Source: Bradyrhizobium sp. CCBAU 53340
GTDB lineage: Bacteria; Pseudomonadota; Alphaproteobacteria; Rhizobiales; Xanthobacteraceae
DNA length: 64,000 nt
Direction: 5' to 3'
Assembly: GCF_015291645.1 (NCBI RefSeq)
Contig: NZ_CP030055.1
Span: forward strand, 930,001 to 994,000
A program made the position numbers and the translations under genes. Positions 1 through 64,000 of this stretch are shown piece after piece. Below the pieces are notes generated by a model. The model saw only the letters and a list, made by a program, of their open reading frames with translations, ran no database searches and was not told the origin of the DNA. How positions within the stretch are numbered: position 1 is the stretch's first letter; each line of letters starts with the position of its first letter.

Positions 1-748
1 GATCGTCCAGCACCTGGTCGGTGAGACCTGTTTCGATGACGCGGCCGCCCTTCATCACCATCACGCGATGCGACAAGAGGCGCGCCACCGCGAGATCGTG
101 GGTGACGATGACGACGGCGAGATGTAATTCGGCGACGAGATTGCGCAGGAGATCGAGCAGGCGGGCCTGGACTGAAACATCGAGCCCGCCGGTCGGCTCG
201 TCCATGAACACCAGGCGGGGCCCGGTGACGAGGTTGCGCGCGATCTGGAGGCGCTGACGCATGCCGCCCGAATAGGTGCGCGGTGCATCGTCGATGCGTG
301 CGACGTCGATCTCGACGCGTGCGAGCCAGTCGGAGGCAGACTCGCGAATGCGGCCGTAATGATTCCAGCCGACCGCCATCAGCCGCTCGCCGACATTGGC
401 GCCGGCCGAAACCGCCATGCGCAGGCCCTGTGCGGGATCCTGGTGCACAAAGCCCCAATCGGTGCGGAACAAGAGGCGCCGCTCGGCCTTGCCGAGCGCG
501 GCGAGATCGCGGGTGACGCCATCGCGCATCCGGTAGGACACGTGCCCGCCGCTCGCGGCGAGCTGGCCCGAGAGCATTTGCAGCAATGTCGACTTGCCGG
601 AGCCGGATTCGCCGACGATCGCCAGCACTTCGCCCGGATAGAGCGCAAACGACACATCACGGCACGCCGCAATGCGGCCGAACGACTTGCTGAGTGACGT
701 TGCGACCAGCAGCGGCTCATCGTTCTCGACCAGAGTCTGATCAGCCAT
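1..748 (-). CDS. phnK: C-P lyase ABC-type ATPase PhnK (partial, runs off left edge)
   Basis: ABC-family ATPase of the carbon-phosphorus lyase. In E. coli, PhnK binds the PhnG-H-I-J core at PhnJ and is not a transporter subunit. Translation of the minus strand from the ATG at 748 gives MADQTLVENDEPLLVATSLS, then a Walker A motif (GESGSGKST), a signature motif (YSGGMRQR), a Walker B (LVFMDEPTGGLD) and a switch His (VIVTHDLA). The gene continues past position 1, so the last residues are missing. Its ATG overlaps the phnJ stop by 8 bases, which indicates translational coupling. A phnL gene would be expected just to the left but cannot be seen. The family assignment rests on the neighbouring phnJ as well as on the motifs. 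Confidence 0.93.
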   Translation of the reverse strand, partial: MADQTLVENDEPLLVATSLSKSFGRIAACRDVSFALYPGEVLAIVGESGSGKSTLLQMLSGQLAASGGHVSYRMRDGVTRDLAALGKAERRLLFRTDWGFVHQDPAQGLRMAVSAGANVGERLMAVGWNHYGRIRESASDWLARVEIDVARIDDAPRTYSGGMRQRLQIARNLVTGPRLVFMDEPTGGLDVSVQARLLDLLRNLVAELHLAVVIVTHDLAVARLLSHRVMVMKGGRVIETGLTDQVLDD

Positions 749-1637
749 TCGAGGCCTCCTGCACCTTGTCCTTGTAGGGCGCAGCGCTCAGGGCACCGTG
801 ATGGCCAGCGGCCCGACGTCCCTCGCAATAATCGGTATCCGAGCAGACGAACATGCGGCTGCCCTTGTCGTCGGTGACGATCTCGTCGAGGTAGGAATTT
901 TCGGCGCCGCACAGGGCGCAGGGCGCGTTGAAACGGTAGGGCTCGAACGGGTGATCCTCGAAATCGAGCGACACCACGTGCGTATACGGCGGGATCGCAT
1001 AGATGCGCTTCTCGCGGCCGGCGCCGAACAATTGCAATGCCGGGCAATTGTCCATCTTGGGATTGTCGAATTTCGGCGTCGGCGACGGGTCCATCACATA
1101 GCGCGCGTTGACCTTCACCGGATAGGCGTAGGCGGTCGCGATATGGCCGAAGCGGGCGATGTCTTCATAGAGCTTCACATGCATCAGACCGTATTCGGCG
1201 AGCGCGTGCATGCGCCGCGTCTCGGTCTCGCGCGGTTCGAGGAAGCGTAAAGGTTCCGGAATCGGCACCTGATAGACCAACACCTGATTTGCGTGCAGCG
1301 AGGTCTCGGGGATGCGGTGGCGCGTCTGGATCACGGTCGCCTCGTCGGTCGACGTCGTCGTCGCGACGCCGGCGGTCTTGGCGAAGAATTTGCGGATCGA
1401 GATCGCGTTGGTGGTGTCGTCCGAGCCCTGATCGATCACCTTCAGCACGTCCCTAGGGCCAAGGATCGCGGCGGTCACTTGCACGCCGCCGGTGCCCCAG
1501 CCATAGGGCATCGGCATTTCGCGGCTGGCGAACGGGACCTGATAGCCGGGGATCGCGATCGCCTTCAGGATCGCGCGGCGGATCATTCGCTTGGTCTGTT
1601 CGTCCAAATAGGCGAAGTTGTAGGCGGGCGCGTTCAT
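741..1637 (-). CDS. phnJ: alpha-D-ribose 1-methylphosphonate 5-phosphate C-P-lyase PhnJ
   Basis: Radical-SAM-type enzyme that breaks the C-P bond of 5-phosphoribosyl 1-methylphosphonate, releasing methane (from methylphosphonate) and a 1,2-cyclic phosphate. The 298-residue product has the diagnostic cysteines at 240, 243, 265 and 271. Their spacing is identical to the E. coli enzyme, where the first three bind the 4Fe-4S cluster and the last is the thiyl-radical cysteine. Length is normal for the family. The start overlaps the phnI stop by 4 bases and the end overlaps phnK, so it lies inside the phnGHIJK operon. The catalytic set is complete, so the enzyme is expected to be functional. Confidence 0.97.
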   Translation of the reverse strand: MNAPAYNFAYLDEQTKRMIRRAILKAIAIPGYQVPFASREMPMPYGWGTGGVQVTAAILGPRDVLKVIDQGSDDTTNAISIRKFFAKTAGVATTTSTDEATVIQTRHRIPETSLHANQVLVYQVPIPEPLRFLEPRETETRRMHALAEYGLMHVKLYEDIARFGHIATAYAYPVKVNARYVMDPSPTPKFDNPKMDNCPALQLFGAGREKRIYAIPPYTHVVSLDFEDHPFEPYRFNAPCALCGAENSYLDEIVTDDKGSRMFVCSDTDYCEGRRAAGHHGALSAAPYKDKVQEASNG

Positions 1638-2749
1638 TCCGCGGCCTCCTTCATGGCATCGGGCGCGTTGGCATCAGGAGAGCCCTCGGCAAATTCCTTG
1701 CGCAGCTTGCGCAAGAGGCCGAGCTCGGACTGGAAGTCGACATAATGCGGCAGCTTCAGATGCTCGACAAAGCCGGTCGCCTGGACGTTGTCCGAATGCG
1801 ACAACACGAATTCTTCATCTTGCGCCGGGGCGAGGACCTCTTCGCCGAGCTCGCGGGCACGCAGCGCGCGATCCACCAGCGCCATCGACATGGTCTTGCG
1901 TTCGCTCTGGCCGAAAGCGAGGCCATAGCCACGCGTGAAGCACGGCGCTTCCGTCGCCGATCCCTTGAACTGGTTGACCATCTGGCACTCGGTCAGCTCG
2001 ATCGACCCGAGCGGCACGGCGAAGCCGACGTCTTCGGCTGTGAATTCCACCTCGACCTCGCCGAAGCGGATCTCGCCGGCGAAGGGATGGTTGCGGCCAT
2101 AGCCGCGCTGGATGGAGTAGCCCATCGCGAGCAGGAAACCCTCGTCGCCACGCGCGAGGTTTTGCAGGCGCAGGTCGCGGTCCGCTGGAAAGTTCAGCGG
2201 CTCGCGGGTGAGATCGCCGACGCTGCTGCCGTCTTCGGCCTGCGGCGATGATTCGATCAGCCCGTCGCGGCCGAGAATGTCGGTCACACGCGGCGTCGGC
2301 GCGGTGGAAGCTTCGGCCACGGCCGGCGCTTCCGGCACAAAGCCCTGGGCGAGCGAGGGATCGAGCAGGCGATGGGTATAGTCGAAGGTGGGCCCGAGGA
2401 TCTGGCCACCGGGAATGTCCTTGAAGGTCGACGACACCCGCCGCTGCACCCGCATCGCGCCGGTGTCGACCGGCTCGCTGGCGCCGAAGCGCGGCAGGGT
2501 GGCGCGGAAGGCGCGAACCAGGAAAATCGCCTCGATCAGGTCGCCGCGCGCCTGCTTGATCGCGAGCGCCGCAAGCTCGCGGTCATAAAGCGAACCTTCG
2601 CTCATGACGCGGTCGACGGCGAGCCCAAGCTGCTCCGAGATCTGGTCGAGCGAGACTTCCGCAACGCCTTGATCGCCGCGGCGGGCATTGGCGAGCAGGC
2701 GATGCGCGTTCTCGATGGCGCGTTCGCCGCCTTTGACTGCGACATACAT
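1634..2749 (-). CDS. phnI: C-P lyase core subunit PhnI (phosphonate ribosyl-triphosphate transferase)
   Basis: Core subunit PhnI, 371 residues. With PhnG, PhnH and PhnL it displaces adenine from ATP by the phosphonate to form the ribose 1-phosphonate 5-triphosphate. The sequence opens MYVAVKGGERAIENAHRLLA, which is typical of the family, and later has GYSIQRGYGRNHPFAGEIR, also conserved. Length agrees with known PhnI proteins. It lies 4 bases downstream of the phnH stop and overlaps phnJ by 4 bases, as expected for a tightly coupled operon. No truncation or frameshift was seen. Confidence 0.96.
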   Translation of the reverse strand: MYVAVKGGERAIENAHRLLANARRGDQGVAEVSLDQISEQLGLAVDRVMSEGSLYDRELAALAIKQARGDLIEAIFLVRAFRATLPRFGASEPVDTGAMRVQRRVSSTFKDIPGGQILGPTFDYTHRLLDPSLAQGFVPEAPAVAEASTAPTPRVTDILGRDGLIESSPQAEDGSSVGDLTREPLNFPADRDLRLQNLARGDEGFLLAMGYSIQRGYGRNHPFAGEIRFGEVEVEFTAEDVGFAVPLGSIELTECQMVNQFKGSATEAPCFTRGYGLAFGQSERKTMSMALVDRALRARELGEEVLAPAQDEEFVLSHSDNVQATGFVEHLKLPHYVDFQSELGLLRKLRKEFAEGSPDANAPDAMKEAAE

Positions 2750-2753
2750 GCCT

Positions 2754-3362
2754 CTAGCCTCCCTTGCTCATGACGCGCGTGGTGCGCGGGATCGCCACGA
2801 CGGCATCATCGGCGACCAGAACCACGTCGATGCCACGCGGGAACAGCGTCTCGTTGAAACGCAGCTGTTCGAACAGGTCGAAGGGCTTGAATGAAGCCTG
2901 CAGCGTCGCGACCCCGTCGATGCCGGGGCCGCGGAGCTCGAAGTTCTTCCCGAACTCCAGGCTCTCGACCTGAATGATGACGGTGGTCGAACGGTCAGGA
3001 TATTCGTTGGTGCCGAGCGCGAAACGCTCGAGATTGGGCAGCAGCACGCCGTCGCTGATCAGCGCGAAGGCCGCGATCGAGGAATCTTGCACCACCGGCG
3101 CGCCGGTGTGGAATTTGAGCCACTTCAGGACGTCAGTGCTCTCAGCCATGCGCGCATCGAGCCAGAGCGGCGTGTCGTGATCGAACAGCGTCAACGCGAT
3201 TGCAGCGGTGCCGCGCATCATTGGGCCCGCGGTTCCCGCCATCGGCACGATGCGCTGGACCGCGCCGGGTCGCGCCATCGCGTCCATCACCGAGCGAAAG
3301 GTCGATTGCGCCGACAACACCTTGTCGGCGAATCCCGGCGGCAGTTCCGCAATCGTTGTCAT
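2754..3362 (-). CDS. phnH: C-P lyase subunit PhnH
   Basis: PhnH subunit of the C-P lyase core complex, 202 residues from the ATG at 3362 (MTTIAELPPGFADKVLSAQS). A longer in-frame start at 3401 would lie inside phnG and adds residues that are not PhnH-like, so the inner ATG was chosen. It is 4 bases after the phnG stop, and the purine-rich end of phnG can serve as its ribosome binding site. The segment FRSVMDAMARPG near the N-terminus is characteristic of PhnH. PhnH has a fold related to PLP transferases but no catalytic role of its own is established. Confidence 0.94.
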   Translation of the reverse strand: MTTIAELPPGFADKVLSAQSTFRSVMDAMARPGAVQRIVPMAGTAGPMMRGTAAIALTLFDHDTPLWLDARMAESTDVLKWLKFHTGAPVVQDSSIAAFALISDGVLLPNLERFALGTNEYPDRSTTVIIQVESLEFGKNFELRGPGIDGVATLQASFKPFDLFEQLRFNETLFPRGIDVVLVADDAVVAIPRTTRVMSKGG

Positions 3363-3366
3363 GGCC

Positions 3367-3831
3367 TCACCCTTCACCGCGCACCATGGTGTAGAAATCA
3401 ACCTTCGTCGCAGCCGTTTCTTCGGCCTGTTGCTTGCGCCTGACCATAAGCTGCTCGCGCAACGGTGCGATTACGTCGCGCTCGACGGCAGCACTAAATT
3501 CACGTGACTGCACCAGCGCGTCGCACAGCGCGATCAGCCGCGCCTTCTCGCCATCACGCCCGAGCGTGTAGCCGAAGCCGACCTCGCCGCTCGCAAGCCG
3601 CACCGCTGCGCGCGACACCGTGGCTTCGCCGAGATTGAAAGGCGCGCCGTCGCCGCCGATCCGCCCGCGCAGCATCACCAGGCCATTTTCCGGTTCGCGC
3701 AGATCCTGATGGCCGGGCAAGGGAACGTTGCGGAGACGGGCGGCGATCTCGCCCGCCTCCGCGTGCGCCAGCACGGCCATGGCGGCCTGACGCTGGGCTT
3801 GCTGGGTGTTGTGCTGGGTCACCGAATCCAC
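3367..3831 (-). CDS. phnG: C-P lyase subunit PhnG
   Basis: First gene of the phnGHIJK operon, 154 residues, the usual PhnG length. PhnG is a small subunit of the G2H2I2J2 core. The open frame begins with GTG at 3831 (product MDSVTQHNTQQAQRQAAMAV); no ATG fits better, and a second GTG three codons later is possible. The segment VLAHAEAGEIAARL followed by LVMLRGRIGGDGAPFNLGEATVSR (here given as its two halves) matches the PhnG pattern. The start lies 30 bases from a perfect palindrome and about 70 bases from a Pho-box-like site, so expression is probably controlled by both PhnF and PhoB. Confidence 0.93.
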   Translation of the reverse strand: MDSVTQHNTQQAQRQAAMAVLAHAEAGEIAARLRNVPLPGHQDLREPENGLVMLRGRIGGDGAPFNLGEATVSRAAVRLASGEVGFGYTLGRDGEKARLIALCDALVQSREFSAAVERDVIAPLREQLMVRRKQQAEETAATKVDFYTMVRGEG

Positions 3832-3860
3832 CGAATTTTTCTGCCGAACTTGTCGAATCC

Positions 3861-3886
3861 AAGTTGTCTATGATACTAGACAACTT
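3861..3886. promoter_or_regulatory. palindromic operator, probably for PhnF (GntR/HutC type)
   Basis: A perfect inverted repeat with 10-base arms AAGTTGTCTA and TAGACAACTT separated by TGATAC. It lies 29 bases upstream of the phnG start and 65 bases upstream of phnF. HutC-type GntR regulators bind palindromes of this size, and PhnF is the only regulator encoded beside it. Binding by PhnF is inferred from position and symmetry. Confidence 0.72.
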
Positions 3887-3900
3887 GATACGGGAGCGCC

Positions 3901-3918
3901 ATGACTGTTTCGTGACAA
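3901..3918 (-). promoter_or_regulatory. Pho-box-like site for phnG operon
   Basis: On the minus strand the sequence reads TTGTCAC GAAA CAGTCAT: two 7-base half-sites 11 bases apart, matching CTGTCAT-N4-CTGTCAT at 11 of 14 positions. It points towards phnG, whose start is about 70 bases downstream. PhoB control of phn genes under phosphate starvation is well established in enteric and rhizobial bacteria; this particular site is a prediction. Confidence 0.6.
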
Positions 3919-3951
3919 AGATGTGATTTCCGGGCTAGGCTGGCCGCCGAC

Positions 3952-4680
3952 ATGAGCATGCAGGACACCGCCTCTTCAGGCGTCGCGCTGTGGCGCCTCG
4001 TTGCCGACGGCATCGAGCGCGGCATCGCCGATGGCCGTTTTGCCGCTGGCGACAAATTGCCGGGCGAGATGGAGATCGCCGAAACCTATCGCGTCAACAG
4101 GCATACCGTGCGCCGCGCGCTGGCAGCCCTTGCCGAGCGCGGCATCGTGCGCGCCGAGCGCGGCAGCGGAACCTATGTCGAGGCCCAGAAGCTCGCCTAT
4201 CCCTTGCGTTCGCGCACGCGCTTCTCGGAGATCGTCGGCGCCGAAGGCCGCGAGCCGCATGGCCGGCTGATCGAGGCGTCAGACGATGTCGCAACCCGCG
4301 AGCTTGCACGCGAACTGGGACTGAAGACCGGTGCGCCGCTGGTGCGCATCGAGGCGATCCGCCTCGCCGACCGCACGCCGATCTGCGTCTCCACCACCTG
4401 GCTATCGGCGGAGCGGTTTCCGGGCGCCGGCACGGTGTTTTCAGCCACGCGCTCGATGACGAAGATGCTCGAGCATTACGAGATCCGGGACTACCGCCGC
4501 GGTGCGACCAGGATCACCGCCGGCATCGTCGATGCGACCGATGCCGCGCGGCTCGACCTGCCGCTCGGGCGGCCGATCCTGGTGGTCGATGCGACGGATC
4601 TCGATCTCGAAGGCAAGCCGCTGGTGACCAAGCATTCGCGCTTTGCGGCGGAGCGGGTGGAGTTCTTGGTGGAGCCGTAG
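3952..4680 (+). CDS. phnF: GntR/HutC-family phosphonate regulator PhnF
   Basis: Transcriptional regulator of 242 residues, read divergently from phnG. The N-terminal winged helix-turn-helix of the GntR family is at about residues 10-75 (LPGEMEIAETYRVNRHTVRR is its recognition part). The rest is a UTRA ligand-binding domain (LVRIEAIRLADRTPICVSTT). The ATG at 3952 starts MSMQDTASSG. It shares a 120-base control region with phnG that contains the 26-base palindrome. PhnF proteins of other bacteria repress phn genes; the true inducer here is not known. The 3' end faces a palindromic repeat and the phnE genes. Confidence 0.92.
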   Translation: MSMQDTASSGVALWRLVADGIERGIADGRFAAGDKLPGEMEIAETYRVNRHTVRRALAALAERGIVRAERGSGTYVEAQKLAYPLRSRTRFSEIVGAEGREPHGRLIEASDDVATRELARELGLKTGAPLVRIEAIRLADRTPICVSTTWLSAERFPGAGTVFSATRSMTKMLEHYEIRDYRRGATRITAGIVDATDAARLDLPLGRPILVVDATDLDLEGKPLVTKHSRFAAERVEFLVEP

Positions 4681-4701
4681 ACCGCTCTACGAATCCGGTC
4701 T

Positions 4702-4795
4702 CGTAGGGTGGGCAAAGGCGCACTTGCGCCGTGCCCACCACCTGTCCATGAGTCGCAAGAAGTGGTGGGCACGCTTTCGCTTTGCCCACCCTACG
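4702..4795. repeat. nested palindromic intergenic repeat
   Basis: Outer arms CGTAGGGTGGGCAAAG and CTTTGCCCACCCTACG are perfectly complementary. Inside them GTGCCCACCAC and GTGGTGGGCAC pair again. It fills the gap between the convergent phnF and phnE. A partial copy of one arm occurs at 11145. Transcribed, it would form a long hairpin that could end both converging transcripts. I recall similar sequences as dispersed repeats in Bradyrhizobium. Confidence 0.75.
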
Positions 4796-4805
4796 GCACC
4801 TGTGA

Positions 4806-5651
4806 TCAGGCCACCGCCCGCCTTCCAATGATCGCAAACCGCAGTTTGCCCGAGATGAAATCGATCGCGGCGACGGCGACCAGGATCATCAGGATCAGGA
4901 ACGAGACCCTCTGCCATTCCAGCACGCGGATCTGCTCGGCGAGCTGGAGGCCGATGCCGCCGGCGCCGACGATGCCGATGATCGTGGCTGACCGCGTATT
5001 GGATTCGATGAAATACAGCACCTGGCCTGCGATGACGGGGAGCACCTGCGGCATCAGGCCGAAGCGGATCTCGTGCAGCGCGCTGCCGCCGGAGGCCCGG
5101 ATGCCCTCGACCTGCTTCTGGTCGGCGCCCTCGATCGCCTCCGAGAACAGTTTTCCGAAGGCGCCGAAATCCGACACCGCGATCGCGAGCACGCCGGCGA
5201 AGGGGCCGAGCCCGACGACGTTGATCCAGACCAGCGCCCAGATCAGCGTGTCGACGCCGCGGATCGAATCCAGGAATCGCCGCACCGGGAAGCGGACGAT
5301 GCCCGGCACAATATTGCGGGCCGCCAGCAGGCTGACCGGCAGCGCGAGCAGAGCGGCCAGCGTGGTGCCGAGCAGCGCGATCGACAGCGTCTCGCCCAGC
5401 GCCTGCAGATAGAGCGGCAGCGACGAGCCGGGATCGGGCGGCATCATCATCATGCTGATCCAGCCGAGCTGGCTCAGCCCCGAGATGAAACGCGACGGCG
5501 AGAAGTCGAGATCGACCAGGCCGAACACGAAGATCGCAAAAGCGGCGACGAGCATCGCCGGCGTCGCCAGGCGTGCCGAAGCCGGGCGGCTGAAGACATC
5601 GGGGTAGCGGGCGCGGAGCGCCGCGGTGTCGACGTCCTGCGGCTTGCTCAA
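4806..5651 (-). CDS. phnE: phosphonate ABC transporter permease PhnE (second copy)
   Basis: Inner-membrane permease of the phosphonate ABC importer, 281 residues, with several hydrophobic helices and a binding-protein-dependent transport domain. The EAA loop is recognisable (EAIEGADQKQVEGIRASGGS), as is the PhnE-type segment VGAGGIGLQL. It overlaps the upstream phnE by 4 bases. The two PhnE proteins here differ in sequence, so they probably form a heterodimer, as in other rhizobial phn clusters. Last gene of the phnCDEE unit; it converges on phnF. Confidence 0.93.
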   Translation of the reverse strand: MSKPQDVDTAALRARYPDVFSRPASARLATPAMLVAAFAIFVFGLVDLDFSPSRFISGLSQLGWISMMMMPPDPGSSLPLYLQALGETLSIALLGTTLAALLALPVSLLAARNIVPGIVRFPVRRFLDSIRGVDTLIWALVWINVVGLGPFAGVLAIAVSDFGAFGKLFSEAIEGADQKQVEGIRASGGSALHEIRFGLMPQVLPVIAGQVLYFIESNTRSATIIGIVGAGGIGLQLAEQIRVLEWQRVSFLILMILVAVAAIDFISGKLRFAIIGRRAVA

Positions 5652-6532
5652 TTCCGCGCCTCCTTGCCGAACAGGCGGGCGCGCACCCAGCCGGTCGTGA
5701 TGTCGATCAGGAAGACCGTGATGATGATGGTCACGAGGATGGCGCTGACGTCGGAGTAGTAGAACTTGCGGATCGCGACGATCAGCTCCTGTCCGATGCC
5801 GCCGGCACCGACAAAGCCCATCACCGAGGCCTCGCGCACGTTGATCTCGAAGCGCAGAAGGGCGTAGCTGGCATAGCCTGCCGAGACCTGCGGCAGGATC
5901 GCAAAGCGCATGCAGGAGATCCAGCTCGCGCCTGTCGAGCGGATGCCGTCGACCGGTTTCATGTCCGCGTTCTCGACGAACTCGGAAAACAGCTTGCCGA
6001 GGGCGCCGGTGGAGTGGATCGCGATCGCGAGCACGCCCGCCACCGGACCGAGGCCGAAGGCCATGACGAAGATCAGCGCGAACACGATGCCGGGCACCGT
6101 GCGGGCGAATTCAAGCAGCCGGCGTACCGCAAACCGCAGCCAGGGCGCCGGCGAGGTATTCTCCGCGGCGAAGAAATTGAGCGCAAAAGCGAGCACCGCG
6201 CCGATCAGCGTGCCGACATAGGAGATCAGCAGCGTCTCACCGAGCAGCTTCAGCCATTTGCGCAAGCCCCAGAACCATTCGCCGAAATCGGTCCAGACCC
6301 GCAGGCCGCTGTCGAGCGTGAGGATGCGGTCGAAATAGCTGATGAAATTGCCGAAATAGGTGAAGAAGGTGCGCAGATTCACTTCGGCGCCGATCGAGGC
6401 CACGATCAGTGCGGCGACGAAGACGGCGAAGCCCGCCAAGAGGCGCAAGCGCTTGCGCGCGACCACCTTGCGATAGGCGGCGTTGAGGGCAGCAAGTTGC
6501 TGCTCTGGGAGAATCGAAACCGCAAGCGTCAT
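5648..6532 (-). CDS. phnE: phosphonate ABC transporter permease PhnE (first copy)
   Basis: Inner-membrane permease, 294 residues, with a hydrophobic helix near the N-terminus (LRLLAGFAVFVAALIVASIG) and the binding-protein-dependent transport domain in the C-terminal two thirds. It has an EAA-type loop (ENADMKPVDGIRSTGAS) and the segment GFVGAGGIGQEL shared with PhnE. It follows phnD after 76 bases that contain a terminator-like hairpin, and overlaps the second phnE by ATGA, so the two permeases are translationally coupled and presumably pair in the membrane. Confidence 0.93.
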   Translation of the reverse strand: MTLAVSILPEQQLAALNAAYRKVVARKRLRLLAGFAVFVAALIVASIGAEVNLRTFFTYFGNFISYFDRILTLDSGLRVWTDFGEWFWGLRKWLKLLGETLLISYVGTLIGAVLAFALNFFAAENTSPAPWLRFAVRRLLEFARTVPGIVFALIFVMAFGLGPVAGVLAIAIHSTGALGKLFSEFVENADMKPVDGIRSTGASWISCMRFAILPQVSAGYASYALLRFEINVREASVMGFVGAGGIGQELIVAIRKFYYSDVSAILVTIIITVFLIDITTGWVRARLFGKEARN

Positions 6533-6556
6533 GAGTTCAGCGGGAAGGATCCATCA

Positions 6557-6588
6557 AGAAAAGGAGCCGGGTCCGTCGACCCGGCTCC
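6557..6588 (-). terminator. hairpin with T-tract between phnD and phnE
   Basis: Perfect 11-base stem GGAGCCGGGTC / GACCCGGCTCC with a 4-base loop, followed on the minus strand by TTTTCTTG. It lies 20 bases after the phnD stop. Placed inside the operon, it could act as a partial terminator or a 3' stabiliser, so that the binding protein is made in excess over the permeases, as known for other ABC importers. Confidence 0.6.
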
Positions 6589-6608
6589 AGTACGTCGTCC
6601 CAGCGAAA

Positions 6609-7538
6609 TCAGGACGCCTTCTTACGCAGATTGTCGACGAATTTGATCAGCTCGATGGTCTTGTTGTAATCGTCGTTGGCGATCGGCTCCCACGGCTTGT
6701 TCTTGCCGTCGGAGAGCTTGTTGTAGGCATCGGGATCCTTCTTTGCCGCGTCCAGGAACGCCTGCTTGATCGCAGCCTTCATGTCGTCAGGCAGATTGCT
6801 GAGATAAGCATAGGGCGAGTTGATGATGAGGTCGGACTTCACGATGATGCGGAAGTCTTCCTTCTTCATCGGCGTACCGTCGGCCGACTTCACCATGCCC
6901 TTGTTGAGCATGCGGGTGAGGTTGGAATCGTCGTCCGCGTTCCACCAGTTGGCGGCGACGTCGACGGTGCCCTGGGCCAGCGCCAGCACGGCATTCTCGT
7001 GGCTGCCGGTGAACACGACCTTGGAGAAGAAGGAATCGGGATCGATGGCGAGCTGGTTCAGCTTGTAGCGTGGCATGTTGTTGCCGGACGTCGAATTCGG
7101 ATCAACAAGCCCGAGATTCTTGCCCTTGAGGTCCTCGATCTTCTGGTAGGGCGACTTCGCCAGCACGTAGAACACCGAATAGTATCCCTTCGAGCCGTCG
7201 GAATTGACGTCGATCGCAAACGCATCGGTCTTCACACCGGTGAGCCGGGCGCGCGAGAACGACGCCGGACCATAATAGGCGACCTGGATGTTGCCGGCAC
7301 GCTGGCCCTCGATGACGGCGGCGTAGTCATTGGCCACACGCAGCGTCACCTTCACCCCGAGCTCCTTCGAGAGATAGTTGACGAACGGCGTCCAGCGCTC
7401 GGTCACGCCCGAGCCGTTCTCAGCCGGGACCACGGCGAAGGTGATCTCCGGATATTTCGTCTTCCAGTCTTCGGCGGAAGCGGATCCGGCAAAGGTCAGC
7501 GCGGCGGCGCCGGCGAGAATGAGTCTGCGAGTGATCAT
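6609..7538 (-). CDS. phnD: phosphonate-binding protein PhnD
   Basis: Periplasmic binding protein, 309 residues, that delivers phosphonates to the PhnE permeases. It has a signal peptide (MITRRLILAGAAALTFAGSASA, cleavage after ASA) and the PhnD-type core: FAVVPAENGSGVTERWTPFV near the mature start, then AYYGPASF and GLVDPNSTSGNNMP, which line the phosphonate pocket in the family. Start at the ATG at 7538, with a purine-rich GGAAGAGGGC element about 7 bases upstream. It follows phnC after 57 bases. Length is normal. Confidence 0.95.
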   Translation of the reverse strand: MITRRLILAGAAALTFAGSASAEDWKTKYPEITFAVVPAENGSGVTERWTPFVNYLSKELGVKVTLRVANDYAAVIEGQRAGNIQVAYYGPASFSRARLTGVKTDAFAIDVNSDGSKGYYSVFYVLAKSPYQKIEDLKGKNLGLVDPNSTSGNNMPRYKLNQLAIDPDSFFSKVVFTGSHENAVLALAQGTVDVAANWWNADDDSNLTRMLNKGMVKSADGTPMKKEDFRIIVKSDLIINSPYAYLSNLPDDMKAAIKQAFLDAAKKDPDAYNKLSDGKNKPWEPIANDDYNKTIELIKFVDNLRKKAS

Positions 7539-7595
7539 ATTAGCCCTCTTCCCAGGTTGAGATCGGTTGAAGCGAAAGTAACGATGCGCAGCGGC

Positions 7596-8405
7596 TCAGG
7601 CCGCGGCGGCCGTTCCGAGTGCCGGGACGCCCTCGGGCGCCGGAGCAGGCGTGCCGCCCATGACGTCGGCGGCTTCAAGATCGTAGAGCTCGCGCGCGAC
7701 GAGGTCGGTCAGCGCCGACGGCGCGCCGTCGAACACCACGCGGCCCGCCGCCATGCCGATCAGGCGGTCGCAATAGCTGCGCGCCAGGTCGAGCGAATGC
7801 AGATTGCAGAGCACGGTGATGCCGAAATGCTTGTTGATGCGCAGCAGCGCATCCATCACGATCTTGGTGTTGCGCGGATCGAGCGAGGCGATCGGCTCGT
7901 CGGCGAGGATGATGTCGGGCTGCTGCACCAGCGCCCGCGCGATTGCGACGCGTTGCTGCTGGCCGCCGGAGAGCTGGTCGGCGCGCTGCGCAGCAAGTGC
8001 GGCGATGTCGAACTGTTCGAGCGCCGACATCGCCAGCGCCTTGTCCTGCTCGGGCCACACTTGCGACAGCGAGCGCCAGGCCGGCATGGTGGCAAGACGG
8101 CCCATCAGCACGTTGGTCAACACGTCGAGCCGGCCGACCAAATTGAACTGCTGGAAGATCATCGCCGAGCGCGCCCGCCACTGCCGCAGCTCCTTGCCGC
8201 GTAGTGCGGTGACGTCGAGGCCGTCGAACAGGATGCGGCCCTGCGTCGGCGCCACCAGTCGATTGATGGTTCGCAGCAAAGTCGACTTGCCGGCGCCGGA
8301 GCGCCCGATCACGCCGACGAAGCTGCCGGGGGAGATTTGAAACGAAGCGTCGTCCACCGCAGCTTTTGCGCCGAAGCGGCACGTCAGACCTTCAACCACC
8401 AGCAT
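7596..8405 (-). CDS. phnC: phosphonate ABC transporter ATPase PhnC
   Basis: ATPase of the phosphonate importer, 269 residues. Walker A (GRSGAGKST), signature (LSGGQQQR), Walker B ([12 protein letters not shown]) and switch His (NLHSLD) are all present. The N-terminus [20 protein letters not shown] is typical. It is the first gene of phnCDEE and is divergent from the acyltransferase-phnM operon, with a 174-base control region between them that carries Pho-box-like repeats. The C-terminal tail after the ABC domain is Ala/Pro-rich and of no known function. Confidence 0.94.
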
Positions 8406-8448
8406 GCAGGGCTCCAGAGTAGCTGGAGCCCACCGCTATCCCCGGCCC

Positions 8449-8466
8449 TTAACACTTGTGTGACAT
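8449..8466 (-). promoter_or_regulatory. weak Pho-box-like site upstream of phnC
   Basis: On the minus strand ATGTCAC ACAA GTGTTAA has two 7-base units at the 11-base spacing of a Pho box, but only the first is a good match. It is about 45 bases upstream of phnC and points at it. Support is mainly the position. Confidence 0.35.
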
Positions 8467-8503
8467 GCGCAATGCGGTGCGGCGATCCTACACACCTCAT
8501 CCC

Positions 8504-8532
8504 CTGTCATCGCATCGTCATGACGATGTCAT
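8504..8532 (+). promoter_or_regulatory. Pho-box-like triple repeat upstream of acyltransferase-phnM operon
   Basis: Three half-sites CTGTCAT, TCGTCAT and ATGTCAT follow each other at exact 11-base intervals. The first pair matches the Pho-box consensus at 12 of 14 positions and a third unit extends it. It ends 47 bases before the chosen start of the acyltransferase gene and points towards it. PhoB is known to bind such 11-base direct repeats; here it would switch on phnM under phosphate limitation. Confidence 0.68.
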
Positions 8533-8579
8533 CGAGCCGCTCGAAGAGATGCGTCCGCCCTCGAATTCCCGGATGCAAC

Positions 8580-9236
8580 ATGGCCAAGGTGCTATCGGTC
8601 GAGCCGACCATCGATCCTTCGGCGAAGCTGCGCGAGACCAGGCTCGGCGCCTACACCGAGGTCGGCGCCCGCACGATCTTGCACGAAGTCGCGATGGGCG
8701 ACTATTCCTATGTCGTCAACGACGCGCAGATCACCTACGCCACCATCGGGAAGTTCTGCTCGATCGCGGCGATGACGCGGATCAATCCCGGCAATCATCC
8801 GATGCATCGTGCCACGCAGGCGCATTTCACTTACCGTTCAAGTGCCTACTTTCCGGGCGAAAGCGATGACACCGATTTCTTCGACTGGCGGCGCCGGCAT
8901 CACGTCCATATCGGCCATGACGTCTGGATCGGCCACGGCGCGATCGTGCTGCCGGGACGCAACATCGGCACCGGCGCGGTCATTGCGGCGGGCGCCATCG
9001 TCACCAAGGACGTGCCGGCCTATACCATCGTCGCCGGCAATCCCGCGCGGATCGTGCGGCGGCGGTTCTCGGAAGAGATTGCCGGACGGCTGGCCAAGCT
9101 GGCATGGTGGGACTGGGATCACGACAAATTGCGCGACGCGCTGCCCAATTTCCGCACGCTCGCAATTGAAGATTTCCTGTCGGCATACGAAGCAGGGAAT
9201 CCTTCCTGTGCGAGCAAACAAAGCGCGGTCGCGTGA
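8580..9236 (+). CDS. phosphonate-cluster hexapeptide-repeat acyltransferase
   Basis: Left-handed beta-helix acyltransferase, 218 residues, of the type found within phn clusters (often labelled chloramphenicol-acetyltransferase-like). Hexapeptide repeats run through the middle (for example [20 protein letters not shown]) and the C-terminal half ([20 protein letters not shown]). The catalytic-type His follows in the same region. The ATG at 8580 was chosen because the family begins here; an open frame extends further upstream but through the Pho-box region. The stop overlaps the phnM start (GTGA). The substrate is not established; acetylation of aminoalkylphosphonates, as done by the unrelated PhnO, is a guess. 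Confidence 0.85.
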
Positions 9237-10426
9237 CAGACATTTTCATCGAGGGTGGCCGGACCCTGGTCGGCTCCGAGTTCACTGAGACTTCAGTCGC
9301 GGTTTCCGGAACCGACATTGTGCAGATCGACGCGCCTCGCGGCCGCGCGCGGCTGGCGATCGATGCTCGCAATTTGCTGGTGCTGCCCGGCATCGTCGAC
9401 CTGCACGGCGACGCCTTCGAGCGGCAGATGATGCCGCGCGCCAGCGTCGATTTCCCGATCGACGTCGCGCTCGCCGACACCGACCGCCAGGTCATCAGCA
9501 ACGGCATCACCACGGTGTTCCACGCCACGACCTGGTCGTGGGAGCCGGGCTTGCGCAGCGGCGACAATGCAAGGCGCCTGCTCGAGGCGATCGAGCGCCA
9601 GCGTCCGCACTTCGCCGCCGATACGCGCTTTCACCTGCGGCACGAGACCTACAATCTCGATGCCGAGGCCGAGATCGGACAGTGGCTCGCCGAGGGGCGC
9701 GTCGATCTGTTCGCGTTCAACGACCACATGGACGGGGTCGTCGCCGACATCTCCAATCCCCGCAAGCGCAACCGCATGGTGGAGCGCACGGGGTTGTCGA
9801 GCGAAGCGTTCGACAGGCTCGTCGCGAATATCGTCGCGCGCGCGGCCGACGTTCCGGCCTCGATCAGTCGGCTCGCGGCGGCAGCCCGCGCGGCCGGAGT
9901 GCGGATGCTCTCGCATGACGACGCGACGCCGGCGATGCGAAAGTCGTTTCGTGCCATGGGCGTGCGGCTTGCCGAGTTTCCGGTCAACGAGGAAACGGCG
10001 CGCGAGGCCGCGGCTGCTGGCGATGCCATCGTCTACGGCGCACCCAACGTCGTGCGCGGAGGCAGCCATACCGGCTGGACCAAGGCCTCGGACATGATCG
10101 CCAAGGGGCTCTGCTCGGTGCTGGCCTCGGACTATTATTATCCGGCACCGCTGCTCGCTGCCTTTCGCCTTGCCGCCGACGGCGTACTGCCGCTGACAGC
10201 AGCCTGGACATTGATCTCGGCGGGCCCTGCGCAAGCGACCGGCCTGACCGATCGCGGCACGCTCGCAGCAGGTCATCGCGCCGACATCCTGCTCGTCGAC
10301 GTCAGCATCCCGCTGCGGCCGCGGCTGGTCGCGGTGATCGCGGCCGGCAAGCTCGTGCATCTGACCGATGCAACGCGGCTGCTCGGCACGGCGGCGGCGC
10401 CGCGCGAGACTGTCGTTGCGGCATAA
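9233..10426 (+). CDS. phnM: alpha-D-ribose 1-methylphosphonate 5-triphosphate diphosphatase PhnM
   Basis: Amidohydrolase-superfamily enzyme, 397 residues, that removes pyrophosphate from the ribose-phosphonate triphosphate to give the substrate of PhnJ. Visible features are [19 protein letters not shown] (metal-binding region of PhnM type), [20 protein letters not shown] and a later MLSHDDATP that supplies the catalytic Asp region. It starts with GTG at 9233, overlapping the stop of the acyltransferase gene, so translation is coupled. Length is normal for PhnM. Confidence 0.94.
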
Positions 10427-10444
10427 ATTGGTTATGCTCGCGTC

Positions 10445-11149
10445 ATGACAGGTTTTCCCCGCTACGCGATCTATTTCGCCGCCGGCGCCGACAATGCGCT
10501 CTCCCGCTTCGGCGCTGAGTTGCTTGGCTACGATTCCTATACCGGCGCCGAGGTTTCGTTTCCGCAGGATGCGCTGAATGTCGCGCCTGATTGGCCCGAC
10601 GTCGCCGCCGATCCCCGCAAATACGGCTTTCACGGCACGCTGAAGGCGCCGATGGCGCTGGCATCAGGCAGGACGGAAGCCGAACTCATGGCGGCTTGTG
10701 CAGCATTCGCCGGCAAGGAGCGGCCGATCCCGGTGATCCGGCCGGTCGTCGATGCCATTAGCGGCTTCATCGCCGTTATTCCAGCTGAGCCGGTGTCCGA
10801 ACTCCAGCAACTGGCTGCCGATTCCGTTCGCGATTTCGACGCCTTCCGTCCGCCGCTGACGGTGGAAGACCGCGCGCGCCGCAAGCCCGAAAAGCTCACC
10901 GAGCGGCAGCGCGACTATCTCGATCGCTGGGGCTATCCTTATGTGATGGAAGAGTTTCGCTTCCACATGACCCTGACGGGCCGGCTCGATGCGGACCGGC
11001 GCGGGCCGATCCTGGAGATGTTGCGGGACAGGTTTGCGGGGCTGAAGCTCGAGAGGCTGGCGATCGATCGCATCGCGCTGTTCAAGCAGGATGATGCGAA
11101 GACACATTTCCGCATCATCGGCGAGTGGACGCTGGCGCAATCTTCGTAG
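10445..11149 (+). CDS. DUF1045 protein, 2H-phosphoesterase-like, phosphonate cluster
   Basis: Protein of 234 residues belonging to the DUF1045 family that regularly accompanies phn genes. Two H-x-T motifs, H63-G-T65 (in GFHGTLKAP) and H174-M-T176 (in FHMTLTG), are the signature of the 2H phosphoesterase fold, whose members act on cyclic phosphates or RNA ends. It begins 18 bases after phnM and is most likely in the same operon. No phnP or phnN is in the window. Opening of the ribose 1,2-cyclic phosphate made by PhnJ would be a natural role, but this is inference. The stop codon lies inside a partial copy of the palindromic repeat seen at 4702. Confidence 0.85.
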   Translation: MTGFPRYAIYFAAGADNALSRFGAELLGYDSYTGAEVSFPQDALNVAPDWPDVAADPRKYGFHGTLKAPMALASGRTEAELMAACAAFAGKERPIPVIRPVVDAISGFIAVIPAEPVSELQQLAADSVRDFDAFRPPLTVEDRARRKPEKLTERQRDYLDRWGYPYVMEEFRFHMTLTGRLDADRRGPILEMLRDRFAGLKLERLAIDRIALFKQDDAKTHFRIIGEWTLAQSS

Positions 11150-11176
11150 GGCTGGCAAAGGCGCGCTTGCGCCGTG
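11145..11176. repeat. partial copy of the palindromic repeat at 4702
   Basis: The stretch starting CGTAGGGCTGGCAAAGGCGC and ending in TTGCGCCGTG matches the left arm and centre of the repeat at 4702-4795 with few changes. The right arm is absent. It covers the end of the DUF1045 gene and supplies its TAG stop. Confidence 0.55.
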
Positions 11177-11199
11177 AGGGGGGCCGCAGGCGCCAAGCT

Positions 11200-11931
11200 C
11201 TAATTGAACGCCATCCCGCCACTCAGCGCGATCGTCTGCCCGGTCATGTAGGCGTTGTCGACCAGCAGCATAACAGCCTTTGCCACCTCGTCCGCCGTGC
11301 CGAAGCGGCCGAGCGGGATGCGACTGACGAGTTGCGGCTGGCTGCCCATCATGTCGGTCGCGATCAGCGACGGTGCCACGGCATTGACGGTGATGCCTTC
11401 CTTCACCAGCCGCGCCGCATAGCCGCGCGTGAGGCCCTCCATGCCGGCCTTGGAGGCATTGTAGTGCGGGCCGATCGAGCCGGCGCCGCGTGCGGCGCCT
11501 GAGGAGATGTTGACGATGCGGCCCCACTTGCGCGCGCGCATCGACGGCAGCACCGCCTGCGTGCACAGGAACGCGGATTTCAGGTTGACCAGGATGGTGC
11601 GGTCGAAATCGTCCTCGGTGAGATTGTCGACGCCGCGCGTGATGGCGATGCCGGCATTGTTGACGAGGATGTCGATCGGCCCGAGCCCGGCCGTGACGCG
11701 TTCGACCATGCCGGCCACGGCGTCCCGCCGAGATACGTCGGCGGGGGCGACAATGGCGCGTCCGCCCTGCTGTGCGATCTCGCCCGCCAGCTTCTCGGCC
11801 TGCCCGACCTGCTCGCGGCAGTTGATTGCCACCGCTGCGCCCGACGCGGCGAGGGCGCGACAGACCGCGGCGCCAATTCCGCGCGAGCCACCGGTAACGA
11901 GCGCCACGCGCCCCTTCAGATCGTCGGCCAT
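11200..11931 (-). CDS. short-chain dehydrogenase/reductase (FabG-like)
   Basis: Classical SDR of 243 residues. It has the NAD(P)-binding motif TGGSRGIG near the N-terminus, NNAG in the core, and catalytic Ser, Tyr and Lys in NISSGAARG and HYNASKAG. The ATG at 11931 is preceded by AAGGAGGAGGGCG, a strong ribosome binding site, so the longer open frame upstream was not used. The C-terminus (TGQTIALSGGMAFN) is typical of 3-oxoacyl reductase-like SDRs. It converges on the phosphonate operon and is not obviously linked to it. The substrate cannot be told. Confidence 0.88.
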   Translation of the reverse strand: MADDLKGRVALVTGGSRGIGAAVCRALAASGAAVAINCREQVGQAEKLAGEIAQQGGRAIVAPADVSRRDAVAGMVERVTAGLGPIDILVNNAGIAITRGVDNLTEDDFDRTILVNLKSAFLCTQAVLPSMRARKWGRIVNISSGAARGAGSIGPHYNASKAGMEGLTRGYAARLVKEGITVNAVAPSLIATDMMGSQPQLVSRIPLGRFGTADEVAKAVMLLVDNAYMTGQTIALSGGMAFN

Positions 11932-12123
11932 ATTCGCCCTCCTCCTTCTGCTCTGCCGGGGCGGGAGTTTACCATGCCGGCTGCGCAGAGCTGTTGAACT
12001 CATCGCGAGATGAAACGAGCTTGATGCCGCGACATGAGAGCCGATCACCAGCGCAACCGCGGCGGCATGCGCGTTTGCCCGCCGCGGCGCTGTTTCTCGG
12101 CGGGCACCGGCGCCCGCCCCCTA

Positions 12124-12627
12124 TCAACTTCGGCGGCGCGCTCTGGTGCGGGCCGCCTTCTTGGCGGCGGCCGAGCGGACCTTGGCGCCTTTGGTCTGGC
12201 TCGCCTTCCGTGCGGCGGCCGAGCGCGAGGCTGCGCTTCGGCGGCTCGCGGCACCCTTGGCCTGCTTCGACAGCGCGCTTCGCGACGCGGTCGAACGCGG
12301 CTCCTTCTTCAGGACGCCTTCCACGGCCCGCGATACGCGCGGCCGGCGCTTCGGGGTGCGTTTGCCCTGGCCGACCTCATAGGCATATTTGGCGCTGCGC
12401 CGCGTCGCTTTCTTGGTGCGCCCCTTGCGCGGCGGCGGAAGGTCGACGCCGGCGCGCCGCGCCTCGGACAAGCCGATGGCGATGGCCTGCTTCGTCGAGC
12501 GCGCGCCGTGCTTGCCTTTCCTGATCTTGTCGATCTCGTCCTTGACGAATTCGCCGGCCTGGGTGCTGGCCGATTTGCCCGCGCGTCTGTCCTGCTTGGC
12601 TTTGCGAATGATGTTCTGTCTTGGCAT
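12124..12627 (-). CDS. highly basic histone-H1-like protein (DUF6496 type)
   Basis: Protein of 167 residues, very rich in Arg, Lys, Ala and Ser. The N-terminal 65 residues form a folded-looking region (EFVKDEIDKIRKGKHGARST, then KQAIAIGLSEARRAGVDLP) that I recognise as the DUF6496 type. The rest is a low-complexity basic tail (AAARKAS, AAAKKAARTRARRR) like the C-terminus of histone H1. This suggests non-specific DNA binding or nucleoid organisation, but function is not established. A GAGGGA element precedes the ATG. It stands alone between the SDR and the hydrolase. Confidence 0.75.
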   Translation of the reverse strand: MPRQNIIRKAKQDRRAGKSASTQAGEFVKDEIDKIRKGKHGARSTKQAIAIGLSEARRAGVDLPPPRKGRTKKATRRSAKYAYEVGQGKRTPKRRPRVSRAVEGVLKKEPRSTASRSALSKQAKGAASRRSAASRSAAARKASQTKGAKVRSAAAKKAARTRARRRS

Positions 12628-12693
12628 GGGTCGAGTTCCCTCTTAGTCGCAGGGATGTCCGACCGCAACGCGCGGGTGCGAAGATTGATCCTA

Positions 12694-13476
12694 TCAGCCC
12701 TTCAACGCCGCGAGCAGTTCGTCGGGCCGCTCGGCCATGATCATGTGGCCAGCGCCCGGTACGACAACGGTCTTCGCATGTGGAATCGCGCTCGCAAGCG
12801 TCTTGCCGGCCTTCGCCGGCGTCATCATGTCCCGTTCGCCGAGGATCAGTGTCGTTGGCACCTTCACGCTCGCAGCCGCAGTCAGCGCATTCGCGTAGGC
12901 ATTACAGGCCGACAAATCCCGGAACAGCACGCCCGGCTCGCAAGCCTTCAGCACGGCCTGCGCGCCGCCATGCATCCACAGACCCGGTGCGAGGCTGCCG
13001 CCGAGCTCGGCGTTGAAGCCGAGACCCCAGATCGAGACCATGTCGAGCGCGTCCTGCGAGTTGGCTTCGGCGGCCTTCAACAGATCCGGGCCGACCGTCA
13101 TGGTTGCAGCGGTGCCGATCAGGCTCAGCGCCGAGACCTTGTTGGGGTGACGCGCGGCAGTCTCCAGCGAGATCAGCGATCCCATGGAATGGCCGATCAG
13201 ATGCGCCTTGGCAGCTCCGGCTGCACCGAGCAGCGCCGCAGTCCAGTCAGCCATCTCGGCGATGCTCGCGAGCGACGGCCCGGACGAGCGGCCGTGACCG
13301 GGCAGGTCAGGAGCCAGCACGCCAAAACCGTGATGCGCGAACCAGCGCGTGTGCAGTGCCCAGGTCGAATGATCGAAGCCGGCGCCGTGGAGGAAGACGA
13401 CTGTGGGCAGCGACTTGTCGAACTCGCGGCCGCCGGTTGCGGCAAAGATCTCGGCGCCGTTGACGGAAAGCTTCAT
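12694..13476 (-). CDS. alpha/beta hydrolase
   Basis: Alpha/beta-hydrolase fold protein of 260 residues. The oxyanion region is LHGAGFDHSTW, the nucleophile elbow is GHSMGS (Ser), an acid follows in ILGERDMMTP, and the His is in GAGHMI. No signal peptide, so cytoplasmic. It starts 4 bases after the stop of the O-acetylhomoserine sulfhydrylase gene and is co-transcribed with it, but a shared pathway is not obvious. The substrate is unknown; esterase or lactonase activity is possible. Confidence 0.86.
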   Translation of the reverse strand: MKLSVNGAEIFAATGGREFDKSLPTVVFLHGAGFDHSTWALHTRWFAHHGFGVLAPDLPGHGRSSGPSLASIAEMADWTAALLGAAGAAKAHLIGHSMGSLISLETAARHPNKVSALSLIGTAATMTVGPDLLKAAEANSQDALDMVSIWGLGFNAELGGSLAPGLWMHGGAQAVLKACEPGVLFRDLSACNAYANALTAAASVKVPTTLILGERDMMTPAKAGKTLASAIPHAKTVVVPGAGHMIMAERPDELLAALKG

Positions 13477-13480
13477 CGTG

Positions 13481-14776
13481 TCAAACCTTCTGCGAGATGC
13501 GCAGCGCCTGCGCGAGATCGTCGATGATGTCGGAGGCGGTCTCGATGCCGACCGACAGCCGCACCAGCTCCTCGCCGATGCCGGCGGCCTTCAGTTGCTC
13601 GGCGTCCATCTGCTGATGCGTGGTCGAGGCGGGGTGGATCACCAGCGTCTTGGCATCGCCGACATTGGCGAGATGGCTGATCATGCGCAGGGACTCGATG
13701 AACTTGCGCCCCGCGGGCCGGCCGCCCTTGATGCCGAAGGAGATGATCGAGCCGGCGCCACGCGGCAGCAGTGTCTTGGCGAGCTGATAGTCCGTGTGGT
13801 CCTCGAGCGAGGGATGCAGCACCCAGTCGACGGCCTTGTTGGACTTGAGCGCCTCCAGCACGAGATGCGTGTTCTGCATGTGCCGATCCATACGCACACC
13901 GAGCGTCTCCACCCCCTGTAGCAGCTGGAACGCGTTGGTCGGCGATAGACACGCGCCGAAATCCCGCAGGCCCTCGGTCCGCGCGCGCATGATGAAGGCC
14001 GCGGTGCCGAACTGCTCGTCGAAGACGATGCCGTGATAGCCGCCATAGGGTTCGGTCAGCACGCCAAATTTGCCGGACGCCCGCCAGTCGAAGCGGCCGC
14101 CATCGATGATGGCGCCGCCGATCGCGATGCCGTGGCCGCCGATCCATTTGGTCGCCGAATGCATCACGATGTCGGCGCCGAGCTCGATCGGCCGGCTGAG
14201 ATAGGGCGTAGCAAAAGTGTTGTCGATCAAGAGCGGGATCTTCGCCTCATGCGCGATTCCCGCGACCTTGGGGATATCGAGCACCTCGAGCCCGGGGTTG
14301 CCGATGGTCTCGCCGATCACCAGCTTCGTGTTCGGCCCGATCGCCTTCCGGAATGCGTCGTGATCGCGCGGCTTCACGAAGGTCGTGGTGATGCCGAAGC
14401 GTGGCAGCGTATGGGCCAAGAGATTGATGGTGCCGCCGTAGAGCGAGCTCGACGCCACGATGTGGTCGCCGGCATTGAGCAGCGTCGCGATGGCCAGATG
14501 CAGCGCGGCCATGCCGCTCGCAGTGCAGATCGCGCCAATGCCGCCTTCCAGCGCCGCGAGCCGCTCTTCCAGCACGCCGGTGGTCGGATTGGAGATGCGC
14601 GTATAGATGTGGCCGGCGCGCTCGAGGTTGAACAGCGCCGCCGCATGGTCGGAATCCTGGAATACGTAGGACGTGGTCTGGTAGATCGGCACCGCACGGG
14701 CGCCGGTCACGGGATCCGGATGCTGGCCCGCATGCAGGCTCAGGGTCTCGAAGGCGGGTGGTTTGGGCGCGGGCAT
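13481..14776 (-). CDS. metY: O-acetylhomoserine sulfhydrylase (MetY type)
   Basis: PLP enzyme of the Cys/Met metabolism family, 431 residues from the ATG at 14776 (MPAPKPPAFETLSLHAGQHP); a TTG four codons upstream is less likely. It makes homocysteine from O-acetylhomoserine and sulfide. The PLP-binding lysine is K210 in SATKWIGGHG. The pattern TRISNPTTGVLEERLAALEG and a length above 420 distinguish this group from the shorter cystathionine synthases. Followed after 4 bases by an alpha/beta hydrolase gene. Upstream is a palindromic repeat. No riboswitch-like structure was recognised before it. Confidence 0.9.
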   Translation of the reverse strand: MPAPKPPAFETLSLHAGQHPDPVTGARAVPIYQTTSYVFQDSDHAAALFNLERAGHIYTRISNPTTGVLEERLAALEGGIGAICTASGMAALHLAIATLLNAGDHIVASSSLYGGTINLLAHTLPRFGITTTFVKPRDHDAFRKAIGPNTKLVIGETIGNPGLEVLDIPKVAGIAHEAKIPLLIDNTFATPYLSRPIELGADIVMHSATKWIGGHGIAIGGAIIDGGRFDWRASGKFGVLTEPYGGYHGIVFDEQFGTAAFIMRARTEGLRDFGACLSPTNAFQLLQGVETLGVRMDRHMQNTHLVLEALKSNKAVDWVLHPSLEDHTDYQLAKTLLPRGAGSIISFGIKGGRPAGRKFIESLRMISHLANVGDAKTLVIHPASTTHQQMDAEQLKAAGIGEELVRLSVGIETASDIIDDLAQALRISQKV

Positions 14777-14864
14777 GCGTGGCCTCAAAGGTCGGTCGGC
14801 GATGGCGGCCCTTGTGCCATAAAAACGAGGGGCACGTCAGCCCATTGACAGTTCACAAGAGGTC

Positions 14865-14948
14865 GTCATGCCCGGGCTTGTCCCGGGCATCCACGTTCTT
14901 CGTGCGGTTGGGATAGGCGTGGATGGCCGGGACAAGCCCGGCCATGAC
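14865..14948. repeat. palindromic repeat, family A, copy 1
   Basis: Arms GTCATGCCCGGGCTTGTCCC... and ...GGGACAAGCCCGGCCATGAC pair to a long stem with a short centre. The same element occurs in the opposite orientation at 20583-20670. It sits between metY and iclR. No transposase is associated. I recall this type as a common dispersed repeat in Bradyrhizobium. Confidence 0.8.
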
Positions 14949-15011
14949 GCTGTGGCGACTTCAGCACGCCCAACGCTGAGCTCGAGCGTTTGGTTCTGCC
15001 GAAAAGCGATA

Positions 15012-15812
15012 CTAACCTCGAATAGCCTGTTCAATGATCCGCGTCTCCCGCAGCAAGATCTCCGCAACCTCCTGCTCGCGGCGCGGGCCGAGCCTCGTTC
15101 GAACGGCGGAGACGGTCATCGCCGCCGCCGGCCGCCCGTCCGGCGTCTTGATCCAGGTCGAGATCGATTTGGTGCCATGGACGAGGCCGATCTCCCGCAT
15201 GCCGTATCCACGCCGCCGTGCCGCGGTCACCTGTCCGAGCACGGTCGCGGCATCGGTACGATAGGTCTCGAACCTTTTCTCATTCGCCGCGACGAGCTTT
15301 CGTGCATCCAGCGCCGGCAGCGCAGCGAGGATGGCAACGCCTGCGCTGGAGACACCGAGCGGGCGGCGCGCGCCGACCTCGATCGACAGCACCTGGATCG
15401 GATAGGCGCCGATCCTGCGGTCGACGCACAGCGTGTCGTTGCCGGTTCGCACCGTCAAAAACAGCGTATCGCCGATCTCGGCGGAGGCGCGCCGCAGCGA
15501 AGGGTCCGCGGCGACTAGCAGCGGCGAGGGCCGGGGACGCGCAAGCGCCAACTCCGGCACCTGGTTGCCGATCGCGTAGCGGCCGGTCCGATCGTGCCGC
15601 TCGACGATGCCTTCCTCGATCAGCACGTGAACGATGCGGTGCACGGTCGGGCGCGTGAGACCGGTCGCCTGCACGACCTCGGCCAATGGCACACCGTCCT
15701 CGCGGCCGGCGGCAAGAATACGCAGCACCGACAGTGCGCGGCGGATCGCCTGGGCGCCTTGCCGCGGTTCCGCTGCACCGCGCACGGGTCTTGGGGAATT
15801 GACCTTGTCCAT
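15012..15812 (-). CDS. IclR-family transcriptional regulator
   Basis: Regulator of 266 residues. An N-terminal winged helix (RRALSVLRILAAGREDG, then LAEVVQATGLTRPTVHRIVH) is followed by the IclR effector domain (GDTLFLTVRTGNDTLCVDRR; RPLGVSSAGVAILAALPA). The ATG at 15812 gives MDKVNSPRPVRGAAEP; the open frame runs further upstream but the extra residues are not IclR-like. It is divergent from the catabolic operon beginning at 15954, with a perfect palindrome over its own start codon, so it most likely controls both units. The effector is presumably the aromatic-type substrate or an intermediate. Confidence 0.9.
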   Translation of the reverse strand: MDKVNSPRPVRGAAEPRQGAQAIRRALSVLRILAAGREDGVPLAEVVQATGLTRPTVHRIVHVLIEEGIVERHDRTGRYAIGNQVPELALARPRPSPLLVAADPSLRRASAEIGDTLFLTVRTGNDTLCVDRRIGAYPIQVLSIEVGARRPLGVSSAGVAILAALPALDARKLVAANEKRFETYRTDAATVLGQVTAARRRGYGMREIGLVHGTKSISTWIKTPDGRPAAAMTVSAVRTRLGPRREQEVAEILLRETRIIEQAIRG

Positions 15813-15824
15813 ATTGTGGACAAG
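15804..15824. promoter_or_regulatory. palindrome over iclR start, probable IclR operator
   Basis: CTTGTCCA-TATTG-TGGACAAG is a perfect inverted repeat with 8-base arms. It covers the iclR start codon and lies 130 bases upstream of the divergent operon. Autorepression by roadblock is the simplest reading. The assignment to this IclR protein is by position. Confidence 0.6.
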
Positions 15825-15953
15825 AACCGCACAATTCGGTCGACAGGTAAAGCCCGGAAGCGACAGATAGCGTCCCATCTGGAGGCGCTGCCGGTGGCGC
15901 CGGAGAGCAACAAGAATAAGGGGGCGGCCGGATCTGCCTTTCGGGAGGTTGGG

Positions 15954-16919
15954 ATGAGATCGCTCTGGATAGCAGTGGTCGCGCTGGCCGCGACGCTGGC
16001 AGGGCCAGCATCTGGCCAGCAATGGCCGGCGCGCAGCGTCAAGCTGATCGTGCCTTATCCCGCCGGCGGCAATGTCGACAGTGCCGCGCGCATCGTCGCC
16101 GACAAGCTCCAGGAAAAGCTCGGCCAGCCCTTCATCATCGAGAACAAGGCCGGCGCCGGTGGCATGATCGCGGGCGAGGCCTTCGCGAAATCGGCGCAGG
16201 ACGGTTACACGCTGTTCGTCGGCGCCAACGGACCGGTGCTGTTCGCGCCCGAGATCAACAAGCGCGACGCCTACAACTGGAAAAAAGACTTCCTGCCGAT
16301 CTCGACCATCTCAATGACGCCGCTGGTGCTCGAGGTGCATCCGTCTGTGCCGGCCAACACCTTCAAGGAGTTCATCGACCTCGCCAAGCGCGAGCCCGGC
16401 AAGCTGACCATGGCCTCGCCCGGTCCCGGCACCACCAATCATCTGCTCAGCGAGCTGATGCAGTCGAGCCTCGATCTGCAATGGGTCACGGTGCACTACC
16501 GCGGCAATGCGCCTGCCATCAACGATCTGCTCGGCGGCCAGGTGCAGTTCGCCTTCGACCAACTCACGGTCAGCCTTCAGCACATCAAGGCCGGCCTGTT
16601 CCGCGCGCTCGCCGTCACCAGCCCGCACCGGCTGAAATCGCTGCCCGACGTGCCGACCTTCGCCGAGCTCGGCTACAAGGACTTCGACGGCCAGACCTTC
16701 ACCGGCCTGTTCGCGCCCGCAGGCACGCCGGCAGCCATCGTGGACAAGTTGCACGAGACGCTGACAGCGATTCTCAAAGACCCCGGTGTGATCGACAAAT
16801 TCGAAAAACTCGGCGGCGAAGCCGTCGCGATGACGCCGGACGAGTTCAAGGCCTATCTCGAGCGCGAGGACGCCAAGTGGATTCCGATCGTGCGCAAAGC
16901 CAACATCAGGGCTGACTGA
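15954..16919 (+). CDS. Bug/TctC-family tripartite tricarboxylate transporter binding protein
   Basis: Periplasmic binding protein of 321 residues with a signal peptide (MRSLWIAVVALAATLAGPAS, mature start near QQWPARSVKL). The family pattern VKLIVPYPAGGNVDSAAR and later GNAPAINDLLGGQVQFAFD mark it as Bug/TctC type, which bind carboxylates. The ATG at 15954 has GGGAGGTTGGG just before it; a longer open frame upstream runs through the iclR control region. First gene of the catabolic operon. No TctA or TctB membrane subunits are in the window, so it must work with a distant transporter or act as a sensor. Confidence 0.9.
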   Translation: MRSLWIAVVALAATLAGPASGQQWPARSVKLIVPYPAGGNVDSAARIVADKLQEKLGQPFIIENKAGAGGMIAGEAFAKSAQDGYTLFVGANGPVLFAPEINKRDAYNWKKDFLPISTISMTPLVLEVHPSVPANTFKEFIDLAKREPGKLTMASPGPGTTNHLLSELMQSSLDLQWVTVHYRGNAPAINDLLGGQVQFAFDQLTVSLQHIKAGLFRALAVTSPHRLKSLPDVPTFAELGYKDFDGQTFTGLFAPAGTPAAIVDKLHETLTAILKDPGVIDKFEKLGGEAVAMTPDEFKAYLEREDAKWIPIVRKANIRAD

Positions 16920-16922
16920 GCG

Positions 16923-17540
16923 ATGCGGATCGACCCCACCGAGCTGGGCGCAGAACGCATCTACCGGCTGATGACCGGCATCGTGGTGCCGCGGCCGATC
17001 GCCTGGGTGACGAGCCAGTCGCGCTCGGGCGTGCTCAATCTCGCGCCGTTCAGCGCCTTCACCTTTGTCTCGCAGAAGCCGCCGATGCTCGCCATCAGCG
17101 TCGGCCGCAAGGGCGCCGACTACAAGGATACCGCGCACAACATCCTCGACATCGAGGAATATGTCATCCACATCGCCGATACGCCGCTGATGTCGGCGGT
17201 GCATGACAGCTCGGTCGAGCATCCGCCCGAAATCAGCGAGGTCGAGCATCTCGGGCTGGAAACGCTGCCCTGTGAGCGAATCATGGTGCCGCGCCTGGCG
17301 GCAGCGCCCGTCGCGATGGAGTGCCGCTTTCGTCAGTGCCTCGAATTCGGCGACGCCAGGAGCCGGCTGATCGTCGGCGAGGTCGTGATGTTCCACATCC
17401 GCGACGGCCTCGTGAATGACGGCAAGGTCGAGACCAAAGCACTCGACCCGATCGCCCGCATCGGCGGTCCGCGTTACGCCCGCCTCGGCGAGATCGTGAC
17501 GCTGAATACCGTGTTCCAGACTCCCAAGTCGACCGATTGA
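16923..17540 (+). CDS. flavin-reductase-like domain protein
   Basis: Protein of 205 residues with an FMN-binding split-barrel of the flavin reductase like family (TGIVVPRPIAWVTSQSRSGV, then NLAPFSAFTFVSQKPPMLAI). It begins 3 bases after the binding-protein gene, clearly in operon. Members reduce flavin for a partner monooxygenase or act on aromatic intermediates. No monooxygenase is in this operon, so the partner is unknown. A His/Glu-rich segment (SSVEHPPEISEVEHLGLE) follows the core. Confidence 0.85.
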   Translation: MRIDPTELGAERIYRLMTGIVVPRPIAWVTSQSRSGVLNLAPFSAFTFVSQKPPMLAISVGRKGADYKDTAHNILDIEEYVIHIADTPLMSAVHDSSVEHPPEISEVEHLGLETLPCERIMVPRLAAAPVAMECRFRQCLEFGDARSRLIVGEVVMFHIRDGLVNDGKVETKALDPIARIGGPRYARLGEIVTLNTVFQTPKSTD

Positions 17541-17582
17541 ACGCGCGGATCGCGCGGAGCTGAATTCCCATTGGAGAGAGCG

Positions 17583-18443
17583 ATGCGATTGTTGAGCTAT
17601 CTGATCGACGGAGAGCCACACTACGGCGCGGCCGTCGCAGGCGGCGTGATCGATCTGACCAGACGGATCGGTCGCAACTATTCCGACGTCAAGGCGCTGA
17701 TTGCGGCCAACGCACTCGCCGATGCGCAGAAGGCAGTCACCGGGCAGAAGCCGGACTACCCGCTGGAAAACCTCGTCCTGTTGCCGCCGGTGCTGGCGCC
17801 GGAAAAGCTGTGGTGCATCGGCGTCAATTACGCCGAGCGCAACGCCGAATATAAGGACAATTCGGACCTGCCCAAATATCCGAGCCTGTTCGTGCGCAGC
17901 ATGTCGTCGATGACGGGCTCGGGTCAACCGCTGGAGAAACCCAAAGTCTCTGACCAACTCGACTATGAGGGCGAGCTCGTCATCGTGATCGGCCAGGGTG
18001 GCCGTCACATCAAGCGCGAAGAAGCCTTCGCGCACATCTTCGGCATGACGCTGTGCAACGAAGGCACGATCCGCGACTGGCTGCGCCACGGCAAGTTCAA
18101 CGTCACGCAAGGCAAGAATTTCGATCGCTCCGGCAGCATCGGCCCGTGGATCGTCACCGCGGACGAGCTCGATCCGCGCGGGCCCCATGACATCGTCACG
18201 CGCGTCAATGGCGAGGTGCGACAGCAGGACACGACCGAGCGGTTGATGTTCCCGTTCGATTTCCTGATCTCCTACCTCTCGACCTTCGCGACCCTGAAGC
18301 CCGGCGACATGATCGTGACGGGCACGCCGACCGGGGCGGGGGCGCGCTTCGATCCGCCGCGCTGGCTGAAGGTCGGCGACGTCGTCGAGGTCGAGTCGAG
18401 CCGTATCGGCGTGTTGCGCAATACCGTCGCCGCGGAGCAGTAG
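17583..18443 (+). CDS. fumarylacetoacetate hydrolase family protein
   Basis: FAA-hydrolase-family enzyme, 286 residues from the ATG at 17583, which has GGAGAGAG a few bases before it. The conserved core is WCIGVNYAERNAEY, then DYEGELVIVIGQGG with the metal-binding acids, and VTGTPTGAGARFDPPRWLK near the end. Such proteins hydrolyse or decarboxylate acylpyruvate-type products of aromatic ring cleavage (for example HpcE/HpaG). Beside an HpaH-like hydratase, a meta-cleavage lower pathway is likely. The exact reaction cannot be told from sequence. Confidence 0.88.
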   Translation: MRLLSYLIDGEPHYGAAVAGGVIDLTRRIGRNYSDVKALIAANALADAQKAVTGQKPDYPLENLVLLPPVLAPEKLWCIGVNYAERNAEYKDNSDLPKYPSLFVRSMSSMTGSGQPLEKPKVSDQLDYEGELVIVIGQGGRHIKREEAFAHIFGMTLCNEGTIRDWLRHGKFNVTQGKNFDRSGSIGPWIVTADELDPRGPHDIVTRVNGEVRQQDTTERLMFPFDFLISYLSTFATLKPGDMIVTGTPTGAGARFDPPRWLKVGDVVEVESSRIGVLRNTVAAEQ

Positions 18444-18446
18444 ATC

Positions 18447-19250
18447 ATGCTCGACGCCGCCACGATCGAACGCCTCGCCGCGCGCCTCGATGAAGCCGAG
18501 CGCATCAAGGCGCTGATCCCGATGTTCTCGAAGGATTATCCAGGCTTCACGATCGAGGACGCCTACGCGGTCCAGCGCGCCTGGACAAAACTCCAGCTCG
18601 GCCGCGGCCGTGTCATCAAGGGCCACAAGATCGGCCTCACGTCGAAAGCAATGCAGAATGCCGTCGGCATCTCCGAGCCCGATTATGGCGTATTGTTCGC
18701 CGACATGTTCTACGCGGACGCAACGCCGATCCCGTACGACCGCTTCCATGCCCCGCGGATCGAGGTCGAGCTCGCCTTCGTGCTGAAGGCGCCGCTGCGC
18801 GGACCCGATTGCACCATCTTCGACGTGCTCAACGCCACCGACTACGTCACGCCCGCGCTGGAGATCCTGGAGACGCGGATGCACCGCGTCGATCCCGAGA
18901 CGGGCAAGACCCGCAAGGTGATGGACACGATCTCGGACAACGCGGCCAATGCCGCGCTGGTGCTCGGCGGCCGGCCGTTCCGGCCCATGGACGCCGATCT
19001 GCGCTGGATCGGCGCGCTGCTGTTCCGCAACGGCGAGGTCGAGGAGACCGGGCTTGCGGCCGGCGTGCTTAACCATCCCGCCAACGGCATCGCCTGGCTC
19101 GCCAATCGCCTCGCGCCGCATGACGAGCACCTCAAAGCCGGCGAGGTGGTGCTGGCGGGCTCGTTCACCCGTCCGGTCGACATCAGGCGCGGGGATACCT
19201 TTCATGCCGACTACGACGCGTTCGGTTCGGTGTCGTGCCAGTTCGTCTGA
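18447..19250 (+). CDS. hpaH: 2-oxo-hept-3-ene-1,7-dioate hydratase-like (HpaH family)
   Basis: Hydratase of 267 residues that adds water to 2-oxo-3-enoic diacids in meta-cleavage pathways such as homoprotocatechuate breakdown. Diagnostic segments are [20 protein letters not shown] and [20 protein letters not shown], with the metal-binding Glu pair, and ALEILETRM. It starts 3 bases after the FAA-hydrolase stop. HpaH is the best match by pattern and neighbourhood; related 2-oxopent-4-enoate hydratases are the alternative. Confidence 0.82.
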
Positions 19251-19276
19251 ACCAATAAAGAGAAAGGGAGCGCATC

Positions 19277-19660
19277 ATGTCACGCCGCAAGAGCATCCAT
19301 ATCGGCGGCTTCAAGCATGCCAATCCGATCCCGAACGCCTGCCGCATCGGCAATCTCGTGATGTCAGGCGTCATCCTCGGCCGCGACGCGGCCGGCGCGA
19401 TGCCGGAGAGCCTGGATGCGCAATGCGCCAACATGTTCGCCCATATGAAGGCGACGGTGGAGGCCGCCGGCGGCACCACAGATGACGTCATCAAGATGAC
19501 GGTCTGGCTAAAGGACCGCAGCAATCGCGGCCCCGTCAACGTCGAATGGCTGAAGATGTTTCCGGACGAGCATTCGCGCCCGGCGCGGCACGCGCTGCCG
19601 ATGGACGCCATGGACGGCGGCGCGCTGGTGCAGTGCGATTTCACCGCCGTGATCGACTGA
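19277..19660 (+). CDS. RidA family protein
   Basis: Protein of 127 residues of the RidA/YjgF/UK114 family. The segment GGTTDDVIKMTVWLKDRSNR and the later RPARHALPM carrying the substrate-binding Arg are typical. RidA proteins deaminate reactive enamine/imine intermediates; versions inside catabolic operons can act on 2-aminomuconate-type compounds. A GAAAGGGAG element precedes the ATG. Fifth gene of the catabolic operon. Confidence 0.87.
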   Translation: MSRRKSIHIGGFKHANPIPNACRIGNLVMSGVILGRDAAGAMPESLDAQCANMFAHMKATVEAAGGTTDDVIKMTVWLKDRSNRGPVNVEWLKMFPDEHSRPARHALPMDAMDGGALVQCDFTAVID

Positions 19661-19673
19661 GGGAGTTTTGCGC

Positions 19674-20549
19674 ATGCCGACCTATCTGCCGTTCGATCCG
19701 AATCCGCGCCGTCCGATCAAGCCGCCGCCGCCGAAGACGATCGACAGCCAGTTTCACGTGCTCGGGCCGATCGACAAATATCCGGAGCGCCCGGGAGCTG
19801 CCTATCGAATGCCATCAGCGACCTGGGAAGCGGCGCTGCGCATGCACAAGGCGCTCGGCATCGAGCGTGGCATCATCGTGCAGACCACGACGTATGGCGC
19901 GGACCATTCCGTCGTGCTCGACGGGCTCAAAGCGATGGGGCCGAACTATCGCGGCTGCGCCAACGCGCTGGTGTTCGCGGAGGCAAGCGATTCCTATCTC
20001 GCCACGCTGCACGACGCCGGCGTGCGCGGTGCGCGCTTCAGCTTCCGCCAGGAGCTCGGCGCGGTGCTGTCGGATACCGATTTCGCCCGCGCCATCGCGC
20101 GCATCCGCGAGCTCGGCTGGTACGTCAAGATCCAGCCGGAGAAGGACGGCATCATGTCGAGCGTCGCCAAGTACGAGAACCTCGACGTGCCCGTGCTGAT
20201 CGACCACATGGCGCGTCCGGTGCCTTCGAACGGCAAGGACGATCCCAACCTGCGCAAGATGGTGGAGCTGCTCAAGAAGGGCAATTTCTGGGTCATGCTC
20301 TCGCTCGGCGAGAAGACCTCGCAGGCCGGCCCGCCCTATGACGACGTCATTCCGATCGCGCGCACCTATATCGAGTCCGCCATCGACCGCTGCGTCTGGG
20401 CCTCTGACTGGCCGCATCCGGTTTCCGTCAAGCAGCCGCCGAACGACGCCGATTTGCTTGAATTGATGTACCGCTACGCCCCTGACCAGGCCGAGCTGGA
20501 GAAGATCCTGGTGCACAATCCGGCGAAGCTGTTCGGGTTTCCGGACTGA
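19674..20549 (+). CDS. amidohydrolase family (lactonase-like TIM-barrel)
   Basis: Amidohydrolase-2 type TIM-barrel of 291 residues, near the 2-pyrone-4,6-dicarboxylate/sulfomuconolactone lactonase group. The N-terminal metal motif reads IDSQFHVLGP, so a Gln replaces the first His of the usual H-x-H. VLIDHMARP and WASDWPHP carry the His and Asp expected in the barrel. The ATG at 19674 follows GGGAG by 8 bases. Last gene of the operon; a palindromic repeat follows. It probably hydrolyses a lactone or hydrolysable diacid in the pathway. Confidence 0.85.
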   Translation: MPTYLPFDPNPRRPIKPPPPKTIDSQFHVLGPIDKYPERPGAAYRMPSATWEAALRMHKALGIERGIIVQTTTYGADHSVVLDGLKAMGPNYRGCANALVFAEASDSYLATLHDAGVRGARFSFRQELGAVLSDTDFARAIARIRELGWYVKIQPEKDGIMSSVAKYENLDVPVLIDHMARPVPSNGKDDPNLRKMVELLKKGNFWVMLSLGEKTSQAGPPYDDVIPIARTYIESAIDRCVWASDWPHPVSVKQPPNDADLLELMYRYAPDQAELEKILVHNPAKLFGFPD

Positions 20550-20582
20550 ACGGAGAACCTAGGGCACCGAAGCTTCCACAGC

Positions 20583-20670
20583 GTCATGGCCGGGCTTGTC
20601 CCGGCCATCCACGTACGTGTCACCCAGCGGCACAAAGAACGTGGATGCCCGGGCCAAGCCCGGGCATGAC
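20583..20670. repeat. palindromic repeat, family A, copy 2 (inverted)
   Basis: Arms GTCATGGCCGGGCTTGTCCC... and ...GGCCAAGCCCGGGCATGAC. It is the repeat of 14865-14948 turned round: its left arm equals the reverse complement of that copy's right arm. It lies between two convergent genes and could end both transcripts. Confidence 0.8.
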
Positions 20671-20698
20671 GACACCTCGTGAATAGGGCCACCGGTGC

Positions 20699-21694
20699 TC
20701 ACGCCGCCAGCCGATCCCGCACCTCGGCTGCGATCTCGAACGAGCGCAGCCGCGCGGCGTGATCGTAGATCAGGGCCGTGGTCATCAGTTCGTCCACCGC
20801 GGTGTCGGCGATCAGCGCTTTCAACTTCTCTTCGATCACCGCGGGCGAGCCGACGGCGGAGCAGGCCAGCGACTGCGCCACGCCGGCTTTCTCGGCCGGC
20901 GACCACAGCGCGTCCATGTCGTCGACCGGCGGCGGCAGCTGGCCGGGCGTGCCGCGGCGCAAATTGATGAACTGCTGCTGCAGCGAGGTGAACAGGCGCT
21001 GCGCCTCGACATCGCTGTCGGCGGCGAACAAATTGACGCCGATCATCGCATAGGGCTTGTCCAGCTGCACCGATGGCTCGAACCGCGCGCGATATTCGCG
21101 CAGCGCCGGCATCATCATCTGCGGCGCGAAATGCGAGGCGAACGCGAAGGGCAGCCCCAGCATGGCGGCGAGCTGCGCGCCGAACATGCTGGAGCCGAGG
21201 ATCCACAGCGGCACGTTCGTCCCCATGCCCGGCACGGCGCGGATGGCCTGGTTCGGCTTGATGTCGCCGAGCAGCGCCTGCAATTCCAGCACGTCATGCG
21301 GGAAGTTTTCGGCGGCCGTCGCAAGGTCGCGCCGCATCGCCCGCGCGGTGAGCTGGTCGGTGCCCGGCGCGCGTCCGAGCCCGAGATCGATCCGTCCGGG
21401 ATAGAGCGCCTCCAGCGTGCCGAACTGCTCGGCGATCACCAGCGGCGAATGGTTCGGCAGCATCACCCCGCCGGAGCCGACGCGGATCGTCCTTGTCCCG
21501 CCGGCGACATGTCCGATCACCACCGACGTTGCTGCGCTCGCAATGCCCGTCATGTTATGATGCTCGGCCAGCCAGAACCGCTTGAAGCCCCAGGCCTCCG
21601 CATGCTGGGCGAGATCGAGAGAGTTGCGGAAGGCTTGCGCGGCGTCGGAGCCTTGACGAATGGGTGCGAGGTCGAGGATCGAGAAGGGGATCAC
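20699..21694 (-). CDS. LLM-class flavin-dependent oxidoreductase
   Basis: Bacterial-luciferase-like monooxygenase of 331 residues if started at the GTG at 21694 ([20 protein letters not shown]). This is where the family usually begins; a GTG at 21739 would add 15 residues. Typical segments are [40 protein letters not shown] and [13 protein letters not shown]. Substrate and flavin reductase partner are unknown; the flavin-reductase-like gene 3 kb away is a possible but unproven partner. Confidence 0.87.
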
Positions 21695-21853
21695 GGGCGA
21701 GTACCGATGGGGAGCATGAGATGAGCGCTGGGACAGCACATGTAGTATTCGTCCAATGGAATGTTAGTGGGCTGCATGCAAATCGCGCCGTTCATGCTGG
21801 TGTACCGCCGATTGCTATGATCAAATCGCTCCGGGCTACCGCGAGACGGTCAA

Positions 21854-22834
21854 ATGAGGCGGCGGGATTTTCTGGGCTCATTGGGAATTGCGGCCATATC
21901 GCCACGGATGGCGTTTGCCCAACGGCGCGTTCCCGTCGTGGGCTTTGTTGGATTTGCCACTCCAGAGATCGACAACGCCACGCTCATTCCCTTTCGCAAG
22001 GCGATGGCCGGGCTCGGTTATGTCGAGGGCCGCGACGTTGTCATCGATGCACGCTCGACCGGAGGGGATGTTTCGCGCGGCCTGATGCTGATTGATGAGC
22101 TCGTGGCAAAACGCGTGGATGTGCTGCTCTCGCCAGGGCCCGCCGCGGCGCGCGCCATCGTGAAGAAGACCGATATTCCCGTTGTTGCCGTGGCGCTACC
22201 TGCTGTGCAAAGCGACCCGGAATTGTTTCAGAGCCTCGCTCGGCCCGGCGGTAGTCTCACCGGCTTCGCTGCGTTCGGCGAAGAGATGTCAGCCAAGCGC
22301 ATCGAGATGATCCGGGAGATCGTCCCCACGCTCAAGACAATTGGCGTATTGAACAACGCCACGGATCCGACTTTCAACGCCTGGGGTGCGCAAACCATGC
22401 TGGAAGCACGGCGCGCCGGCGTTGAGCCGGTGCAACTTGGCCTCACGAATGCTTCGCCGGCTGCGGTCGCCGAGCAATTCAATTTGCTTTCGGGCGCTGG
22501 TGGCAGTGCCGTGATCGTCATTCGCGATTACATGACCGCCGCAATGCAGAATGAGATCTGTCGCATTGGCATCGAAACGAAGATCGCCGTCATCGGTCAG
22601 CAGAGCGAATTTGCCCGCGCTGGCGCACTGTTCAGCTATGGCGCCGACATAGGCGACCTGTTTCGTCGCGCTGCGGCGTATGTCGATTTGATTCTCAAAG
22701 GGCAAAAACCGGCAGATATGCCGATTCAACTCCCAACGAAATTCGAGCTGGCCGTAAATCTCAAAACCGCGCGTGTGCTCGGGCTGACGATTCCGCCCAC
22801 CATACTCGTGCTGGCGGATGAGGTGATCGAGTGA
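21854..22834 (+). CDS. ABC transporter substrate-binding protein (PF04392/TrpX-like)
   Basis: Exported binding protein of 326 residues. The N-terminus MRRRDFLGSLGIAAISPRMAFA looks like a signal peptide, and RVPVVGFVGFAT begins the mature domain. The lobes RKAMAGLGYVEGRDVVIDAR and VLLSPGPAAARAIVKKTD are typical of this family, which is greatly expanded in Bradyrhizobium. No permease or ATPase gene is adjacent. Ligand unknown. Confidence 0.86.
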   Translation: MRRRDFLGSLGIAAISPRMAFAQRRVPVVGFVGFATPEIDNATLIPFRKAMAGLGYVEGRDVVIDARSTGGDVSRGLMLIDELVAKRVDVLLSPGPAAARAIVKKTDIPVVAVALPAVQSDPELFQSLARPGGSLTGFAAFGEEMSAKRIEMIREIVPTLKTIGVLNNATDPTFNAWGAQTMLEARRAGVEPVQLGLTNASPAAVAEQFNLLSGAGGSAVIVIRDYMTAAMQNEICRIGIETKIAVIGQQSEFARAGALFSYGADIGDLFRRAAAYVDLILKGQKPADMPIQLPTKFELAVNLKTARVLGLTIPPTILVLADEVIE

Positions 22835-23110
22835 GCGCTGGCGGGTGGAGCGCGTTCGAGGGGATGAGGTCCAATGTCACCACGTAGGAGGGGCCGAGCG
22901 CAGCAAAACCCATCATGCATGGTCATCGAACGACGCTTCGATGGGGGCCGCCTTCGCCCTTCGAGCAGCAGCAGACAAGCCAGCGAGGCTGGCCTGCATT
23001 CGCGTTCACAACCCTGTTATTGCGACCCGTTCCGCCCTTTGCCTCAACTGGGCGTCTGACGCGCGTTGTTGTATCCTCCATGTAAGCCACCGTCGCCAGG
23101 AGGACCTGAC

Positions 23111-23614
23111 ATGACCTCTGTCGTACTCAGCCGCCGCAACCTCCTCATTGCCGGTGGTTCCGTCCTTGCATTCGGGGTTTCGGCCGCCGGCACCTCAGGT
23201 CTCTTGCTGCCGGCGCGCGCGGAAGGTCTTGCGCCAACCGAGTCGATGACGGGCGGCGCGAACAATTATCGCAAGGGGGCGCCGATCGTGGAGCGGATCG
23301 GCAAGGGCGGCTTCTGGATGAGCGGCACCGTGCGCCGCGCCGGCGACGGCGCGCCGCTCGCCGGGCAGCGCATCCAGATCTGGGCGCACACGGTCGAAGG
23401 TCAGGAGCACGAGCCGCAGAGTCACGGCGCCACGCTGACCGACAAGGATGGCACGTTCCGGCTCGAGATGCCGCAGATCATTCCGATCTTCGGCCAGCCG
23501 CATGGCCACCTCGCTTATGACAGCGGTGAGTTCAAGACCGTGTTCCTGCGGCCGATCATGCGCAGCGCAAAGGACACCAGCCTCGAGGCGCATTTCGTGC
23601 TTCAGCCGGCCTGA
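23111..23614 (+). CDS. exported intradiol-dioxygenase-fold protein
   Basis: Protein of 167 residues with a signal sequence containing a twin Arg (SRRNLLIAGGSVLAFGVSAA). The remainder follows the intradiol ring-cleavage dioxygenase pattern: NNYRKGAPIVERIG, SGTVRRAGDGAPLAGQRIQI, TLTDKDGTFRLEMP and a PHGH pair like the iron-binding His-x-His. The second ligand Tyr, normally soon after the W-x-A segment, is not seen (WAHTVEGQEHE). It is therefore exported and may not be a normal catechol dioxygenase. A strong AGGAGG lies before the ATG. The heme membrane protein gene follows after 5 bases, which suggests a joint redox function. Confidence 0.78.
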   Translation: MTSVVLSRRNLLIAGGSVLAFGVSAAGTSGLLLPARAEGLAPTESMTGGANNYRKGAPIVERIGKGGFWMSGTVRRAGDGAPLAGQRIQIWAHTVEGQEHEPQSHGATLTDKDGTFRLEMPQIIPIFGQPHGHLAYDSGEFKTVFLRPIMRSAKDTSLEAHFVLQPA

Positions 23615-23619
23615 CCGCG

Positions 23620-24246
23620 TTGCAGGGGCAAGGGCAGCTGAGAGGGTGGAGATCCCTGGTCTGGACCGCCCTTGCTCTGGCCATCGGCGTGCCGATCGCG
23701 CTCGCAGCAGGGAGCGAGCAGCTGGCATGGCGCGGTCCGGTCTACATCCTCGCCGGCTTTGCCGGCATCGTCGCCCTCGCTCTCGTGCTGGTCCAGCCGC
23801 TGCTGATTGGTGGCGTTTTGCCTGGACTATCGGCCTATCGCAGCAGGCGCGTCCATCACTGGATCGGCGGCGCGTTGGCCTTCTCGGTGGTGATCCACGT
23901 CGCCGGTCTCTGGTTCACCAGCCCGCCCGATATGATCGACGCGCTCACCTTCTCCTCGCCGACGCCGTTCTCTCCCTTTGGCGTGATCGCCATGTGGGCG
24001 ATCTTCGCCGTTGCGATTCTGGCGAGCTTGCGCCGCCGGCTGGGCCTGCGGCTGCGAACCTGGCGCATGGTCCATATCCCGCTCGCGATCGTCATCGTTG
24101 TCGGAGGCGTGGTGCATTGCCTGCTGATCGAGGGCACGATGGAGACCATCTCGAAGGCGGTGCTGTGCGCGGCTGTGCTTGCAGCAACCGTGAAGGTCAT
24201 GGCCGATCTCTGGCGAAAGCGGATGGTGCAGGCCGAGAGGGCGTAG
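23620..24246 (+). CDS. ferric-reductase-like transmembrane heme protein
   Basis: Membrane protein of 208 residues with about six hydrophobic helices and no flavin or NAD domain. Paired histidines in two helices (HHWIGGALAFSVVIH, spacing 13; HIPLAIVIVVGGVVH, spacing 14) fit a bis-His b-heme pair of the ferric reductase/MsrQ-like fold. TTG at 23620 is the likely start, coupled to the gene before. It could pass electrons to the exported dioxygenase-fold protein encoded upstream. Function is inferred from fold and context only. Confidence 0.75.
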   Translation: MQGQGQLRGWRSLVWTALALAIGVPIALAAGSEQLAWRGPVYILAGFAGIVALALVLVQPLLIGGVLPGLSAYRSRRVHHWIGGALAFSVVIHVAGLWFTSPPDMIDALTFSSPTPFSPFGVIAMWAIFAVAILASLRRRLGLRLRTWRMVHIPLAIVIVVGGVVHCLLIEGTMETISKAVLCAAVLAATVKVMADLWRKRMVQAERA

Positions 24247-24309
24247 GATGGCTCGGACTCATCCTGCGGGCCGATTGCCGCTGATGGCGACGCCAGATAT
24301 GCTTGCGCC

Positions 24310-24798
24310 ATGACCGCCAGCGCCCCCGACCTGAAAGCGTTCCTGCTCGCGACGCCGTTCTTCGGCGGCCTGTCGGATGCCAGCCTCGAGCTCCTGATCT
24401 CGATGCTGGTCGAGTGCCGCTTCGACGCCGGGACGACCGTCGTCGCCGAAGGCGAACCGGGCCGCTCGATGTTCATCGTCAAGTCGGGCCGGCTAGCAGT
24501 GAGCAAACGGACCCATGAGGGGAACGCCATCCCGCTTTCCGCTCTGGAGCCCGGCGATTTTTTTGGCGAGATGACGCTGATCGAAATGCAGAACCGGTCG
24601 GCCACCGTGGTCGCGGAGAACCCGACGGTGCTCTACGAGCTGACGGCGCAAAAGCTCTACGCCTGCTACAAGGCCGATATCCGCGCCTATGTGATCGTCC
24701 TGCAGAACATCAATCGCGAGCTGTGCCGGCGGCTGCGCCGGGCGGACGAGCGCGTCGCGGGGCATCAGGCGCGCGATGAAGACACCGCTGCGAAATGA
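24310..24798 (+). CDS. cyclic-nucleotide-binding domain protein
   Basis: Single CNB domain of 162 residues with no HTH. The phosphate-binding cassette FGEMTLIEMQNRSATV has the Gly-Glu and Arg that bind the cyclic nucleotide, so it is probably competent for cNMP. The C-terminal 35 residues form a charged helix (INRELCRRLRRADERVAGHQ). Effector domain absent, so it may act by protein contact. It overlaps the HAD gene by 4 bases (ATGA). Confidence 0.83.
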   Translation: MTASAPDLKAFLLATPFFGGLSDASLELLISMLVECRFDAGTTVVAEGEPGRSMFIVKSGRLAVSKRTHEGNAIPLSALEPGDFFGEMTLIEMQNRSATVVAENPTVLYELTAQKLYACYKADIRAYVIVLQNINRELCRRLRRADERVAGHQARDEDTAAK

Positions 24799-25466
24799 AT
24801 GCGCGTGCAATTCCCGAGCTCGTGATCTTCGATTCTGACGGCGTCTTGGTCGACAGCGAGGTCATCGCACTGACTGCCTTCGCCCGGATCGCAGCCGAGG
24901 AAGGCGTGACGATCGGCGTTGAGGACGCCGTACGGTCCTTCCGAGGGGTCAAGATGACGGATTGCGTGCGCGAGGTCGAGCGCCGGCTCGGCCGCGGCGT
25001 CCGGGATTCCTTCGTCGCCGACGTGCGACAGGCCACCGCGCTGGCCTTTGAGGCCGAGCTGAGGCCTGTCGACGGCATTCATGCCGCGCTGGCTGAAATC
25101 ACCATTCCCGTTTGCGTGGCGTCGAACGGGCCGATGTCGAAACTGACGCATGCGCTCGGATTGACTGAGCTTCTCGGTCACTTCGAGGGCCGCATCTTCA
25201 GCGCCTACGAGGTCGGTTCGTGGAAGCCGGATCCCGGCCTGTTCCTGCATGCGGCGCAAACGATGGGCGCGCAGCCCTCGGCCTGCGTCGTCATCGAGGA
25301 CTCGCTGTCTGGAGCCCGCGCAGCCAGGGCCGCAGGAATGAAGGTCCTGGGTTTTGCCGGAGGTCATCCTGATAGCGCGCAGGAGCTGGCGGCGATCTGC
25401 GACGGGGTCTTTCACCGGATGGGCGACCTGCCGGCGTTGCTGGCTGGTCCCTTGGAGAGAGCGTAG
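24795..25466 (+). CDS. HAD-superfamily hydrolase (phosphatase)
   Basis: HAD phosphatase of 223 residues with the four motifs in order: DSDGVLVDSE (nucleophile Asp and general acid Asp), ASNGPMSK, the Lys in SWKPDPGLF, and VVIEDSLSGARAA. A C1-type cap lies between motifs I and II. The pattern is of the beta-phosphoglucomutase/phosphoglycolate phosphatase group. Substrate unknown. Coupled to the CNB gene by ATGA. Confidence 0.88.
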   Translation: MNARAIPELVIFDSDGVLVDSEVIALTAFARIAAEEGVTIGVEDAVRSFRGVKMTDCVREVERRLGRGVRDSFVADVRQATALAFEAELRPVDGIHAALAEITIPVCVASNGPMSKLTHALGLTELLGHFEGRIFSAYEVGSWKPDPGLFLHAAQTMGAQPSACVVIEDSLSGARAARAAGMKVLGFAGGHPDSAQELAAICDGVFHRMGDLPALLAGPLERA

Positions 25467-25511
25467 CCGCGCAGGGTGGGTCTTGCCACCTTGCGCGCCG
25501 GCTCGACACCG

Positions 25512-25691
25512 CTACAGCAGCGCCAACGAGTGCAGCGAATTTCGATGAAGGCCGAAGGCAACGAGGCCAGACAGAAGCAACGCAGTCCCAGTCACGATCA
25601 GGCAAAACGCAAACACTATCGAAGCCCCGAGTTCGTCTTGAATGCCCAGGACGATAATAGATAAAATTTTACCGACAATCGAAAGGAAGAA
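25512..25691 (-). pseudogene. possible small membrane-peptide gene or remnant, no normal start
   Basis: The minus strand is open for 59 codons and the reading is strikingly membrane-like: SIVGKILSIIVLGIQDELGA, then SIVFAFCLIVTGTALLLSGL and VAFGLHRNSLHSLALL before a TAG. A stop lies directly upstream of the segment and no ATG, GTG or TTG is near the beginning; the first usual start is an internal GTG that would give 34 residues. It is either a small membrane protein using a rare start, or the end of a gene broken by a frameshift. The stretch from 25467 to 25824 holds no other gene that I can support. Confidence 0.35.
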
Positions 25692-25824
25692 TTAACCTTA
25701 CCCGGCCGCGCTCGACAGTGGCGTTCCCGCGTCAGCTGAATTCCAGAACGTTGCGGACATATGCGACTACGCTGGTCGTGGGTTAGATCGCCGCTACAGA
25801 CGGCGCGTGAAAGAGGTCGTGTCG

Positions 25825-26211
25825 ATGAGGTTCGCTTGCGCCGTTCTGTTTCTGGTGCTGACGCAGTCCGCAAATGCGCAGCAGGATGCCCCGAAGATCA
25901 CGCTGGCCTGCAATGGGACGAGTAGGTCTACGGCTACAACAGAGCTGAAACTCGACCCAGTCACCAATATCTACATCGACGTGAACGTAGCTGATCAAAC
26001 GGTCTCGTTCCTTGATAACCAAATACCGATCACGACTACTACGCTTCTGTTCGTCGGGTTCAGTAGCCCGCATGCGGGGGGAAATCCGATCATCTCTGGC
26101 CGGATTGACCGGATCACCAGGAGTGTCGAGATCGACTGGAAGTACGACGATGTCAGCAACGATACACACTGGGAGCTTGCGTGTCGTCCCTATCCCATTC
26201 GGCTTAACTGA
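25825..26211 (+). CDS. hypothetical exported protein
   Basis: Protein of 128 residues with a signal peptide (MRFACAVLFLVLTQSANAQQ, cleavage after ANA) at the chosen ATG at 25825. A GTG six codons upstream is the alternative. The mature part is beta-rich (ITLACNGTSRSTATTELKLD, TGSVEIDWKYDD-like pattern near the end) with two Cys that could form a disulfide. I recognise no family. It is preceded by a somewhat AT-rich stretch that may contain the promoter. Confidence 0.6.
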   Translation: MRFACAVLFLVLTQSANAQQDAPKITLACNGTSRSTATTELKLDPVTNIYIDVNVADQTVSFLDNQIPITTTTLLFVGFSSPHAGGNPIISGRIDRITRSVEIDWKYDDVSNDTHWELACRPYPIRLN

Positions 26212-26329
26212 GGCGCTGCCGGGGACAGGCGGACCTCAAGATCAGCGAGCTAGCAGAAACACGGTTCGACTGTCGTCGACCTTGCTTCGCTTTAGCAAGC
26301 AAAGCAGCGCCTGGGTTCATAGGTGTGGC

Positions 26330-26960
26330 TGATGATTTGGCCTGTCGGGCAAAACACCCGCCCTTCCGCCAAACCCCGTCAACCCCTCTCCGCAAAAAGA
26401 TTCTACTTTACCGAAATTCGGTTTTGCGGCATTCTCTCGCCATCCCGGCCCGAAGGAGAGGGGCGATCGTACGTCGTCACGAACGTGGGCCCGGGGAAGC
26501 GGTGGACGCGGCAGCGCCGGCGCGGATGTGAGGGCAGGGCGGGCAGAGGATTGAGCCGAACCCCGTGAGCCCGGCACAAGCCGTGTCGTACGAACGGCGC
26601 CTACGCGTACGGCAAAATCGTGTGGTCCTGGCCGTCGTCGCTACGGTCAAGCACTTGCGGAGGCGGCACTGGCGTCAACCGGCGCGGTGTCGGTGAATTC
26701 CGCAGGAGTGACGGAGGCAAATGGAATTCGTCTCCGGGGAGAGCACGGCATAAGCCGTCCGACCACCGCGCAGGGAAGGCCGAGTGTTCGGCGTCAACTG
26801 TATGCTGCTGTGCGGTTTCCTTGCGCTACACATTCGCGCAGCGGACCGCGGGTGCACGTCGGCACCCGGTCTTCCCTGCGCCCTCTCCCAAGGAGGCGGG
26901 CAACGAAAGACGAGCAAAACTCGGGCGTTTCGTGCCGCGAGAATGCCTGCTCATGCTTAC
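26330..26960. repeat. degenerate dispersed repeat, probably non-coding
   Basis: A 630-base stretch with several short overlapping open frames in all directions, none with family character. Its translations include pieces such as VWSWPSSLRSS and SPGRARHKPSDHRA, close to fragments that I recall from many mis-annotated short ORFs in Bradyrhizobium genomes. It therefore looks like a degraded copy of a high-copy genomic repeat. This identification is from memory and was not checked. Confidence 0.5.
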
Positions 26961-26976
26961 TTTCGAAGATGAGAAA

Positions 26977-27051
26977 TGGTGCTGCCAGACAGGATTGAAC
27001 TGTCGACCTCTCCATTACCAATGGAGTGCTCTACCACTGAGCTACGGCAGC
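26977..27051 (-). tRNA. tRNA-Thr (GGT)
   Basis: Reads on the minus strand GCTGCCGTAGCTCAGTGGTA..., with anticodon loop TTGGTAA inside the stem CTCCA/TGGAG, giving GGT for threonine. The T loop is GTTCAATCC and the 3' CCA is encoded. All four stems pair; the last acceptor pair is G-U. Confidence 0.97.
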
Positions 27052-27363
27052 ATGTGCTGGGATCAGAATCGGCCGCCCGAGGGGCCTACCAAGCGGGCCG
27101 ATATCTGCCACAGGCCTCCCCGCTGTGCAAGCTTGCAAGACCTGCCGAAACGAGAAAATCGGGGCGATATCGGGGTTATTACGGTTGTTTTGGCCGGAAA
27201 CGATCGACTTTCGGCCGATTTCGGTTCCGATCCCCGCCAACTGGCCAGTTGGCCGGTGCGGCGGATTCGACCCATTTTGAGTTTTGCACGATCGGGACCA
27301 TTAGGGGCCTCTTGAGCTGCCGCATTGTCTGGGCATGTTATCGCCGAACTGGATGGACTCGTG
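27052..27363. other. 312-base stretch without a gene
   Basis: Between tRNA-Thr and the small 52-residue gene. Short simple-sequence patches such as GGCCGATTTCGG and CCAACTGGCCAGTTGGCC are present. I see no supported gene, promoter or RNA. Confidence 0.5.
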
Positions 27364-27522
27364 ATGGCTGACGAGAGCGACAAGACCACTGGACAAGCGA
27401 GGCCCTCGCGTGACGACCGGCTGAAATCGGCGCTGCGCGAGAATCTGAAGCGGCGCAAGGCGCAGGCGCGCGAACGCGCCGCAAGCGGCGACCCCTCGCA
27501 AGTTGACGATGGGCCTAGATGA
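27364..27522 (+). CDS. small conserved-looking charged protein
   Basis: Protein of 52 residues from the ATG at 27364 (MADESDKTTGQARPSRDDRL), then KSALRENLKRRKAQARERAA. It is basic, predicted helical and without hydrophobic segments. The LKSALRENLKRRKAQAR pattern recurs in small alphaproteobacterial proteins that I recall, usually unnamed. An upstream in-frame start at 27325 would add 13 residues. Function unknown. Confidence 0.6.
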   Translation: MADESDKTTGQARPSRDDRLKSALRENLKRRKAQARERAASGDPSQVDDGPR

Positions 27523-27584
27523 GGGGGCCGCCGGCAAGACCTGAGCCTGAAATCGAGCGGCTGGACATTTTTGGAGTGCATGCA

Positions 27585-29297
27585 GTGACCACGGGGCAAG
27601 ACGAATCATACCGAACCGATCGCGACGTGCAGATGGCGCGATTCACCCGCCCCGAGCAGACGTTTCCGGCGCTGACGTCAGCCGAGATCGAGCGCATCAG
27701 GAATTTCGGCGAGCTCCGCACTTATAAAGACGGCGAGCTGCTGTTCGAGACCGGCAAGCCGGGGCCGGGCATGTTCGTCGTGCTCAAGGGCCATGTCGCC
27801 ATCACCCAGCGCGATGGCCTCGGCAATGTCACCCCCTTGATCGACCAGGGGCCGGGGCAATTCCTGGCCGAGCTCGGCCAGCTGTCCGGCCGCCCGGCGC
27901 TGGTCGATGGCCGCGCCGAAGGCGATGTCGAAACGCTGCTGTTGCCGCCCGAGCGGCTGCGCGCGCTGCTGGTCGCCGAGGCCGAGCTCGGCGAGCGCAT
28001 CATGCGCGCGCTGATCCTGCGCCGGGTCAATCTGCTCCAGGCCGGCGTCGGCGGTATCGTGCTGATCGGTCCCTCGCATTCGGCCGGCGTGGTGCGCTTG
28101 CAGGGCTTTCTCACCCGCAATGGCCAGCCGCATCATCTGCTCGATCCCGACAAGGATCGCGACGCCGCCGAATTGATCGCGCGCTATTCGCCGAAGCCTG
28201 AGGATTGGCCGCTGGTGGTTGCCGCCAGCGGCGAGGTGCTGCGCAACCCCGGCGAGACCGAGCTTGCGCGCGCGATCGGCATGATCGGCGGCCCGCGCAA
28301 CGATCGTATCTACGACGTCGCAATCGTCGGCTGCGGCCCGGCAGGGCTCGCGACCGCCGTGTACGCGGCCTCCGAAGGGCTATCGGTCGCTGTGCTCGAT
28401 ACCAGAGCCTTTGGCGGCCAGGCCGGCGCCAGCGCGCGCATCGAAAACTATCTGGGCTTTCCGACCGGCATTTCCGGCCTGGCGCTTACGGCGCGCGCGT
28501 TCAACCAGGCGCAGAAGTTCGGCGCCGACATCATGATCCCCGTCACGGTGAAGTCGCTCGATTGCGCGCGCAAGGACGGCGCGTTCGCAGTGACGCTCGA
28601 GGGCAGCGATCCCTTGCGCTCGCGTTCGGTGGTGGTGGCAAGCGGCGCGCGCTATCGCCGTCCTGATATCGCCAACCTCGACAAGTTCGAGGGCCGCGGC
28701 GTCTGGTACTGGGCGTCTCCGGTCGAGGCGAAGCTGTGTGCCGGCGAGGAGGTGGCGCTGGTCGGCGCCGGCAATTCGGCGGGGCAGGCGGCGGTGTTCC
28801 TGTCGGGGCATGCGAAGAAAGTCTTGATGATCATCCGCGGCGGCGGCCTCGGCGCCAGCATGTCGCGCTATCTCATCGAGCGCATCGAAGCGACGCCGAA
28901 CATCGAGCTCCTGTTCAACACCGAGATCACGGCGCTCGAAGGCGACGAGGCCGCGCTGCTGCGGCGGATCCGCTGGAAGAGCCGGCTGTCGGATGACGAG
29001 GATTCCGCCGACGTCAAGAACCTGTTCTTGTTCGTCGGCGCCGATCCCGCCACCGGCTGGCTCGATGGCTGCGGCGTGACGCTCGATCGCGGCGGCTTCG
29101 TCGTGACAGGCGCGCAGTCCGAGCTGAACCAGGGCAGGCCGGTGGCGCCGCTCGAGACCTCCGTGCCCGGCGTCTACGCCGTCGGCGACGTCCGCTCCGG
29201 CTCGGTCAAGCGCGTCGGCGGCGCCATCGGCGAAGGCGCCCAAGTCGTCGCCTCCCTGCACGGCTATCTCGGCGACGCCGCAAAACCGACGCTTTAG
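27585..29297 (+). CDS. CNB-domain/thioredoxin-reductase-like fusion without CxxC
   Basis: Fusion protein of 570 residues from GTG 27585, chosen because TTTTGGAG lies 8 bases upstream; an ATG at 27519 would add 22. About residues 20-130 are a cyclic-nucleotide-binding-like domain, 150-230 a linker domain (GGIVLIGPSHSAGVVRLQGF), and the rest a thioredoxin-reductase-type flavoprotein (GCGPAG FAD motif near 250, GAGNSAGQAAVFLSG NAD motif, VGDVRSGSVKRVGGAIGEGA at the end). Where thioredoxin reductases have the active Cys-x-x-Cys, this protein reads GVWYWAS, so no dithiol is present and disulfide reduction in the normal way is impossible. The CNB phosphate cassette also lacks the usual Arg. Confidence 0.85.
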   Translation: MTTGQDESYRTDRDVQMARFTRPEQTFPALTSAEIERIRNFGELRTYKDGELLFETGKPGPGMFVVLKGHVAITQRDGLGNVTPLIDQGPGQFLAELGQLSGRPALVDGRAEGDVETLLLPPERLRALLVAEAELGERIMRALILRRVNLLQAGVGGIVLIGPSHSAGVVRLQGFLTRNGQPHHLLDPDKDRDAAELIARYSPKPEDWPLVVAASGEVLRNPGETELARAIGMIGGPRNDRIYDVAIVGCGPAGLATAVYAASEGLSVAVLDTRAFGGQAGASARIENYLGFPTGISGLALTARAFNQAQKFGADIMIPVTVKSLDCARKDGAFAVTLEGSDPLRSRSVVVASGARYRRPDIANLDKFEGRGVWYWASPVEAKLCAGEEVALVGAGNSAGQAAVFLSGHAKKVLMIIRGGGLGASMSRYLIERIEATPNIELLFNTEITALEGDEAALLRRIRWKSRLSDDEDSADVKNLFLFVGADPATGWLDGCGVTLDRGGFVVTGAQSELNQGRPVAPLETSVPGVYAVGDVRSGSVKRVGGAIGEGAQVVASLHGYLGDAAKPTL

Positions 29298-29380
29298 AGC
29301 TCAAGAAGATTAGTCAAGCAGAAGACAAGCAGACGGCAAGCCGATTATGGCTTGCCATCGCACGTCCGGATGCAGACTAT

Positions 29381-29493
29381 CTCCTCATCCTGAGGAGCCG
29401 CGATAGCGGCGTCTCGAAGGATCGAGGCCCGACTGCCAAAGCCGGGCCTGCATGGTTCGAGACGGCGCTTGCGCGCCTCCTCACCATGAGGAG
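29381..29493. repeat. palindromic repeat, family C (CTCCTCATCC type)
   Basis: Starts CTCCTCATCCTGAGGAGCCG and ends CTCCTCACCATGAGGAG, with complementary GGCGTCTCGAAGGATCGAGG and GGTTCGAGACGGCGC parts inside. The element forms a long interrupted hairpin. It lies between the fusion flavoprotein and the EthD gene. No coding potential. Confidence 0.75.
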
Positions 29494-29524
29494 CTACAAA
29501 CAAAACGCCTAACGGGAGGACTCA

Positions 29525-29833
29525 ATGGCCGAACTCGTCGTGCTCTACAAGACGCCCAAGGATGCTGCCGCCTTCGACAAGCACTATGCCGAGACCCACA
29601 TTCCGCTCGCCAAGAAACTCCCCGGCCTGAAGAAATATGCCGTCAGCACCGGCGCCGTCGGCTCGCCCGCAGGTCCCTCGGGCATTCACCTCGTCGCCAT
29701 TCTCACCTTCGACAGCGTGGGCGACATCCAGAAGGCCTTCGGCAGCGAAGCCGGCAAGGCGGCCGCCGGTGACGTGCCGAAATTCGCCAGCGGCGGCGCC
29801 GACCTTTTGATCTTCGACACCAAGGAAGTGTGA
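29525..29833 (+). CDS. EthD family protein
   Basis: Protein of 102 residues, EthD/dimeric alpha-beta barrel fold. The pattern VVLYKTPKDAAAFDKHYAET followed by HIPLAKKLPGLKKY is characteristic. CGGGAGGA precedes the ATG. EthD proteins are found with ether-degrading P450s, but none is here, so the function is open. It stands alone between two palindromic repeats. Confidence 0.85.
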   Translation: MAELVVLYKTPKDAAAFDKHYAETHIPLAKKLPGLKKYAVSTGAVGSPAGPSGIHLVAILTFDSVGDIQKAFGSEAGKAAAGDVPKFASGGADLLIFDTKEV

Positions 29834-29845
29834 GGCCTTGATCTC

Positions 29846-29931
29846 GTAGCCCGGATGGAGCGCAGCGTAATCCGGGACAGTATCCCTAGGGGGCAAGAGC
29901 CCCGGATTGCGCTACGCTCCATCCGGGCTAC
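29846..29931. repeat. palindromic repeat, family D (GTAGCCCGGATGGAGC type)
   Basis: Arms GTAGCCCGGATGGAGCGCAG and CTACGCTCCATCCGGGCTAC are nearly perfect complements over about 31 bases, with a short centre. It lies 13 bases after the EthD stop and may serve as its terminator. Similar GTAGCCCGGATGGAGC elements are widespread in proteobacterial genomes. Confidence 0.8.
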
Positions 29932-30103
29932 ACCACAAACTGCCGCTGTCTGTGACAGCGCTGCAAAAAATTCAGTCATGCGCTTTCGACTCGCGCGAAT
30001 AGGCATGGCTGCACGCGCATGTGTGATGCGAGTGCAGGTGGTAATCCGGTGAGGGGCGTATTATCAATCTCCCGATCTCAACACAGAGAGTAGGAGAGAT
30101 GCC

Positions 30104-30613
30104 ATGGTTCTCGGGATGAGCCTGCAAGCCTTCACACTGGTCCATGTCGTCATCAGCCTGATTGGCATCGCCACCGGCCTCATCGTGATGTTCGGCCTGC
30201 TCGGCTCGAAGCCGATGCCGGGTCTCACCGCGATCTTCCTGCTGTTCACGATTCTGACCAACGCGACGGGCTTCCTGTTCCCGTTCAAGGAGCTGCTGCC
30301 CTCCTACATCATCGCCGCCATCTCGCTGGTGCTGCTCGCGATCGCCTGCGTCGCGCTGTACGGCATGAAGCTGAGGGGCGCCTGGCGCTCGATCTATGTC
30401 GTGACCGCGATGATCTCTCTCTACTTCAACGTCTTCGTGCTGATCATCCAGTCGTTCCTGAAGATCCCGGCGCTGGCCGCGCTCGCGCCCGCCGTGCCGC
30501 CGGCGCCGCCGTCCGGGCCGGTGTTCGCCGTGGTGCAGGGCATCGTTCTGGTGTTCTTCGTGCTGGTGACCATCGGTGCCTGGCGCCGCTACAAGCCGAT
30601 GGCGTTTGCCTGA
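30104..30613 (+). CDS. hypothetical integral membrane protein
   Basis: Protein of 169 residues with about five hydrophobic helices (for example [20 protein letters not shown] and [20 protein letters not shown]) and a Pro/Ala-rich loop ([14 protein letters not shown]) before the last one. No catalytic motif or known family. AGTAGGAGAG lies just before the ATG. The haloperoxidase-like gene follows after 25 bases and is probably co-transcribed. Confidence 0.75.
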
Positions 30614-30638
30614 TCGTTTCCGACTAAAGGAGTCCCCC

Positions 30639-31463
30639 ATGCCTACCATCACTACCAAAGACGGCGTCGAGATCTTCTACAAGGATTGGGGCTCGGGCCA
30701 GCCGATCGTGTTCAGCCATGGCTGGCCGCTGTCATCGGACGATTGGGACGCGCAGATGATGTTCTTCGTCACCCGCGGCTATCGCGTCATCGCCCATGAC
30801 CGCCGCGGTCATGGCCGCTCGGCGCAGGTCGCCGATGGCCACGACATGGATCACTATGCCGACGATCTCGCCGCGCTGACCGCGCATCTCGATCTCAAAA
30901 GCGCCCTCCATGTCGGTCATTCCACCGGCGGCGGCGAGGTCGTGCACTACATTGCGCGCCACGGCGAGTCGCGCGTGGCGAAGGCGGCGATCATCGCAGC
31001 GGTGCCGCCGCTGATGGTGAAGACGGAGGCCAATCCCGGCGGTCTGCCGAAGAGCGTGTTCGACGGCTTCCAGGCCGCGCTCGCCGCCGGCCGCTCGGCC
31101 TTCTACCGCGACATCGCCGCCGGCCCGTTCTACGGCTACAACCGTCCCGGCGCCAAACCGTCGGAAGCGGTGATCCAGAACTGGTGGCGCCAGGGCATGA
31201 TGGGTGGCGCGAAGGCGCATTACGACGGCATCGTCGCGTTCTCGCAGACCGACTTCACCGAGGATCTGAAGAAGATCAACGTGCCCGTGCTGGTGATGCA
31301 TGGCGACGACGACCAGGTCGTGCCTTACGCGGATTCCGCGCCATTGTCGGCCAAGCTGCTCAAGAACGGCACGCTGAAAACCTACAAGGGCTTTCCGCAT
31401 GGCATGCCGACCACGGAAGCCGAGACCATCAACGCGGACCTGCTGGCGTTCTTCAAGGCATGA
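30639..31463 (+). CDS. alpha/beta hydrolase, non-heme haloperoxidase type
   Basis: Alpha/beta hydrolase of 274 residues of the cofactor-free chloroperoxidase group. [16 protein letters not shown] forms the oxyanion region, GHSTGGGEV the nucleophile elbow, a catalytic Asp lies in [11 protein letters not shown] and the His in FPHGMP. The ATG at 30639 is preceded by AAAGGAGT. No signal peptide. Such enzymes can perform perhydrolysis or ester hydrolysis; the true substrate is unknown. Confidence 0.9.
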
Positions 31464-31529
31464 GGCGCGACCTCACTGCTTGTGAGTGAGGATGGGATGT
31501 CTCAGCGACGCTGACCGGTGTATCCTTCG

Positions 31530-31560
31530 AGCTCGCGGCCTGTATCGGCCGCGAGCTTTT
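31530..31560 (+). terminator. intrinsic terminator after haloperoxidase-like gene
   Basis: Stem AGCTCGCGGCC / GGCCGCGAGCT with loop TGTATC, followed by TTTT. It lies 66 bases past the stop of the haloperoxidase-like gene and before the DUF2948 gene. Confidence 0.8.
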
Positions 31561-31622
31561 GGATACTTCAGCGCCAGCGTGCGTTGAGTCCCGTCCGGGT
31601 CCCACGAGGAGAAGTGTCGGTG

Positions 31623-32072
31623 ATGTCTCCCCAGCTCAAACTGATCGCCCTCGATTCTGACGATCTCGCCGTGATCTCGACCCATGTGCAGGATGCCCGC
31701 GTCCAGCCCTCCGACATCATCTGGCGGCAGGGCGAGAAGCGCCTCGTGGTCGGCATGAGCCGGCTGGATTGGGAGCAGACGCTGGACGGTGAGACCGAAC
31801 CGCGCCGGCTGGTCGCAGCGCTCCGCTTCGACCGCGTGCTTGCCTGCAAATCACGCAACATCGACTTGGAAGCGCCGGACAAGGTTCTGGACCTCGTCGG
31901 CATCGAGTTTCATCCCCAGGGCGGCCGCGACGAGGAGCCCGGCGGCAGCGCGTTGTTGCTGTTTGCCCATGGCGGCGCGATCCGCCTCGACGTCGAATGC
32001 CTGGAATGCCAGCTGACCGACCTGGGGACGGACGAGCTCGGGACGGGCGTTGGGACGGAGGGGGAGGGATGA
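31623..32072 (+). CDS. DUF2948 family protein
   Basis: Protein of 149 residues of the DUF2948 family, known only from alphaproteobacteria and regularly placed upstream of hisD. Typical segments are LKLIALDSDDLAVISTHVQD and FDRVLACKSRNIDL. A GTG immediately before the ATG is an alternative start. The last 15 residues are Gly/Glu/Thr-rich. Function unknown. Confidence 0.85.
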   Translation: MSPQLKLIALDSDDLAVISTHVQDARVQPSDIIWRQGEKRLVVGMSRLDWEQTLDGETEPRRLVAALRFDRVLACKSRNIDLEAPDKVLDLVGIEFHPQGGRDEEPGGSALLLFAHGGAIRLDVECLECQLTDLGTDELGTGVGTEGEG

Positions 32073-32233
32073 GGCGGCCTGTATACCGGCGTCCCCGGCT
32101 CAGACCCCCGGGCCGGGACGGTCGTTTCCAAGGTTGGCGGCCGAGGGTTGACGCAGCTTCCCCGCCGCGCCATTGAGCAGGGGGGCCGGTAAGCCAGACT
32201 GCGCCCCCTAAAACCAGCAGAAGCCAAGCCCAA

Positions 32234-33529
32234 ATGCCCGTTCGTCTCGACCGCAGCAGCGCCGATTTTGACCAGCAATTCGCGGCCTTCCTCGCCGCCA
32301 AGCGCGAGGTCTCGGCCGACGTCGAAGCCGCCGCGCGCGCCATCGTCGACGACGTGGCCAAGCGTGGCGATGCTGCCCTGCTCGAGGCGACGGCAAAGTT
32401 CGACCGCTTGAGGCTGGATGCATCCCGCCTGCGCGTCACGGCCGCCGAGATCGATACTGCGGTCAAGGCCTGCGATGCCGTGACGCTGGATGCACTCAAG
32501 CTCGCGCGCGACCGCATCGAGACATACCATCGCCGCCAGTTGCCGACGGACGAGCGCTTCACCGATCCGCTCGGCGTCGAGCTCGGCTGGCGTTACAGCG
32601 CAATCGAATCGGCCGGCCTCTACGTGCCCGGCGGCACCGCAGCCTATCCGTCCTCGGTGCTGATGAACGCGGTGCCGGCGAAGGTCGCGGGCGTCTCGCG
32701 CCTCGTGATGGTGGTGCCGTCGCCCGACGGCAAGCTCAATCCGCTGGTGCTGACCGCCGCCTCGCTCGGCGGCGTCACCGAGATCTACCGCGTCGGCGGT
32801 GCGCAGGCCGTTGCCGCACTCGCCTATGGCACCGCGACGATCGCGCCGGTCGCCAAGATCGTCGGACCCGGCAATGCCTTTGTCGCCGCCGCCAAGCGGC
32901 TGGTGTTCGGCAAGGTCGGCATCGACATGATCGCTGGGCCCTCCGAGGTGCTGGTGATTGCCGACGACACCGGCAATGCCGACTGGATCGCGGCCGACCT
33001 GCTGGCGCAGGCCGAGCACGACGCCAGCGCGCAGTCGATCCTGATCACCGATTCCGCGCGGCTCGCCGCCGACGTCGAGAAGGCCGTCGAAGTGCAGCTG
33101 AGGACTCTGCCGCGTGCTGCGATTGCCGGCAAGTCGTGGGCCGATTTCGGCGCCATCATCATGGTGAAGTCTCTCACTGAGGCCATTCCGCTTGCGGACG
33201 CGATCGCCGCCGAGCATCTCGAGATCATGACCAGTGATCCCGACGCGCTCGCTGCAAAGATCCGCAACGCCGGTGCCGTGTTTCTCGGCGCGCATACGCC
33301 GGAGGCGATCGGCGACTATGTCGGCGGCTCCAATCACGTGCTGCCGACGGCGCGCTCGGCGCGCTTCTCCTCAGGGCTCGGCGTCGCCGATTTCATGAAG
33401 CGGACCTCGATCCTGAAATGCGGCCCGGATCAGCTGCGCGCGCTGGGCCCGGCCGCGATGACGCTTGGACAGGCGGAAGGGCTGGACGCTCATTCGCGCT
33501 CGATTGGATTGCGCCTCAATCTGTCATGA
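32234..33529 (+). CDS. hisD: histidinol dehydrogenase
   Basis: Zinc- and NAD-dependent enzyme, 431 residues, that carries out the last two oxidations of histidine synthesis. Recognised by [20 protein letters not shown], the glycine-rich [15 protein letters not shown] and AEHLEIMT, which holds the catalytic Glu-His pair. Length is normal. It starts after 161 bases without a gene and overlaps the UPF0262 gene by 4 bases (ATGA). Confidence 0.97.
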
Positions 33530-34023
33530 CAAAGCCGCCCGAACAGGACGACTCGCAGAATCGCATCGTCGCGGTCACCCTCGACGAAGACTCGATCGGC
33601 CGTTCCGGGCCCGACATCGAGCATGAGCGCGCGATCGCGATCTACGACCTGATCGAGCAGAATCTGTTCGCGCCGGAAGGGGCGGAGGGGAAGGGCCCGT
33701 TCACGCTGCATATCGGCATCAGTGGCAACCGCCTGATGTTCGACATCCGCCAAGAGGACGGCACGCCCGTGGTCGCGCATCTCTTGTCGCTGACGCCGTT
33801 CCGACGGATCGTGAAGGACTATTTCATGATCTGCGACAGCTACTACCAGGCGATCCGCACCGCGACCCCGGACAAGATCGAGGCCATCGACATGGGCCGC
33901 CGCGGCATCCATGACGAGGGATCGCGCACGCTGCAGGAGCGGCTGAAGGGCAAGGTGCGGGTCGATTTCGAGACGTCGCGCCGGCTGTTCACGCTCATTA
34001 CCGTTCTTCATTGGAAGGGTTAA
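33526..34023 (+). CDS. UPF0262 family protein
   Basis: Protein of 165 residues matching UPF0262, an alphaproteobacterial family of unknown function that sits next to hisD. Typical segments are [20 protein letters not shown] and [20 protein letters not shown]. Start at the ATG overlapping the hisD stop. The conserved linkage suggests a housekeeping role, but none is known. Confidence 0.9.
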
Positions 34024-34029
34024 ACGCGG

Positions 34030-34497
34030 ATGGCTGCGCCCCCACGCGCACGCGATCCGCAATCGGTGCTGTTCGCCTGCGCGATGAACAGCGTGCGCTC
34101 GCCGATGGCCGAGAGCCTCTTGCAGCACATGTTTCCGCAAGGCCTCTATGTGAAGTCGGCCGGCGCCAGGAAGGGCGAGCTCGATCCCTTCGCCGTCGCC
34201 GTGATGGCCGAGCTCGGCCAGGACATCTCCGCCCACAAGCCGCAGACCTTCGAGGAGCTGGAGGACTGGGAGGGGTTGAATTTCGACCTCATCATCACGC
34301 TCTCGCCCGAGGCGCACCACAAGGCGCTGGAGCTGACCCGCACGCTCGCAGCCGATGTCGAATACTGGCCGACGCAGGATCCCACCACCATCGAAGGCAG
34401 CCGCGACCAGAAGCTCGCCGCCTATCGCGAGGTCTGCGACCAGCTCTTGATGCGCATCCGCCGGCGGTTCGCCAAGGTGGGCGCGGCGAGCGGGTAG
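34030..34497 (+). CDS. low-molecular-weight protein tyrosine phosphatase family
   Basis: Phosphatase-fold protein of 155 residues. The P-loop CAMNSVRS (C-x5-R-S) near residue 17 and the DPT near residue 120 (general acid Asp) are as in LMW-PTP and ArsC-type enzymes. It starts 6 bases after UPF0262. In this chromosomal block it is probably a housekeeping phosphatase; arsenate reduction is less likely because the extra ArsC cysteines are absent. Confidence 0.88.
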   Translation: MAAPPRARDPQSVLFACAMNSVRSPMAESLLQHMFPQGLYVKSAGARKGELDPFAVAVMAELGQDISAHKPQTFEELEDWEGLNFDLIITLSPEAHHKALELTRTLAADVEYWPTQDPTTIEGSRDQKLAAYREVCDQLLMRIRRRFAKVGAASG

Positions 34498-34657
34498 GCA
34501 TGGGGCTCCCGTAACACCCGCGTCACAGACCAAGGGCACACGCATGTGGACACCCTCGAATCAGCAAAGTCCGGGTTCCCGGGTTGTGAAATCAGGCCCC
34601 GTCCGATAGGTTCCGCGCGCAATTCACCCCCTGCCTCATCTTCCCAAAAATCACCTG

Positions 34658-35287
34658 ATGCTCGGCCGCCCCAAATTCGTTCTTGCCTCCGGTTCGCCGC
34701 GGCGCCTGTCGCTGCTCAACCAGGCCGGCATCGACCCCGATGCGCTCCGGCCGGCCGACGTCGACGAGACGCCGCGGCGGGGTGAGCTGCCGCGCGCTTG
34801 CGCCAACAGGCTCGCGCGCGCCAAGGCCGATGCGGCGCTCAAATCGGTGCAGCTGGATGACGAGCTGCGCGGCGCCTTCATCCTGTCCGCCGACACCGTG
34901 GTGGCAGTCGGCCGCCGCATCCTGCCCAAGGCGAACCTGGTGGACGAGGCCGCGCAGTGCCTGCGGCTGCTGTCGGGGCGCAACCACCGCGTCTACACCG
35001 CGATCTGCCTGGTGACGCCGCGCGAGGCCTTCCGCCAGCGCCTGGTCGAGACGCGCGTCCGCTTCAAGCGCCTCTCGGAGGACGACATCCAGGCCTATAT
35101 CGGCTCCGGCGAATGGCGCGGCAAAGCCGGCGGCTACGCGGTGCAGGGCATTGCCGGCTCGTTCGTGGTGAAGATGGTCGGGTCCTACACCAACGTGGTC
35201 GGGCTGCCGCTGTACGAGACCACGACGCTGCTGGGCGGCGAAGGCTTTCCGATTCGCTTCGGCTGGCTCAACGCCACCGCGGTCTGA
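34658..35287 (+). CDS. maf: Maf-like nucleoside triphosphate pyrophosphatase
   Basis: Maf-family protein of 209 residues. ASGSPRR at the N-terminus and the DETPRRGE and LSADTVV motifs form the nucleotide-binding and catalytic site of these house-cleaning NTP pyrophosphatases. Length is usual. It starts 160 bases after the phosphatase gene, and yacG follows, a common arrangement. Confidence 0.94.
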
Positions 35288-35412
35288 CAAAATCCCGAAA
35301 ACAACCCCATGCACAGTAGAAGCGGCCGGCGGGGTGCATGCCCTTCTTCAGGAGGAACCCGTTTGCCGAGAGGCTCTTGACCCTCGTCAGCTCGTGTAGA
35401 CTGCATGCCACC

Positions 35413-35595
35413 ATGGACGACCAAGTCAAAAAAACCACCGGGCCCCTCAAAACCTGCCCGATCTGCGGCAAGCCGCAGGCGCAGGCGACCCGCCCGTTCT
35501 GCTCCTCGCGCTGCCGCGACGTCGATCTGAACCGCTGGCTGAAGGGCTCCTACGTCATCCCCGGCCGCGACGATGAGGTGGATGATGTCGAATAA
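35413..35595 (+). CDS. yacG: DNA gyrase inhibitor / zinc-binding protein YacG
   Basis: Small zinc protein of 60 residues from the ATG at 35413. Four cysteines in CPICGKP and FCSSRC bind zinc, and the typical [14 protein letters not shown] follows. Known YacG inhibits gyrase by binding GyrB. The open frame extends upstream to 35338, but the extra residues are not YacG-like. Follows maf after 125 bases. Confidence 0.92.
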
Positions 35596-35781
35596 TCAAG
35601 CAATATCAGTCGCTTGAAGTGATGGCCGGGATGCCGCGCGCGAGCCGCAGCAAACCTGCCTCACCTTTTACACAGCCGGGCCGGGCCCCGCGCAGCCGAA
35701 GGCGAAGCGTGGGTAGACAGGCCGCTGCGAGCCCACTATAAACCGCCCGCTCGATGGGCTTTGGCCCCTCTCTTGGAGCAC

Positions 35782-35857
35782 GCCCAGGTAGCTCAGTTGG
35801 TAGAGCATGCGACTGAAAATCGCAGTGTCGGTGGTTCGATTCCGCCCCTGGGCACCA
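35782..35857 (+). tRNA. tRNA-Phe (GAA)
   Basis: Starts GCCCAGGTAGCTCAGTTGGT, has anticodon loop CTGAAAA giving GAA for phenylalanine, and ends with an encoded CCA. Acceptor GCCCAGG/CCTGGGC pairs fully. Position after yacG is conserved in alphaproteobacteria. Confidence 0.98.
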
Positions 35858-36030
35858 TCCAGCTCAGTGTTGCCGTAACAGGGATCGCACGATCGATCCT
35901 TCCACGATGCCGATCGCTCGACCTCGATGTGGTCCGCCACGGGGCGACTTTAAGTTGCGCCTTGTTGTCTCCCGGCAACAGCCAGCGCCGCCGAATCCGG
36001 CTATTTTCTCTGGTCTGAGAGGGAGCCGAG

Positions 36031-36786
36031 ATGAAGAAGCTGCTGCTGGGTGCCGTTGTTGTTGCTGCCTTGAATTTTGCCGGTCCGGCCTCCGCCGCCG
36101 ACCTGGCGGCGCGCCCCTACACCAAGGCGCTGCCGATGCCGGTGGCCGCCGTGTATGACTGGACCGGATTCTACATCGGCGCCAACGGCGGCTGGGGATC
36201 GAGCCGCAAGTGCTGGGACTTCACCACCCCGGCCGGCGTCTTCGTCGCCGCCGAGGGCTGCCATGATGCAACCGGCGCCGTTGCCGGCGGCCAGATTGGC
36301 TATCGCTGGCAGGCCAGCAACTGGGTGTTCGGCGTGGAAGCCCAGGGCGACTGGGCGGATCTCAAGGGCTCCAACACCAGCTTGGCGTTTCCTCCCTTCG
36401 TCAACGCTTCGCGCATCGACGCCTTTGGCCTCTTCACCGGACAACTCGGCTACGCCTGGAACAATGTGCTGGTCTACGTGAAGGGCGGCGCCGCCGTGAC
36501 GGCCGACCGGTTTCATGTCGACAGCTCGGTTGGCGGCGTGCTGGCGGCCACTGCCAGCAACGATACCCGCTGGGGAGGCACTGTTGGCGCCGGCTTCGAA
36601 TTCGGCTTCGCGCCGGGGTGGTCGGCCGCAATCGAATATGATCGCCTCTTCATGCAGGATCGCCTGGTCACGTTCACGGACACGACCGGGGCTTTCTTTG
36701 CCACAGACCGGATTCACCAGGACGTCGATCTCGTGACGGCACGAATCAACTATCGCTTCGGCGGCCCGGTCGTCGCCAGATATTGA
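36031..36786 (+). CDS. outer membrane beta-barrel protein (Omp25/RopB type)
   Basis: Outer-membrane protein of 251 residues with a signal peptide (MKKLLLGAVVVAALNFAGPA, cleavage at SAA-DL). The mature protein has the rhizobial porin-family opening YDWTGFYIGANGGWG, alternating amphipathic strands and a C-terminal strand ending ARINYRFGG...RY with an aromatic last residue. GAGAGGGAGCCGAG precedes the ATG. A clear terminator follows, so it is a single-gene unit. Confidence 0.92.
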   Translation: MKKLLLGAVVVAALNFAGPASAADLAARPYTKALPMPVAAVYDWTGFYIGANGGWGSSRKCWDFTTPAGVFVAAEGCHDATGAVAGGQIGYRWQASNWVFGVEAQGDWADLKGSNTSLAFPPFVNASRIDAFGLFTGQLGYAWNNVLVYVKGGAAVTADRFHVDSSVGGVLAATASNDTRWGGTVGAGFEFGFAPGWSAAIEYDRLFMQDRLVTFTDTTGAFFATDRIHQDVDLVTARINYRFGGPVVARY

Positions 36787-36811
36787 GCGATCGCGAAGCT
36801 GGGAAAGAAGG

Positions 36812-36836
36812 GGCCGGCTCGTCGCCGGCCTTTTTT
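36812..36836 (+). terminator. intrinsic terminator after the outer-membrane protein gene
   Basis: Stem GGCCGGC / GCCGGCC with loop TCGTC followed by TTTTTT, 25 bases past the stop codon. A textbook rho-independent terminator. Confidence 0.92.
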
Positions 36837-36850
36837 GTGGGAGAGCGAAG

Positions 36851-37153
36851 ATGGCGCCATCGGTGGATCTTGCGGCCCTGGCGATTGACGATTTCACACC
36901 GCATCTTGGCGCGACCTTCGACCTGCACACCGCGGACGGTCGCATTGCACTGCGGCTTGTCCGCGCCGATCGGGCTGGCGTGAGCGGACGCCGCGGCGGC
37001 GCTTTCTCGCTGTTGTTCGCGAGTTCGCAGGGACCCTGGCTGCCGCAGGCGATCTACCTCGTCGAACACGAGGCGGTCGGCACCATGGAGCTCTTCCTGG
37101 TCCCTATCGGGCCGATCAAGGAAGGCAACGGCTATCAGGCGGTGTTCGCGTAG
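36851..37153 (+). CDS. DUF6916 family protein
   Basis: Protein of 100 residues, mostly beta, resembling DUF6916, a family that I recall beside tail-collar-domain genes. Its first half is LAALAIDDFTPHLGATFDLH and its end GPIKEGNGYQAVFA. No signal peptide. It starts 15 bases after the terminator with GGGAGAGCGAAG before the ATG. Its 3' end overlaps the convergent GNAT gene by 19 bases. Possibly a chaperone or accessory of the collar proteins; this is a guess from context. Confidence 0.75.
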   Translation: MAPSVDLAALAIDDFTPHLGATFDLHTADGRIALRLVRADRAGVSGRRGGAFSLLFASSQGPWLPQAIYLVEHEAVGTMELFLVPIGPIKEGNGYQAVFA

Positions 37154-37665
37154 TCGAGGGACGGCGGCGCAGTCCAGCGCATCAGGTCGTAGACGCCCTT
37201 GTCTTGCTGGGTGCTGAAGCCCAGCCGGCGATAGAGCGCCATCGCCGGATTTTGCTTCTCGACGTGGATTTCGACGTCACGTCCGGCACTGGCGGCCTCA
37301 TCGAGGAGGTCGCGCAGCAGCGCTTCGCCGAGGCCGCGGCCGCGATGGTCCGGCAACAGCGCGATGTCGATGATGCAATGCCGGTCCGGCAGCCGCTCAA
37401 GATACAGCCGGCCGATATCCGCGGCGCTGCGCATGATGATTAGCCAGTCCGCATCAGGATGATTTTGCTGATAATGCACATGTTGGGCCCGGAACTGCAT
37501 GTCCAGGAACGCAGCCTTCTCGGCATCGCTCCAGGGGACCGGCGCCAGCTCGTCGATGCGGGTTGACGCATAGATGCGTGCCAGCAGAGGCAGATCGGCG
37601 TCGGTGACCCGCCGGAACGTCAGGCCGGCTTCGGCCGCACGTCTCCAATCCGGCAACTCTGCCAC
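37135..37665 (-). CDS. GNAT family N-acetyltransferase
   Basis: Acetyltransferase of 176 residues with the acetyl-CoA motif LLPDHRGRGLGEALLRDLLD and a conserved YRRLGF near the end. It begins 9 bases after the third tail-collar gene, so it is the last gene of that operon. RimI-like enzymes act on protein N-termini; modification of the collar proteins is an attractive but unproven role. Confidence 0.86.
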   Translation of the reverse strand: MAELPDWRRAAEAGLTFRRVTDADLPLLARIYASTRIDELAPVPWSDAEKAAFLDMQFRAQHVHYQQNHPDADWLIIMRSAADIGRLYLERLPDRHCIIDIALLPDHRGRGLGEALLRDLLDEAASAGRDVEIHVEKQNPAMALYRRLGFSTQQDKGVYDLMRWTAPPSLDYANTA

Positions 37666-37674
37666 CTCCGACGC

Positions 37675-38202
37675 TCAGCCGCGCGGTGGGAAGATGCCCT
37701 GGAGGGCGATGATGTAGGTGAGCGCCAGGAACGGCTGCAGGTTGTTGTGCGGCAGCGAACCGCCGGTCAGCGATAGCGTCTGCGGATGCATCGTGACGAG
37801 ATTGGTCGACACGTTCGATTGATAGTTGGTGCCCGCCTTGGATTTCGCGAGAAACTCCGTTGGAGCCGGCTGCTTGAGTTCGCCCACCTCGGTAGAGCCC
37901 TGGATCAAGTGGTTGTGGATCGGCATTTCCGACGTGAGCAGGGTGACGTTGGGGGCGCCGGCGCTCTCGCCGATAAACCGATCGGTCAGGCCCGGGCCCT
38001 GCCCCTGGCCGATCGGCACGGAGGCCTGCAGATTGGGCAGAGCGAAGGTCGATTTGCCGTCGCCGCCATACATCGTGCCGAGCAGTGAGAACAGCGCCGT
38101 GTTCTGCGAGATCGGCATCAGCTGACCGTTGCACTGCGCCCAACCGGTGGGCGCGAAGCTACCGGCGAAAATCCTGATCTCGGCGAGGAACGGATCCGAC
38201 AT
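37675..38202 (-). CDS. tail-collar domain protein (third of three)
   Basis: Protein of 175 residues of the phage tail collar / microcystin-dependent protein type. Shared features of the three paralogs are the opening PFLAEIRIFAGSFAPTGWAQ, GTMYGGDGKSTFALPNL, an MPIHNH segment with H-x-H, and PHNNLQPFL near the end. In T4 gp12 an H-x-H of the collar domain binds metal at the trimer axis. No signal peptide. It follows the second paralog by 10 bases. The variable part lies between HNH and PHNN. Confidence 0.88.
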   Translation of the reverse strand: MSDPFLAEIRIFAGSFAPTGWAQCNGQLMPISQNTALFSLLGTMYGGDGKSTFALPNLQASVPIGQGQGPGLTDRFIGESAGAPNVTLLTSEMPIHNHLIQGSTEVGELKQPAPTEFLAKSKAGTNYQSNVSTNLVTMHPQTLSLTGGSLPHNNLQPFLALTYIIALQGIFPPRG

Positions 38203-38212
38203 GGATGAACTC

Positions 38213-38734
38213 TCAGGTTTGCGAGGGGAAGATGCCGTTCAGCGAAATGATGAAGTTGATGCACAGGAAAGGCATCATGTTCTCGTGCGGCTGGTTGCCG
38301 CCGGCAACCTGGATAGCGCCTGCCGTCAGCGAAGGACCGGCGACGTCGATGACATAGGATTCAATCGTCGGCGAGGTCGCCATGATGTTGCCGTTCGGGC
38401 TCGGATTGGTCGCGGCGGCGGTGGAGGCCGCGAAGTTGTGATTGTGGATTGGTATCGTCTGCGTCGTCAGCGTGACGCTCTCGACGCCGCTCTGTTCGCC
38501 GATGACGTAGTTCTGGGTGATCAGGGGCCCCTGGCCCTGATGAATCGGAACGCGCCCACGCAGGTCGGGCAGCGCGAACGTGTTCTGCCCATCGCCCCCA
38601 TAGGTGGTGCCGATCAGATTGAACAGCGCTTCATTGTCCGAAATCGGCAGTAGCGAGCCATCGCAGAGGTTCCAGCCGAGCGGGGCAAAATTGCCGCCGA
38701 ACATCCTGATCTCGCCGATGAAGGGATTGCTCAT
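38213..38734 (-). CDS. tail-collar domain protein (second of three)
   Basis: Paralog of 173 residues. It opens MSNPFIGEIRMFGGNFAPLG, has GTTYGGDGQNTFALPDLRG, the H-x-H motif in IPIHNHNF, and NQPHENMMPFL, with the end NGIFPSQT. An Ala/Thr-rich stretch follows HNH. No export signal is visible; secretion, if any, needs another route. It is 9 bases downstream of the first paralog and 10 upstream of the third. Confidence 0.88.
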   Translation of the reverse strand: MSNPFIGEIRMFGGNFAPLGWNLCDGSLLPISDNEALFNLIGTTYGGDGQNTFALPDLRGRVPIHQGQGPLITQNYVIGEQSGVESVTLTTQTIPIHNHNFAASTAAATNPSPNGNIMATSPTIESYVIDVAGPSLTAGAIQVAGGNQPHENMMPFLCINFIISLNGIFPSQT

Positions 38735-38743
38735 GGCAGGTCT

Positions 38744-39250
38744 CTAATTCTGGGACGGGAAAATGCCCTGCAGGGCGATGATGAAATTGACGACAAGGAA
38801 CGGCTGCCGGTTCTCGTGCGGCTGGCCGCCTCCGTTATTGGAGATCGTGCTGGGGGCGAGCGTTGTGGTGCTGGCAAAGGCTCCGTAGGGCTTGCCGACC
38901 TCCTGCGCGAGGATGTTGTTCTGCACGGTATTCTTGTCGCCCTGCGTGTCGGACGCGTTGACGATGTGGTTGTGCGTCGGCATTTCGTTCAGGACCAGCG
39001 TATGAAATTCCTCGCCGCCGATCTGGCCAGGAATGAATCCCGAGCCCTGATGCATCGCCGCGCGTCCCCGCAGATCCGGCAGAGCAAAGTTGGTCTGGCC
39101 ATTGCCGCCATACGTCGTGCCGAGCACCGAGAACAGCGCCTGGTTCTGATTGATCGGCAGCAGCTGCCCGTTGCAGAACGCCCAGCCCTTTGGCGGGAAA
39201 TTCCAGGAAATGAGTTTGACTTCACCGAGGAAAGGCTCACCCACGCTCAC
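38744..39250 (-). CDS. tail-collar domain protein (first of three)
   Basis: Paralog of 168 residues and first gene of the collar-collar-collar-GNAT operon. It opens MSVGEPFLGEVKLISWNFPP and has GTTYGGNGQTNFALPDLRG, MPTHNH and QPHENRQPFL. AGGAGGTGAG directly precedes the start region. The 152 bases upstream are AT-rich (TATAAAATTAGA on the plus strand) and probably hold the promoter. No tail, capsid or integrase genes are near. Confidence 0.88.
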   Translation of the reverse strand: MSVGEPFLGEVKLISWNFPPKGWAFCNGQLLPINQNQALFSVLGTTYGGNGQTNFALPDLRGRAAMHQGSGFIPGQIGGEEFHTLVLNEMPTHNHIVNASDTQGDKNTVQNNILAQEVGKPYGAFASTTTLAPSTISNNGGGQPHENRQPFLVVNFIIALQGIFPSQN

Positions 39251-39402
39251 CTCCTGATATTCGCGTGTACTATTTTAAGTTTATAAAATTAGATTGTGCT
39301 CGTCGACCATATTCTGCAGCTCAGATGGAAACTTCTTCATTGGACAATCGCGCGATCGGGCGAATTGATGGACCGCGCGGTTGTACAAATAAAAACTACA
39401 CG

Positions 39403-42400
39403 TCAGGTCAGCAGACCGAAATGGAATGGCGCGAGATGGAAGAAGTCCGGAAGGTTGAGCGCGCTGACGGGATGCGTCTCGGGACTAACGATGACATCGG
39501 CGTGTTGCAGCGCAGGTGATCCGCTTGCCGGGTTGGAGAAGACAAACAGGTCGCCACCCTGATGGGTATCGCCGATGGGCGTTCCTCCCGGGCCGGGCAG
39601 CGTCGGTGCGACGCTGGGCTGGAAATGGTTGGCCGCGAACCATGCGAAGGAGAACGAATCGGCGTTGTGCAGCGCTGCTTGCAGGGCGGCGAGCCCGGCG
39701 CTCCACGCTGGCGCGCTCGACACCGGCGTCGACGTTGTCGGTGCAGGAATGTGAGGCTCCGAGAATACGAAGTTATGGCCACCATTGTCGCTGACGAAAC
39801 TGTTGCTGTTTTGCGAGGTCGTCGGCTGTAGGGGCGTCGCTTGCGCCACGTCGGCCGGGGTGACCAGCCGGCGCTCACCAGTGTCAAGGTTGAGGTTCAT
39901 CACCCCGTCCAGGCTGGTGTCGGGCAGGCCGAGCACGTGGCCGAGCTCGTGCTCGAGCACGGTGAGCAGATCGATATGGCTCGCCGCGTCGCCGCTGGTC
40001 GCGACCAGGTCGTTCGGCGCGGCGGTCGAGTGGTACTCGCTGTTGTCTGATGGCGTGGGATCGACGTACCAGCCCCAGCCCGCCGCATTGACATCGATCG
40101 TGATGCCCTTGGCGCCGGTGTTGGCGAGATAGCCGGAGTCCGGCAGGTCGGCGATCGACAGCTTGGTGTTCTCGAGCTGGGCGATCTGCGCCGCTGATGC
40201 ACCGGCATCGGCCCAATGCTGGATCGCCGCCACCAGGACCGGGGCCAGCGCATTCATGGTGAGGTCCGTACCGCCGTCATGGCCCTGGCCGTGCAGCGCC
40301 ATCTGCGGCGTTGCCGGTGGCGTCGGTGGCGCCGCATGGTTGAAGGATACGTTGGTATCGACCCGCATTGTGCTGCCGATCGAGTTGCTGGCGGTCAGGC
40401 CGTTGTCGGACGCGAGCGTCGCGGCGTTGGCCTGCGTCACATTGACCGGATCGGTGCCGGCGGGTGCTCCGCCGACGCGCGCGGTCGTAATCGTGCCGGT
40501 GCCATCGGCATTCGTGAAGGAGTTGCCGGACAGCAGCAGGTTGATGGCGCTGTTGCCGGCCGTGTTGGAATCGAGCACGGTCAAGCCACGGTAATCGAGA
40601 ATGTCGCGGATCGTGTTGCCCGTCACGGTGGCATTGAGGATGCTCGCCGAGTCCTGCGTGCCGACCGCGTTGGTGATCGCAATGCCGTCGGCGCCGTTGC
40701 CGTCGCCGCCAAGGCTCTGGATGATGTTGTTGGTGATGCTCACCGTCATCGTGCCGCTGGCAGCCTCGTCATGGATGTCGAAGCCGCTGCCGATCTGGAC
40801 GCCGGAATCCTGCACGCCCTGGATGCCGACGGTATTGTTGTTGAGGAATCCGGTCACGGTGCCGGTGCCGAAGTGATTGGCCGCGATGCCGACCGCGCGG
40901 CTGTTGGTCAGCGTATTGTCGTTGACGTCGAAATTCAGCGACGCCGAGCCGGTCTGGGTCAGCGTGATGCCGGAATCGTTGCTGTCGAACGTGTTCTTGC
41001 CGCCGGCGGTGCCGTCGCCGAGATGGACGTTCAGCGTGCCGTCGTCGACCGAGCCGGCAAAGCCGGTCGCGGTGAAGTTGGCCGGGGTCAAGATATTGCC
41101 GCTGAAGGTGTTGTTCGTCGCATGCACGGTTGCGGTCGGTGATCCTGCGATGCCGCCGGTGGCCAGGTCGATCTGGAATTGGTCGCCGGCATGGGTCGAG
41201 CCACCGTTGTTGGAGAAGGTGCTGTTGGTCACCACCAGGTCGGTCAGCGTGCCGCCGGTGTTCTTGATGAACACGTTGTGGACGTAGGAATTGCTGACCG
41301 TGAGGTTGTTGAAAGTGGTGGCGTGGCTGGCGTTGCCGGTCAGCTCGTAGAGATAGATGTTGCCTTCGCCGTCGTTGGCGGTCGAGTTGCCGTTGCCCGA
41401 GACGGTGTCGCCGTTCAGCGCGAGGCCGTTGATCGTGTTGCCGAGGATACCATCGCCCTGACCATTCTTGATGTTCATGTTGCTGAGGCTGACATCCTGG
41501 GTGGAGGTCAGGCTCACGCCATCGCCGGTCGAGTTCTGGATCGTGCCGCCCGAGCCGGCAGTGGTGCCGACGCCGGTCACCGCGAGGTGGCCGCTGGTGC
41601 CGGTGTTGTTGAGCACGATGCCGTTCACGGCGCCGTCGGACGAGATGTCATGGAAGGTGACGTTGCTCGAACCGATCGTGGTGTTGGTAATGTTGAGCGC
41701 GGTACCGGTCGTGGTCGTCAGGTGGTTGGTGCCGGTGACATTAAGCGTGCCGCCGCCGGTCGCGGTGAAGGCGTTCGACGTGCCGGTCGACAGGCCGATG
41801 CCGCCACTGAAGCTCATCGTGGCGCCGGTGTTGTTCGTCAGCGAGATGCCGGTGCCGCTGCTGCTGATCGTGCCGGTGAAGCTCTGCGTGCCACCGGTCA
41901 TACTGGAGATCGAGAGGGTCGAGCCGGTATTGTCTGAAATCGTGCCGTCGTCGGTGAAGTTCAACGTGCCGGATGACAGCGACACGTCGGAGCCGGAGGC
42001 GCCTGAGATCGCGCCGCCATGGGCGTGGAAGGTGCCGCTGGCGCCGTTGATGACGATGCCGTTGGAGCCGCCGCTCGAGGTGAGGGAGCTGAAGTCGTAA
42101 GTCAGCGCGTTGCCGGAGCCGGTGATGCTGATCGCGCCGCCGCTGCCGGTGTTGTTGATGACACCCGATTTGACGTTATCGATCGTCGAGGTGCCGACAT
42201 TGGTGCCCGACAGCGAGAAGGTCGAGCTTGAGCCGAAATCCACGCCCTGGATGTTGTTGCCGCTGGCAAGGATGACGCCGCCGTCGATCACGGCATTGGC
42301 GCCGCTGGCCGACACCAGCGTGACCGTGCCGGCGCCGCCGCCGCCGTCGGGCACGACGAGGCCGGCGCTCTGGCTGATCAGCTGCTCGTTGTTCTCGAGC

Positions 42401-45400
42401 TGTAGGCCGCCGGCCGGTGCGGTGTAGTGGCTGGACGAGGTCTCCAGGAAGATGGTGTCGCCAGTGCCATCGACGCCGCCGGCGCCGTTGAAGTGCGAGA
42501 GGTTGTTGAACGGATTTTCCGACGAGCCGTCACCATCGGTCGCCGCATCGGCGTTGACGTACCAGACCTTCGGCGTGGTGACGTTGATGGTGATCGTGCC
42601 GGTTCCGAGGCCGACGCCCGAAGCGCCGGCGTTCTGGTCCGAGACCTGGTAGGTGAAGGAATCCGAGCCGGTGTAGCCGACCGGCGGCTTGTAGATGAAG
42701 TCGCCGTCCGACTGCATGGTGACGGAGCCGCCATGCGCGGTCGCGATGTTGCCGGCGACCACGATCAGCGGTCCGGGACCGTCGACGTCGCTGGCGCCGC
42801 TGAGCAGGCTGGCGGTGATGGTCTTGTTCGGACCGGTGGTGCTCGGCGCGCCGTCGGTCGGGTCGTTGACCACGAGGTCGGTATTGCCGGTCGCGCTGTT
42901 GACGCCGTTGAACGTGAAATTGCTTGCGACCGGCGCATCGTTGACGCCGTTGACGGTGACGTGAAGCGTCGCCGTCGAGGTGTCGCCGGCCTGATCGCCG
43001 TGCAGCGTATAGGGAACGTCGAACGTCGCGGCCTCGCCGTCCTTCAGATGCTGGAAGTCGGAGCCGAGATTGACCACGATCTGGTTTGAGCCGTTGACAC
43101 TGACCGCGATATCGGTGACGTCGATGTTCTCGCCCGCGGGCCCAACCACGTTCGTGACGGTGCCGGTCGTGATGTTGTTCGGCGCGCCATGGTCGGGATC
43201 GAGCGTGTCGTTGGTGAGCACGGTGAAGGCATGACCGGACTGGTCTTCGGTCATGGTTCCGGAATCATCGACCGCGACCGGCACGTCGTTGACGCCGTCC
43301 ACGGTGACGACCAGATTGGCAGACGAGGTTTCGCCGGTATCGCCGGTCAGCGTGTAGGGTACCGTGATGGTGGCGTGCTCGCCGACCGCCAGCTGCTGGA
43401 AGTGCGCGTTGTTCAGCGTCACCTGCACCTGGTTCGCAACGATCGAGGCGGTCGCGTCTGTGTTGGCGAAGGTCTCGCCGGCCGGACCGGTGACGGTGAT
43501 GCCCGCCGGCCCAAGCGTGATGACGTTCGAGGCGGTGGAATCCGGATCCTGGCTATCGTTGGCGATGACGTTGAAGGAGGTCGGCGCATCGTCCTCGGTC
43601 ATCGTACCGGTGTCTGCGACGGCCACCGGCAGATCGTCCGCACCATGGATGGTGAAGGTGATCGTTGCGTTGTCCTGCAGGCCGCCGGTGTCCTGGATCG
43701 TGTAATTGAACTTGTCCTGGATCGTATTGGCCGACGTATGCAGCGCCTGCACCTGCGCGTCGTTCTGATTGACGGTGTAGGTGTAGGAGCCGTCGCCGTT
43801 GAGATGCAGGGTGCCGTGACTTCCGATCAAATCCTGGCCGACCGTACCGGTACCGGTGGATGCACCTTCGGAGCCGGTATGGACCGCGACGACGGTCAGT
43901 GCGGTGCTCGGATCCTCCGCGTCTGTGTCCTGGAGGGCGCCGGCCGAGCCGGTGCCGAGGATGACGTTGCCCGACGGATTGAAGCCGGCAACCGAATTGT
44001 TGGCGCCGCCCGCTTCCGTGGCCGAGAGCGAATCGTCATTGGCGACGGGCGGCGTATTCTGAAGGACGTTGATGGTGAAGGTCTGCTGGCTGGTCAGCGT
44101 GCCGTCGCTGGCCTGAACCGTGACGTCGAAGGTCGGGCTGCCGGCGTTGTAGGGAATCTTGGTGGAATCGGCGACCTTCACCTGGCCGGTCGACGCATCG
44201 ACAGTGAAGCCGCCGCCGGAGGTGTCGCCGACCAGCGAATAGGTCACCGCCGGTCCGTTGACGTCGATCGAGGATGCGGTCACGCCGGTATAGGTGCCGA
44301 CCGGGGCATTCATCGAGACCTGATTGACGGCGCCGTCGCTGTCGACCGGGGTCGTTGGCGCGACGTCGGTGACGGCGATCGTGAAGCTCTGCGAACTGAT
44401 ATCCGTGCCGTCGCTGGCGGTCGCGGTCACGGTGTAGCTGTGGCCTGCGCCCGAGGTCTCGAAATCGATCTTGGTGGAATCGGCAACGGTGACGACGCCG
44501 GTGGTCGCGTTGATGGTGAAGCCGCCGCCGGAGGTGTCGCCGGTCAGGCTGTAGGTCACGGCCGGGCCGTTGACGTCGGTTGCGGACGCGGTGACGCCGA
44601 CGGTCGAGCCGTTGGCCGCACCTTCCGCGATCGTGTTGGTCGCCGCATCGGCGTCGACCGGGGTCGTCGGCGGGACGTCGCTGACATTGATGGTGAAGGT
44701 CTGCGAGCTCGTCAGCGTGCCGTCGCTGGCCTGCGCAGTGACGGTGTAGCTGTGGCCTGCGCCCGAGGATTCGAAATCGATCTTGGTGGGATCAGCGACG
44801 GTGATGACGCCGGTGACGCCATTGATGGTGAAGCCGCCGCCCGAGGTGTCGCTGGTCAGCGAGTAGGCCAGGCCGGTGACGCCCGAGCCGTTGACGTCGC
44901 TTGAGGCGACGGTGATGCCAACGGTCGAGCCGGCGGCAGCGCCTTCCGCGACCGAGTTGGCGGTGGCGTCGTTGTCGATCGGAACCGACGGGGCGACGTC
45001 CGTCACCGCGATGCTGATGGTTTCCGAATTGGTCAACGTGCCATCGGAAGACTGCACGGTGATGGAATAGGCGTGACTCGGCGCGCTCTCGAAATCGATC
45101 TTGGTCGAGTCGGCGACGGTGACGACGCCGGTGGCGGCATTGATGGTGAAGCCGCCGCCCGAGGTATCGCCCGTCAGCGAGTAGGTCACGGCCGGGCCGT
45201 TGACGTCGGTGGAGATGGCGGTGACGCCGACGGTCGAGCCGTTGGCTGCACCTTCCGTGACCGTGTTGGCCGCGGGATCGTTGTCGCTCGGCGGCGTGGG
45301 CGCGACGTCATCGACGGCGATCGTGAAGCTGCTCGAGGTGGTCGTGGCGCCGTTCACCGCCTGCACGGTGACGCCATAGCTGTGGCCTGCGCCGCTGGTC

Positions 45401-46404
45401 TCGAAGTCGATCTTGGTCGGATCGGCGACCGTGACGACGCCGGTCGCGGAATTGATCGTGAAACCGCCGCCCGAAGTATCGCCGATCAGCGAATAGGTCG
45501 TGGCCGGGCCGTTCGGATCGATCGCGGACGCGGTGATGCCGACGGCGGTGCCTGCCGCGGCGCCTTCCGAAACGTGATTGGCCGCGGCATTGGTGTCGGT
45601 CGGCGCGCCGATCGTGACGTCGTCGACCCCGATGGTGAAGGTCTGCGAGCTCGTCAGCGTGCCGTCGCTGGCCTGGATCGTGACCGAATAGGCGTGGCCT
45701 GGCGCGCTCTCATAGTCGATCTTGGTTCCGTCAGCGACGCTGACCACGCCGGTGTGAGGGTCGACCTTGAAACCGCCGCCGGAGGTATCGCCGGTGATTG
45801 CAAACGTGACGGCTCCGCCGTTGATGTCGGTGGAAGAAGCCGTGATGCCGACGAGGGTGTTGATCGCAGCGCCTTCCGCAACGTGGTTGGCGGCGGCATT
45901 GCTGTCGACCGGCGTCGACGGCGCGACGTCCGTCACGTGAATGGTGAACGACTGGGTCGAGGTGAGGAATCCGTCGGAGGCCTTCACGCTGATGGTATAG
46001 GCATGACCGGGCGCGCTCTCGAAGTCGATCTTGGTTGGATCGTTGACCGTGACCACGCCGGTCGCGGCGTTAATCTTGAATCCGCCCCCTGAATTGTCGC
46101 CGACCAACGAATAGGTGACGGGACCGATCGCGCTCGTCGCCGATGCAGTGATGCCGACGGGGGTGTTCGCGACCGCGCCTTCGGCAACGCTGTTCGCTCC
46201 GGCGTTGGCGTCGATTGGCGTTGATATTGAATCGTGCACCGGCGGCCAGGGCGTGCCGGGCGGGCAGCCGAGATACAGCGCCTTCAGGCCGTAGGTCGCC
46301 GCGAACGTCGATGCCGCATCGTCGAGAACGATGTTGCCGTACGAATCCAGGATGAGGGGCGGTCGGGTGAGGCCACCGGAGGTGTAGGCCGGAATGGTCG
46401 TCAT
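39403..46404 (-). CDS. giant cadherin-repeat / beta-helix protein with C-terminal metzincin site
   Basis: Protein of 2333 residues from the ATG at 46404, with AGGAG 8 bases upstream. After about 60 N-terminal residues (LILDSYGNIVLDDAASTFAA) come seven cadherin-like repeats of about 100 residues, each with TYSLxGDTSGGGFxIN and VADxTKIDFE. Then follow VCBS-type repeats ending GVND, a Gly/Asn/Thr-rich region beginning KVWYVNADAATDGDGSSENP that looks like a right-handed parallel beta-helix, and, near residue 2150, HELGHVLGLPD with the Met-turn GVMN. That is the metzincin pattern HExxHxxGxxD, so it may be an active zinc protease. There is no normal signal peptide and no RTX repeats, so the export route is unknown. 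The upstream gene encodes an AraC/TPR-like regulator. Confidence 0.87.
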   Translation of the reverse strand: MTTIPAYTSGGLTRPPLILDSYGNIVLDDAASTFAATYGLKALYLGCPPGTPWPPVHDSISTPIDANAGANSVAEGAVANTPVGITASATSAIGPVTYSLVGDNSGGGFKINAATGVVTVNDPTKIDFESAPGHAYTISVKASDGFLTSTQSFTIHVTDVAPSTPVDSNAAANHVAEGAAINTLVGITASSTDINGGAVTFAITGDTSGGGFKVDPHTGVVSVADGTKIDYESAPGHAYSVTIQASDGTLTSSQTFTIGVDDVTIGAPTDTNAAANHVSEGAAAGTAVGITASAIDPNGPATTYSLIGDTSGGGFTINSATGVVTVADPTKIDFETSGAGHSYGVTVQAVNGATTTSSSFTIAVDDVAPTPPSDNDPAANTVTEGAANGSTVGVTAISTDVNGPAVTYSLTGDTSGGGFTINAATGVVTVADSTKIDFESAPSHAYSITVQSSDGTLTNSETISIAVTDVAPSVPIDNDATANSVAEGAAAGSTVGITVASSDVNGSGVTGLAYSLTSDTSGGGFTINGVTGVITVADPTKIDFESSGAGHSYTVTAQASDGTLTSSQTFTINVSDVPPTTPVDADAATNTIAEGAANGSTVGVTASATDVNGPAVTYSLTGDTSGGGFTINATTGVVTVADSTKIDFETSGAGHSYTVTATASDGTDISSQSFTIAVTDVAPTTPVDSDGAVNQVSMNAPVGTYTGVTASSIDVNGPAVTYSLVGDTSGGGFTVDASTGQVKVADSTKIPYNAGSPTFDVTVQASDGTLTSQQTFTINVLQNTPPVANDDSLSATEAGGANNSVAGFNPSGNVILGTGSAGALQDTDAEDPSTALTVVAVHTGSEGASTGTGTVGQDLIGSHGTLHLNGDGSYTYTVNQNDAQVQALHTSANTIQDKFNYTIQDTGGLQDNATITFTIHGADDLPVAVADTGTMTEDDAPTSFNVIANDSQDPDSTASNVITLGPAGITVTGPAGETFANTDATASIVANQVQVTLNNAHFQQLAVGEHATITVPYTLTGDTGETSSANLVVTVDGVNDVPVAVDDSGTMTEDQSGHAFTVLTNDTLDPDHGAPNNITTGTVTNVVGPAGENIDVTDIAVSVNGSNQIVVNLGSDFQHLKDGEAATFDVPYTLHGDQAGDTSTATLHVTVNGVNDAPVASNFTFNGVNSATGNTDLVVNDPTDGAPSTTGPNKTITASLLSGASDVDGPGPLIVVAGNIATAHGGSVTMQSDGDFIYKPPVGYTGSDSFTYQVSDQNAGASGVGLGTGTITINVTTPKVWYVNADAATDGDGSSENPFNNLSHFNGAGGVDGTGDTIFLETSSSHYTAPAGGLQLENNEQLISQSAGLVVPDGGGGAGTVTLVSASGANAVIDGGVILASGNNIQGVDFGSSSTFSLSGTNVGTSTIDNVKSGVINNTGSGGAISITGSGNALTYDFSSLTSSGGSNGIVINGASGTFHAHGGAISGASGSDVSLSSGTLNFTDDGTISDNTGSTLSISSMTGGTQSFTGTISSSGTGISLTNNTGATMSFSGGIGLSTGTSNAFTATGGGTLNVTGTNHLTTTTGTALNITNTTIGSSNVTFHDISSDGAVNGIVLNNTGTSGHLAVTGVGTTAGSGGTIQNSTGDGVSLTSTQDVSLSNMNIKNGQGDGILGNTINGLALNGDTVSGNGNSTANDGEGNIYLYELTGNASHATTFNNLTVSNSYVHNVFIKNTGGTLTDLVVTNSTFSNNGGSTHAGDQFQIDLATGGIAGSPTATVHATNNTFSGNILTPANFTATGFAGSVDDGTLNVHLGDGTAGGKNTFDSNDSGITLTQTGSASLNFDVNDNTLTNSRAVGIAANHFGTGTVTGFLNNNTVGIQGVQDSGVQIGSGFDIHDEAASGTMTVSITNNIIQSLGGDGNGADGIAITNAVGTQDSASILNATVTGNTIRDILDYRGLTVLDSNTAGNSAINLLLSGNSFTNADGTGTITTARVGGAPAGTDPVNVTQANAATLASDNGLTASNSIGSTMRVDTNVSFNHAAPPTPPATPQMALHGQGHDGGTDLTMNALAPVLVAAIQHWADAGASAAQIAQLENTKLSIADLPDSGYLANTGAKGITIDVNAAGWGWYVDPTPSDNSEYHSTAAPNDLVATSGDAASHIDLLTVLEHELGHVLGLPDTSLDGVMNLNLDTGERRLVTPADVAQATPLQPTTSQNSNSFVSDNGGHNFVFSEPHIPAPTTSTPVSSAPAWSAGLAALQAALHNADSFSFAWFAANHFQPSVAPTLPGPGGTPIGDTHQGGDLFVFSNPASGSPALQHADVIVSPETHPVSALNLPDFFHLAPFHFGLLT
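44055..46221 (-). repeat. seven tandem cadherin-type coding repeats of about 310 bases
   Basis: Within the giant gene, units of 300-320 bases recur with closely similar DNA; for example the plus-strand phrase GTGAAGCCGCCGCC occurs in most units at the same place. The seventh unit is most divergent (no EGAA, and KIPYNAG in place of KIDFE). Such repeats can expand or contract by recombination. Confidence 0.85.
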
Positions 46405-47045
46405 GAAAAACTCCTGCAACCGGCGTTGCGCCGATTACTCGCTACGCTGGTCTGACGAGGATGTTTATGAGCTGGATTACACGCTGAAATTGATCGTCAC
46501 TCGAAGCTACGTCGGTCGAGCGGGACCGGCGTCGATCGGGCCGACGCGCGTGGTGCGATGAAAGTGCTGGATCAGAAAGCGGATGGTCGGCGGAATCGAG
46601 ATCGGCCGTCATTGCGCGAACGCCTCACACACAGAGAATCGACGCCGCGGCCGGGAGCAAAAACAAGGTTCAATAATAAAGCGGCGACCAAGAAAATTAA
46701 CGCTTTGGCAACCAAGACGTTTAGTGAGGCTGCAACCAGGAGTCAATGTGGCGAAAATGTTCTCTCGCTACGCTTGGTAGCAGCCTTAACGTGGCTGCTG
46801 TCTTCGCGGTCTGAAGCTAGCCGCAGCTGGTCCAGAGTAATATGTCATTGAGATATCGCTATAATTTCTGAAGCGATCGGCTCGGGCCGTCACCGCTGAT
46901 ACTTCGCCATGTCCTCGTCGGCGTAGCTGCGGATTGCGCCTGAAAATTCGCCTTCGAACGTTCCAGCCGAGGACCTGCTGTTCAGCCATCACTTTCTCTA
47001 CCGACGCCGTGACGAGCGCCGCGTCAGTGGCTTGGTTGCGCCATT
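46405..47045. other. 641-base gene-free region upstream of the giant cadherin gene
   Basis: No supported gene on either strand. The part near 46665-46730 is AT-richer than the surroundings (CAATAATAAAGC, AAGAAAATTAACG) and probably holds the promoter of the giant gene. A small hairpin AGCAGCC-TTAACGT-GGCTGCT lies at 46779-46799. The long gap suggests complex control of the gene downstream. Confidence 0.5.
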
Positions 47046-49271
47046 CTAGACGTCCGCATTTTTGACCGAAATGCGTTGGCCGTTCCGGCGTTGCTCTTTG
47101 TCGTCCGCACCCCATCGGCTTCCTGGCGATGCTTTTGACAAAAATAACCGTGCACCCTGTTTGCGCGCCAGCATGCGGGAATTCTGCCGTGCGCGGCGAG
47201 CGTCATCGGCGCGCCCGATTGCCGCAAGAATGTCGCCCTCGAGGCTGAGCAGCGCGGCGTCGTACCAGTGCTCGCCCAGTTCGTCGGCAAGGGCGCGGGC
47301 CTCCGCGACATGCTGCATGGCCCGGTCGTGCCGCGCGGCCATGTGGTCGATCTCGGCCTGGAGCGCGATCAGATAGGGTAACAGCCAGCGCGCGCCGGTT
47401 CGGCGGTAACGCTCGATGCCGTTGCTGATCATCGCTGCCGCATCGGATTGGTCGGCACGCGCGGCATGCCATGCGAGATGGCAATCGGCGACCGCGCCCC
47501 AATAGGCAAACGAATTGCCGCGACAAAGATCCGCCAACTCCTGCGCAATCACGAGATTGTCCCGGTCGTTGCCATCGAGCCAGGAGGTGCGGGTGCACGA
47601 GCTGAGCGCGAAGCCCATCGCGGCGGTATTTCCCGAGTTGCGGGCCATGTCGATGGCCTTGCGCATCAGGGCGCGGGAGGCCTCGCGCTCGCCCCTGAGC
47701 ACTTCGAACAGGGCTTCGTAGACGAGCTTGCCGAGGATGACGAAGAAGTTCACGGGGGTCACCGCCTCCTCGCCATCGGCGCGGCCGACGCGGCGGGGGA
47801 TCGCCCGGTCGAACAATTCGCCCGCGACGGCGAGCTTGCCCTGGTGCATCCGGACGATCGCGGCCCCGATCAGCCAGGAGTCGCGGCCGCCTCGCTGCGA
47901 CCGTTCGCAGACCCGCAACGCCTCGTCATAGTCGGCCCGCACCAGATGCTCGCGATAGAGCGCGTCTTCCACATTGGCCAGACGCTGCTCGAGGTTGAGC
48001 ACACGGCAAAGCGTCTCGGCGCGACGATAGGCCCCTGAGGTCTGCGGATCGGTATAGCCGCGCTGTGCCACCAGCGCGCTGACGATCCCGAGCTGACAGT
48101 CGAGCTCGAGCTCGTCGCGCTCGGTCAGCGGCGGCAGGCGCCGCAAGGTGCTGAGCGCCACGCGAAACTGCGACACCGCCTCCTTCAAGGCCGAGGCGGC
48201 GAGCGCACGCTCGCCCGCGACGGCGGCCTTTCGCACCTCGTCGGCCAGCTCCTCGTCCAGACGCACACCCCAGCCGGCGACGGCGGGCTTGTCCGGCTTG
48301 CGGCGCGGAGCCGGGACGACCGGCTTCGTCGCGGCCTCGCCGTCGGTGCCTGCGGCCAGCTCGCGTAGCTCGCTCGGCGGATATCCAAAGCGGGCGCGGA
48401 AGCGTCGGCTGAAATGGGCTGCATTGGTGAACCCCGACGACAATGCGACCGTCTCGACGCTGCGGTCTGCGAGCTCTGCATCGCGCAACTGACGATAGGC
48501 TTCGTCGAGCCGCAGCTCGATCAGCCGCTTGGAGAAGGTGGTGCCGACGCCTTGCAGCAGGCGTTCGACGTAGCGGGGCGAGATGCCCAGCGCCGCGGCG
48601 GCCTCGGACACCGACATCGATGGGTCGCGAAAATTGGATTCGAGGTAGGCCTCCACGGCGTCGAGCCGCATCTCCAGCAAGGTGAGGTTGACGTTCTTGT
48701 CGAGATCGCCGGGCCAGCGTGTCAGCGCCAGCAGCAGCAGGTCCTGGATATGGCGCGCTATCAGCGCAGCGGCTTCCGGCGAGCGCTTGGTGCCGGCCTC
48801 CTTCTCGATGGCGACGAGATAGCGGCGCAACAGCACCAGTCCCTCGGCGTCGCGCGCGATCCCTCGCGCGACGGCGCGTTCGGCATTCATCTCGGAGATG
48901 TCGAGGCCATCGCAGGACAGCGACAGGAGCGAGACGCGAAATGCCGAGCTGCAATCGATCCGGCTCGGCTCCCAGCTGCGCAGCAAGACGGCCTCGCCGG
49001 ATTTGAGCTGCTGGGTCACGCCGCCCCGCGAGACCGACACGCCACCGCCATGCGAGATGACGACCGCGTAGCGCTTGCCCGCCGGCGCATTCGGCTGACA
49101 CAGGATGGCGCCGGCCCCGAGGTCGCAGCGAACGACGCTCAGGTCGCCATGAACGAGGACAGGCTTGACCGAGGTTCGCGATTTCGAGGGGGTCGACGCT
49201 TCAAACTGAAGGTCAATGGCAACCGCGCCGCCCAGATCACCCTTCCAGGCCTGCGGCGCCTGCAGCGTCAT
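47046..49271 (-). CDS. AraC-type HTH regulator fused to TPR-like C-terminal domain
   Basis: Protein of 741 residues from the ATG at 49271 (MTLQAPQAWKGDLGGAVAID). Residues 1-190 resemble the sensor half of AraC-binding-like regulators (KRYAVVISHGGGVSVSRGGV). About 203-303 form the AraC double HTH (SVSEAAAALGISPRYVERLL; SGFTNAAHFSRRFRARFGYP). The remaining 430 residues are helical repeats like the TPR regions of LuxR/adenylate-cyclase-type regulators (LTERDELELDCQLGIVSALV; AMQHVAEARALADELGEHWY). AraC regulators rarely carry such a C-terminal extension. It is encoded upstream of, and in line with, the giant cadherin gene, which it may control. Confidence 0.85.
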   Translation of the reverse strand: MTLQAPQAWKGDLGGAVAIDLQFEASTPSKSRTSVKPVLVHGDLSVVRCDLGAGAILCQPNAPAGKRYAVVISHGGGVSVSRGGVTQQLKSGEAVLLRSWEPSRIDCSSAFRVSLLSLSCDGLDISEMNAERAVARGIARDAEGLVLLRRYLVAIEKEAGTKRSPEAAALIARHIQDLLLLALTRWPGDLDKNVNLTLLEMRLDAVEAYLESNFRDPSMSVSEAAAALGISPRYVERLLQGVGTTFSKRLIELRLDEAYRQLRDAELADRSVETVALSSGFTNAAHFSRRFRARFGYPPSELRELAAGTDGEAATKPVVPAPRRKPDKPAVAGWGVRLDEELADEVRKAAVAGERALAASALKEAVSQFRVALSTLRRLPPLTERDELELDCQLGIVSALVAQRGYTDPQTSGAYRRAETLCRVLNLEQRLANVEDALYREHLVRADYDEALRVCERSQRGGRDSWLIGAAIVRMHQGKLAVAGELFDRAIPRRVGRADGEEAVTPVNFFVILGKLVYEALFEVLRGEREASRALMRKAIDMARNSGNTAAMGFALSSCTRTSWLDGNDRDNLVIAQELADLCRGNSFAYWGAVADCHLAWHAARADQSDAAAMISNGIERYRRTGARWLLPYLIALQAEIDHMAARHDRAMQHVAEARALADELGEHWYDAALLSLEGDILAAIGRADDARRARQNSRMLARKQGARLFLSKASPGSRWGADDKEQRRNGQRISVKNADV

Positions 49272-49984
49272 GCGTGCCGATCTCGATCGAAAATGATGTC
49301 TTCGTGCTGAAAACGCACCCGGAAAAATATTTCGTTGTGCGCTTACAGTCAAGGACAACTGCGGCGTGTGCCGCTCTCATGAGGTGCGGACCGATGCCTG
49401 CTCGCCGAAACCCGGCCATGGCCGGCCGAGGGCCGGGCGATTTTGAAATGCGGAACCCGTCAGAGGATTATGTGACATGGCGAACACGGCGCGCATCCCG
49501 GTCCTCGGCGAACAGGTGAAGAGCCAGCGCCGAAAACCCGCCCAGCGTCGCGCCTGTGCCCGTGCCCCGGATTCCGGGAATGAACCCGCCCGAATTATCT
49601 CTCGGCTGGGACAGTGGCCCCGTGACGGGAGCGGCGCTTATCAGCCAGCTTGTTCGGAATTGTTTCGCAAGATTTTCGGAGGGGTTGCGAAGTCTTGTTT
49701 CCCACGCAGACAGGGTGAACGCGGATGCCATCTCCGAACTGCAAGAGGGAGGCACTTTAGTCCAAGCCGCCATTCCCTCTAGTCCAAGACCAATGCGACG
49801 CGAGAGATTACCAGTCCGACGCGCCGACATTGAAACGGGGGTCGATGCATTTTGCGCCAGCATCGACCCGAACTTGTGACGGCGCTGTAACAAGCCGGAC
49901 GAAGCGAGCCGAGCGGCCTTGCGCGCGTTGCTGCGCGCGAACGCACGACTGTGTTCGTCTTCATGTTGGAAAGCCGGGTCGCAA
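49272..49984. other. 713 bases without a supported gene
   Basis: Open frames exist on both strands here (for example a plus frame beginning near 49556 and a long minus frame), but none shows family motifs, a good start site or coherent protein character. The palindromic piece GGCCATGGCC followed by GGCCGAGGGCCGGGC lies near 49418. The stretch may be decayed sequence belonging to the duplicated propeller locus. Confidence 0.4.
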
Positions 49985-50062
49985 ATGACTGCTGACGACA
50001 TCGACCTGAAGCCCACGCGGTTTACGACAGACGCGCTGCCGGATGGCAGGAGGAATGCATGA
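49985..50062 (+). CDS. possible 25-residue leader peptide coupled to propeller fragment
   Basis: Short frame MTADDIDLKPTRFTTDALPD then GRRNA, whose TGA overlaps the ATG of the propeller fragment at 50059. The DNA CGGATGGCAGGAGGAATGCA before that ATG is identical to the DNA before the intact giant gene at 51290, where a frame likewise ends PDGRRNA. The match may simply be a duplicated ribosome binding site (GGCAGGAGG). Confidence 0.3.
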   Translation: MTADDIDLKPTRFTTDALPDGRRNA

Positions 50063-50694
50063 AGACGATCACTCTGCTCACGCCGGGCACCGCGGCAGAT
50101 AACGCCTACAACGTTCAACTCGATGATATCTCGGTCGACGGTCGGGATATGGCTTACGAGATAATTAATGCGGAGACCGTGGGGGGACTCAGCGTTCAAG
50201 CCCCCACATCTTACGCGGAGGACTTGCAGACCGGCTCGACGCAAGCGGTGGCAAGCTCGACTTTCGGCTCTACCACCAGCGATACGATCTGGCTGAACAA
50301 CCTGTCGCAAGACGGCCGATTCGACCTCTACGAAGATATTCTCGGTCCCAACCCGGATGGAACAAGTACCACCAGTCTCAATCTTTTCGATCGGACGACC
50401 GGGACCACACGCGTCGTGTTTTCCGGAAAGTCCGAACCGTTCTCCGTAAATTTCGGCCGCGAAGGTTTGATCGTGTCCGACGCCAAGCTTGCGGCTGACG
50501 ACCAATCCGTATTCTTCACCAGTTCGATGCCGGAACTCGTAGCCACGGCGGCGATAAGAAAAAAACATCGGCATCCCGGTCAGGATGTGAAGCGCGCCGT
50601 TGACAACGCGCCGCGATTGTCCGTCGATGGTCGACGCAGAAACGTCCATCACGATCGCCAGTTAATTTCATTGGCGATCGCATGCGCAGTTTGA
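50059..50694 (+). pseudogene. truncated paralog of the giant gene's N-terminal propeller
   Basis: Open frame of 211 codons. Residues 20-160 align with the start of the 3689-residue protein: NLSQDGRFDLYED against DLSQDERYVVYRT, NLFDRTTGTTRVVFSGKS against NVTDRTTGLSRVVYSDTD, and KLAADDQSVFFTSSMPEL against VMSPDDQSVYFVSNFPDV. After SSMPELV the similarity stops abruptly and the rest (AAIRKKHRHPGQDVKRAVDN) is unrelated and basic. It is therefore a broken copy joined to other DNA. It has the same ribosome binding site as the intact gene, so a short product could still be made. Confidence 0.7.
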
Positions 50695-50726
50695 CATCAA
50701 TTGACTCACGATTTTTGAGATCACCA

Positions 50727-50861
50727 ATGGCTATTGGCTTGAGAGTTCTATCCGCGCGATCGGAAGAGACGAGCGGCACCGCAACGCTTCAGGTCCTGGT
50801 CATCTTTTGCGGTGCCGGCTTGTTGATCTCGCTGCTGCTCGCCATGGCGGGCTGGATCTGA
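50727..50861 (+). CDS. possible small single-span membrane protein
   Basis: Short frame of 44 residues: MAIGLRVLSARSEETSGTAT followed by one hydrophobic helix, LQVLVIFCGAGLLISLLLAM, ending AGWI. The charge and hydrophobic pattern looks like a real small membrane protein, but there is no clear ribosome binding site and it lies among decayed fragments. Confidence 0.35.
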   Translation: MAIGLRVLSARSEETSGTATLQVLVIFCGAGLLISLLLAMAGWI

Positions 50862-50933
50862 ACTCGGGCGCGGACCGGCGCGGCAATTTCGCTGCGTCGG
50901 AGATGAGTGGCAATTTCAGAAGAGTGTTTGCAC

Positions 50934-51293
50934 ATGATCGATACAAGCCAGATCGAGATCCAATTTCCTCCCCATGACGGTGTCTTCTCGGCATCGAGGG
51001 ACGGCCGCTACGTATCGAATCATGTGCTCACGGCGCCGGATGACACGCACGTCGGCACGCTCTCCGTACTTAATAGGTAGACGGGGACGACGATGGTCGC
51101 CTCAGCGCCTGAAAAGGCTTCCATGGCATTGTCGCGGACGCGACGCATCCGACGGTGCGAGTGCCACAGCGAACTTCAGGGGAATTGCATGAAGACGATC
51201 GCTGGCGTCGCCGCGGATTCCAGCGCGGCCGCCTCGGCTCAAGCCGTCACAGCTGAAGGCTTTGCCACTCCGGATGGCAGGAGGAATGCATGA
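50934..51293 (+). pseudogene. second decayed propeller copy with in-frame TAG
   Basis: From the ATG at 50934 the frame gives SASRDGRYVSNHVLTAPDDT and LSVLNR, then TAG at 51078-51080, then TGTTMVASAPEK. NR-stop-TGTT lines up with the DRTTGTT of the intact and truncated copies, so the TAG seems to have replaced one codon. The frame continues to a TGA that overlaps the ATG of the giant gene. A second start, MKTIAGVAADSSAAASAQAV at 51189, repeats the MKTI opening of the 50059 copy. Confidence 0.6.
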
Positions 51294-54200
51294 GGAACTT
51301 CGTTCTCGAGCCTAACACCGGCAATTTCGCACTCTATGATCTCTCGGACGACGGGCGTTATTTGCTCCTTGCCTCAGGTACGAACCTCTACGTTATCGAT
51401 TCACAGACGGGCGCAACACAAACTGTCGCGAGCGTTCCGAGCGGCACCAGCGCTCAATTCGGGCAAGCTGACCTCTCACAAGATGAGCGATATGTCGTCT
51501 ACCGCACCGAGGTGACTACTCAAACGGACATCTTCACGGCTCCGGTCAGCACATGGTCCATCAACGTCACCGATCGGACGACGGGGCTCAGCCGCGTGGT
51601 GTATTCCGACACGGACAACGGCAAATTGCCAATAGGCGGCTTCGAGATCGACCAGGCGGTGATGTCGCCTGACGATCAGTCGGTGTATTTCGTAAGCAAT
51701 TTTCCGGATGTCACCGGCGCTCACATTGTGGATCAGCTCTCCGATGTTCCGCTTAACGTGTTCAAACTGGATCTCCAGACAAATGCGATCCAGGCGGTCC
51801 TCCCGCAGAACCTCGAAGAGATCCCCAATCTTACCGTGTCGCCCGGAGGGAAGTATCTCGTTGTTGCAGCGAGCGGCAGCACCCAGCTCGTCAATATTGC
51901 CACCGGCAACGTCGACCTCGTGCTGCCGGGCCAGTTTGCACCATCCGTGTCGGCCGACGGTCGCTTCGCTGTCTTTGATACCGACCAGTCGCTCGTGCCC
52001 CAGGATACCAACGGCGTCCACGACGTCTATCTGACGGACCTCACCACCGGCGCAATAACGCTAGTTTCCCAAACGGCTGCAGGGGTGGTCGGCAATGGCG
52101 TTAGTGATGCCTACGAGAACACGCCGCAGATCTCTGCCGATGGCAGCGAGGTCCTGTTCGAGACCACGGCGTCGAATATCAGTCCGGGAGCGACGGCTGG
52201 GGCTCCGCACCTCATGCTGTGGGAACGCGGGACCGGCTATCTGAATGACATCACGACCATCATTGACAATGGGACTCTAGTCGATAGCTACCGCCTCTCA
52301 GCCGACGGCCACACGATTGCGCTCGAGACCTCGAAGAGTCTCGTCTCCGCTGACACCAACACCGATCCCGATACCTACCTGATCCACATCACGCGTCCCG
52401 TTCTGACCATCGATGCGGTCAACGGTGACGGCTTCGTCAACGGCGCGAACGGCGACTTCGTCACGATCTCCGGCACGTCCGATGCCTACGGCCAGACCGT
52501 CGACATCACCGCGGCGGGCAAGCACGTTTCGGCGGTGGTGCAAGCCGACGGCACCTGGAGCACCAGCATCTTCGCCCAAGGCCTTGGTGACGGGGGCTAC
52601 GACATTCACACGCTCGTCAGCGATGGTTTGACCGCAACCGCGGACGGCGGCTTTACCATCGACCGCACGCCGCCCCAGCTCACGCTCACGTCGGTGTCCG
52701 GCGATAACTACATCAATGCGGCCGAACTTACGCATGCGGCGATCAACGGCACGGTTCTGATCGCCGACCCCGCGGGCCCGGGCTCGGTCGCAGGCCAGCT
52801 TCAGATCAAGATCGACAACGGTCCAAGCTTTGACTTTGCCACGCAGGCGAGCGCTACGGCCGATCCGCAGACCTACTCTCACGACATCAGCGCGTTGGGG
52901 CTCTCCGACGGCGCCCATACCGTCACGGTGACGGCGATCGACGAGGCCGGCAACAAGACGGTGGTGACCCAGCCGGTCATCATCGACACCACGCCGCCGC
53001 AGATCGCCATCACGTCGGTCTCGGGCGACGACGTCGTCAACAGCAGCGAGATCAAGACCGAGCAGGGCGTGCATGGCACGTGCGATGAAATCGGCGCGAC
53101 CGTCGATGTGCTGATCGATGGCGTCGAGGCGGGGCAGGCCGTGGTGCAGGCGGATGGGTCGTGGCTGACGACCGTCAGCTTCGCCGGCACGGCCACGGGC
53201 ACACACGACGTCACCGCGAAGGTCTTGGACGAGGCCGGCAATCCGGGCCGGGCCGACGCCAGCGTGTACGTCGACACGGGGGTTGCCGTGACGCAATTGT
53301 CGGCCGGGCCGACCGGAGCACAGGGCGGCGGGCAGGGCGTGCTGTTTCCGGAGCTGTCGGCGGACGGCACCAAGCTGGTCTTCACCGGGCTCAATTTCAA
53401 CCTGATGTCGATCGCGACCGGCTCCGACGGCGCGCAGGTCTACATCAAGGATCTCACGACCGGCGCGATCTCGTTCGCGACGCCCGATCCCGGCCAGAAT
53501 GCCGAATTCGGCGCGATCTCGCCGGACGGACGCTACGTCGAATTCGTCACCAATGCCGGTCTCGATCCGGTCCATCAGTCGTTCGGCGACCCCGCGCCGG
53601 GGCTGTATTTCACCTACACCAAAGATCTGACCACCGGCACCGTCTATACGCATATTCAGGTCGACGACGGGGCCGACGGCACTGACCCCGATACGCTCCA
53701 TCCGGGGATCACCGGCGGCTACCTTGGTCTAGGGAACTACCCGGACGACACGCCCATCGCCAAGCTGCCGGTTTTTCCGCTCGCGATCACGAACGGCGGC
53801 TATGCCCTCGAGCTCGTGTCCCAGCTCACCGGGGACCAAGTCGCACAGCCGGTCGACTTGACCACGGAGATCAGGGAGAGCTTCAACCAATCCAATCTCA
53901 GTGCCGATGGCACGCCATTCTTTGCTTCGGGCAATTATCTGGGTCCGGACGCATCACCTCCCGCTCCCTACTACTTTCAACAGGAATATGCCCCGCAGAT
54001 ATCCGCGGACCACTCGGTCGGGGCGTTCGAAGCGCTCTTCTATCCCGAGCAGGTGGACAACTCGACCTATCCACCCCCGGTAACGGTAGGCCCCCCCACG
54101 ATCCCGGAGATCTACGCGGGTCCGCTGTTGTTCGACGGCTTTGATAATCCCATTTCGTATCCTCTTGCCTCGTCGTACGCCGACGGCACGCCGATGCCGT

Positions 54201-57200
54201 TCGGTGCGATCGATCCGGCACTGTCGGCGGACGGCAAGTTCGTCGCGTTCTGGTCCTGGGACAACAACGACAAGCCCGAAGTTTACGTCAAGAACCTGAC
54301 GACGGGCGCACTCAACATCGCCTCCTCGGATGCGCACGGCACTGCCGGCGTCGACAATGCGTCGGGCACCTTCAACGCCGGCTTCAATTCCATCGCAATC
54401 TCCGCCGACGGCCGCTACGTCGCCTTCACCAGCGACGCGATTCTGACGGCGGACGATTCCGGCACCGGCGCCGACCTGTTCGTGAAGGACATGCAGACCG
54501 GCGCGATCCAGCGCGTCCCGCTTCCTGCCGGCACGTTCGCGAACGATCTTTCGGCGCAGCTCACGATGACCGCGGACGGACAGTATATCGCGTTCACCAC
54601 CACCGCCGGCCTTGCAGCGATGGACAGCAACCATGTGGCCGACGTGTACGGCGTATCGCTGGCCTCGCTCGGCGCGACGCCGCCGCAGATCGCGATCGAT
54701 ACGGTGGCGGGCGACAACCGCATCAACGCTTCGGAGTTGTCGAACCACCTTCTCGTCTCCGGCACATCAGATGCGATCGGACAGACCGTGACGCTGTACG
54801 TCGATGGCGGCTTCCTGCCCGGCGTCGTGGTCGGCGCCGGCGGCACCTGGTCCACCACGATCGACACCAACGGCCTGGTCGACGGCGTGCATCAGTTGCG
54901 CGCGACGGTGACTGCCACCAATGGCGCGACCAACACCGCCGGCGATCTCGTCACGGTCGACACGGTTGCGCCCACCGTCACGCTCTCCGCGGACAAGACG
55001 CAGCTCGCCCCCGGCGAGACCGCGACCATCACGGCAAGCTTCAGCGAAGGCATCGGCAATCTCGCGAGCGACAATTTCTTTGCCGCCACCGGCGGCACCG
55101 TGAGCCAGGTCCAGTTCGCGAACGATCACACTGTGACTGCCCTGTTCACGCCGAACGCCGGCGCCACGACATTCAGCGTTTCGGCAAACGCCGGCACTGC
55201 GTTTGACTTCGCCGGCAACGCCAACCTCGCCGGCAACGCGATCGTGCTCGACATTGCGTCGCCCAATAACGCCGCGCCGGTCTTGTCGGCCGTTTCGACG
55301 CCAAGCCCTGTGGCCGAATCGGCGAATGCGAGCGCGCAAGCCGTGACCGTCAACGGCACGCTGACCGTACTGGACGCCGACGCCGGCGACACGCTGACCG
55401 CTGGTGTGGCCGGCCCCGCGACGATCACGTTCAATGGCCTCGCGTTGCCCGCGCAGTTCGCGGAGCAGGTCGCGGCCCTGACGGCGAGCGGCGCCTTGAT
55501 TTTCGGTGGGCCGATCACTGCCACGGGCGCGGCCCAGACCATCACCTGGAGCTACGCGCCTGCCGCGACGAATCTCGAATTCCTGTCGGACACCGACACG
55601 CTCACCATCACGACACCGGTCAAGATCGACGACGGAACGGCCGACAGCGTGACTGAGAACGTCGTGGTCACCATCACCGGGGTGAACGATGCACCGACGG
55701 TGACGGGACCTGATACGGCCAGCGGGACGACCGGAAGCGCGATCGCGCTCGCCGGGCTCTCGGTGTTCGACCCGGAGGTGGCGGCCGGCAGCCAAACCCT
55801 GAGGGTGGACGTGCATAGCGCTACCGGCGCGCTTGCGGTGGATCCGGCCAGCGGCGCGACGGTGACGCCGGACCCACGCGATAGCAGCATCACCATCGAC
55901 GGCACGCTGGCCCAGATCAACGCGGCGCTGGCGAGTCTCACGTTCACGAACCCGTCGATCGGGACGTTCGACGTTGTCGTGCAGGCCCGCGACAGCGTCG
56001 GCGCGTTGTCGACGGCGCAGCACATCACGGTGACGACGACGGATACCCCGCCGACGGTGACCGCACCGGCTGAAGCCAGCGGTGTCGTTGGAACGAAGAT
56101 CGCGTTTTCCGGGCTGTCGGTGTTCGACCCGGAGGCGGCGGTGGGCCAGTCCGTGACCGTGGACGTGCAGAGCAATACCGGCACGTTTGCGGTGGATCCG
56201 GCCAGCGGCGCGACGGTGACGCCCGATGTACGTGATAACGGCATCACCATCGGCGGCACGCTGGACCAGATCAACGCGGCGCTGGCGAGCCTCACGGTGA
56301 CGAGCCCGACGACCGGTACGTTCGATGTTGCAGTGGTGGCCCGAGACAGTTTGAACGTGTCGTCGGCGCCGCAGCATATCGCAGTGACGACGACGGCGGA
56401 TACCGCGCCGACGGTGACCGCACCGACTGAGGCCAGCGGTGTGGTTGGAACTAGGATCGCGCTTGCCGGGCTGTCGGTGTTCGACCCGGAGGCGGCGGTG
56501 GGCCAGGCCGTGACCGTCGACGTGCAAAGCGCCGGGGCGCTTGCGGTGGATCCGGCCAGCGGCGCGACGGTGACGCCGGACCTGCGTGGTAGCGGGATCA
56601 CCATCGGCGGCACGCTGGACCAGATCAACGCGGCGCTAGCGAGCCTCACCGTCACGAACCCGACGATCGGTACGTTCGATGTCGCCGTGGTAGCCCAGGA
56701 CAGTGTGAATGTGTCGTCGGTGGTGCAGCATATCGCGGTGACGACGACGGCGGATACCGCGCCGACGGTGACGGCACCGACTTCGGCCAGCGGAATGGCC
56801 GGGGTACCGATCGGGTTTACCGGACTGTCGGTGTTTGATCCGGAGGCGGCGGTGGGCCAAGCCGTGACCGTGGACGTGCGGAGCAATACCGGCACCTTTG
56901 CGGTGGCCGAGCTCAGCGGCGCGACGGTGACGCCGGACCTACGTGGTGACGGGATCACCATCGGCGGCACGCTGGACCAGATCAACGCGGCGCTGGCAAG
57001 CCTTACCGTCACGAATCCGACGGTCGGCACGTTCGATGTCAGCGTGGTGGCCCGGGACAGTGTGAACGTGTCGTCGGCGGTGCAGCATATCGCGGTGACG
57101 ACGACGCCCGCCCCTCTGGTGATACCCGCGGGCTCGACGTTCACGGTCGCGGTCGGAGAGACGCTTCAGGCGCTTTCGCTCACTGTCGGCGTCGGTGCCA

Positions 57201-60200
57201 CCCTCGACGTCTCTGGCGCGCTCTCGATCCAGAACGGTAGCCTCAGCGGCGCCGTCTTGAACAGCGACACGATCAAGGTGGCGCTGGGTGCCACGTTCTC
57301 CGACGACCTGCAGAACCTCGCCGGAGCGTCCTTCACCAATGACGGCACGACGGCCGACACGGTCGCGCTCAATGCCGGCACCATCACCAACACGGCAACA
57401 GGTGTCTGGACCGGTGACGTCGTCGCCGGCGCCAACGGCACGGGCGGCGACATCATCAACCAGGGCGCTTGGAACGGCGCCGCCAACAACGATGGCGGCA
57501 CGATCGAGAACGCCGGCACGTGGACCGGCGCCATCATCGACACGGCTGGCACGTTCACGAACACCGGCAGAGTCGATGGATCGATCACAATTGGCGTCGG
57601 GGCTACCCTCCAGAACGGCGTTGGCGGCACGAACGGCTCGCTCGGCACGGCCACGATCACGGACAACGGCACGCTGGTCGTCGACCGCTCCGACGCCTTC
57701 ACGCTCGCCGAACCGATCTCCGGAAGCGGCGCCCTGACAGTTGCGGGTACGGGCATCCTCGCGTTGTCGGCCATCGACACCTACACCGGCGCCACGAAGA
57801 TAATGACGGGCAGCACGTTGGAACTCGCCGCCGGAGCCTCGATCTCGGCGTCCGCGGTCGTTGCCGACCAGGGAACGCTCGTCATCGACGCGCTGGCCGG
57901 CCCGACGGCACTCACGGACCTGACCGGAGCAGGCACCGTCACACTCGGCCCGACCAGCCTGCAAATCACCAACTACTCGAGCGTCTTCACAGGCACCATC
58001 TTGGCCAACGGAGGACAGAGCCTCGCCTTATCCGGCTCCAACATCGACCTGTCGGGCGCCTCCGTGGCGGGGGACGGATGGTCAACCGCACAGGTCGCGA
58101 TCTCGAGCCTCGCTGGCAATATCACCGGCTCCAATGTGAACGATTACATCAGCTACAAGGCCGATGGTCTCACGCATGCGATCAACGGCGGCGGCGGCAC
58201 CAATACGCTCGTGTTGAGCGGGAAGCTAGCCGATTACGCCGTCAGCGATGTCGTCGATGCCACGCACTTCACGCTCACGGACGGCGTCGCTGGACGCGAC
58301 GGCACGGACCAGCTGAGCAACATCGGATTTCTCGTGTTCAACGGCGACGGCGGACGGGTCGTCGCCGCGGCTGACCTCATTCCTACGGTCTCGATCACCG
58401 GAGGGACGGTCGAAGAAGGCGATGCCGGCACGACGATCCTGAGCTTCACAGTCACCCGTACCGGCGGGACGGGCGCGTTCGACGTATCGTATGCGACCTC
58501 CGATGGTAACTTCGTCGCCGACTTCGTCGGTCCCGTCCCAGCGTTCGATGCGACCGTCGCCGACAACGACTACATCGCAAAATCGGGAACACTGCATTTC
58601 GCCGATGGTGTGAACACGCAAACGATCGATATCGCGGTCGTCGGCGATACCAAAGTCGAGAAGGACGAGATCTTTTACGTTACCTTGTCCAATCCTACCA
58701 ATGGCGCAGCGCTCGCTCCCACCACCTTCGATAGCGCATTTAATCCGCTCGATGGTGGCGCGATCGGCACCGGTGTCATCGCCAACGACGACGTGCCACT
58801 GCAGCCAGCGGGCACGATCAGCATCACCGGCGGGACGGTGACGGAAGGAGACCTGGGCACGACGAAGGTGGTCACCTTCACGGTGACCCGTACCGGCGGC
58901 ACCGGTGCTGCATTCGACGTTTCATACGCGACGTTCGACGGGGGAAGCAGCAAGATCATCGCCGATGCGATTGGCGGGAACCCCGGCAATTTCGCCACTG
59001 TAGCCAACAACGACTACATAGCGAAATCAGGCACACTGCATTTTGACGCGGGCGTGAACACCCAGACCATCGATGTCACCGTCGTCGGCGACGACACTTT
59101 CGAGAAGGACGAGGTGTTCGGCGTCAGCCTATCCAATCCGACCAGCGCCGCCGTTCTCGCCGATTCCGGCAATCCCCTCCTGCCTGCCGGCACTGCGGAC
59201 GGGGTCATCCTTAACGATGACCAAGCCGCCGGCACAATCTCGATTTCGGGCGGCTCGGTCGTCGAGGGTGGTGATGGCTCGACCAAGACCTTGACCTTCA
59301 CGGTCACCCGCGCCGGAGGCACCGGCGCGTTCGACCTATCCTATGGGACCGTCGACGGCGGCCTCCCGTATCTCGCCGCTCAGGAGATATTCAACGATGA
59401 GGAGGCAATCGCCGGCATCCAACTTCCTGGCGAACCCACGCCTTCCTCCATCGCCGGCAAAGACTACGTCGCGACGTCCGGAACGCTGCATTTCGCGAAA
59501 GGGGTCAACACGCAAACTATCGAGGTGACCGTCATCGGCAATGGCATCGTTGAGCCTGACAAGATCGTCGGCATTGCGTTGTCCAATCCAACGGGCGGCG
59601 CCGTGCTGGCTGACACAGTCATCCCCAGCAACCTCGTCACGACCACCTCGGCAGATCCAACTTTCACAGCCACCTTCGCGCCCGGGATCGCCGACGGCAC
59701 AATCGTCAATGACGATGGGCCGATCGTGATCCCCAGCGGCACAACCCTCTCCATCGGGGCCGGAGACACGCTTCAAGTGCAATCGCTCACCGTCGCCCCC
59801 GGCGCGCAATTGCAGATCGCCGGCACAGTTTCGGTACAGGACGGCGGCGTCAGCGGCACGGTCGTCAACGATGGCATCGTCAATGTGCTGCCTGGTGCCA
59901 GCTTCTCCGACGATCTGCAGAACCTCGCCGGGTCTTCCTTCACCAACGACGGCGCGACCGCCGACACGGTCGCGCTCAATGCCGGCACCATCACCAACGC
60001 GGCAACAGGCGTCTGGACCGGCGACGTCGCCGCCGGCGCCAACGGCGTGGGCGGTGACATCATCAACCAGGGCGTCTGGACCGGCACCGCCCACAATGAT
60101 GGCGGCACGATCGAGAACGCCGGCACCTGGAAAGGGACCATTATCGATACGGCGGGAACGTTCACGAATACCGGCAGTATCGACGGATCGATCACCATTG

Positions 60201-62359
60201 GCGCCGCCGCCACCCTTGCGCTGAAGGGGACCGGCTCACTCACGAACGCCTCTCCGGTCACGGACGGCGGCACGCTCGACATTTCCGGACTCACGGCAAC
60301 GAGCACAGATATTATCGACCTCGCCGGGTCCGGCGGCGTGACCCTCGGTGCGAAGGTCCTGTCGCTCGACGACGAGGTGAGCCATTTCACCGGAACCTTC
60401 ACGGGTGGTGCCGGATCCGGTCTCCAAGTCTCGGGAGCTAATATCGACCTCTCGGCTGCGCATTTCACCGGCTGGAACGCGGGCCAGACCGTCTCGCTGA
60501 CCGGCACCGGCAACGCAGCCACGCTGATCGGCTCCGTCGTCGACGACCAAATCGCCATTCAGACCGGCGATGGCATTCATGATCTTACGCACACGATCGA
60601 TGGCGGCGGCGGCACGAACACGCTTGAGCTCAGTGGCAAGATTTCCGATTACGCGCTGAGCAACATCATCGATGCCGGGCATTTCACCATCACCGATCAC
60701 GTCGCCGGGCGCGATGGCGTCGACGTGCTCAGCAACATCCAGTTCTTTCGATTTGACGGCGATGGTGGCGGGCTTGTCGTCGCGGCGGACTTGCTTGCGG
60801 CACCTGCCGTGACCGCCGCACTGACACATGACACCGGCACGCCGGGCGATGGCACGACCAGCGATCCGACCGTGCATGGTGGCGGCGCCGCGAATGCCAC
60901 CGTCACCTTTACCATCGACGGGATTCCAGTCGTCGCGACCGCGACGGCCGGCGCTGATGGAAGTTGGAGTTTCAAGCCGACCGGCCTCGCCGATGGTCTT
61001 CATACCCTCGTCGCGCAAGAGATCAATAGCGCCGGCAAGGTCGGGAACGCGACTGTCACATTCACGCTCGACTCTTACGCATCCGTGCCGGGACTGGCCT
61101 TGGCAGTCGACAGCGGCGTCGCCGGCGACAAGGTGACGAACGTCGGCATCGTCGATGTCACCGGCCTCGAGCCCGGCGCCAGCTGGCGTTATTCGACCGA
61201 TGGTGGCGCGACGTACCACGTTGGCACGGGCACGAGCGTCTCGCTCACCGGAGATGGTCTCAAGACATTGCTCGTCGACCAGACCGACGCGGCAGGTAAC
61301 ACTTCGGCCGATGCGAGCTTCAGCTTCACCCTCGACACCACGACGTCGGATTCCATCACGACCGCAAGTGCGACCGTCACGAATCCGATGGAGACCATTC
61401 AAGGCACCGGCGAGGTTGGCGCCAGCATCCAGCTTCATGACGGCAGCAACGACCTCGGCGGGCCCGTCACGGTCGATGCGAGCGGTCACTGGGCCGACAC
61501 GGTCACCTTGATTGGCTCCGGTAATCACGTCGTCACGGCGCTGGCGACTGATCTTGCAGGCAACAGCGCGCAGAGCAACGCCATCACGCTCTCGCTCGGC
61601 AGCACCAATGTGATCGACCAGCCGGGCGAATGGGTCGTCTTTGGCACACCGAATTCCGACCAGATCATCGTCCATGCCGACAATGTCTTCGTGAACGCCG
61701 AGGGCGGTGACGATATTATCACGATTGCACCGGATGCCGGGCAGGGCTTCTTCCATATGATCGAGGGAGGCAGCGGCAACGATACGCTTGATCTGTCACG
61801 CATCACGGACGATGTTTCAATCGATCTCGGTCTCGGATGGGGTGGCGACACATTCACGCCTGGCCTCGGGTTGACCAGCGACGCATTCGCGTTCCGGCAC
61901 ACGCCCCAGACCGGCCAGCTCCTGCTCAGCGGTATCGAGAACGTGACGGGAGGTTCCGGCAACGACACGCTCATCGGCAGCAATGCGTCGAACGTCCTCA
62001 ACGGCGGTGCCGGCGCCGACACGATACGAGGTGGCAATGGCAATGACACCCTGATCGGCGGCAGCGGGAACGACATTCTGAGCGGGAGCGGAGGCGATGA
62101 CGTCTTCGTTTTCCGGCCCGGCTTCGGTCACGACCGGATCGTCTCACCTGCGGGCGGGGTCGACTTCCAGGTCGGCACGGCAGCGCACCACGATACTCTC
62201 GATCTGCGCGGCCTTGGATTTGCCAACGTGCAGGATGTGCTCAATCACACCGATCCAGGTGCCAATGCCGTCATCCATGTTGGCACCGACGACATCACGC
62301 TGGTCGGCGTCACCAAGGTTCAGCTTCAGATGCACAGCTTCGACTTCATGATCTCATGA
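51290..62359 (+). CDS. giant RTX adhesin-like protein with beta-propellers, cadherin-like and Calx-beta repeats
   Basis: Protein of 3689 residues; ATG at 51290 with AGGAGG 5 bases upstream. Order of domains: WD40/TolB-like propeller (about 1-365; repeats such as LSDDGRYLLLASG); three Ig-like repeats (366-660; TPPQxTxTSVSGD); a second propeller (665-1120; ISADGRYVAFTS); further Ig-like/VCBS modules (to 1465); four near-identical 118-residue cadherin-like repeats (1467-1937; LSVFDPEAAVGQ); an NAGT-rich beta-solenoid-like block (1942-2200) repeated at 2811-2974; three Calx-beta domains (2367-2800; VTRTGGTGAFDVSY); more Ig-like repeats (3171-3440); and C-terminal RTX nonapeptides (3554-3607; GGSGNDTL, GGAGADTI, GGNGNDTL). 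RTX repeats plus no signal peptide imply type I secretion; no such exporter is in the window. A surface adhesin or matrix protein is most likely. Confidence 0.9.
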   Translation: MRNFVLEPNTGNFALYDLSDDGRYLLLASGTNLYVIDSQTGATQTVASVPSGTSAQFGQADLSQDERYVVYRTEVTTQTDIFTAPVSTWSINVTDRTTGLSRVVYSDTDNGKLPIGGFEIDQAVMSPDDQSVYFVSNFPDVTGAHIVDQLSDVPLNVFKLDLQTNAIQAVLPQNLEEIPNLTVSPGGKYLVVAASGSTQLVNIATGNVDLVLPGQFAPSVSADGRFAVFDTDQSLVPQDTNGVHDVYLTDLTTGAITLVSQTAAGVVGNGVSDAYENTPQISADGSEVLFETTASNISPGATAGAPHLMLWERGTGYLNDITTIIDNGTLVDSYRLSADGHTIALETSKSLVSADTNTDPDTYLIHITRPVLTIDAVNGDGFVNGANGDFVTISGTSDAYGQTVDITAAGKHVSAVVQADGTWSTSIFAQGLGDGGYDIHTLVSDGLTATADGGFTIDRTPPQLTLTSVSGDNYINAAELTHAAINGTVLIADPAGPGSVAGQLQIKIDNGPSFDFATQASATADPQTYSHDISALGLSDGAHTVTVTAIDEAGNKTVVTQPVIIDTTPPQIAITSVSGDDVVNSSEIKTEQGVHGTCDEIGATVDVLIDGVEAGQAVVQADGSWLTTVSFAGTATGTHDVTAKVLDEAGNPGRADASVYVDTGVAVTQLSAGPTGAQGGGQGVLFPELSADGTKLVFTGLNFNLMSIATGSDGAQVYIKDLTTGAISFATPDPGQNAEFGAISPDGRYVEFVTNAGLDPVHQSFGDPAPGLYFTYTKDLTTGTVYTHIQVDDGADGTDPDTLHPGITGGYLGLGNYPDDTPIAKLPVFPLAITNGGYALELVSQLTGDQVAQPVDLTTEIRESFNQSNLSADGTPFFASGNYLGPDASPPAPYYFQQEYAPQISADHSVGAFEALFYPEQVDNSTYPPPVTVGPPTIPEIYAGPLLFDGFDNPISYPLASSYADGTPMPFGAIDPALSADGKFVAFWSWDNNDKPEVYVKNLTTGALNIASSDAHGTAGVDNASGTFNAGFNSIAISADGRYVAFTSDAILTADDSGTGADLFVKDMQTGAIQRVPLPAGTFANDLSAQLTMTADGQYIAFTTTAGLAAMDSNHVADVYGVSLASLGATPPQIAIDTVAGDNRINASELSNHLLVSGTSDAIGQTVTLYVDGGFLPGVVVGAGGTWSTTIDTNGLVDGVHQLRATVTATNGATNTAGDLVTVDTVAPTVTLSADKTQLAPGETATITASFSEGIGNLASDNFFAATGGTVSQVQFANDHTVTALFTPNAGATTFSVSANAGTAFDFAGNANLAGNAIVLDIASPNNAAPVLSAVSTPSPVAESANASAQAVTVNGTLTVLDADAGDTLTAGVAGPATITFNGLALPAQFAEQVAALTASGALIFGGPITATGAAQTITWSYAPAATNLEFLSDTDTLTITTPVKIDDGTADSVTENVVVTITGVNDAPTVTGPDTASGTTGSAIALAGLSVFDPEVAAGSQTLRVDVHSATGALAVDPASGATVTPDPRDSSITIDGTLAQINAALASLTFTNPSIGTFDVVVQARDSVGALSTAQHITVTTTDTPPTVTAPAEASGVVGTKIAFSGLSVFDPEAAVGQSVTVDVQSNTGTFAVDPASGATVTPDVRDNGITIGGTLDQINAALASLTVTSPTTGTFDVAVVARDSLNVSSAPQHIAVTTTADTAPTVTAPTEASGVVGTRIALAGLSVFDPEAAVGQAVTVDVQSAGALAVDPASGATVTPDLRGSGITIGGTLDQINAALASLTVTNPTIGTFDVAVVAQDSVNVSSVVQHIAVTTTADTAPTVTAPTSASGMAGVPIGFTGLSVFDPEAAVGQAVTVDVRSNTGTFAVAELSGATVTPDLRGDGITIGGTLDQINAALASLTVTNPTVGTFDVSVVARDSVNVSSAVQHIAVTTTPAPLVIPAGSTFTVAVGETLQALSLTVGVGATLDVSGALSIQNGSLSGAVLNSDTIKVALGATFSDDLQNLAGASFTNDGTTADTVALNAGTITNTATGVWTGDVVAGANGTGGDIINQGAWNGAANNDGGTIENAGTWTGAIIDTAGTFTNTGRVDGSITIGVGATLQNGVGGTNGSLGTATITDNGTLVVDRSDAFTLAEPISGSGALTVAGTGILALSAIDTYTGATKIMTGSTLELAAGASISASAVVADQGTLVIDALAGPTALTDLTGAGTVTLGPTSLQITNYSSVFTGTILANGGQSLALSGSNIDLSGASVAGDGWSTAQVAISSLAGNITGSNVNDYISYKADGLTHAINGGGGTNTLVLSGKLADYAVSDVVDATHFTLTDGVAGRDGTDQLSNIGFLVFNGDGGRVVAAADLIPTVSITGGTVEEGDAGTTILSFTVTRTGGTGAFDVSYATSDGNFVADFVGPVPAFDATVADNDYIAKSGTLHFADGVNTQTIDIAVVGDTKVEKDEIFYVTLSNPTNGAALAPTTFDSAFNPLDGGAIGTGVIANDDVPLQPAGTISITGGTVTEGDLGTTKVVTFTVTRTGGTGAAFDVSYATFDGGSSKIIADAIGGNPGNFATVANNDYIAKSGTLHFDAGVNTQTIDVTVVGDDTFEKDEVFGVSLSNPTSAAVLADSGNPLLPAGTADGVILNDDQAAGTISISGGSVVEGGDGSTKTLTFTVTRAGGTGAFDLSYGTVDGGLPYLAAQEIFNDEEAIAGIQLPGEPTPSSIAGKDYVATSGTLHFAKGVNTQTIEVTVIGNGIVEPDKIVGIALSNPTGGAVLADTVIPSNLVTTTSADPTFTATFAPGIADGTIVNDDGPIVIPSGTTLSIGAGDTLQVQSLTVAPGAQLQIAGTVSVQDGGVSGTVVNDGIVNVLPGASFSDDLQNLAGSSFTNDGATADTVALNAGTITNAATGVWTGDVAAGANGVGGDIINQGVWTGTAHNDGGTIENAGTWKGTIIDTAGTFTNTGSIDGSITIGAAATLALKGTGSLTNASPVTDGGTLDISGLTATSTDIIDLAGSGGVTLGAKVLSLDDEVSHFTGTFTGGAGSGLQVSGANIDLSAAHFTGWNAGQTVSLTGTGNAATLIGSVVDDQIAIQTGDGIHDLTHTIDGGGGTNTLELSGKISDYALSNIIDAGHFTITDHVAGRDGVDVLSNIQFFRFDGDGGGLVVAADLLAAPAVTAALTHDTGTPGDGTTSDPTVHGGGAANATVTFTIDGIPVVATATAGADGSWSFKPTGLADGLHTLVAQEINSAGKVGNATVTFTLDSYASVPGLALAVDSGVAGDKVTNVGIVDVTGLEPGASWRYSTDGGATYHVGTGTSVSLTGDGLKTLLVDQTDAAGNTSADASFSFTLDTTTSDSITTASATVTNPMETIQGTGEVGASIQLHDGSNDLGGPVTVDASGHWADTVTLIGSGNHVVTALATDLAGNSAQSNAITLSLGSTNVIDQPGEWVVFGTPNSDQIIVHADNVFVNAEGGDDIITIAPDAGQGFFHMIEGGSGNDTLDLSRITDDVSIDLGLGWGGDTFTPGLGLTSDAFAFRHTPQTGQLLLSGIENVTGGSGNDTLIGSNASNVLNGGAGADTIRGGNGNDTLIGGSGNDILSGSGGDDVFVFRPGFGHDRIVSPAGGVDFQVGTAAHHDTLDLRGLGFANVQDVLNHTDPGANAVIHVGTDDITLVGVTKVQLQMHSFDFMIS
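55690..57108 (+). repeat. four tandem coding repeats of about 355 bases
   Basis: Units begin near 55690, 56049, 56408 and 56762, each with GxSVFDPExA, DPASGATVTPD and TLDQINAALASLT (the fourth has AELSGATVTPD). At DNA level phrases such as CCGACGGTGACCGCACCG recur at the same spot. The high similarity suggests recent duplication. Confidence 0.88.
57297..57600 (+). repeat. long coding direct repeat, left copy (right copy 59904-60207)
   Basis: About 300 bases starting TTCTCCGACGACCTGCAGAA recur with few changes at 59904 (TTCTCCGACGATCTGCAGAA). They encode NGGTIENAGTW-type repeats. The two copies flank the Calx-beta region 2.6 kb apart, so recombination between them would delete that region in frame. 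Confidence 0.85.
59904..60207 (+). repeat. long coding direct repeat, right copy
   Basis: Second copy of the block at 57297-57600 and nearly identical to it in protein (ITNAATGVWTGDVAAGANG against ITNTATGVWTGDVVAGANG). Confidence 0.85.
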
Positions 62360-62407
62360 ACCGCGGTTTGAGATGCGGGAGCGCTTTTATGCCGCCAGGT
62401 CCAGGAT

Positions 62408-63304
62408 CTATCCCAGCCTCTTCCGCTGGCTCAGATATCGCAGCGCGAGCTTGATGAAATTGTGCACCACCATCGATGTCTCGTCCTGTCTGAACACCAG
62501 GAACACGTCTGCGGCGGGCGGTGAGGGGCGGATTGGACGAAACGCGATGTCGGCTGTCGTGAAACGCGCGATCGATTGCGGCACGAGCGCGACGCCGAAG
62601 CCGGCCGCGATCAGGCTCGGGATCGACTGCGCATCGACGACCTGCTGGGATACCTTTGGCAGGAAGCCGGCATCGACGCAGCAGGTCTGTACATAGCGCG
62701 CGAAATCAGAGCTGTCGGGATCGAGCACGACGTGGTCTTCCGACGCCAGTTCGGAAAGCGCAACGCGCTTGCGTTTCGCCAAAGGGTGGTTGCGGGCCAC
62801 GGCGAGGACGACCTCTTCCCGCCATGCCAGTCTGCTGACGAGGTCGCGTTCGGTGGGGACGCCACGAATGAGCGAGATATTGGTGGTACGGTTGAGCAGG
62901 GCCGCGATCTGCAGCGCCGGCGCCTGCTCGTGCACCGTCATCCTGACCAATGGCGCCACCTCCCGGTAGGCCGCAAGCAGCTCCGCAAGCCGGCCGCGCA
63001 GGATGGAGCCGGTCGCACCGAGATCCAGTGTTCCGATCAGGCCGGCGCCGATCGAGCGCACCTCGTCTTCCGCTGACTTGACCTGTTGCAGGATGGCGCG
63101 GCCGCGCAGCAGCATCGCTTCACCGGCCTGGGTCAGCTCGACCTTGCGGCTGGTCCTGTAGAGCAGCTGGGTGCCGAGCTCTGCCTCGAGGGCCTGGATA
63201 TGCTGGCTGAGCGGCGGCTGCGAGATGTTCAGCCGCCGGGCGGCGAGGGTGAAGCTGCGCTCCTCGGCCACGGCAATGAAATACCTGAGCTGGCGAAGGT
63301 CCAT
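62408..63304 (-). CDS. LysR-family transcriptional regulator
   Basis: Regulator of 298 residues. N-terminal HTH MDLRQLRYFIAVAEERSFTL, then AARRLNISQPPLSQHIQALE, and a substrate-binding domain of the CatM/BenM-like type. The divergent dctA-like gene begins 209 bases away, so this regulator may control dicarboxylate uptake. Its 3' end meets the giant RTX gene after 48 bases. The effector is unknown. Confidence 0.93.
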   Translation of the reverse strand: MDLRQLRYFIAVAEERSFTLAARRLNISQPPLSQHIQALEAELGTQLLYRTSRKVELTQAGEAMLLRGRAILQQVKSAEDEVRSIGAGLIGTLDLGATGSILRGRLAELLAAYREVAPLVRMTVHEQAPALQIAALLNRTTNISLIRGVPTERDLVSRLAWREEVVLAVARNHPLAKRKRVALSELASEDHVVLDPDSSDFARYVQTCCVDAGFLPKVSQQVVDAQSIPSLIAAGFGVALVPQSIARFTTADIAFRPIRPSPPAADVFLVFRQDETSMVVHNFIKLALRYLSQRKRLG

Positions 63305-63513
63305 AGCGAAAACCTATCAATCGTGTCGTTCTATATATTGGACTTGATGTCGCGCCTGGTCAACGAATGACCGATCGAGCCTCCGTCCGCCCTGCAAAGC
63401 GTCGGCCAGCTCTGCACGCAGCGGCCTCATGCCGCTGCCAACGACAACAACGGCGAAAGGCTCAAGCCGCCGATCAAGCTAGACAGATACAAGCCCAGCG
63501 AGCGAGGAAAGCC
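63305..63513. promoter_or_regulatory. divergent control region between LysR gene and dctA
   Basis: 209 bases between divergent starts. An AT-rich piece TCGTTCTATATATTGGACTT lies about 30 bases before the LysR start and may hold promoter and operator. No clear sigma-54 site was recognised. GCGAGGAAAGCC precedes dctA as its ribosome binding site. Confidence 0.4.
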
Positions 63514-64000
63514 ATGCCCAGGATCTTCAAGTCACTCTTCTTCCAGGTCGTCGTCGCGCTCGCGCTCGGCATTGCGCTCGGCATGGCCTATCCCGATACG
63601 GCCTTGCAGATGAAGCCGCTCGGCGACGGCTTCATCAAGCTGATCAAGATGCTGGTACCCGTCATCGTGTTCTGCGTCGTGGTGCAGGGAATTTCGGCGG
63701 CCGGAGACCTTTCGAAGGTCGGAAGGGTCGGCATCCGCGCGCTGCTCTATTTCGAGATCGTCACGTCAGTCGCCCTGGTGTTCGGCATCGCGCTGGCCTA
63801 CTATTTCCAGCCCGGTGCCGGAATGAACATCAACCCGGCGACGCTCGACGCCAAGGCGCTGAGCGGATTCAGCCAGACCGCAGCTCAGGTCGCCGGCGGC
63901 GGCGTTTCCGAGTTCCTGATGAAGCTCATCCCCGGAACGATCGTCGGCGCGTTCAGCTCCGGCGATGTCCTGCAGGTCTTGATCGTCTCGATCATGTTCG
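63514..64000 (+). CDS. dctA: C4-dicarboxylate transporter DctA (partial, cut by right edge)
   Basis: First 162 residues of a dicarboxylate/cation symporter. MPRIFKSLFFQVVVALALGI starts the first helix, and FIKLIKMLVPVIVFCVVVQG with the conserved MLVPVIVF segment and KVGRVGIRALLYFEIVTS are typical of DctA. DctA imports succinate, fumarate and malate by proton symport. The rest lies beyond the window. Confidence 0.92.
   Translation, partial: MPRIFKSLFFQVVVALALGIALGMAYPDTALQMKPLGDGFIKLIKMLVPVIVFCVVVQGISAAGDLSKVGRVGIRALLYFEIVTSVALVFGIALAYYFQPGAGMNINPATLDAKALSGFSQTAAQVAGGGVSEFLMKLIPGTIVGAFSSGDVLQVLIVSIMF

Follow-up and report, generated by a model that had tools for sequence, protein, structure and literature searches.

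A six-gene cassette in Bradyrhizobium sp. CCBAU 53340 probably encodes a bacterial, non-phage device in which three different collar proteins, A, B and C, make an obligate, metal-pinned fibre knob that would work outside the cell on a surface or matrix ligand. Judging from the sequences, we give this whole statement a probability of about 0.6, and we hold the heterotrimer taken by itself to be likelier than that. The linkage of the genes, the three subunit types, the invariant HxH motif, the single-chain versions and the co-travel with a giant gene can be read in the genes themselves; the heterotrimer itself, the metal, location and ligand of the knob, and the roles of the accessory proteins, are what we infer.

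Organization of the locus

The window, meaning the whole stretch of DNA that was analysed, has 64,000 nucleotides and is G000:C1:930001-994000 within a genome of 8.7 Mb. Three collar genes lie there on the minus strand, the first (type A) at 38747..39250 with 168 aa and a PF07484 score of 97.3 bits, the second (type B) at 38216..38734 with 173 aa and 99.5 bits, and the third (type C) at 37678..38202 with 175 aa and 91.2 bits, all 3 above the curated Pfam cut-off of 24 bits for the Collar domain family. Identity to C is 48% for both A and B. Gaps of 9 and 10 bases separate the collars, and 9 bases more lead to a GNAT acetyltransferase gene at 37138..37665, also on the minus strand (PF13302, 50.1 bits against a cut-off of 25.4). 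Convergent with it, in a tail-to-tail overlap of 19 bases, is the DUF6916 gene at 36851..37150 on the plus strand (PF21880, 92.6 bits against a cut-off of 27). A sequence-only reading of this DNA had described three collar genes of nearly equal size 9-10 bases apart, followed by a GNAT gene and facing DUF6916, and the coordinates, spacings and Pfam matches confirm that description. As to the extent of the gene set, it was right about the collars, GNAT and DUF6916, but it overlooked a giant gene of 2338 aa that travels with them, at 39406..46419 upstream of the collars and on the same minus strand, whose matches are of cadherin/VCBS type (PF00028 at 186.2 bits, PF17803 at 66.8 bits, and TIGR01965).

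The true start of collar A may be GTG 39244 and not 39250, because a Shine-Dalgarno-like stretch abuts 39250 and the neighbours begin M-S-x-PF. The genome of the window has no further collar or DUF6916 genes that we could find. A tRNA-Phe at 35782-35857 adjoins the cassette, and the window has a second giant gene at 51290-62359 (3689 aa) with Calx-beta, Big_12, Big_13, RTX and PD40 matches.

Linkage and distribution of the gene set

Across 299 genomes sampled over the phylum, DUF6916 is found in 36 and a collar in 72, and 37 of the 40 DUF6916 matches have a collar within 6 kb, a count taken over all 40 matches and over a collar listing that is not exhaustive and from which the 8 weakest rows were omitted, none of them in a genome with a DUF6916 match. 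The resulting DUF6916-linked collar clusters number 35; three collars are present in 22, two in 3 (one of these, L066, being cut by a contig end), one in 10, and more than three in none. The collars are accompanied by a GNAT of the window's family in 37/50 phylum and plasmid loci and in 40/40 loci from the window's genus. In that genus, DUF6916 occurs in 43/242 genomes, and 40 of 44 places were read as loci (of the other four, one is the window itself). The order collar, collar, collar, GNAT, reverse DUF6916 is kept in 38/40, with the reservation that genus loci are related and do not count as independent cases. The linkage that had been proposed from the window alone thus recurs in other genomes, and because the same set recurs in so many of them, its co-occurrence is beyond chance.

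A wider scan of genome contigs found 460 relatives, of which the best 80 were taken and 79 loci kept; the scan patterns were built from the window's own collars, and these loci consequently lean to its subfamily. The record titles name Acidobacteria, Verrucomicrobia, Actinobacteria, Chloroflexi, Thermaceae, Bacillus-type bacteria and Bacteroidota, along with Oculatella, Schlesneria, Ignavibacteria and Proteobacteria, which we take to group into about ten phyla. The closest named collar relative found is from Bradyrhizobium iriomotense (L134) at 82% identity. Collar number was counted in 66 of the 79 loci, leaving out 13 that come within 1.2 kb of an end, and is exactly three in 65 and six in the other one. 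The same 66 loci have GNAT near in 61, DUF6916 near in 53, and HxH in every collar in 65. On these sequences we regard the collar trio as real and old, and in the sampled subfamily as fixed in number and kind.

Some loci have additional genes. Between the collars and GNAT, L035 (10904-12229), L045 (8321-9637), L074 (10071-11555) and L078 (10126-11343) encode a further protein, some 400-490 aa long and with a weak FG-GAP match at most. In Paenibacillus, a PhoX-type protein with a Tat signal adjoins the module (L156, 4258-5934, checked with Pfam), and similar ones are seen in L160, L172, L176 and L185.

Relation to phages

The collar genes match the Collar domain and PHROG tail families, and a rival reading is that the cassette is a remnant of a cryptic prophage or tailocin. 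The flanking genes that were scanned are hisD, UPF0262, LMWPc, maf, yacG, LysR, AraC and enzymes, and there are no phage genes among the ten neighbours scanned. Among 50,697 phage records, none matches DUF6916. Collar B does match 379 places in 340 phage records, but at no more than 38.0% identity in the 20 rows listed, and it also matches 136 places in 60 plasmid records. Together with the recurrence of the same set in distant bacteria, this makes a phage remnant exceedingly improbable; the module is not one, and the claim of the sequence-only reading that no phage is nearby stands for the genes scanned. A search of six proteins against PADLOC-DB gave no anti-phage defence match, the GNAT alone aligning in part at 16.6 bits.

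Three collar types and the HxH motif

The position of a collar in the triplet goes with its sequence. Slot labels mapped on a tree of 111 collars require 15 changes, compared with a mean of 53.4 after shuffling, and slots 1 and 2 are not single clades. In a slot comparison from which seven loci were excluded manually (L052, L058, L059, L060, L062, L063, and L066), the best match in another locus is to the same slot for 84/99 collars, and for slot 3 in 33/33, while the best match overall is a neighbour in the same locus for only 1/99. Window collar A clusters with slot-1 collars elsewhere and B with slot-2 collars. Profiles for types A, B and C were trained on 15 triplets chosen from that tree, the window included, and applied to the 71 of 79 contig-scan loci with exactly three full collars. 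One of each type is found in 71/71 of these, and in 38/38 genus triplets; labels assigned independently would include all three types in 6/27 cases. The subunit order in the contig-scan triplets is ABC in 49, BAC in 20 and BCA in 2. Among the more divergent phylum and plasmid triplets only 6/21 resolve into one of each type with these profiles; such triplets may be too distant from the training set.

The sequence-only reading had all three window collars keeping the HxH, as they do (3/3). In an alignment of 36 diverse collars, HxH (H97 and H99) is among 10 invariant columns. Searched as a profile, these 36 find 8kec, a long tail fibre of a phage (E = 1.2e-10), and the T4 gp12 entry 1ocy (E = 4.5e-9), with HxH aligned on the HKH of 1ocy; alignments to 1pdi and 5iv5 end before HxH. 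The fibres of pyocins and phages surround a single ion with six histidines of this motif, contributed by three chains, and in the crystal of gp12 the site contains zinc (PMC6116203).

Single-chain relatives

In L060, three collars are joined to RTX repeats within a single protein. When its three-collar part was used as the query, 1971 of 8000 scored candidates were relatives, and each of the best 120 has exactly three collar cores, in a set whose ranking by likeness to a three-collar query favours three and whose members are related, not independent. In 111/120 the order is C-N-C-N-C-N, meaning that the C-terminal strand motif precedes the first core and does not follow the last; the same order is found in 109/120 at a threshold of 3 bits and 90/120 at 8 bits. 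The simplest reading of this order, among others, would be a circularly permuted ring of three. HxH in the best 120 is all-or-none, with all three collars having it in 35 proteins, none in 85, and mixed cases 0; a stricter pattern gives 0, 1, 2 and 3 HxH in 85, 1, 13 and 21 proteins. By pattern, RTX-like parts are found in 47/120, PEP-CTERM-like parts in 26/120, and neither in 47/120. L055 has a different fusion, a reading frame that joins the GNAT to collars B and C.

Heterotrimer or homotrimers

Since the three collars are fixed in number and kind, HxH is invariant, and three-collar chains have HxH in all collars or none, we infer that A, B and C form a heterotrimer. The alternative is that they are three separate homotrimers, giving knobs of different specificities. 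Phage knobs of this kind are homotrimers in the accounts given in parts of PMC3004832 and PMC6116203, and a homotrimer can evidently serve in this setting, since 10/35 DUF6916-linked clusters have a single collar and 3/35 have two. Against separate homotrimers stand a collar number that in 66/66 loci is three or six and never two, four or five, a triplet that in 71/71 loci holds one of each type, and fusions that among the best 120 have exactly three collars to a chain with HxH all-or-none. We therefore consider separate homotrimers unlikely. The heterotrimeric tip suggested by the sequence-only reading is favoured by inference, from the one-of-each triplets (complete in the contig-scan and genus sets, 6/21 in the divergent set) and from the three-collar single chains.

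The heterotrimer would be built as follows. A, B and C would assemble 1:1:1 into one knob of the T4 short-tail-fibre type, with each of the three different chains contributing its HxH histidines to a single metal ion on the axis. Such a knob would be asymmetric and present three unlike faces, which would set it apart from the homotrimeric ones of phages. Where related proteins have all three collars in a single chain with secretion or anchoring parts, that chain would make up the same knob.

The giant gene beside the triplet

A giant was called where a frame of at least 900 aa with less than 5% Arg lies no more than 2.5 kb from the module. By that test a giant adjoins the module in 38/53 contig-scan, 12/19 phylum, 6/8 plasmid and 35/35 genus loci, compared with 5/100 pseudo-modules in 20 control stretches; it is absent in 15/53 contig-scan loci. 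In the genus, 37/40 loci have an adjoining open frame of 1000 aa or more. In some loci different genes take its place, for example lasso-peptide-type genes in Azospirillum. In the Azospirillum oryzae plasmid locus L081 (3495-13909), such genes flank the collar triplet and are annotated as asparagine synthetase B, lasso B2, PqqD and 2OG-Fe(II) oxygenases, with lookalikes by eye in L039, L050, L056 and L057.

The edges of the cassette can be seen by aligning the window with the genus loci. On the left, DNA similarity starts at 36850-36995, beside the DUF6916 start codon at 36851, in 35/40, and three loci (L111, L129, and L132) have some similarity further left. On the right, the N-terminus of the giant is present in only 11/40 loci, the stretch covered or the gene being different elsewhere, and in 10 of those 11 similarity ends at 46406-46496, near the giant start at 46419, although two of the ten (L117 and L125) have too little sequence beyond to judge the end. 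In L111 it continues to 46807. The ends near 46224 in the remaining genus loci stem from repeats of the giant. Downstream of DUF6916, 33/37 genus loci have one common neighbourhood, and the neighbourhood of the window, by the tRNA-Phe, is found only in L111. Because similarity stops at the edges of the cassette and the flanking neighbourhoods differ, the same six genes occupy different sites within the genus. Transposase-like genes, recognized by eye, adjoin the cassette in L129 at 7461-8647.

The domains of the giant vary. The window giant has cadherin and VCBS, that of L037 has cadherin together with Big_9, and one from Paenibacillus combines Big_2 with three SLH anchors; on plasmids the giants carry annotations as YDG, choice-of-anchor or Ig-like proteins. 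The window giant has a metzincin-like HELGHVLGLPD motif close to its C-terminus, and a HExxHxxGxx[HD] pattern is present in most giants of the genus loci and in none of the other lineages listed; Pfam calls no peptidase domain in the window giant. That giant has no RTX match, and there are no T1SS genes among the neighbours scanned; three PrtD-type transporters are encoded elsewhere in the genome.

Where the module works

GNAT enzymes work with acetyl-CoA in the cytoplasm. The collars and GNAT might then be a cytoplasmic metal-bound complex, for example an acetylation scaffold, that is not displayed at all. The need of GNAT for acetyl-CoA, the absence of a signal peptide by eye on unfused collars, and the joining of collars B and C to GNAT as one protein in L055 all speak for such a complex. 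Against it are the RTX-like and PEP-CTERM-like fusions, the adjoining giants, which are low in arginine and have surface-type domains, and the Tat-like signals found by pattern on 14/152 DUF6916 frames, and we think it rather improbable that the complex stays inside. Five of the Tat-bearing candidates were scanned, with those beside the module in L181 (9057-9446), L208 (9054-9464) and L138 (9345-9776) above the DUF6916 cut-off and those in L146 and L201 just below. The window's own DUF6916 and collars have no signal by eye. An AlphaFold2 model of DUF6916 has a pLDDT of 90.8.

Secretion-type genes (HlyD, an ABC transporter with C39, and OEP) are near the module in L043, L047, L067 and L068. These neighbours, the RTX-like and PEP-CTERM-like fusions, the giant with SLH domains and the Tat-like DUF6916 signals hint at a site outside the cell, and since the single-chain relatives carry secretion or anchoring parts, the knob itself is most likely there too. 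A binding role is suggested by the kinship to phage fibres and the surface-type partner. Hence, the knob is probably extracellular and probably binds a surface ligand; it would be placed beside or on the giant cadherin-type protein, with a surface or matrix as its ligand. A cytoplasmic stage fits this picture as well, because of the B-C-GNAT fusion in L055. GNAT and DUF6916 would be dedicated accessories whose roles are guesses, our guess for DUF6916, as the most likely, being an aid to assembly or export. The parts that the sequence-only reading gave them, chaperone for DUF6916 and modifier of the tip for GNAT, are likewise conjectural.

A larger proposal would make this a widespread surface machine, in which A:B:C is assembled around one metal in the cytoplasm, possibly acetylated there, exported folded, in some lineages on a DUF6916 partner with a Tat signal, and set at a giant cadherin or Ig stalk as a binding knob with three faces. 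We offer it tentatively, as a proposal more doubtful than probable.

Comparison with known systems

The open-access papers searched gave no description of the module and none of DUF6916, and nothing that joins a phage tail collar to cadherin, to an adhesin with type I secretion, or to extracellular PEP-CTERM, consistent with the view of the sequence-only reading that the system is undescribed. We know of no obligate heterotrimer of a phage-type fibre knob elsewhere. Public records give genes of this kind the label microcystin-dependent protein or tail fiber. Should our main reading be right, they are a bacterial system across about ten phyla with an obligate heterotrimeric knob of phage type. 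It would also supply a context for DUF6916 and one GNAT family, and its predictions are simple and testable: three subunits, one metal, one particle.

The name microcystin-dependent/tail fiber protein (COG4675) is on many collar relatives and plasmid copies, without a stated function in listings, and it does not extend to the triplet, GNAT or DUF6916. The open-access literature on tail collar domain with microcystin-dependent protein concerns, in the part retrieved, a brucellaphage. COG4675 is in both tables of a soil metaproteome, from Acidithrix, Pedobacter and Ramlibacter (PMC5579227, tables), which means that relatives are made in soil.

The window giant shares cadherin and VCBS domains with the rhizobial cadherin/VCBS/RTX large adhesins, but is without an RTX match. 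Such large proteins occur in the Rhizobium etli extracellular proteome (PMC9855851), where the passage on them has no collars, and the retrieved parts of PMC4545795 and PMC2953401 have no mention of a collar. The mosaic adhesive trimer (MAT) proteins of Bdellovibrio are likewise bacterial, fibre-like, in some cases phage-like, and surface-displayed for recognition, though their abstract is without collar triplets, GNAT or DUF6916 (PMC10769870), and the comparison is by description only. The knob of the T4 short tail fibre gp12 (1ocy and 1pdi) is akin in sequence and, in the 1ocy alignment, in the position of HxH; it is trimeric and binds metal (PMC3004832 and PMC6116203). The gp12 knob is a homotrimer on a phage baseplate, whereas the collars come from a bacterial cassette in which no phage genes were found, and from three different genes.
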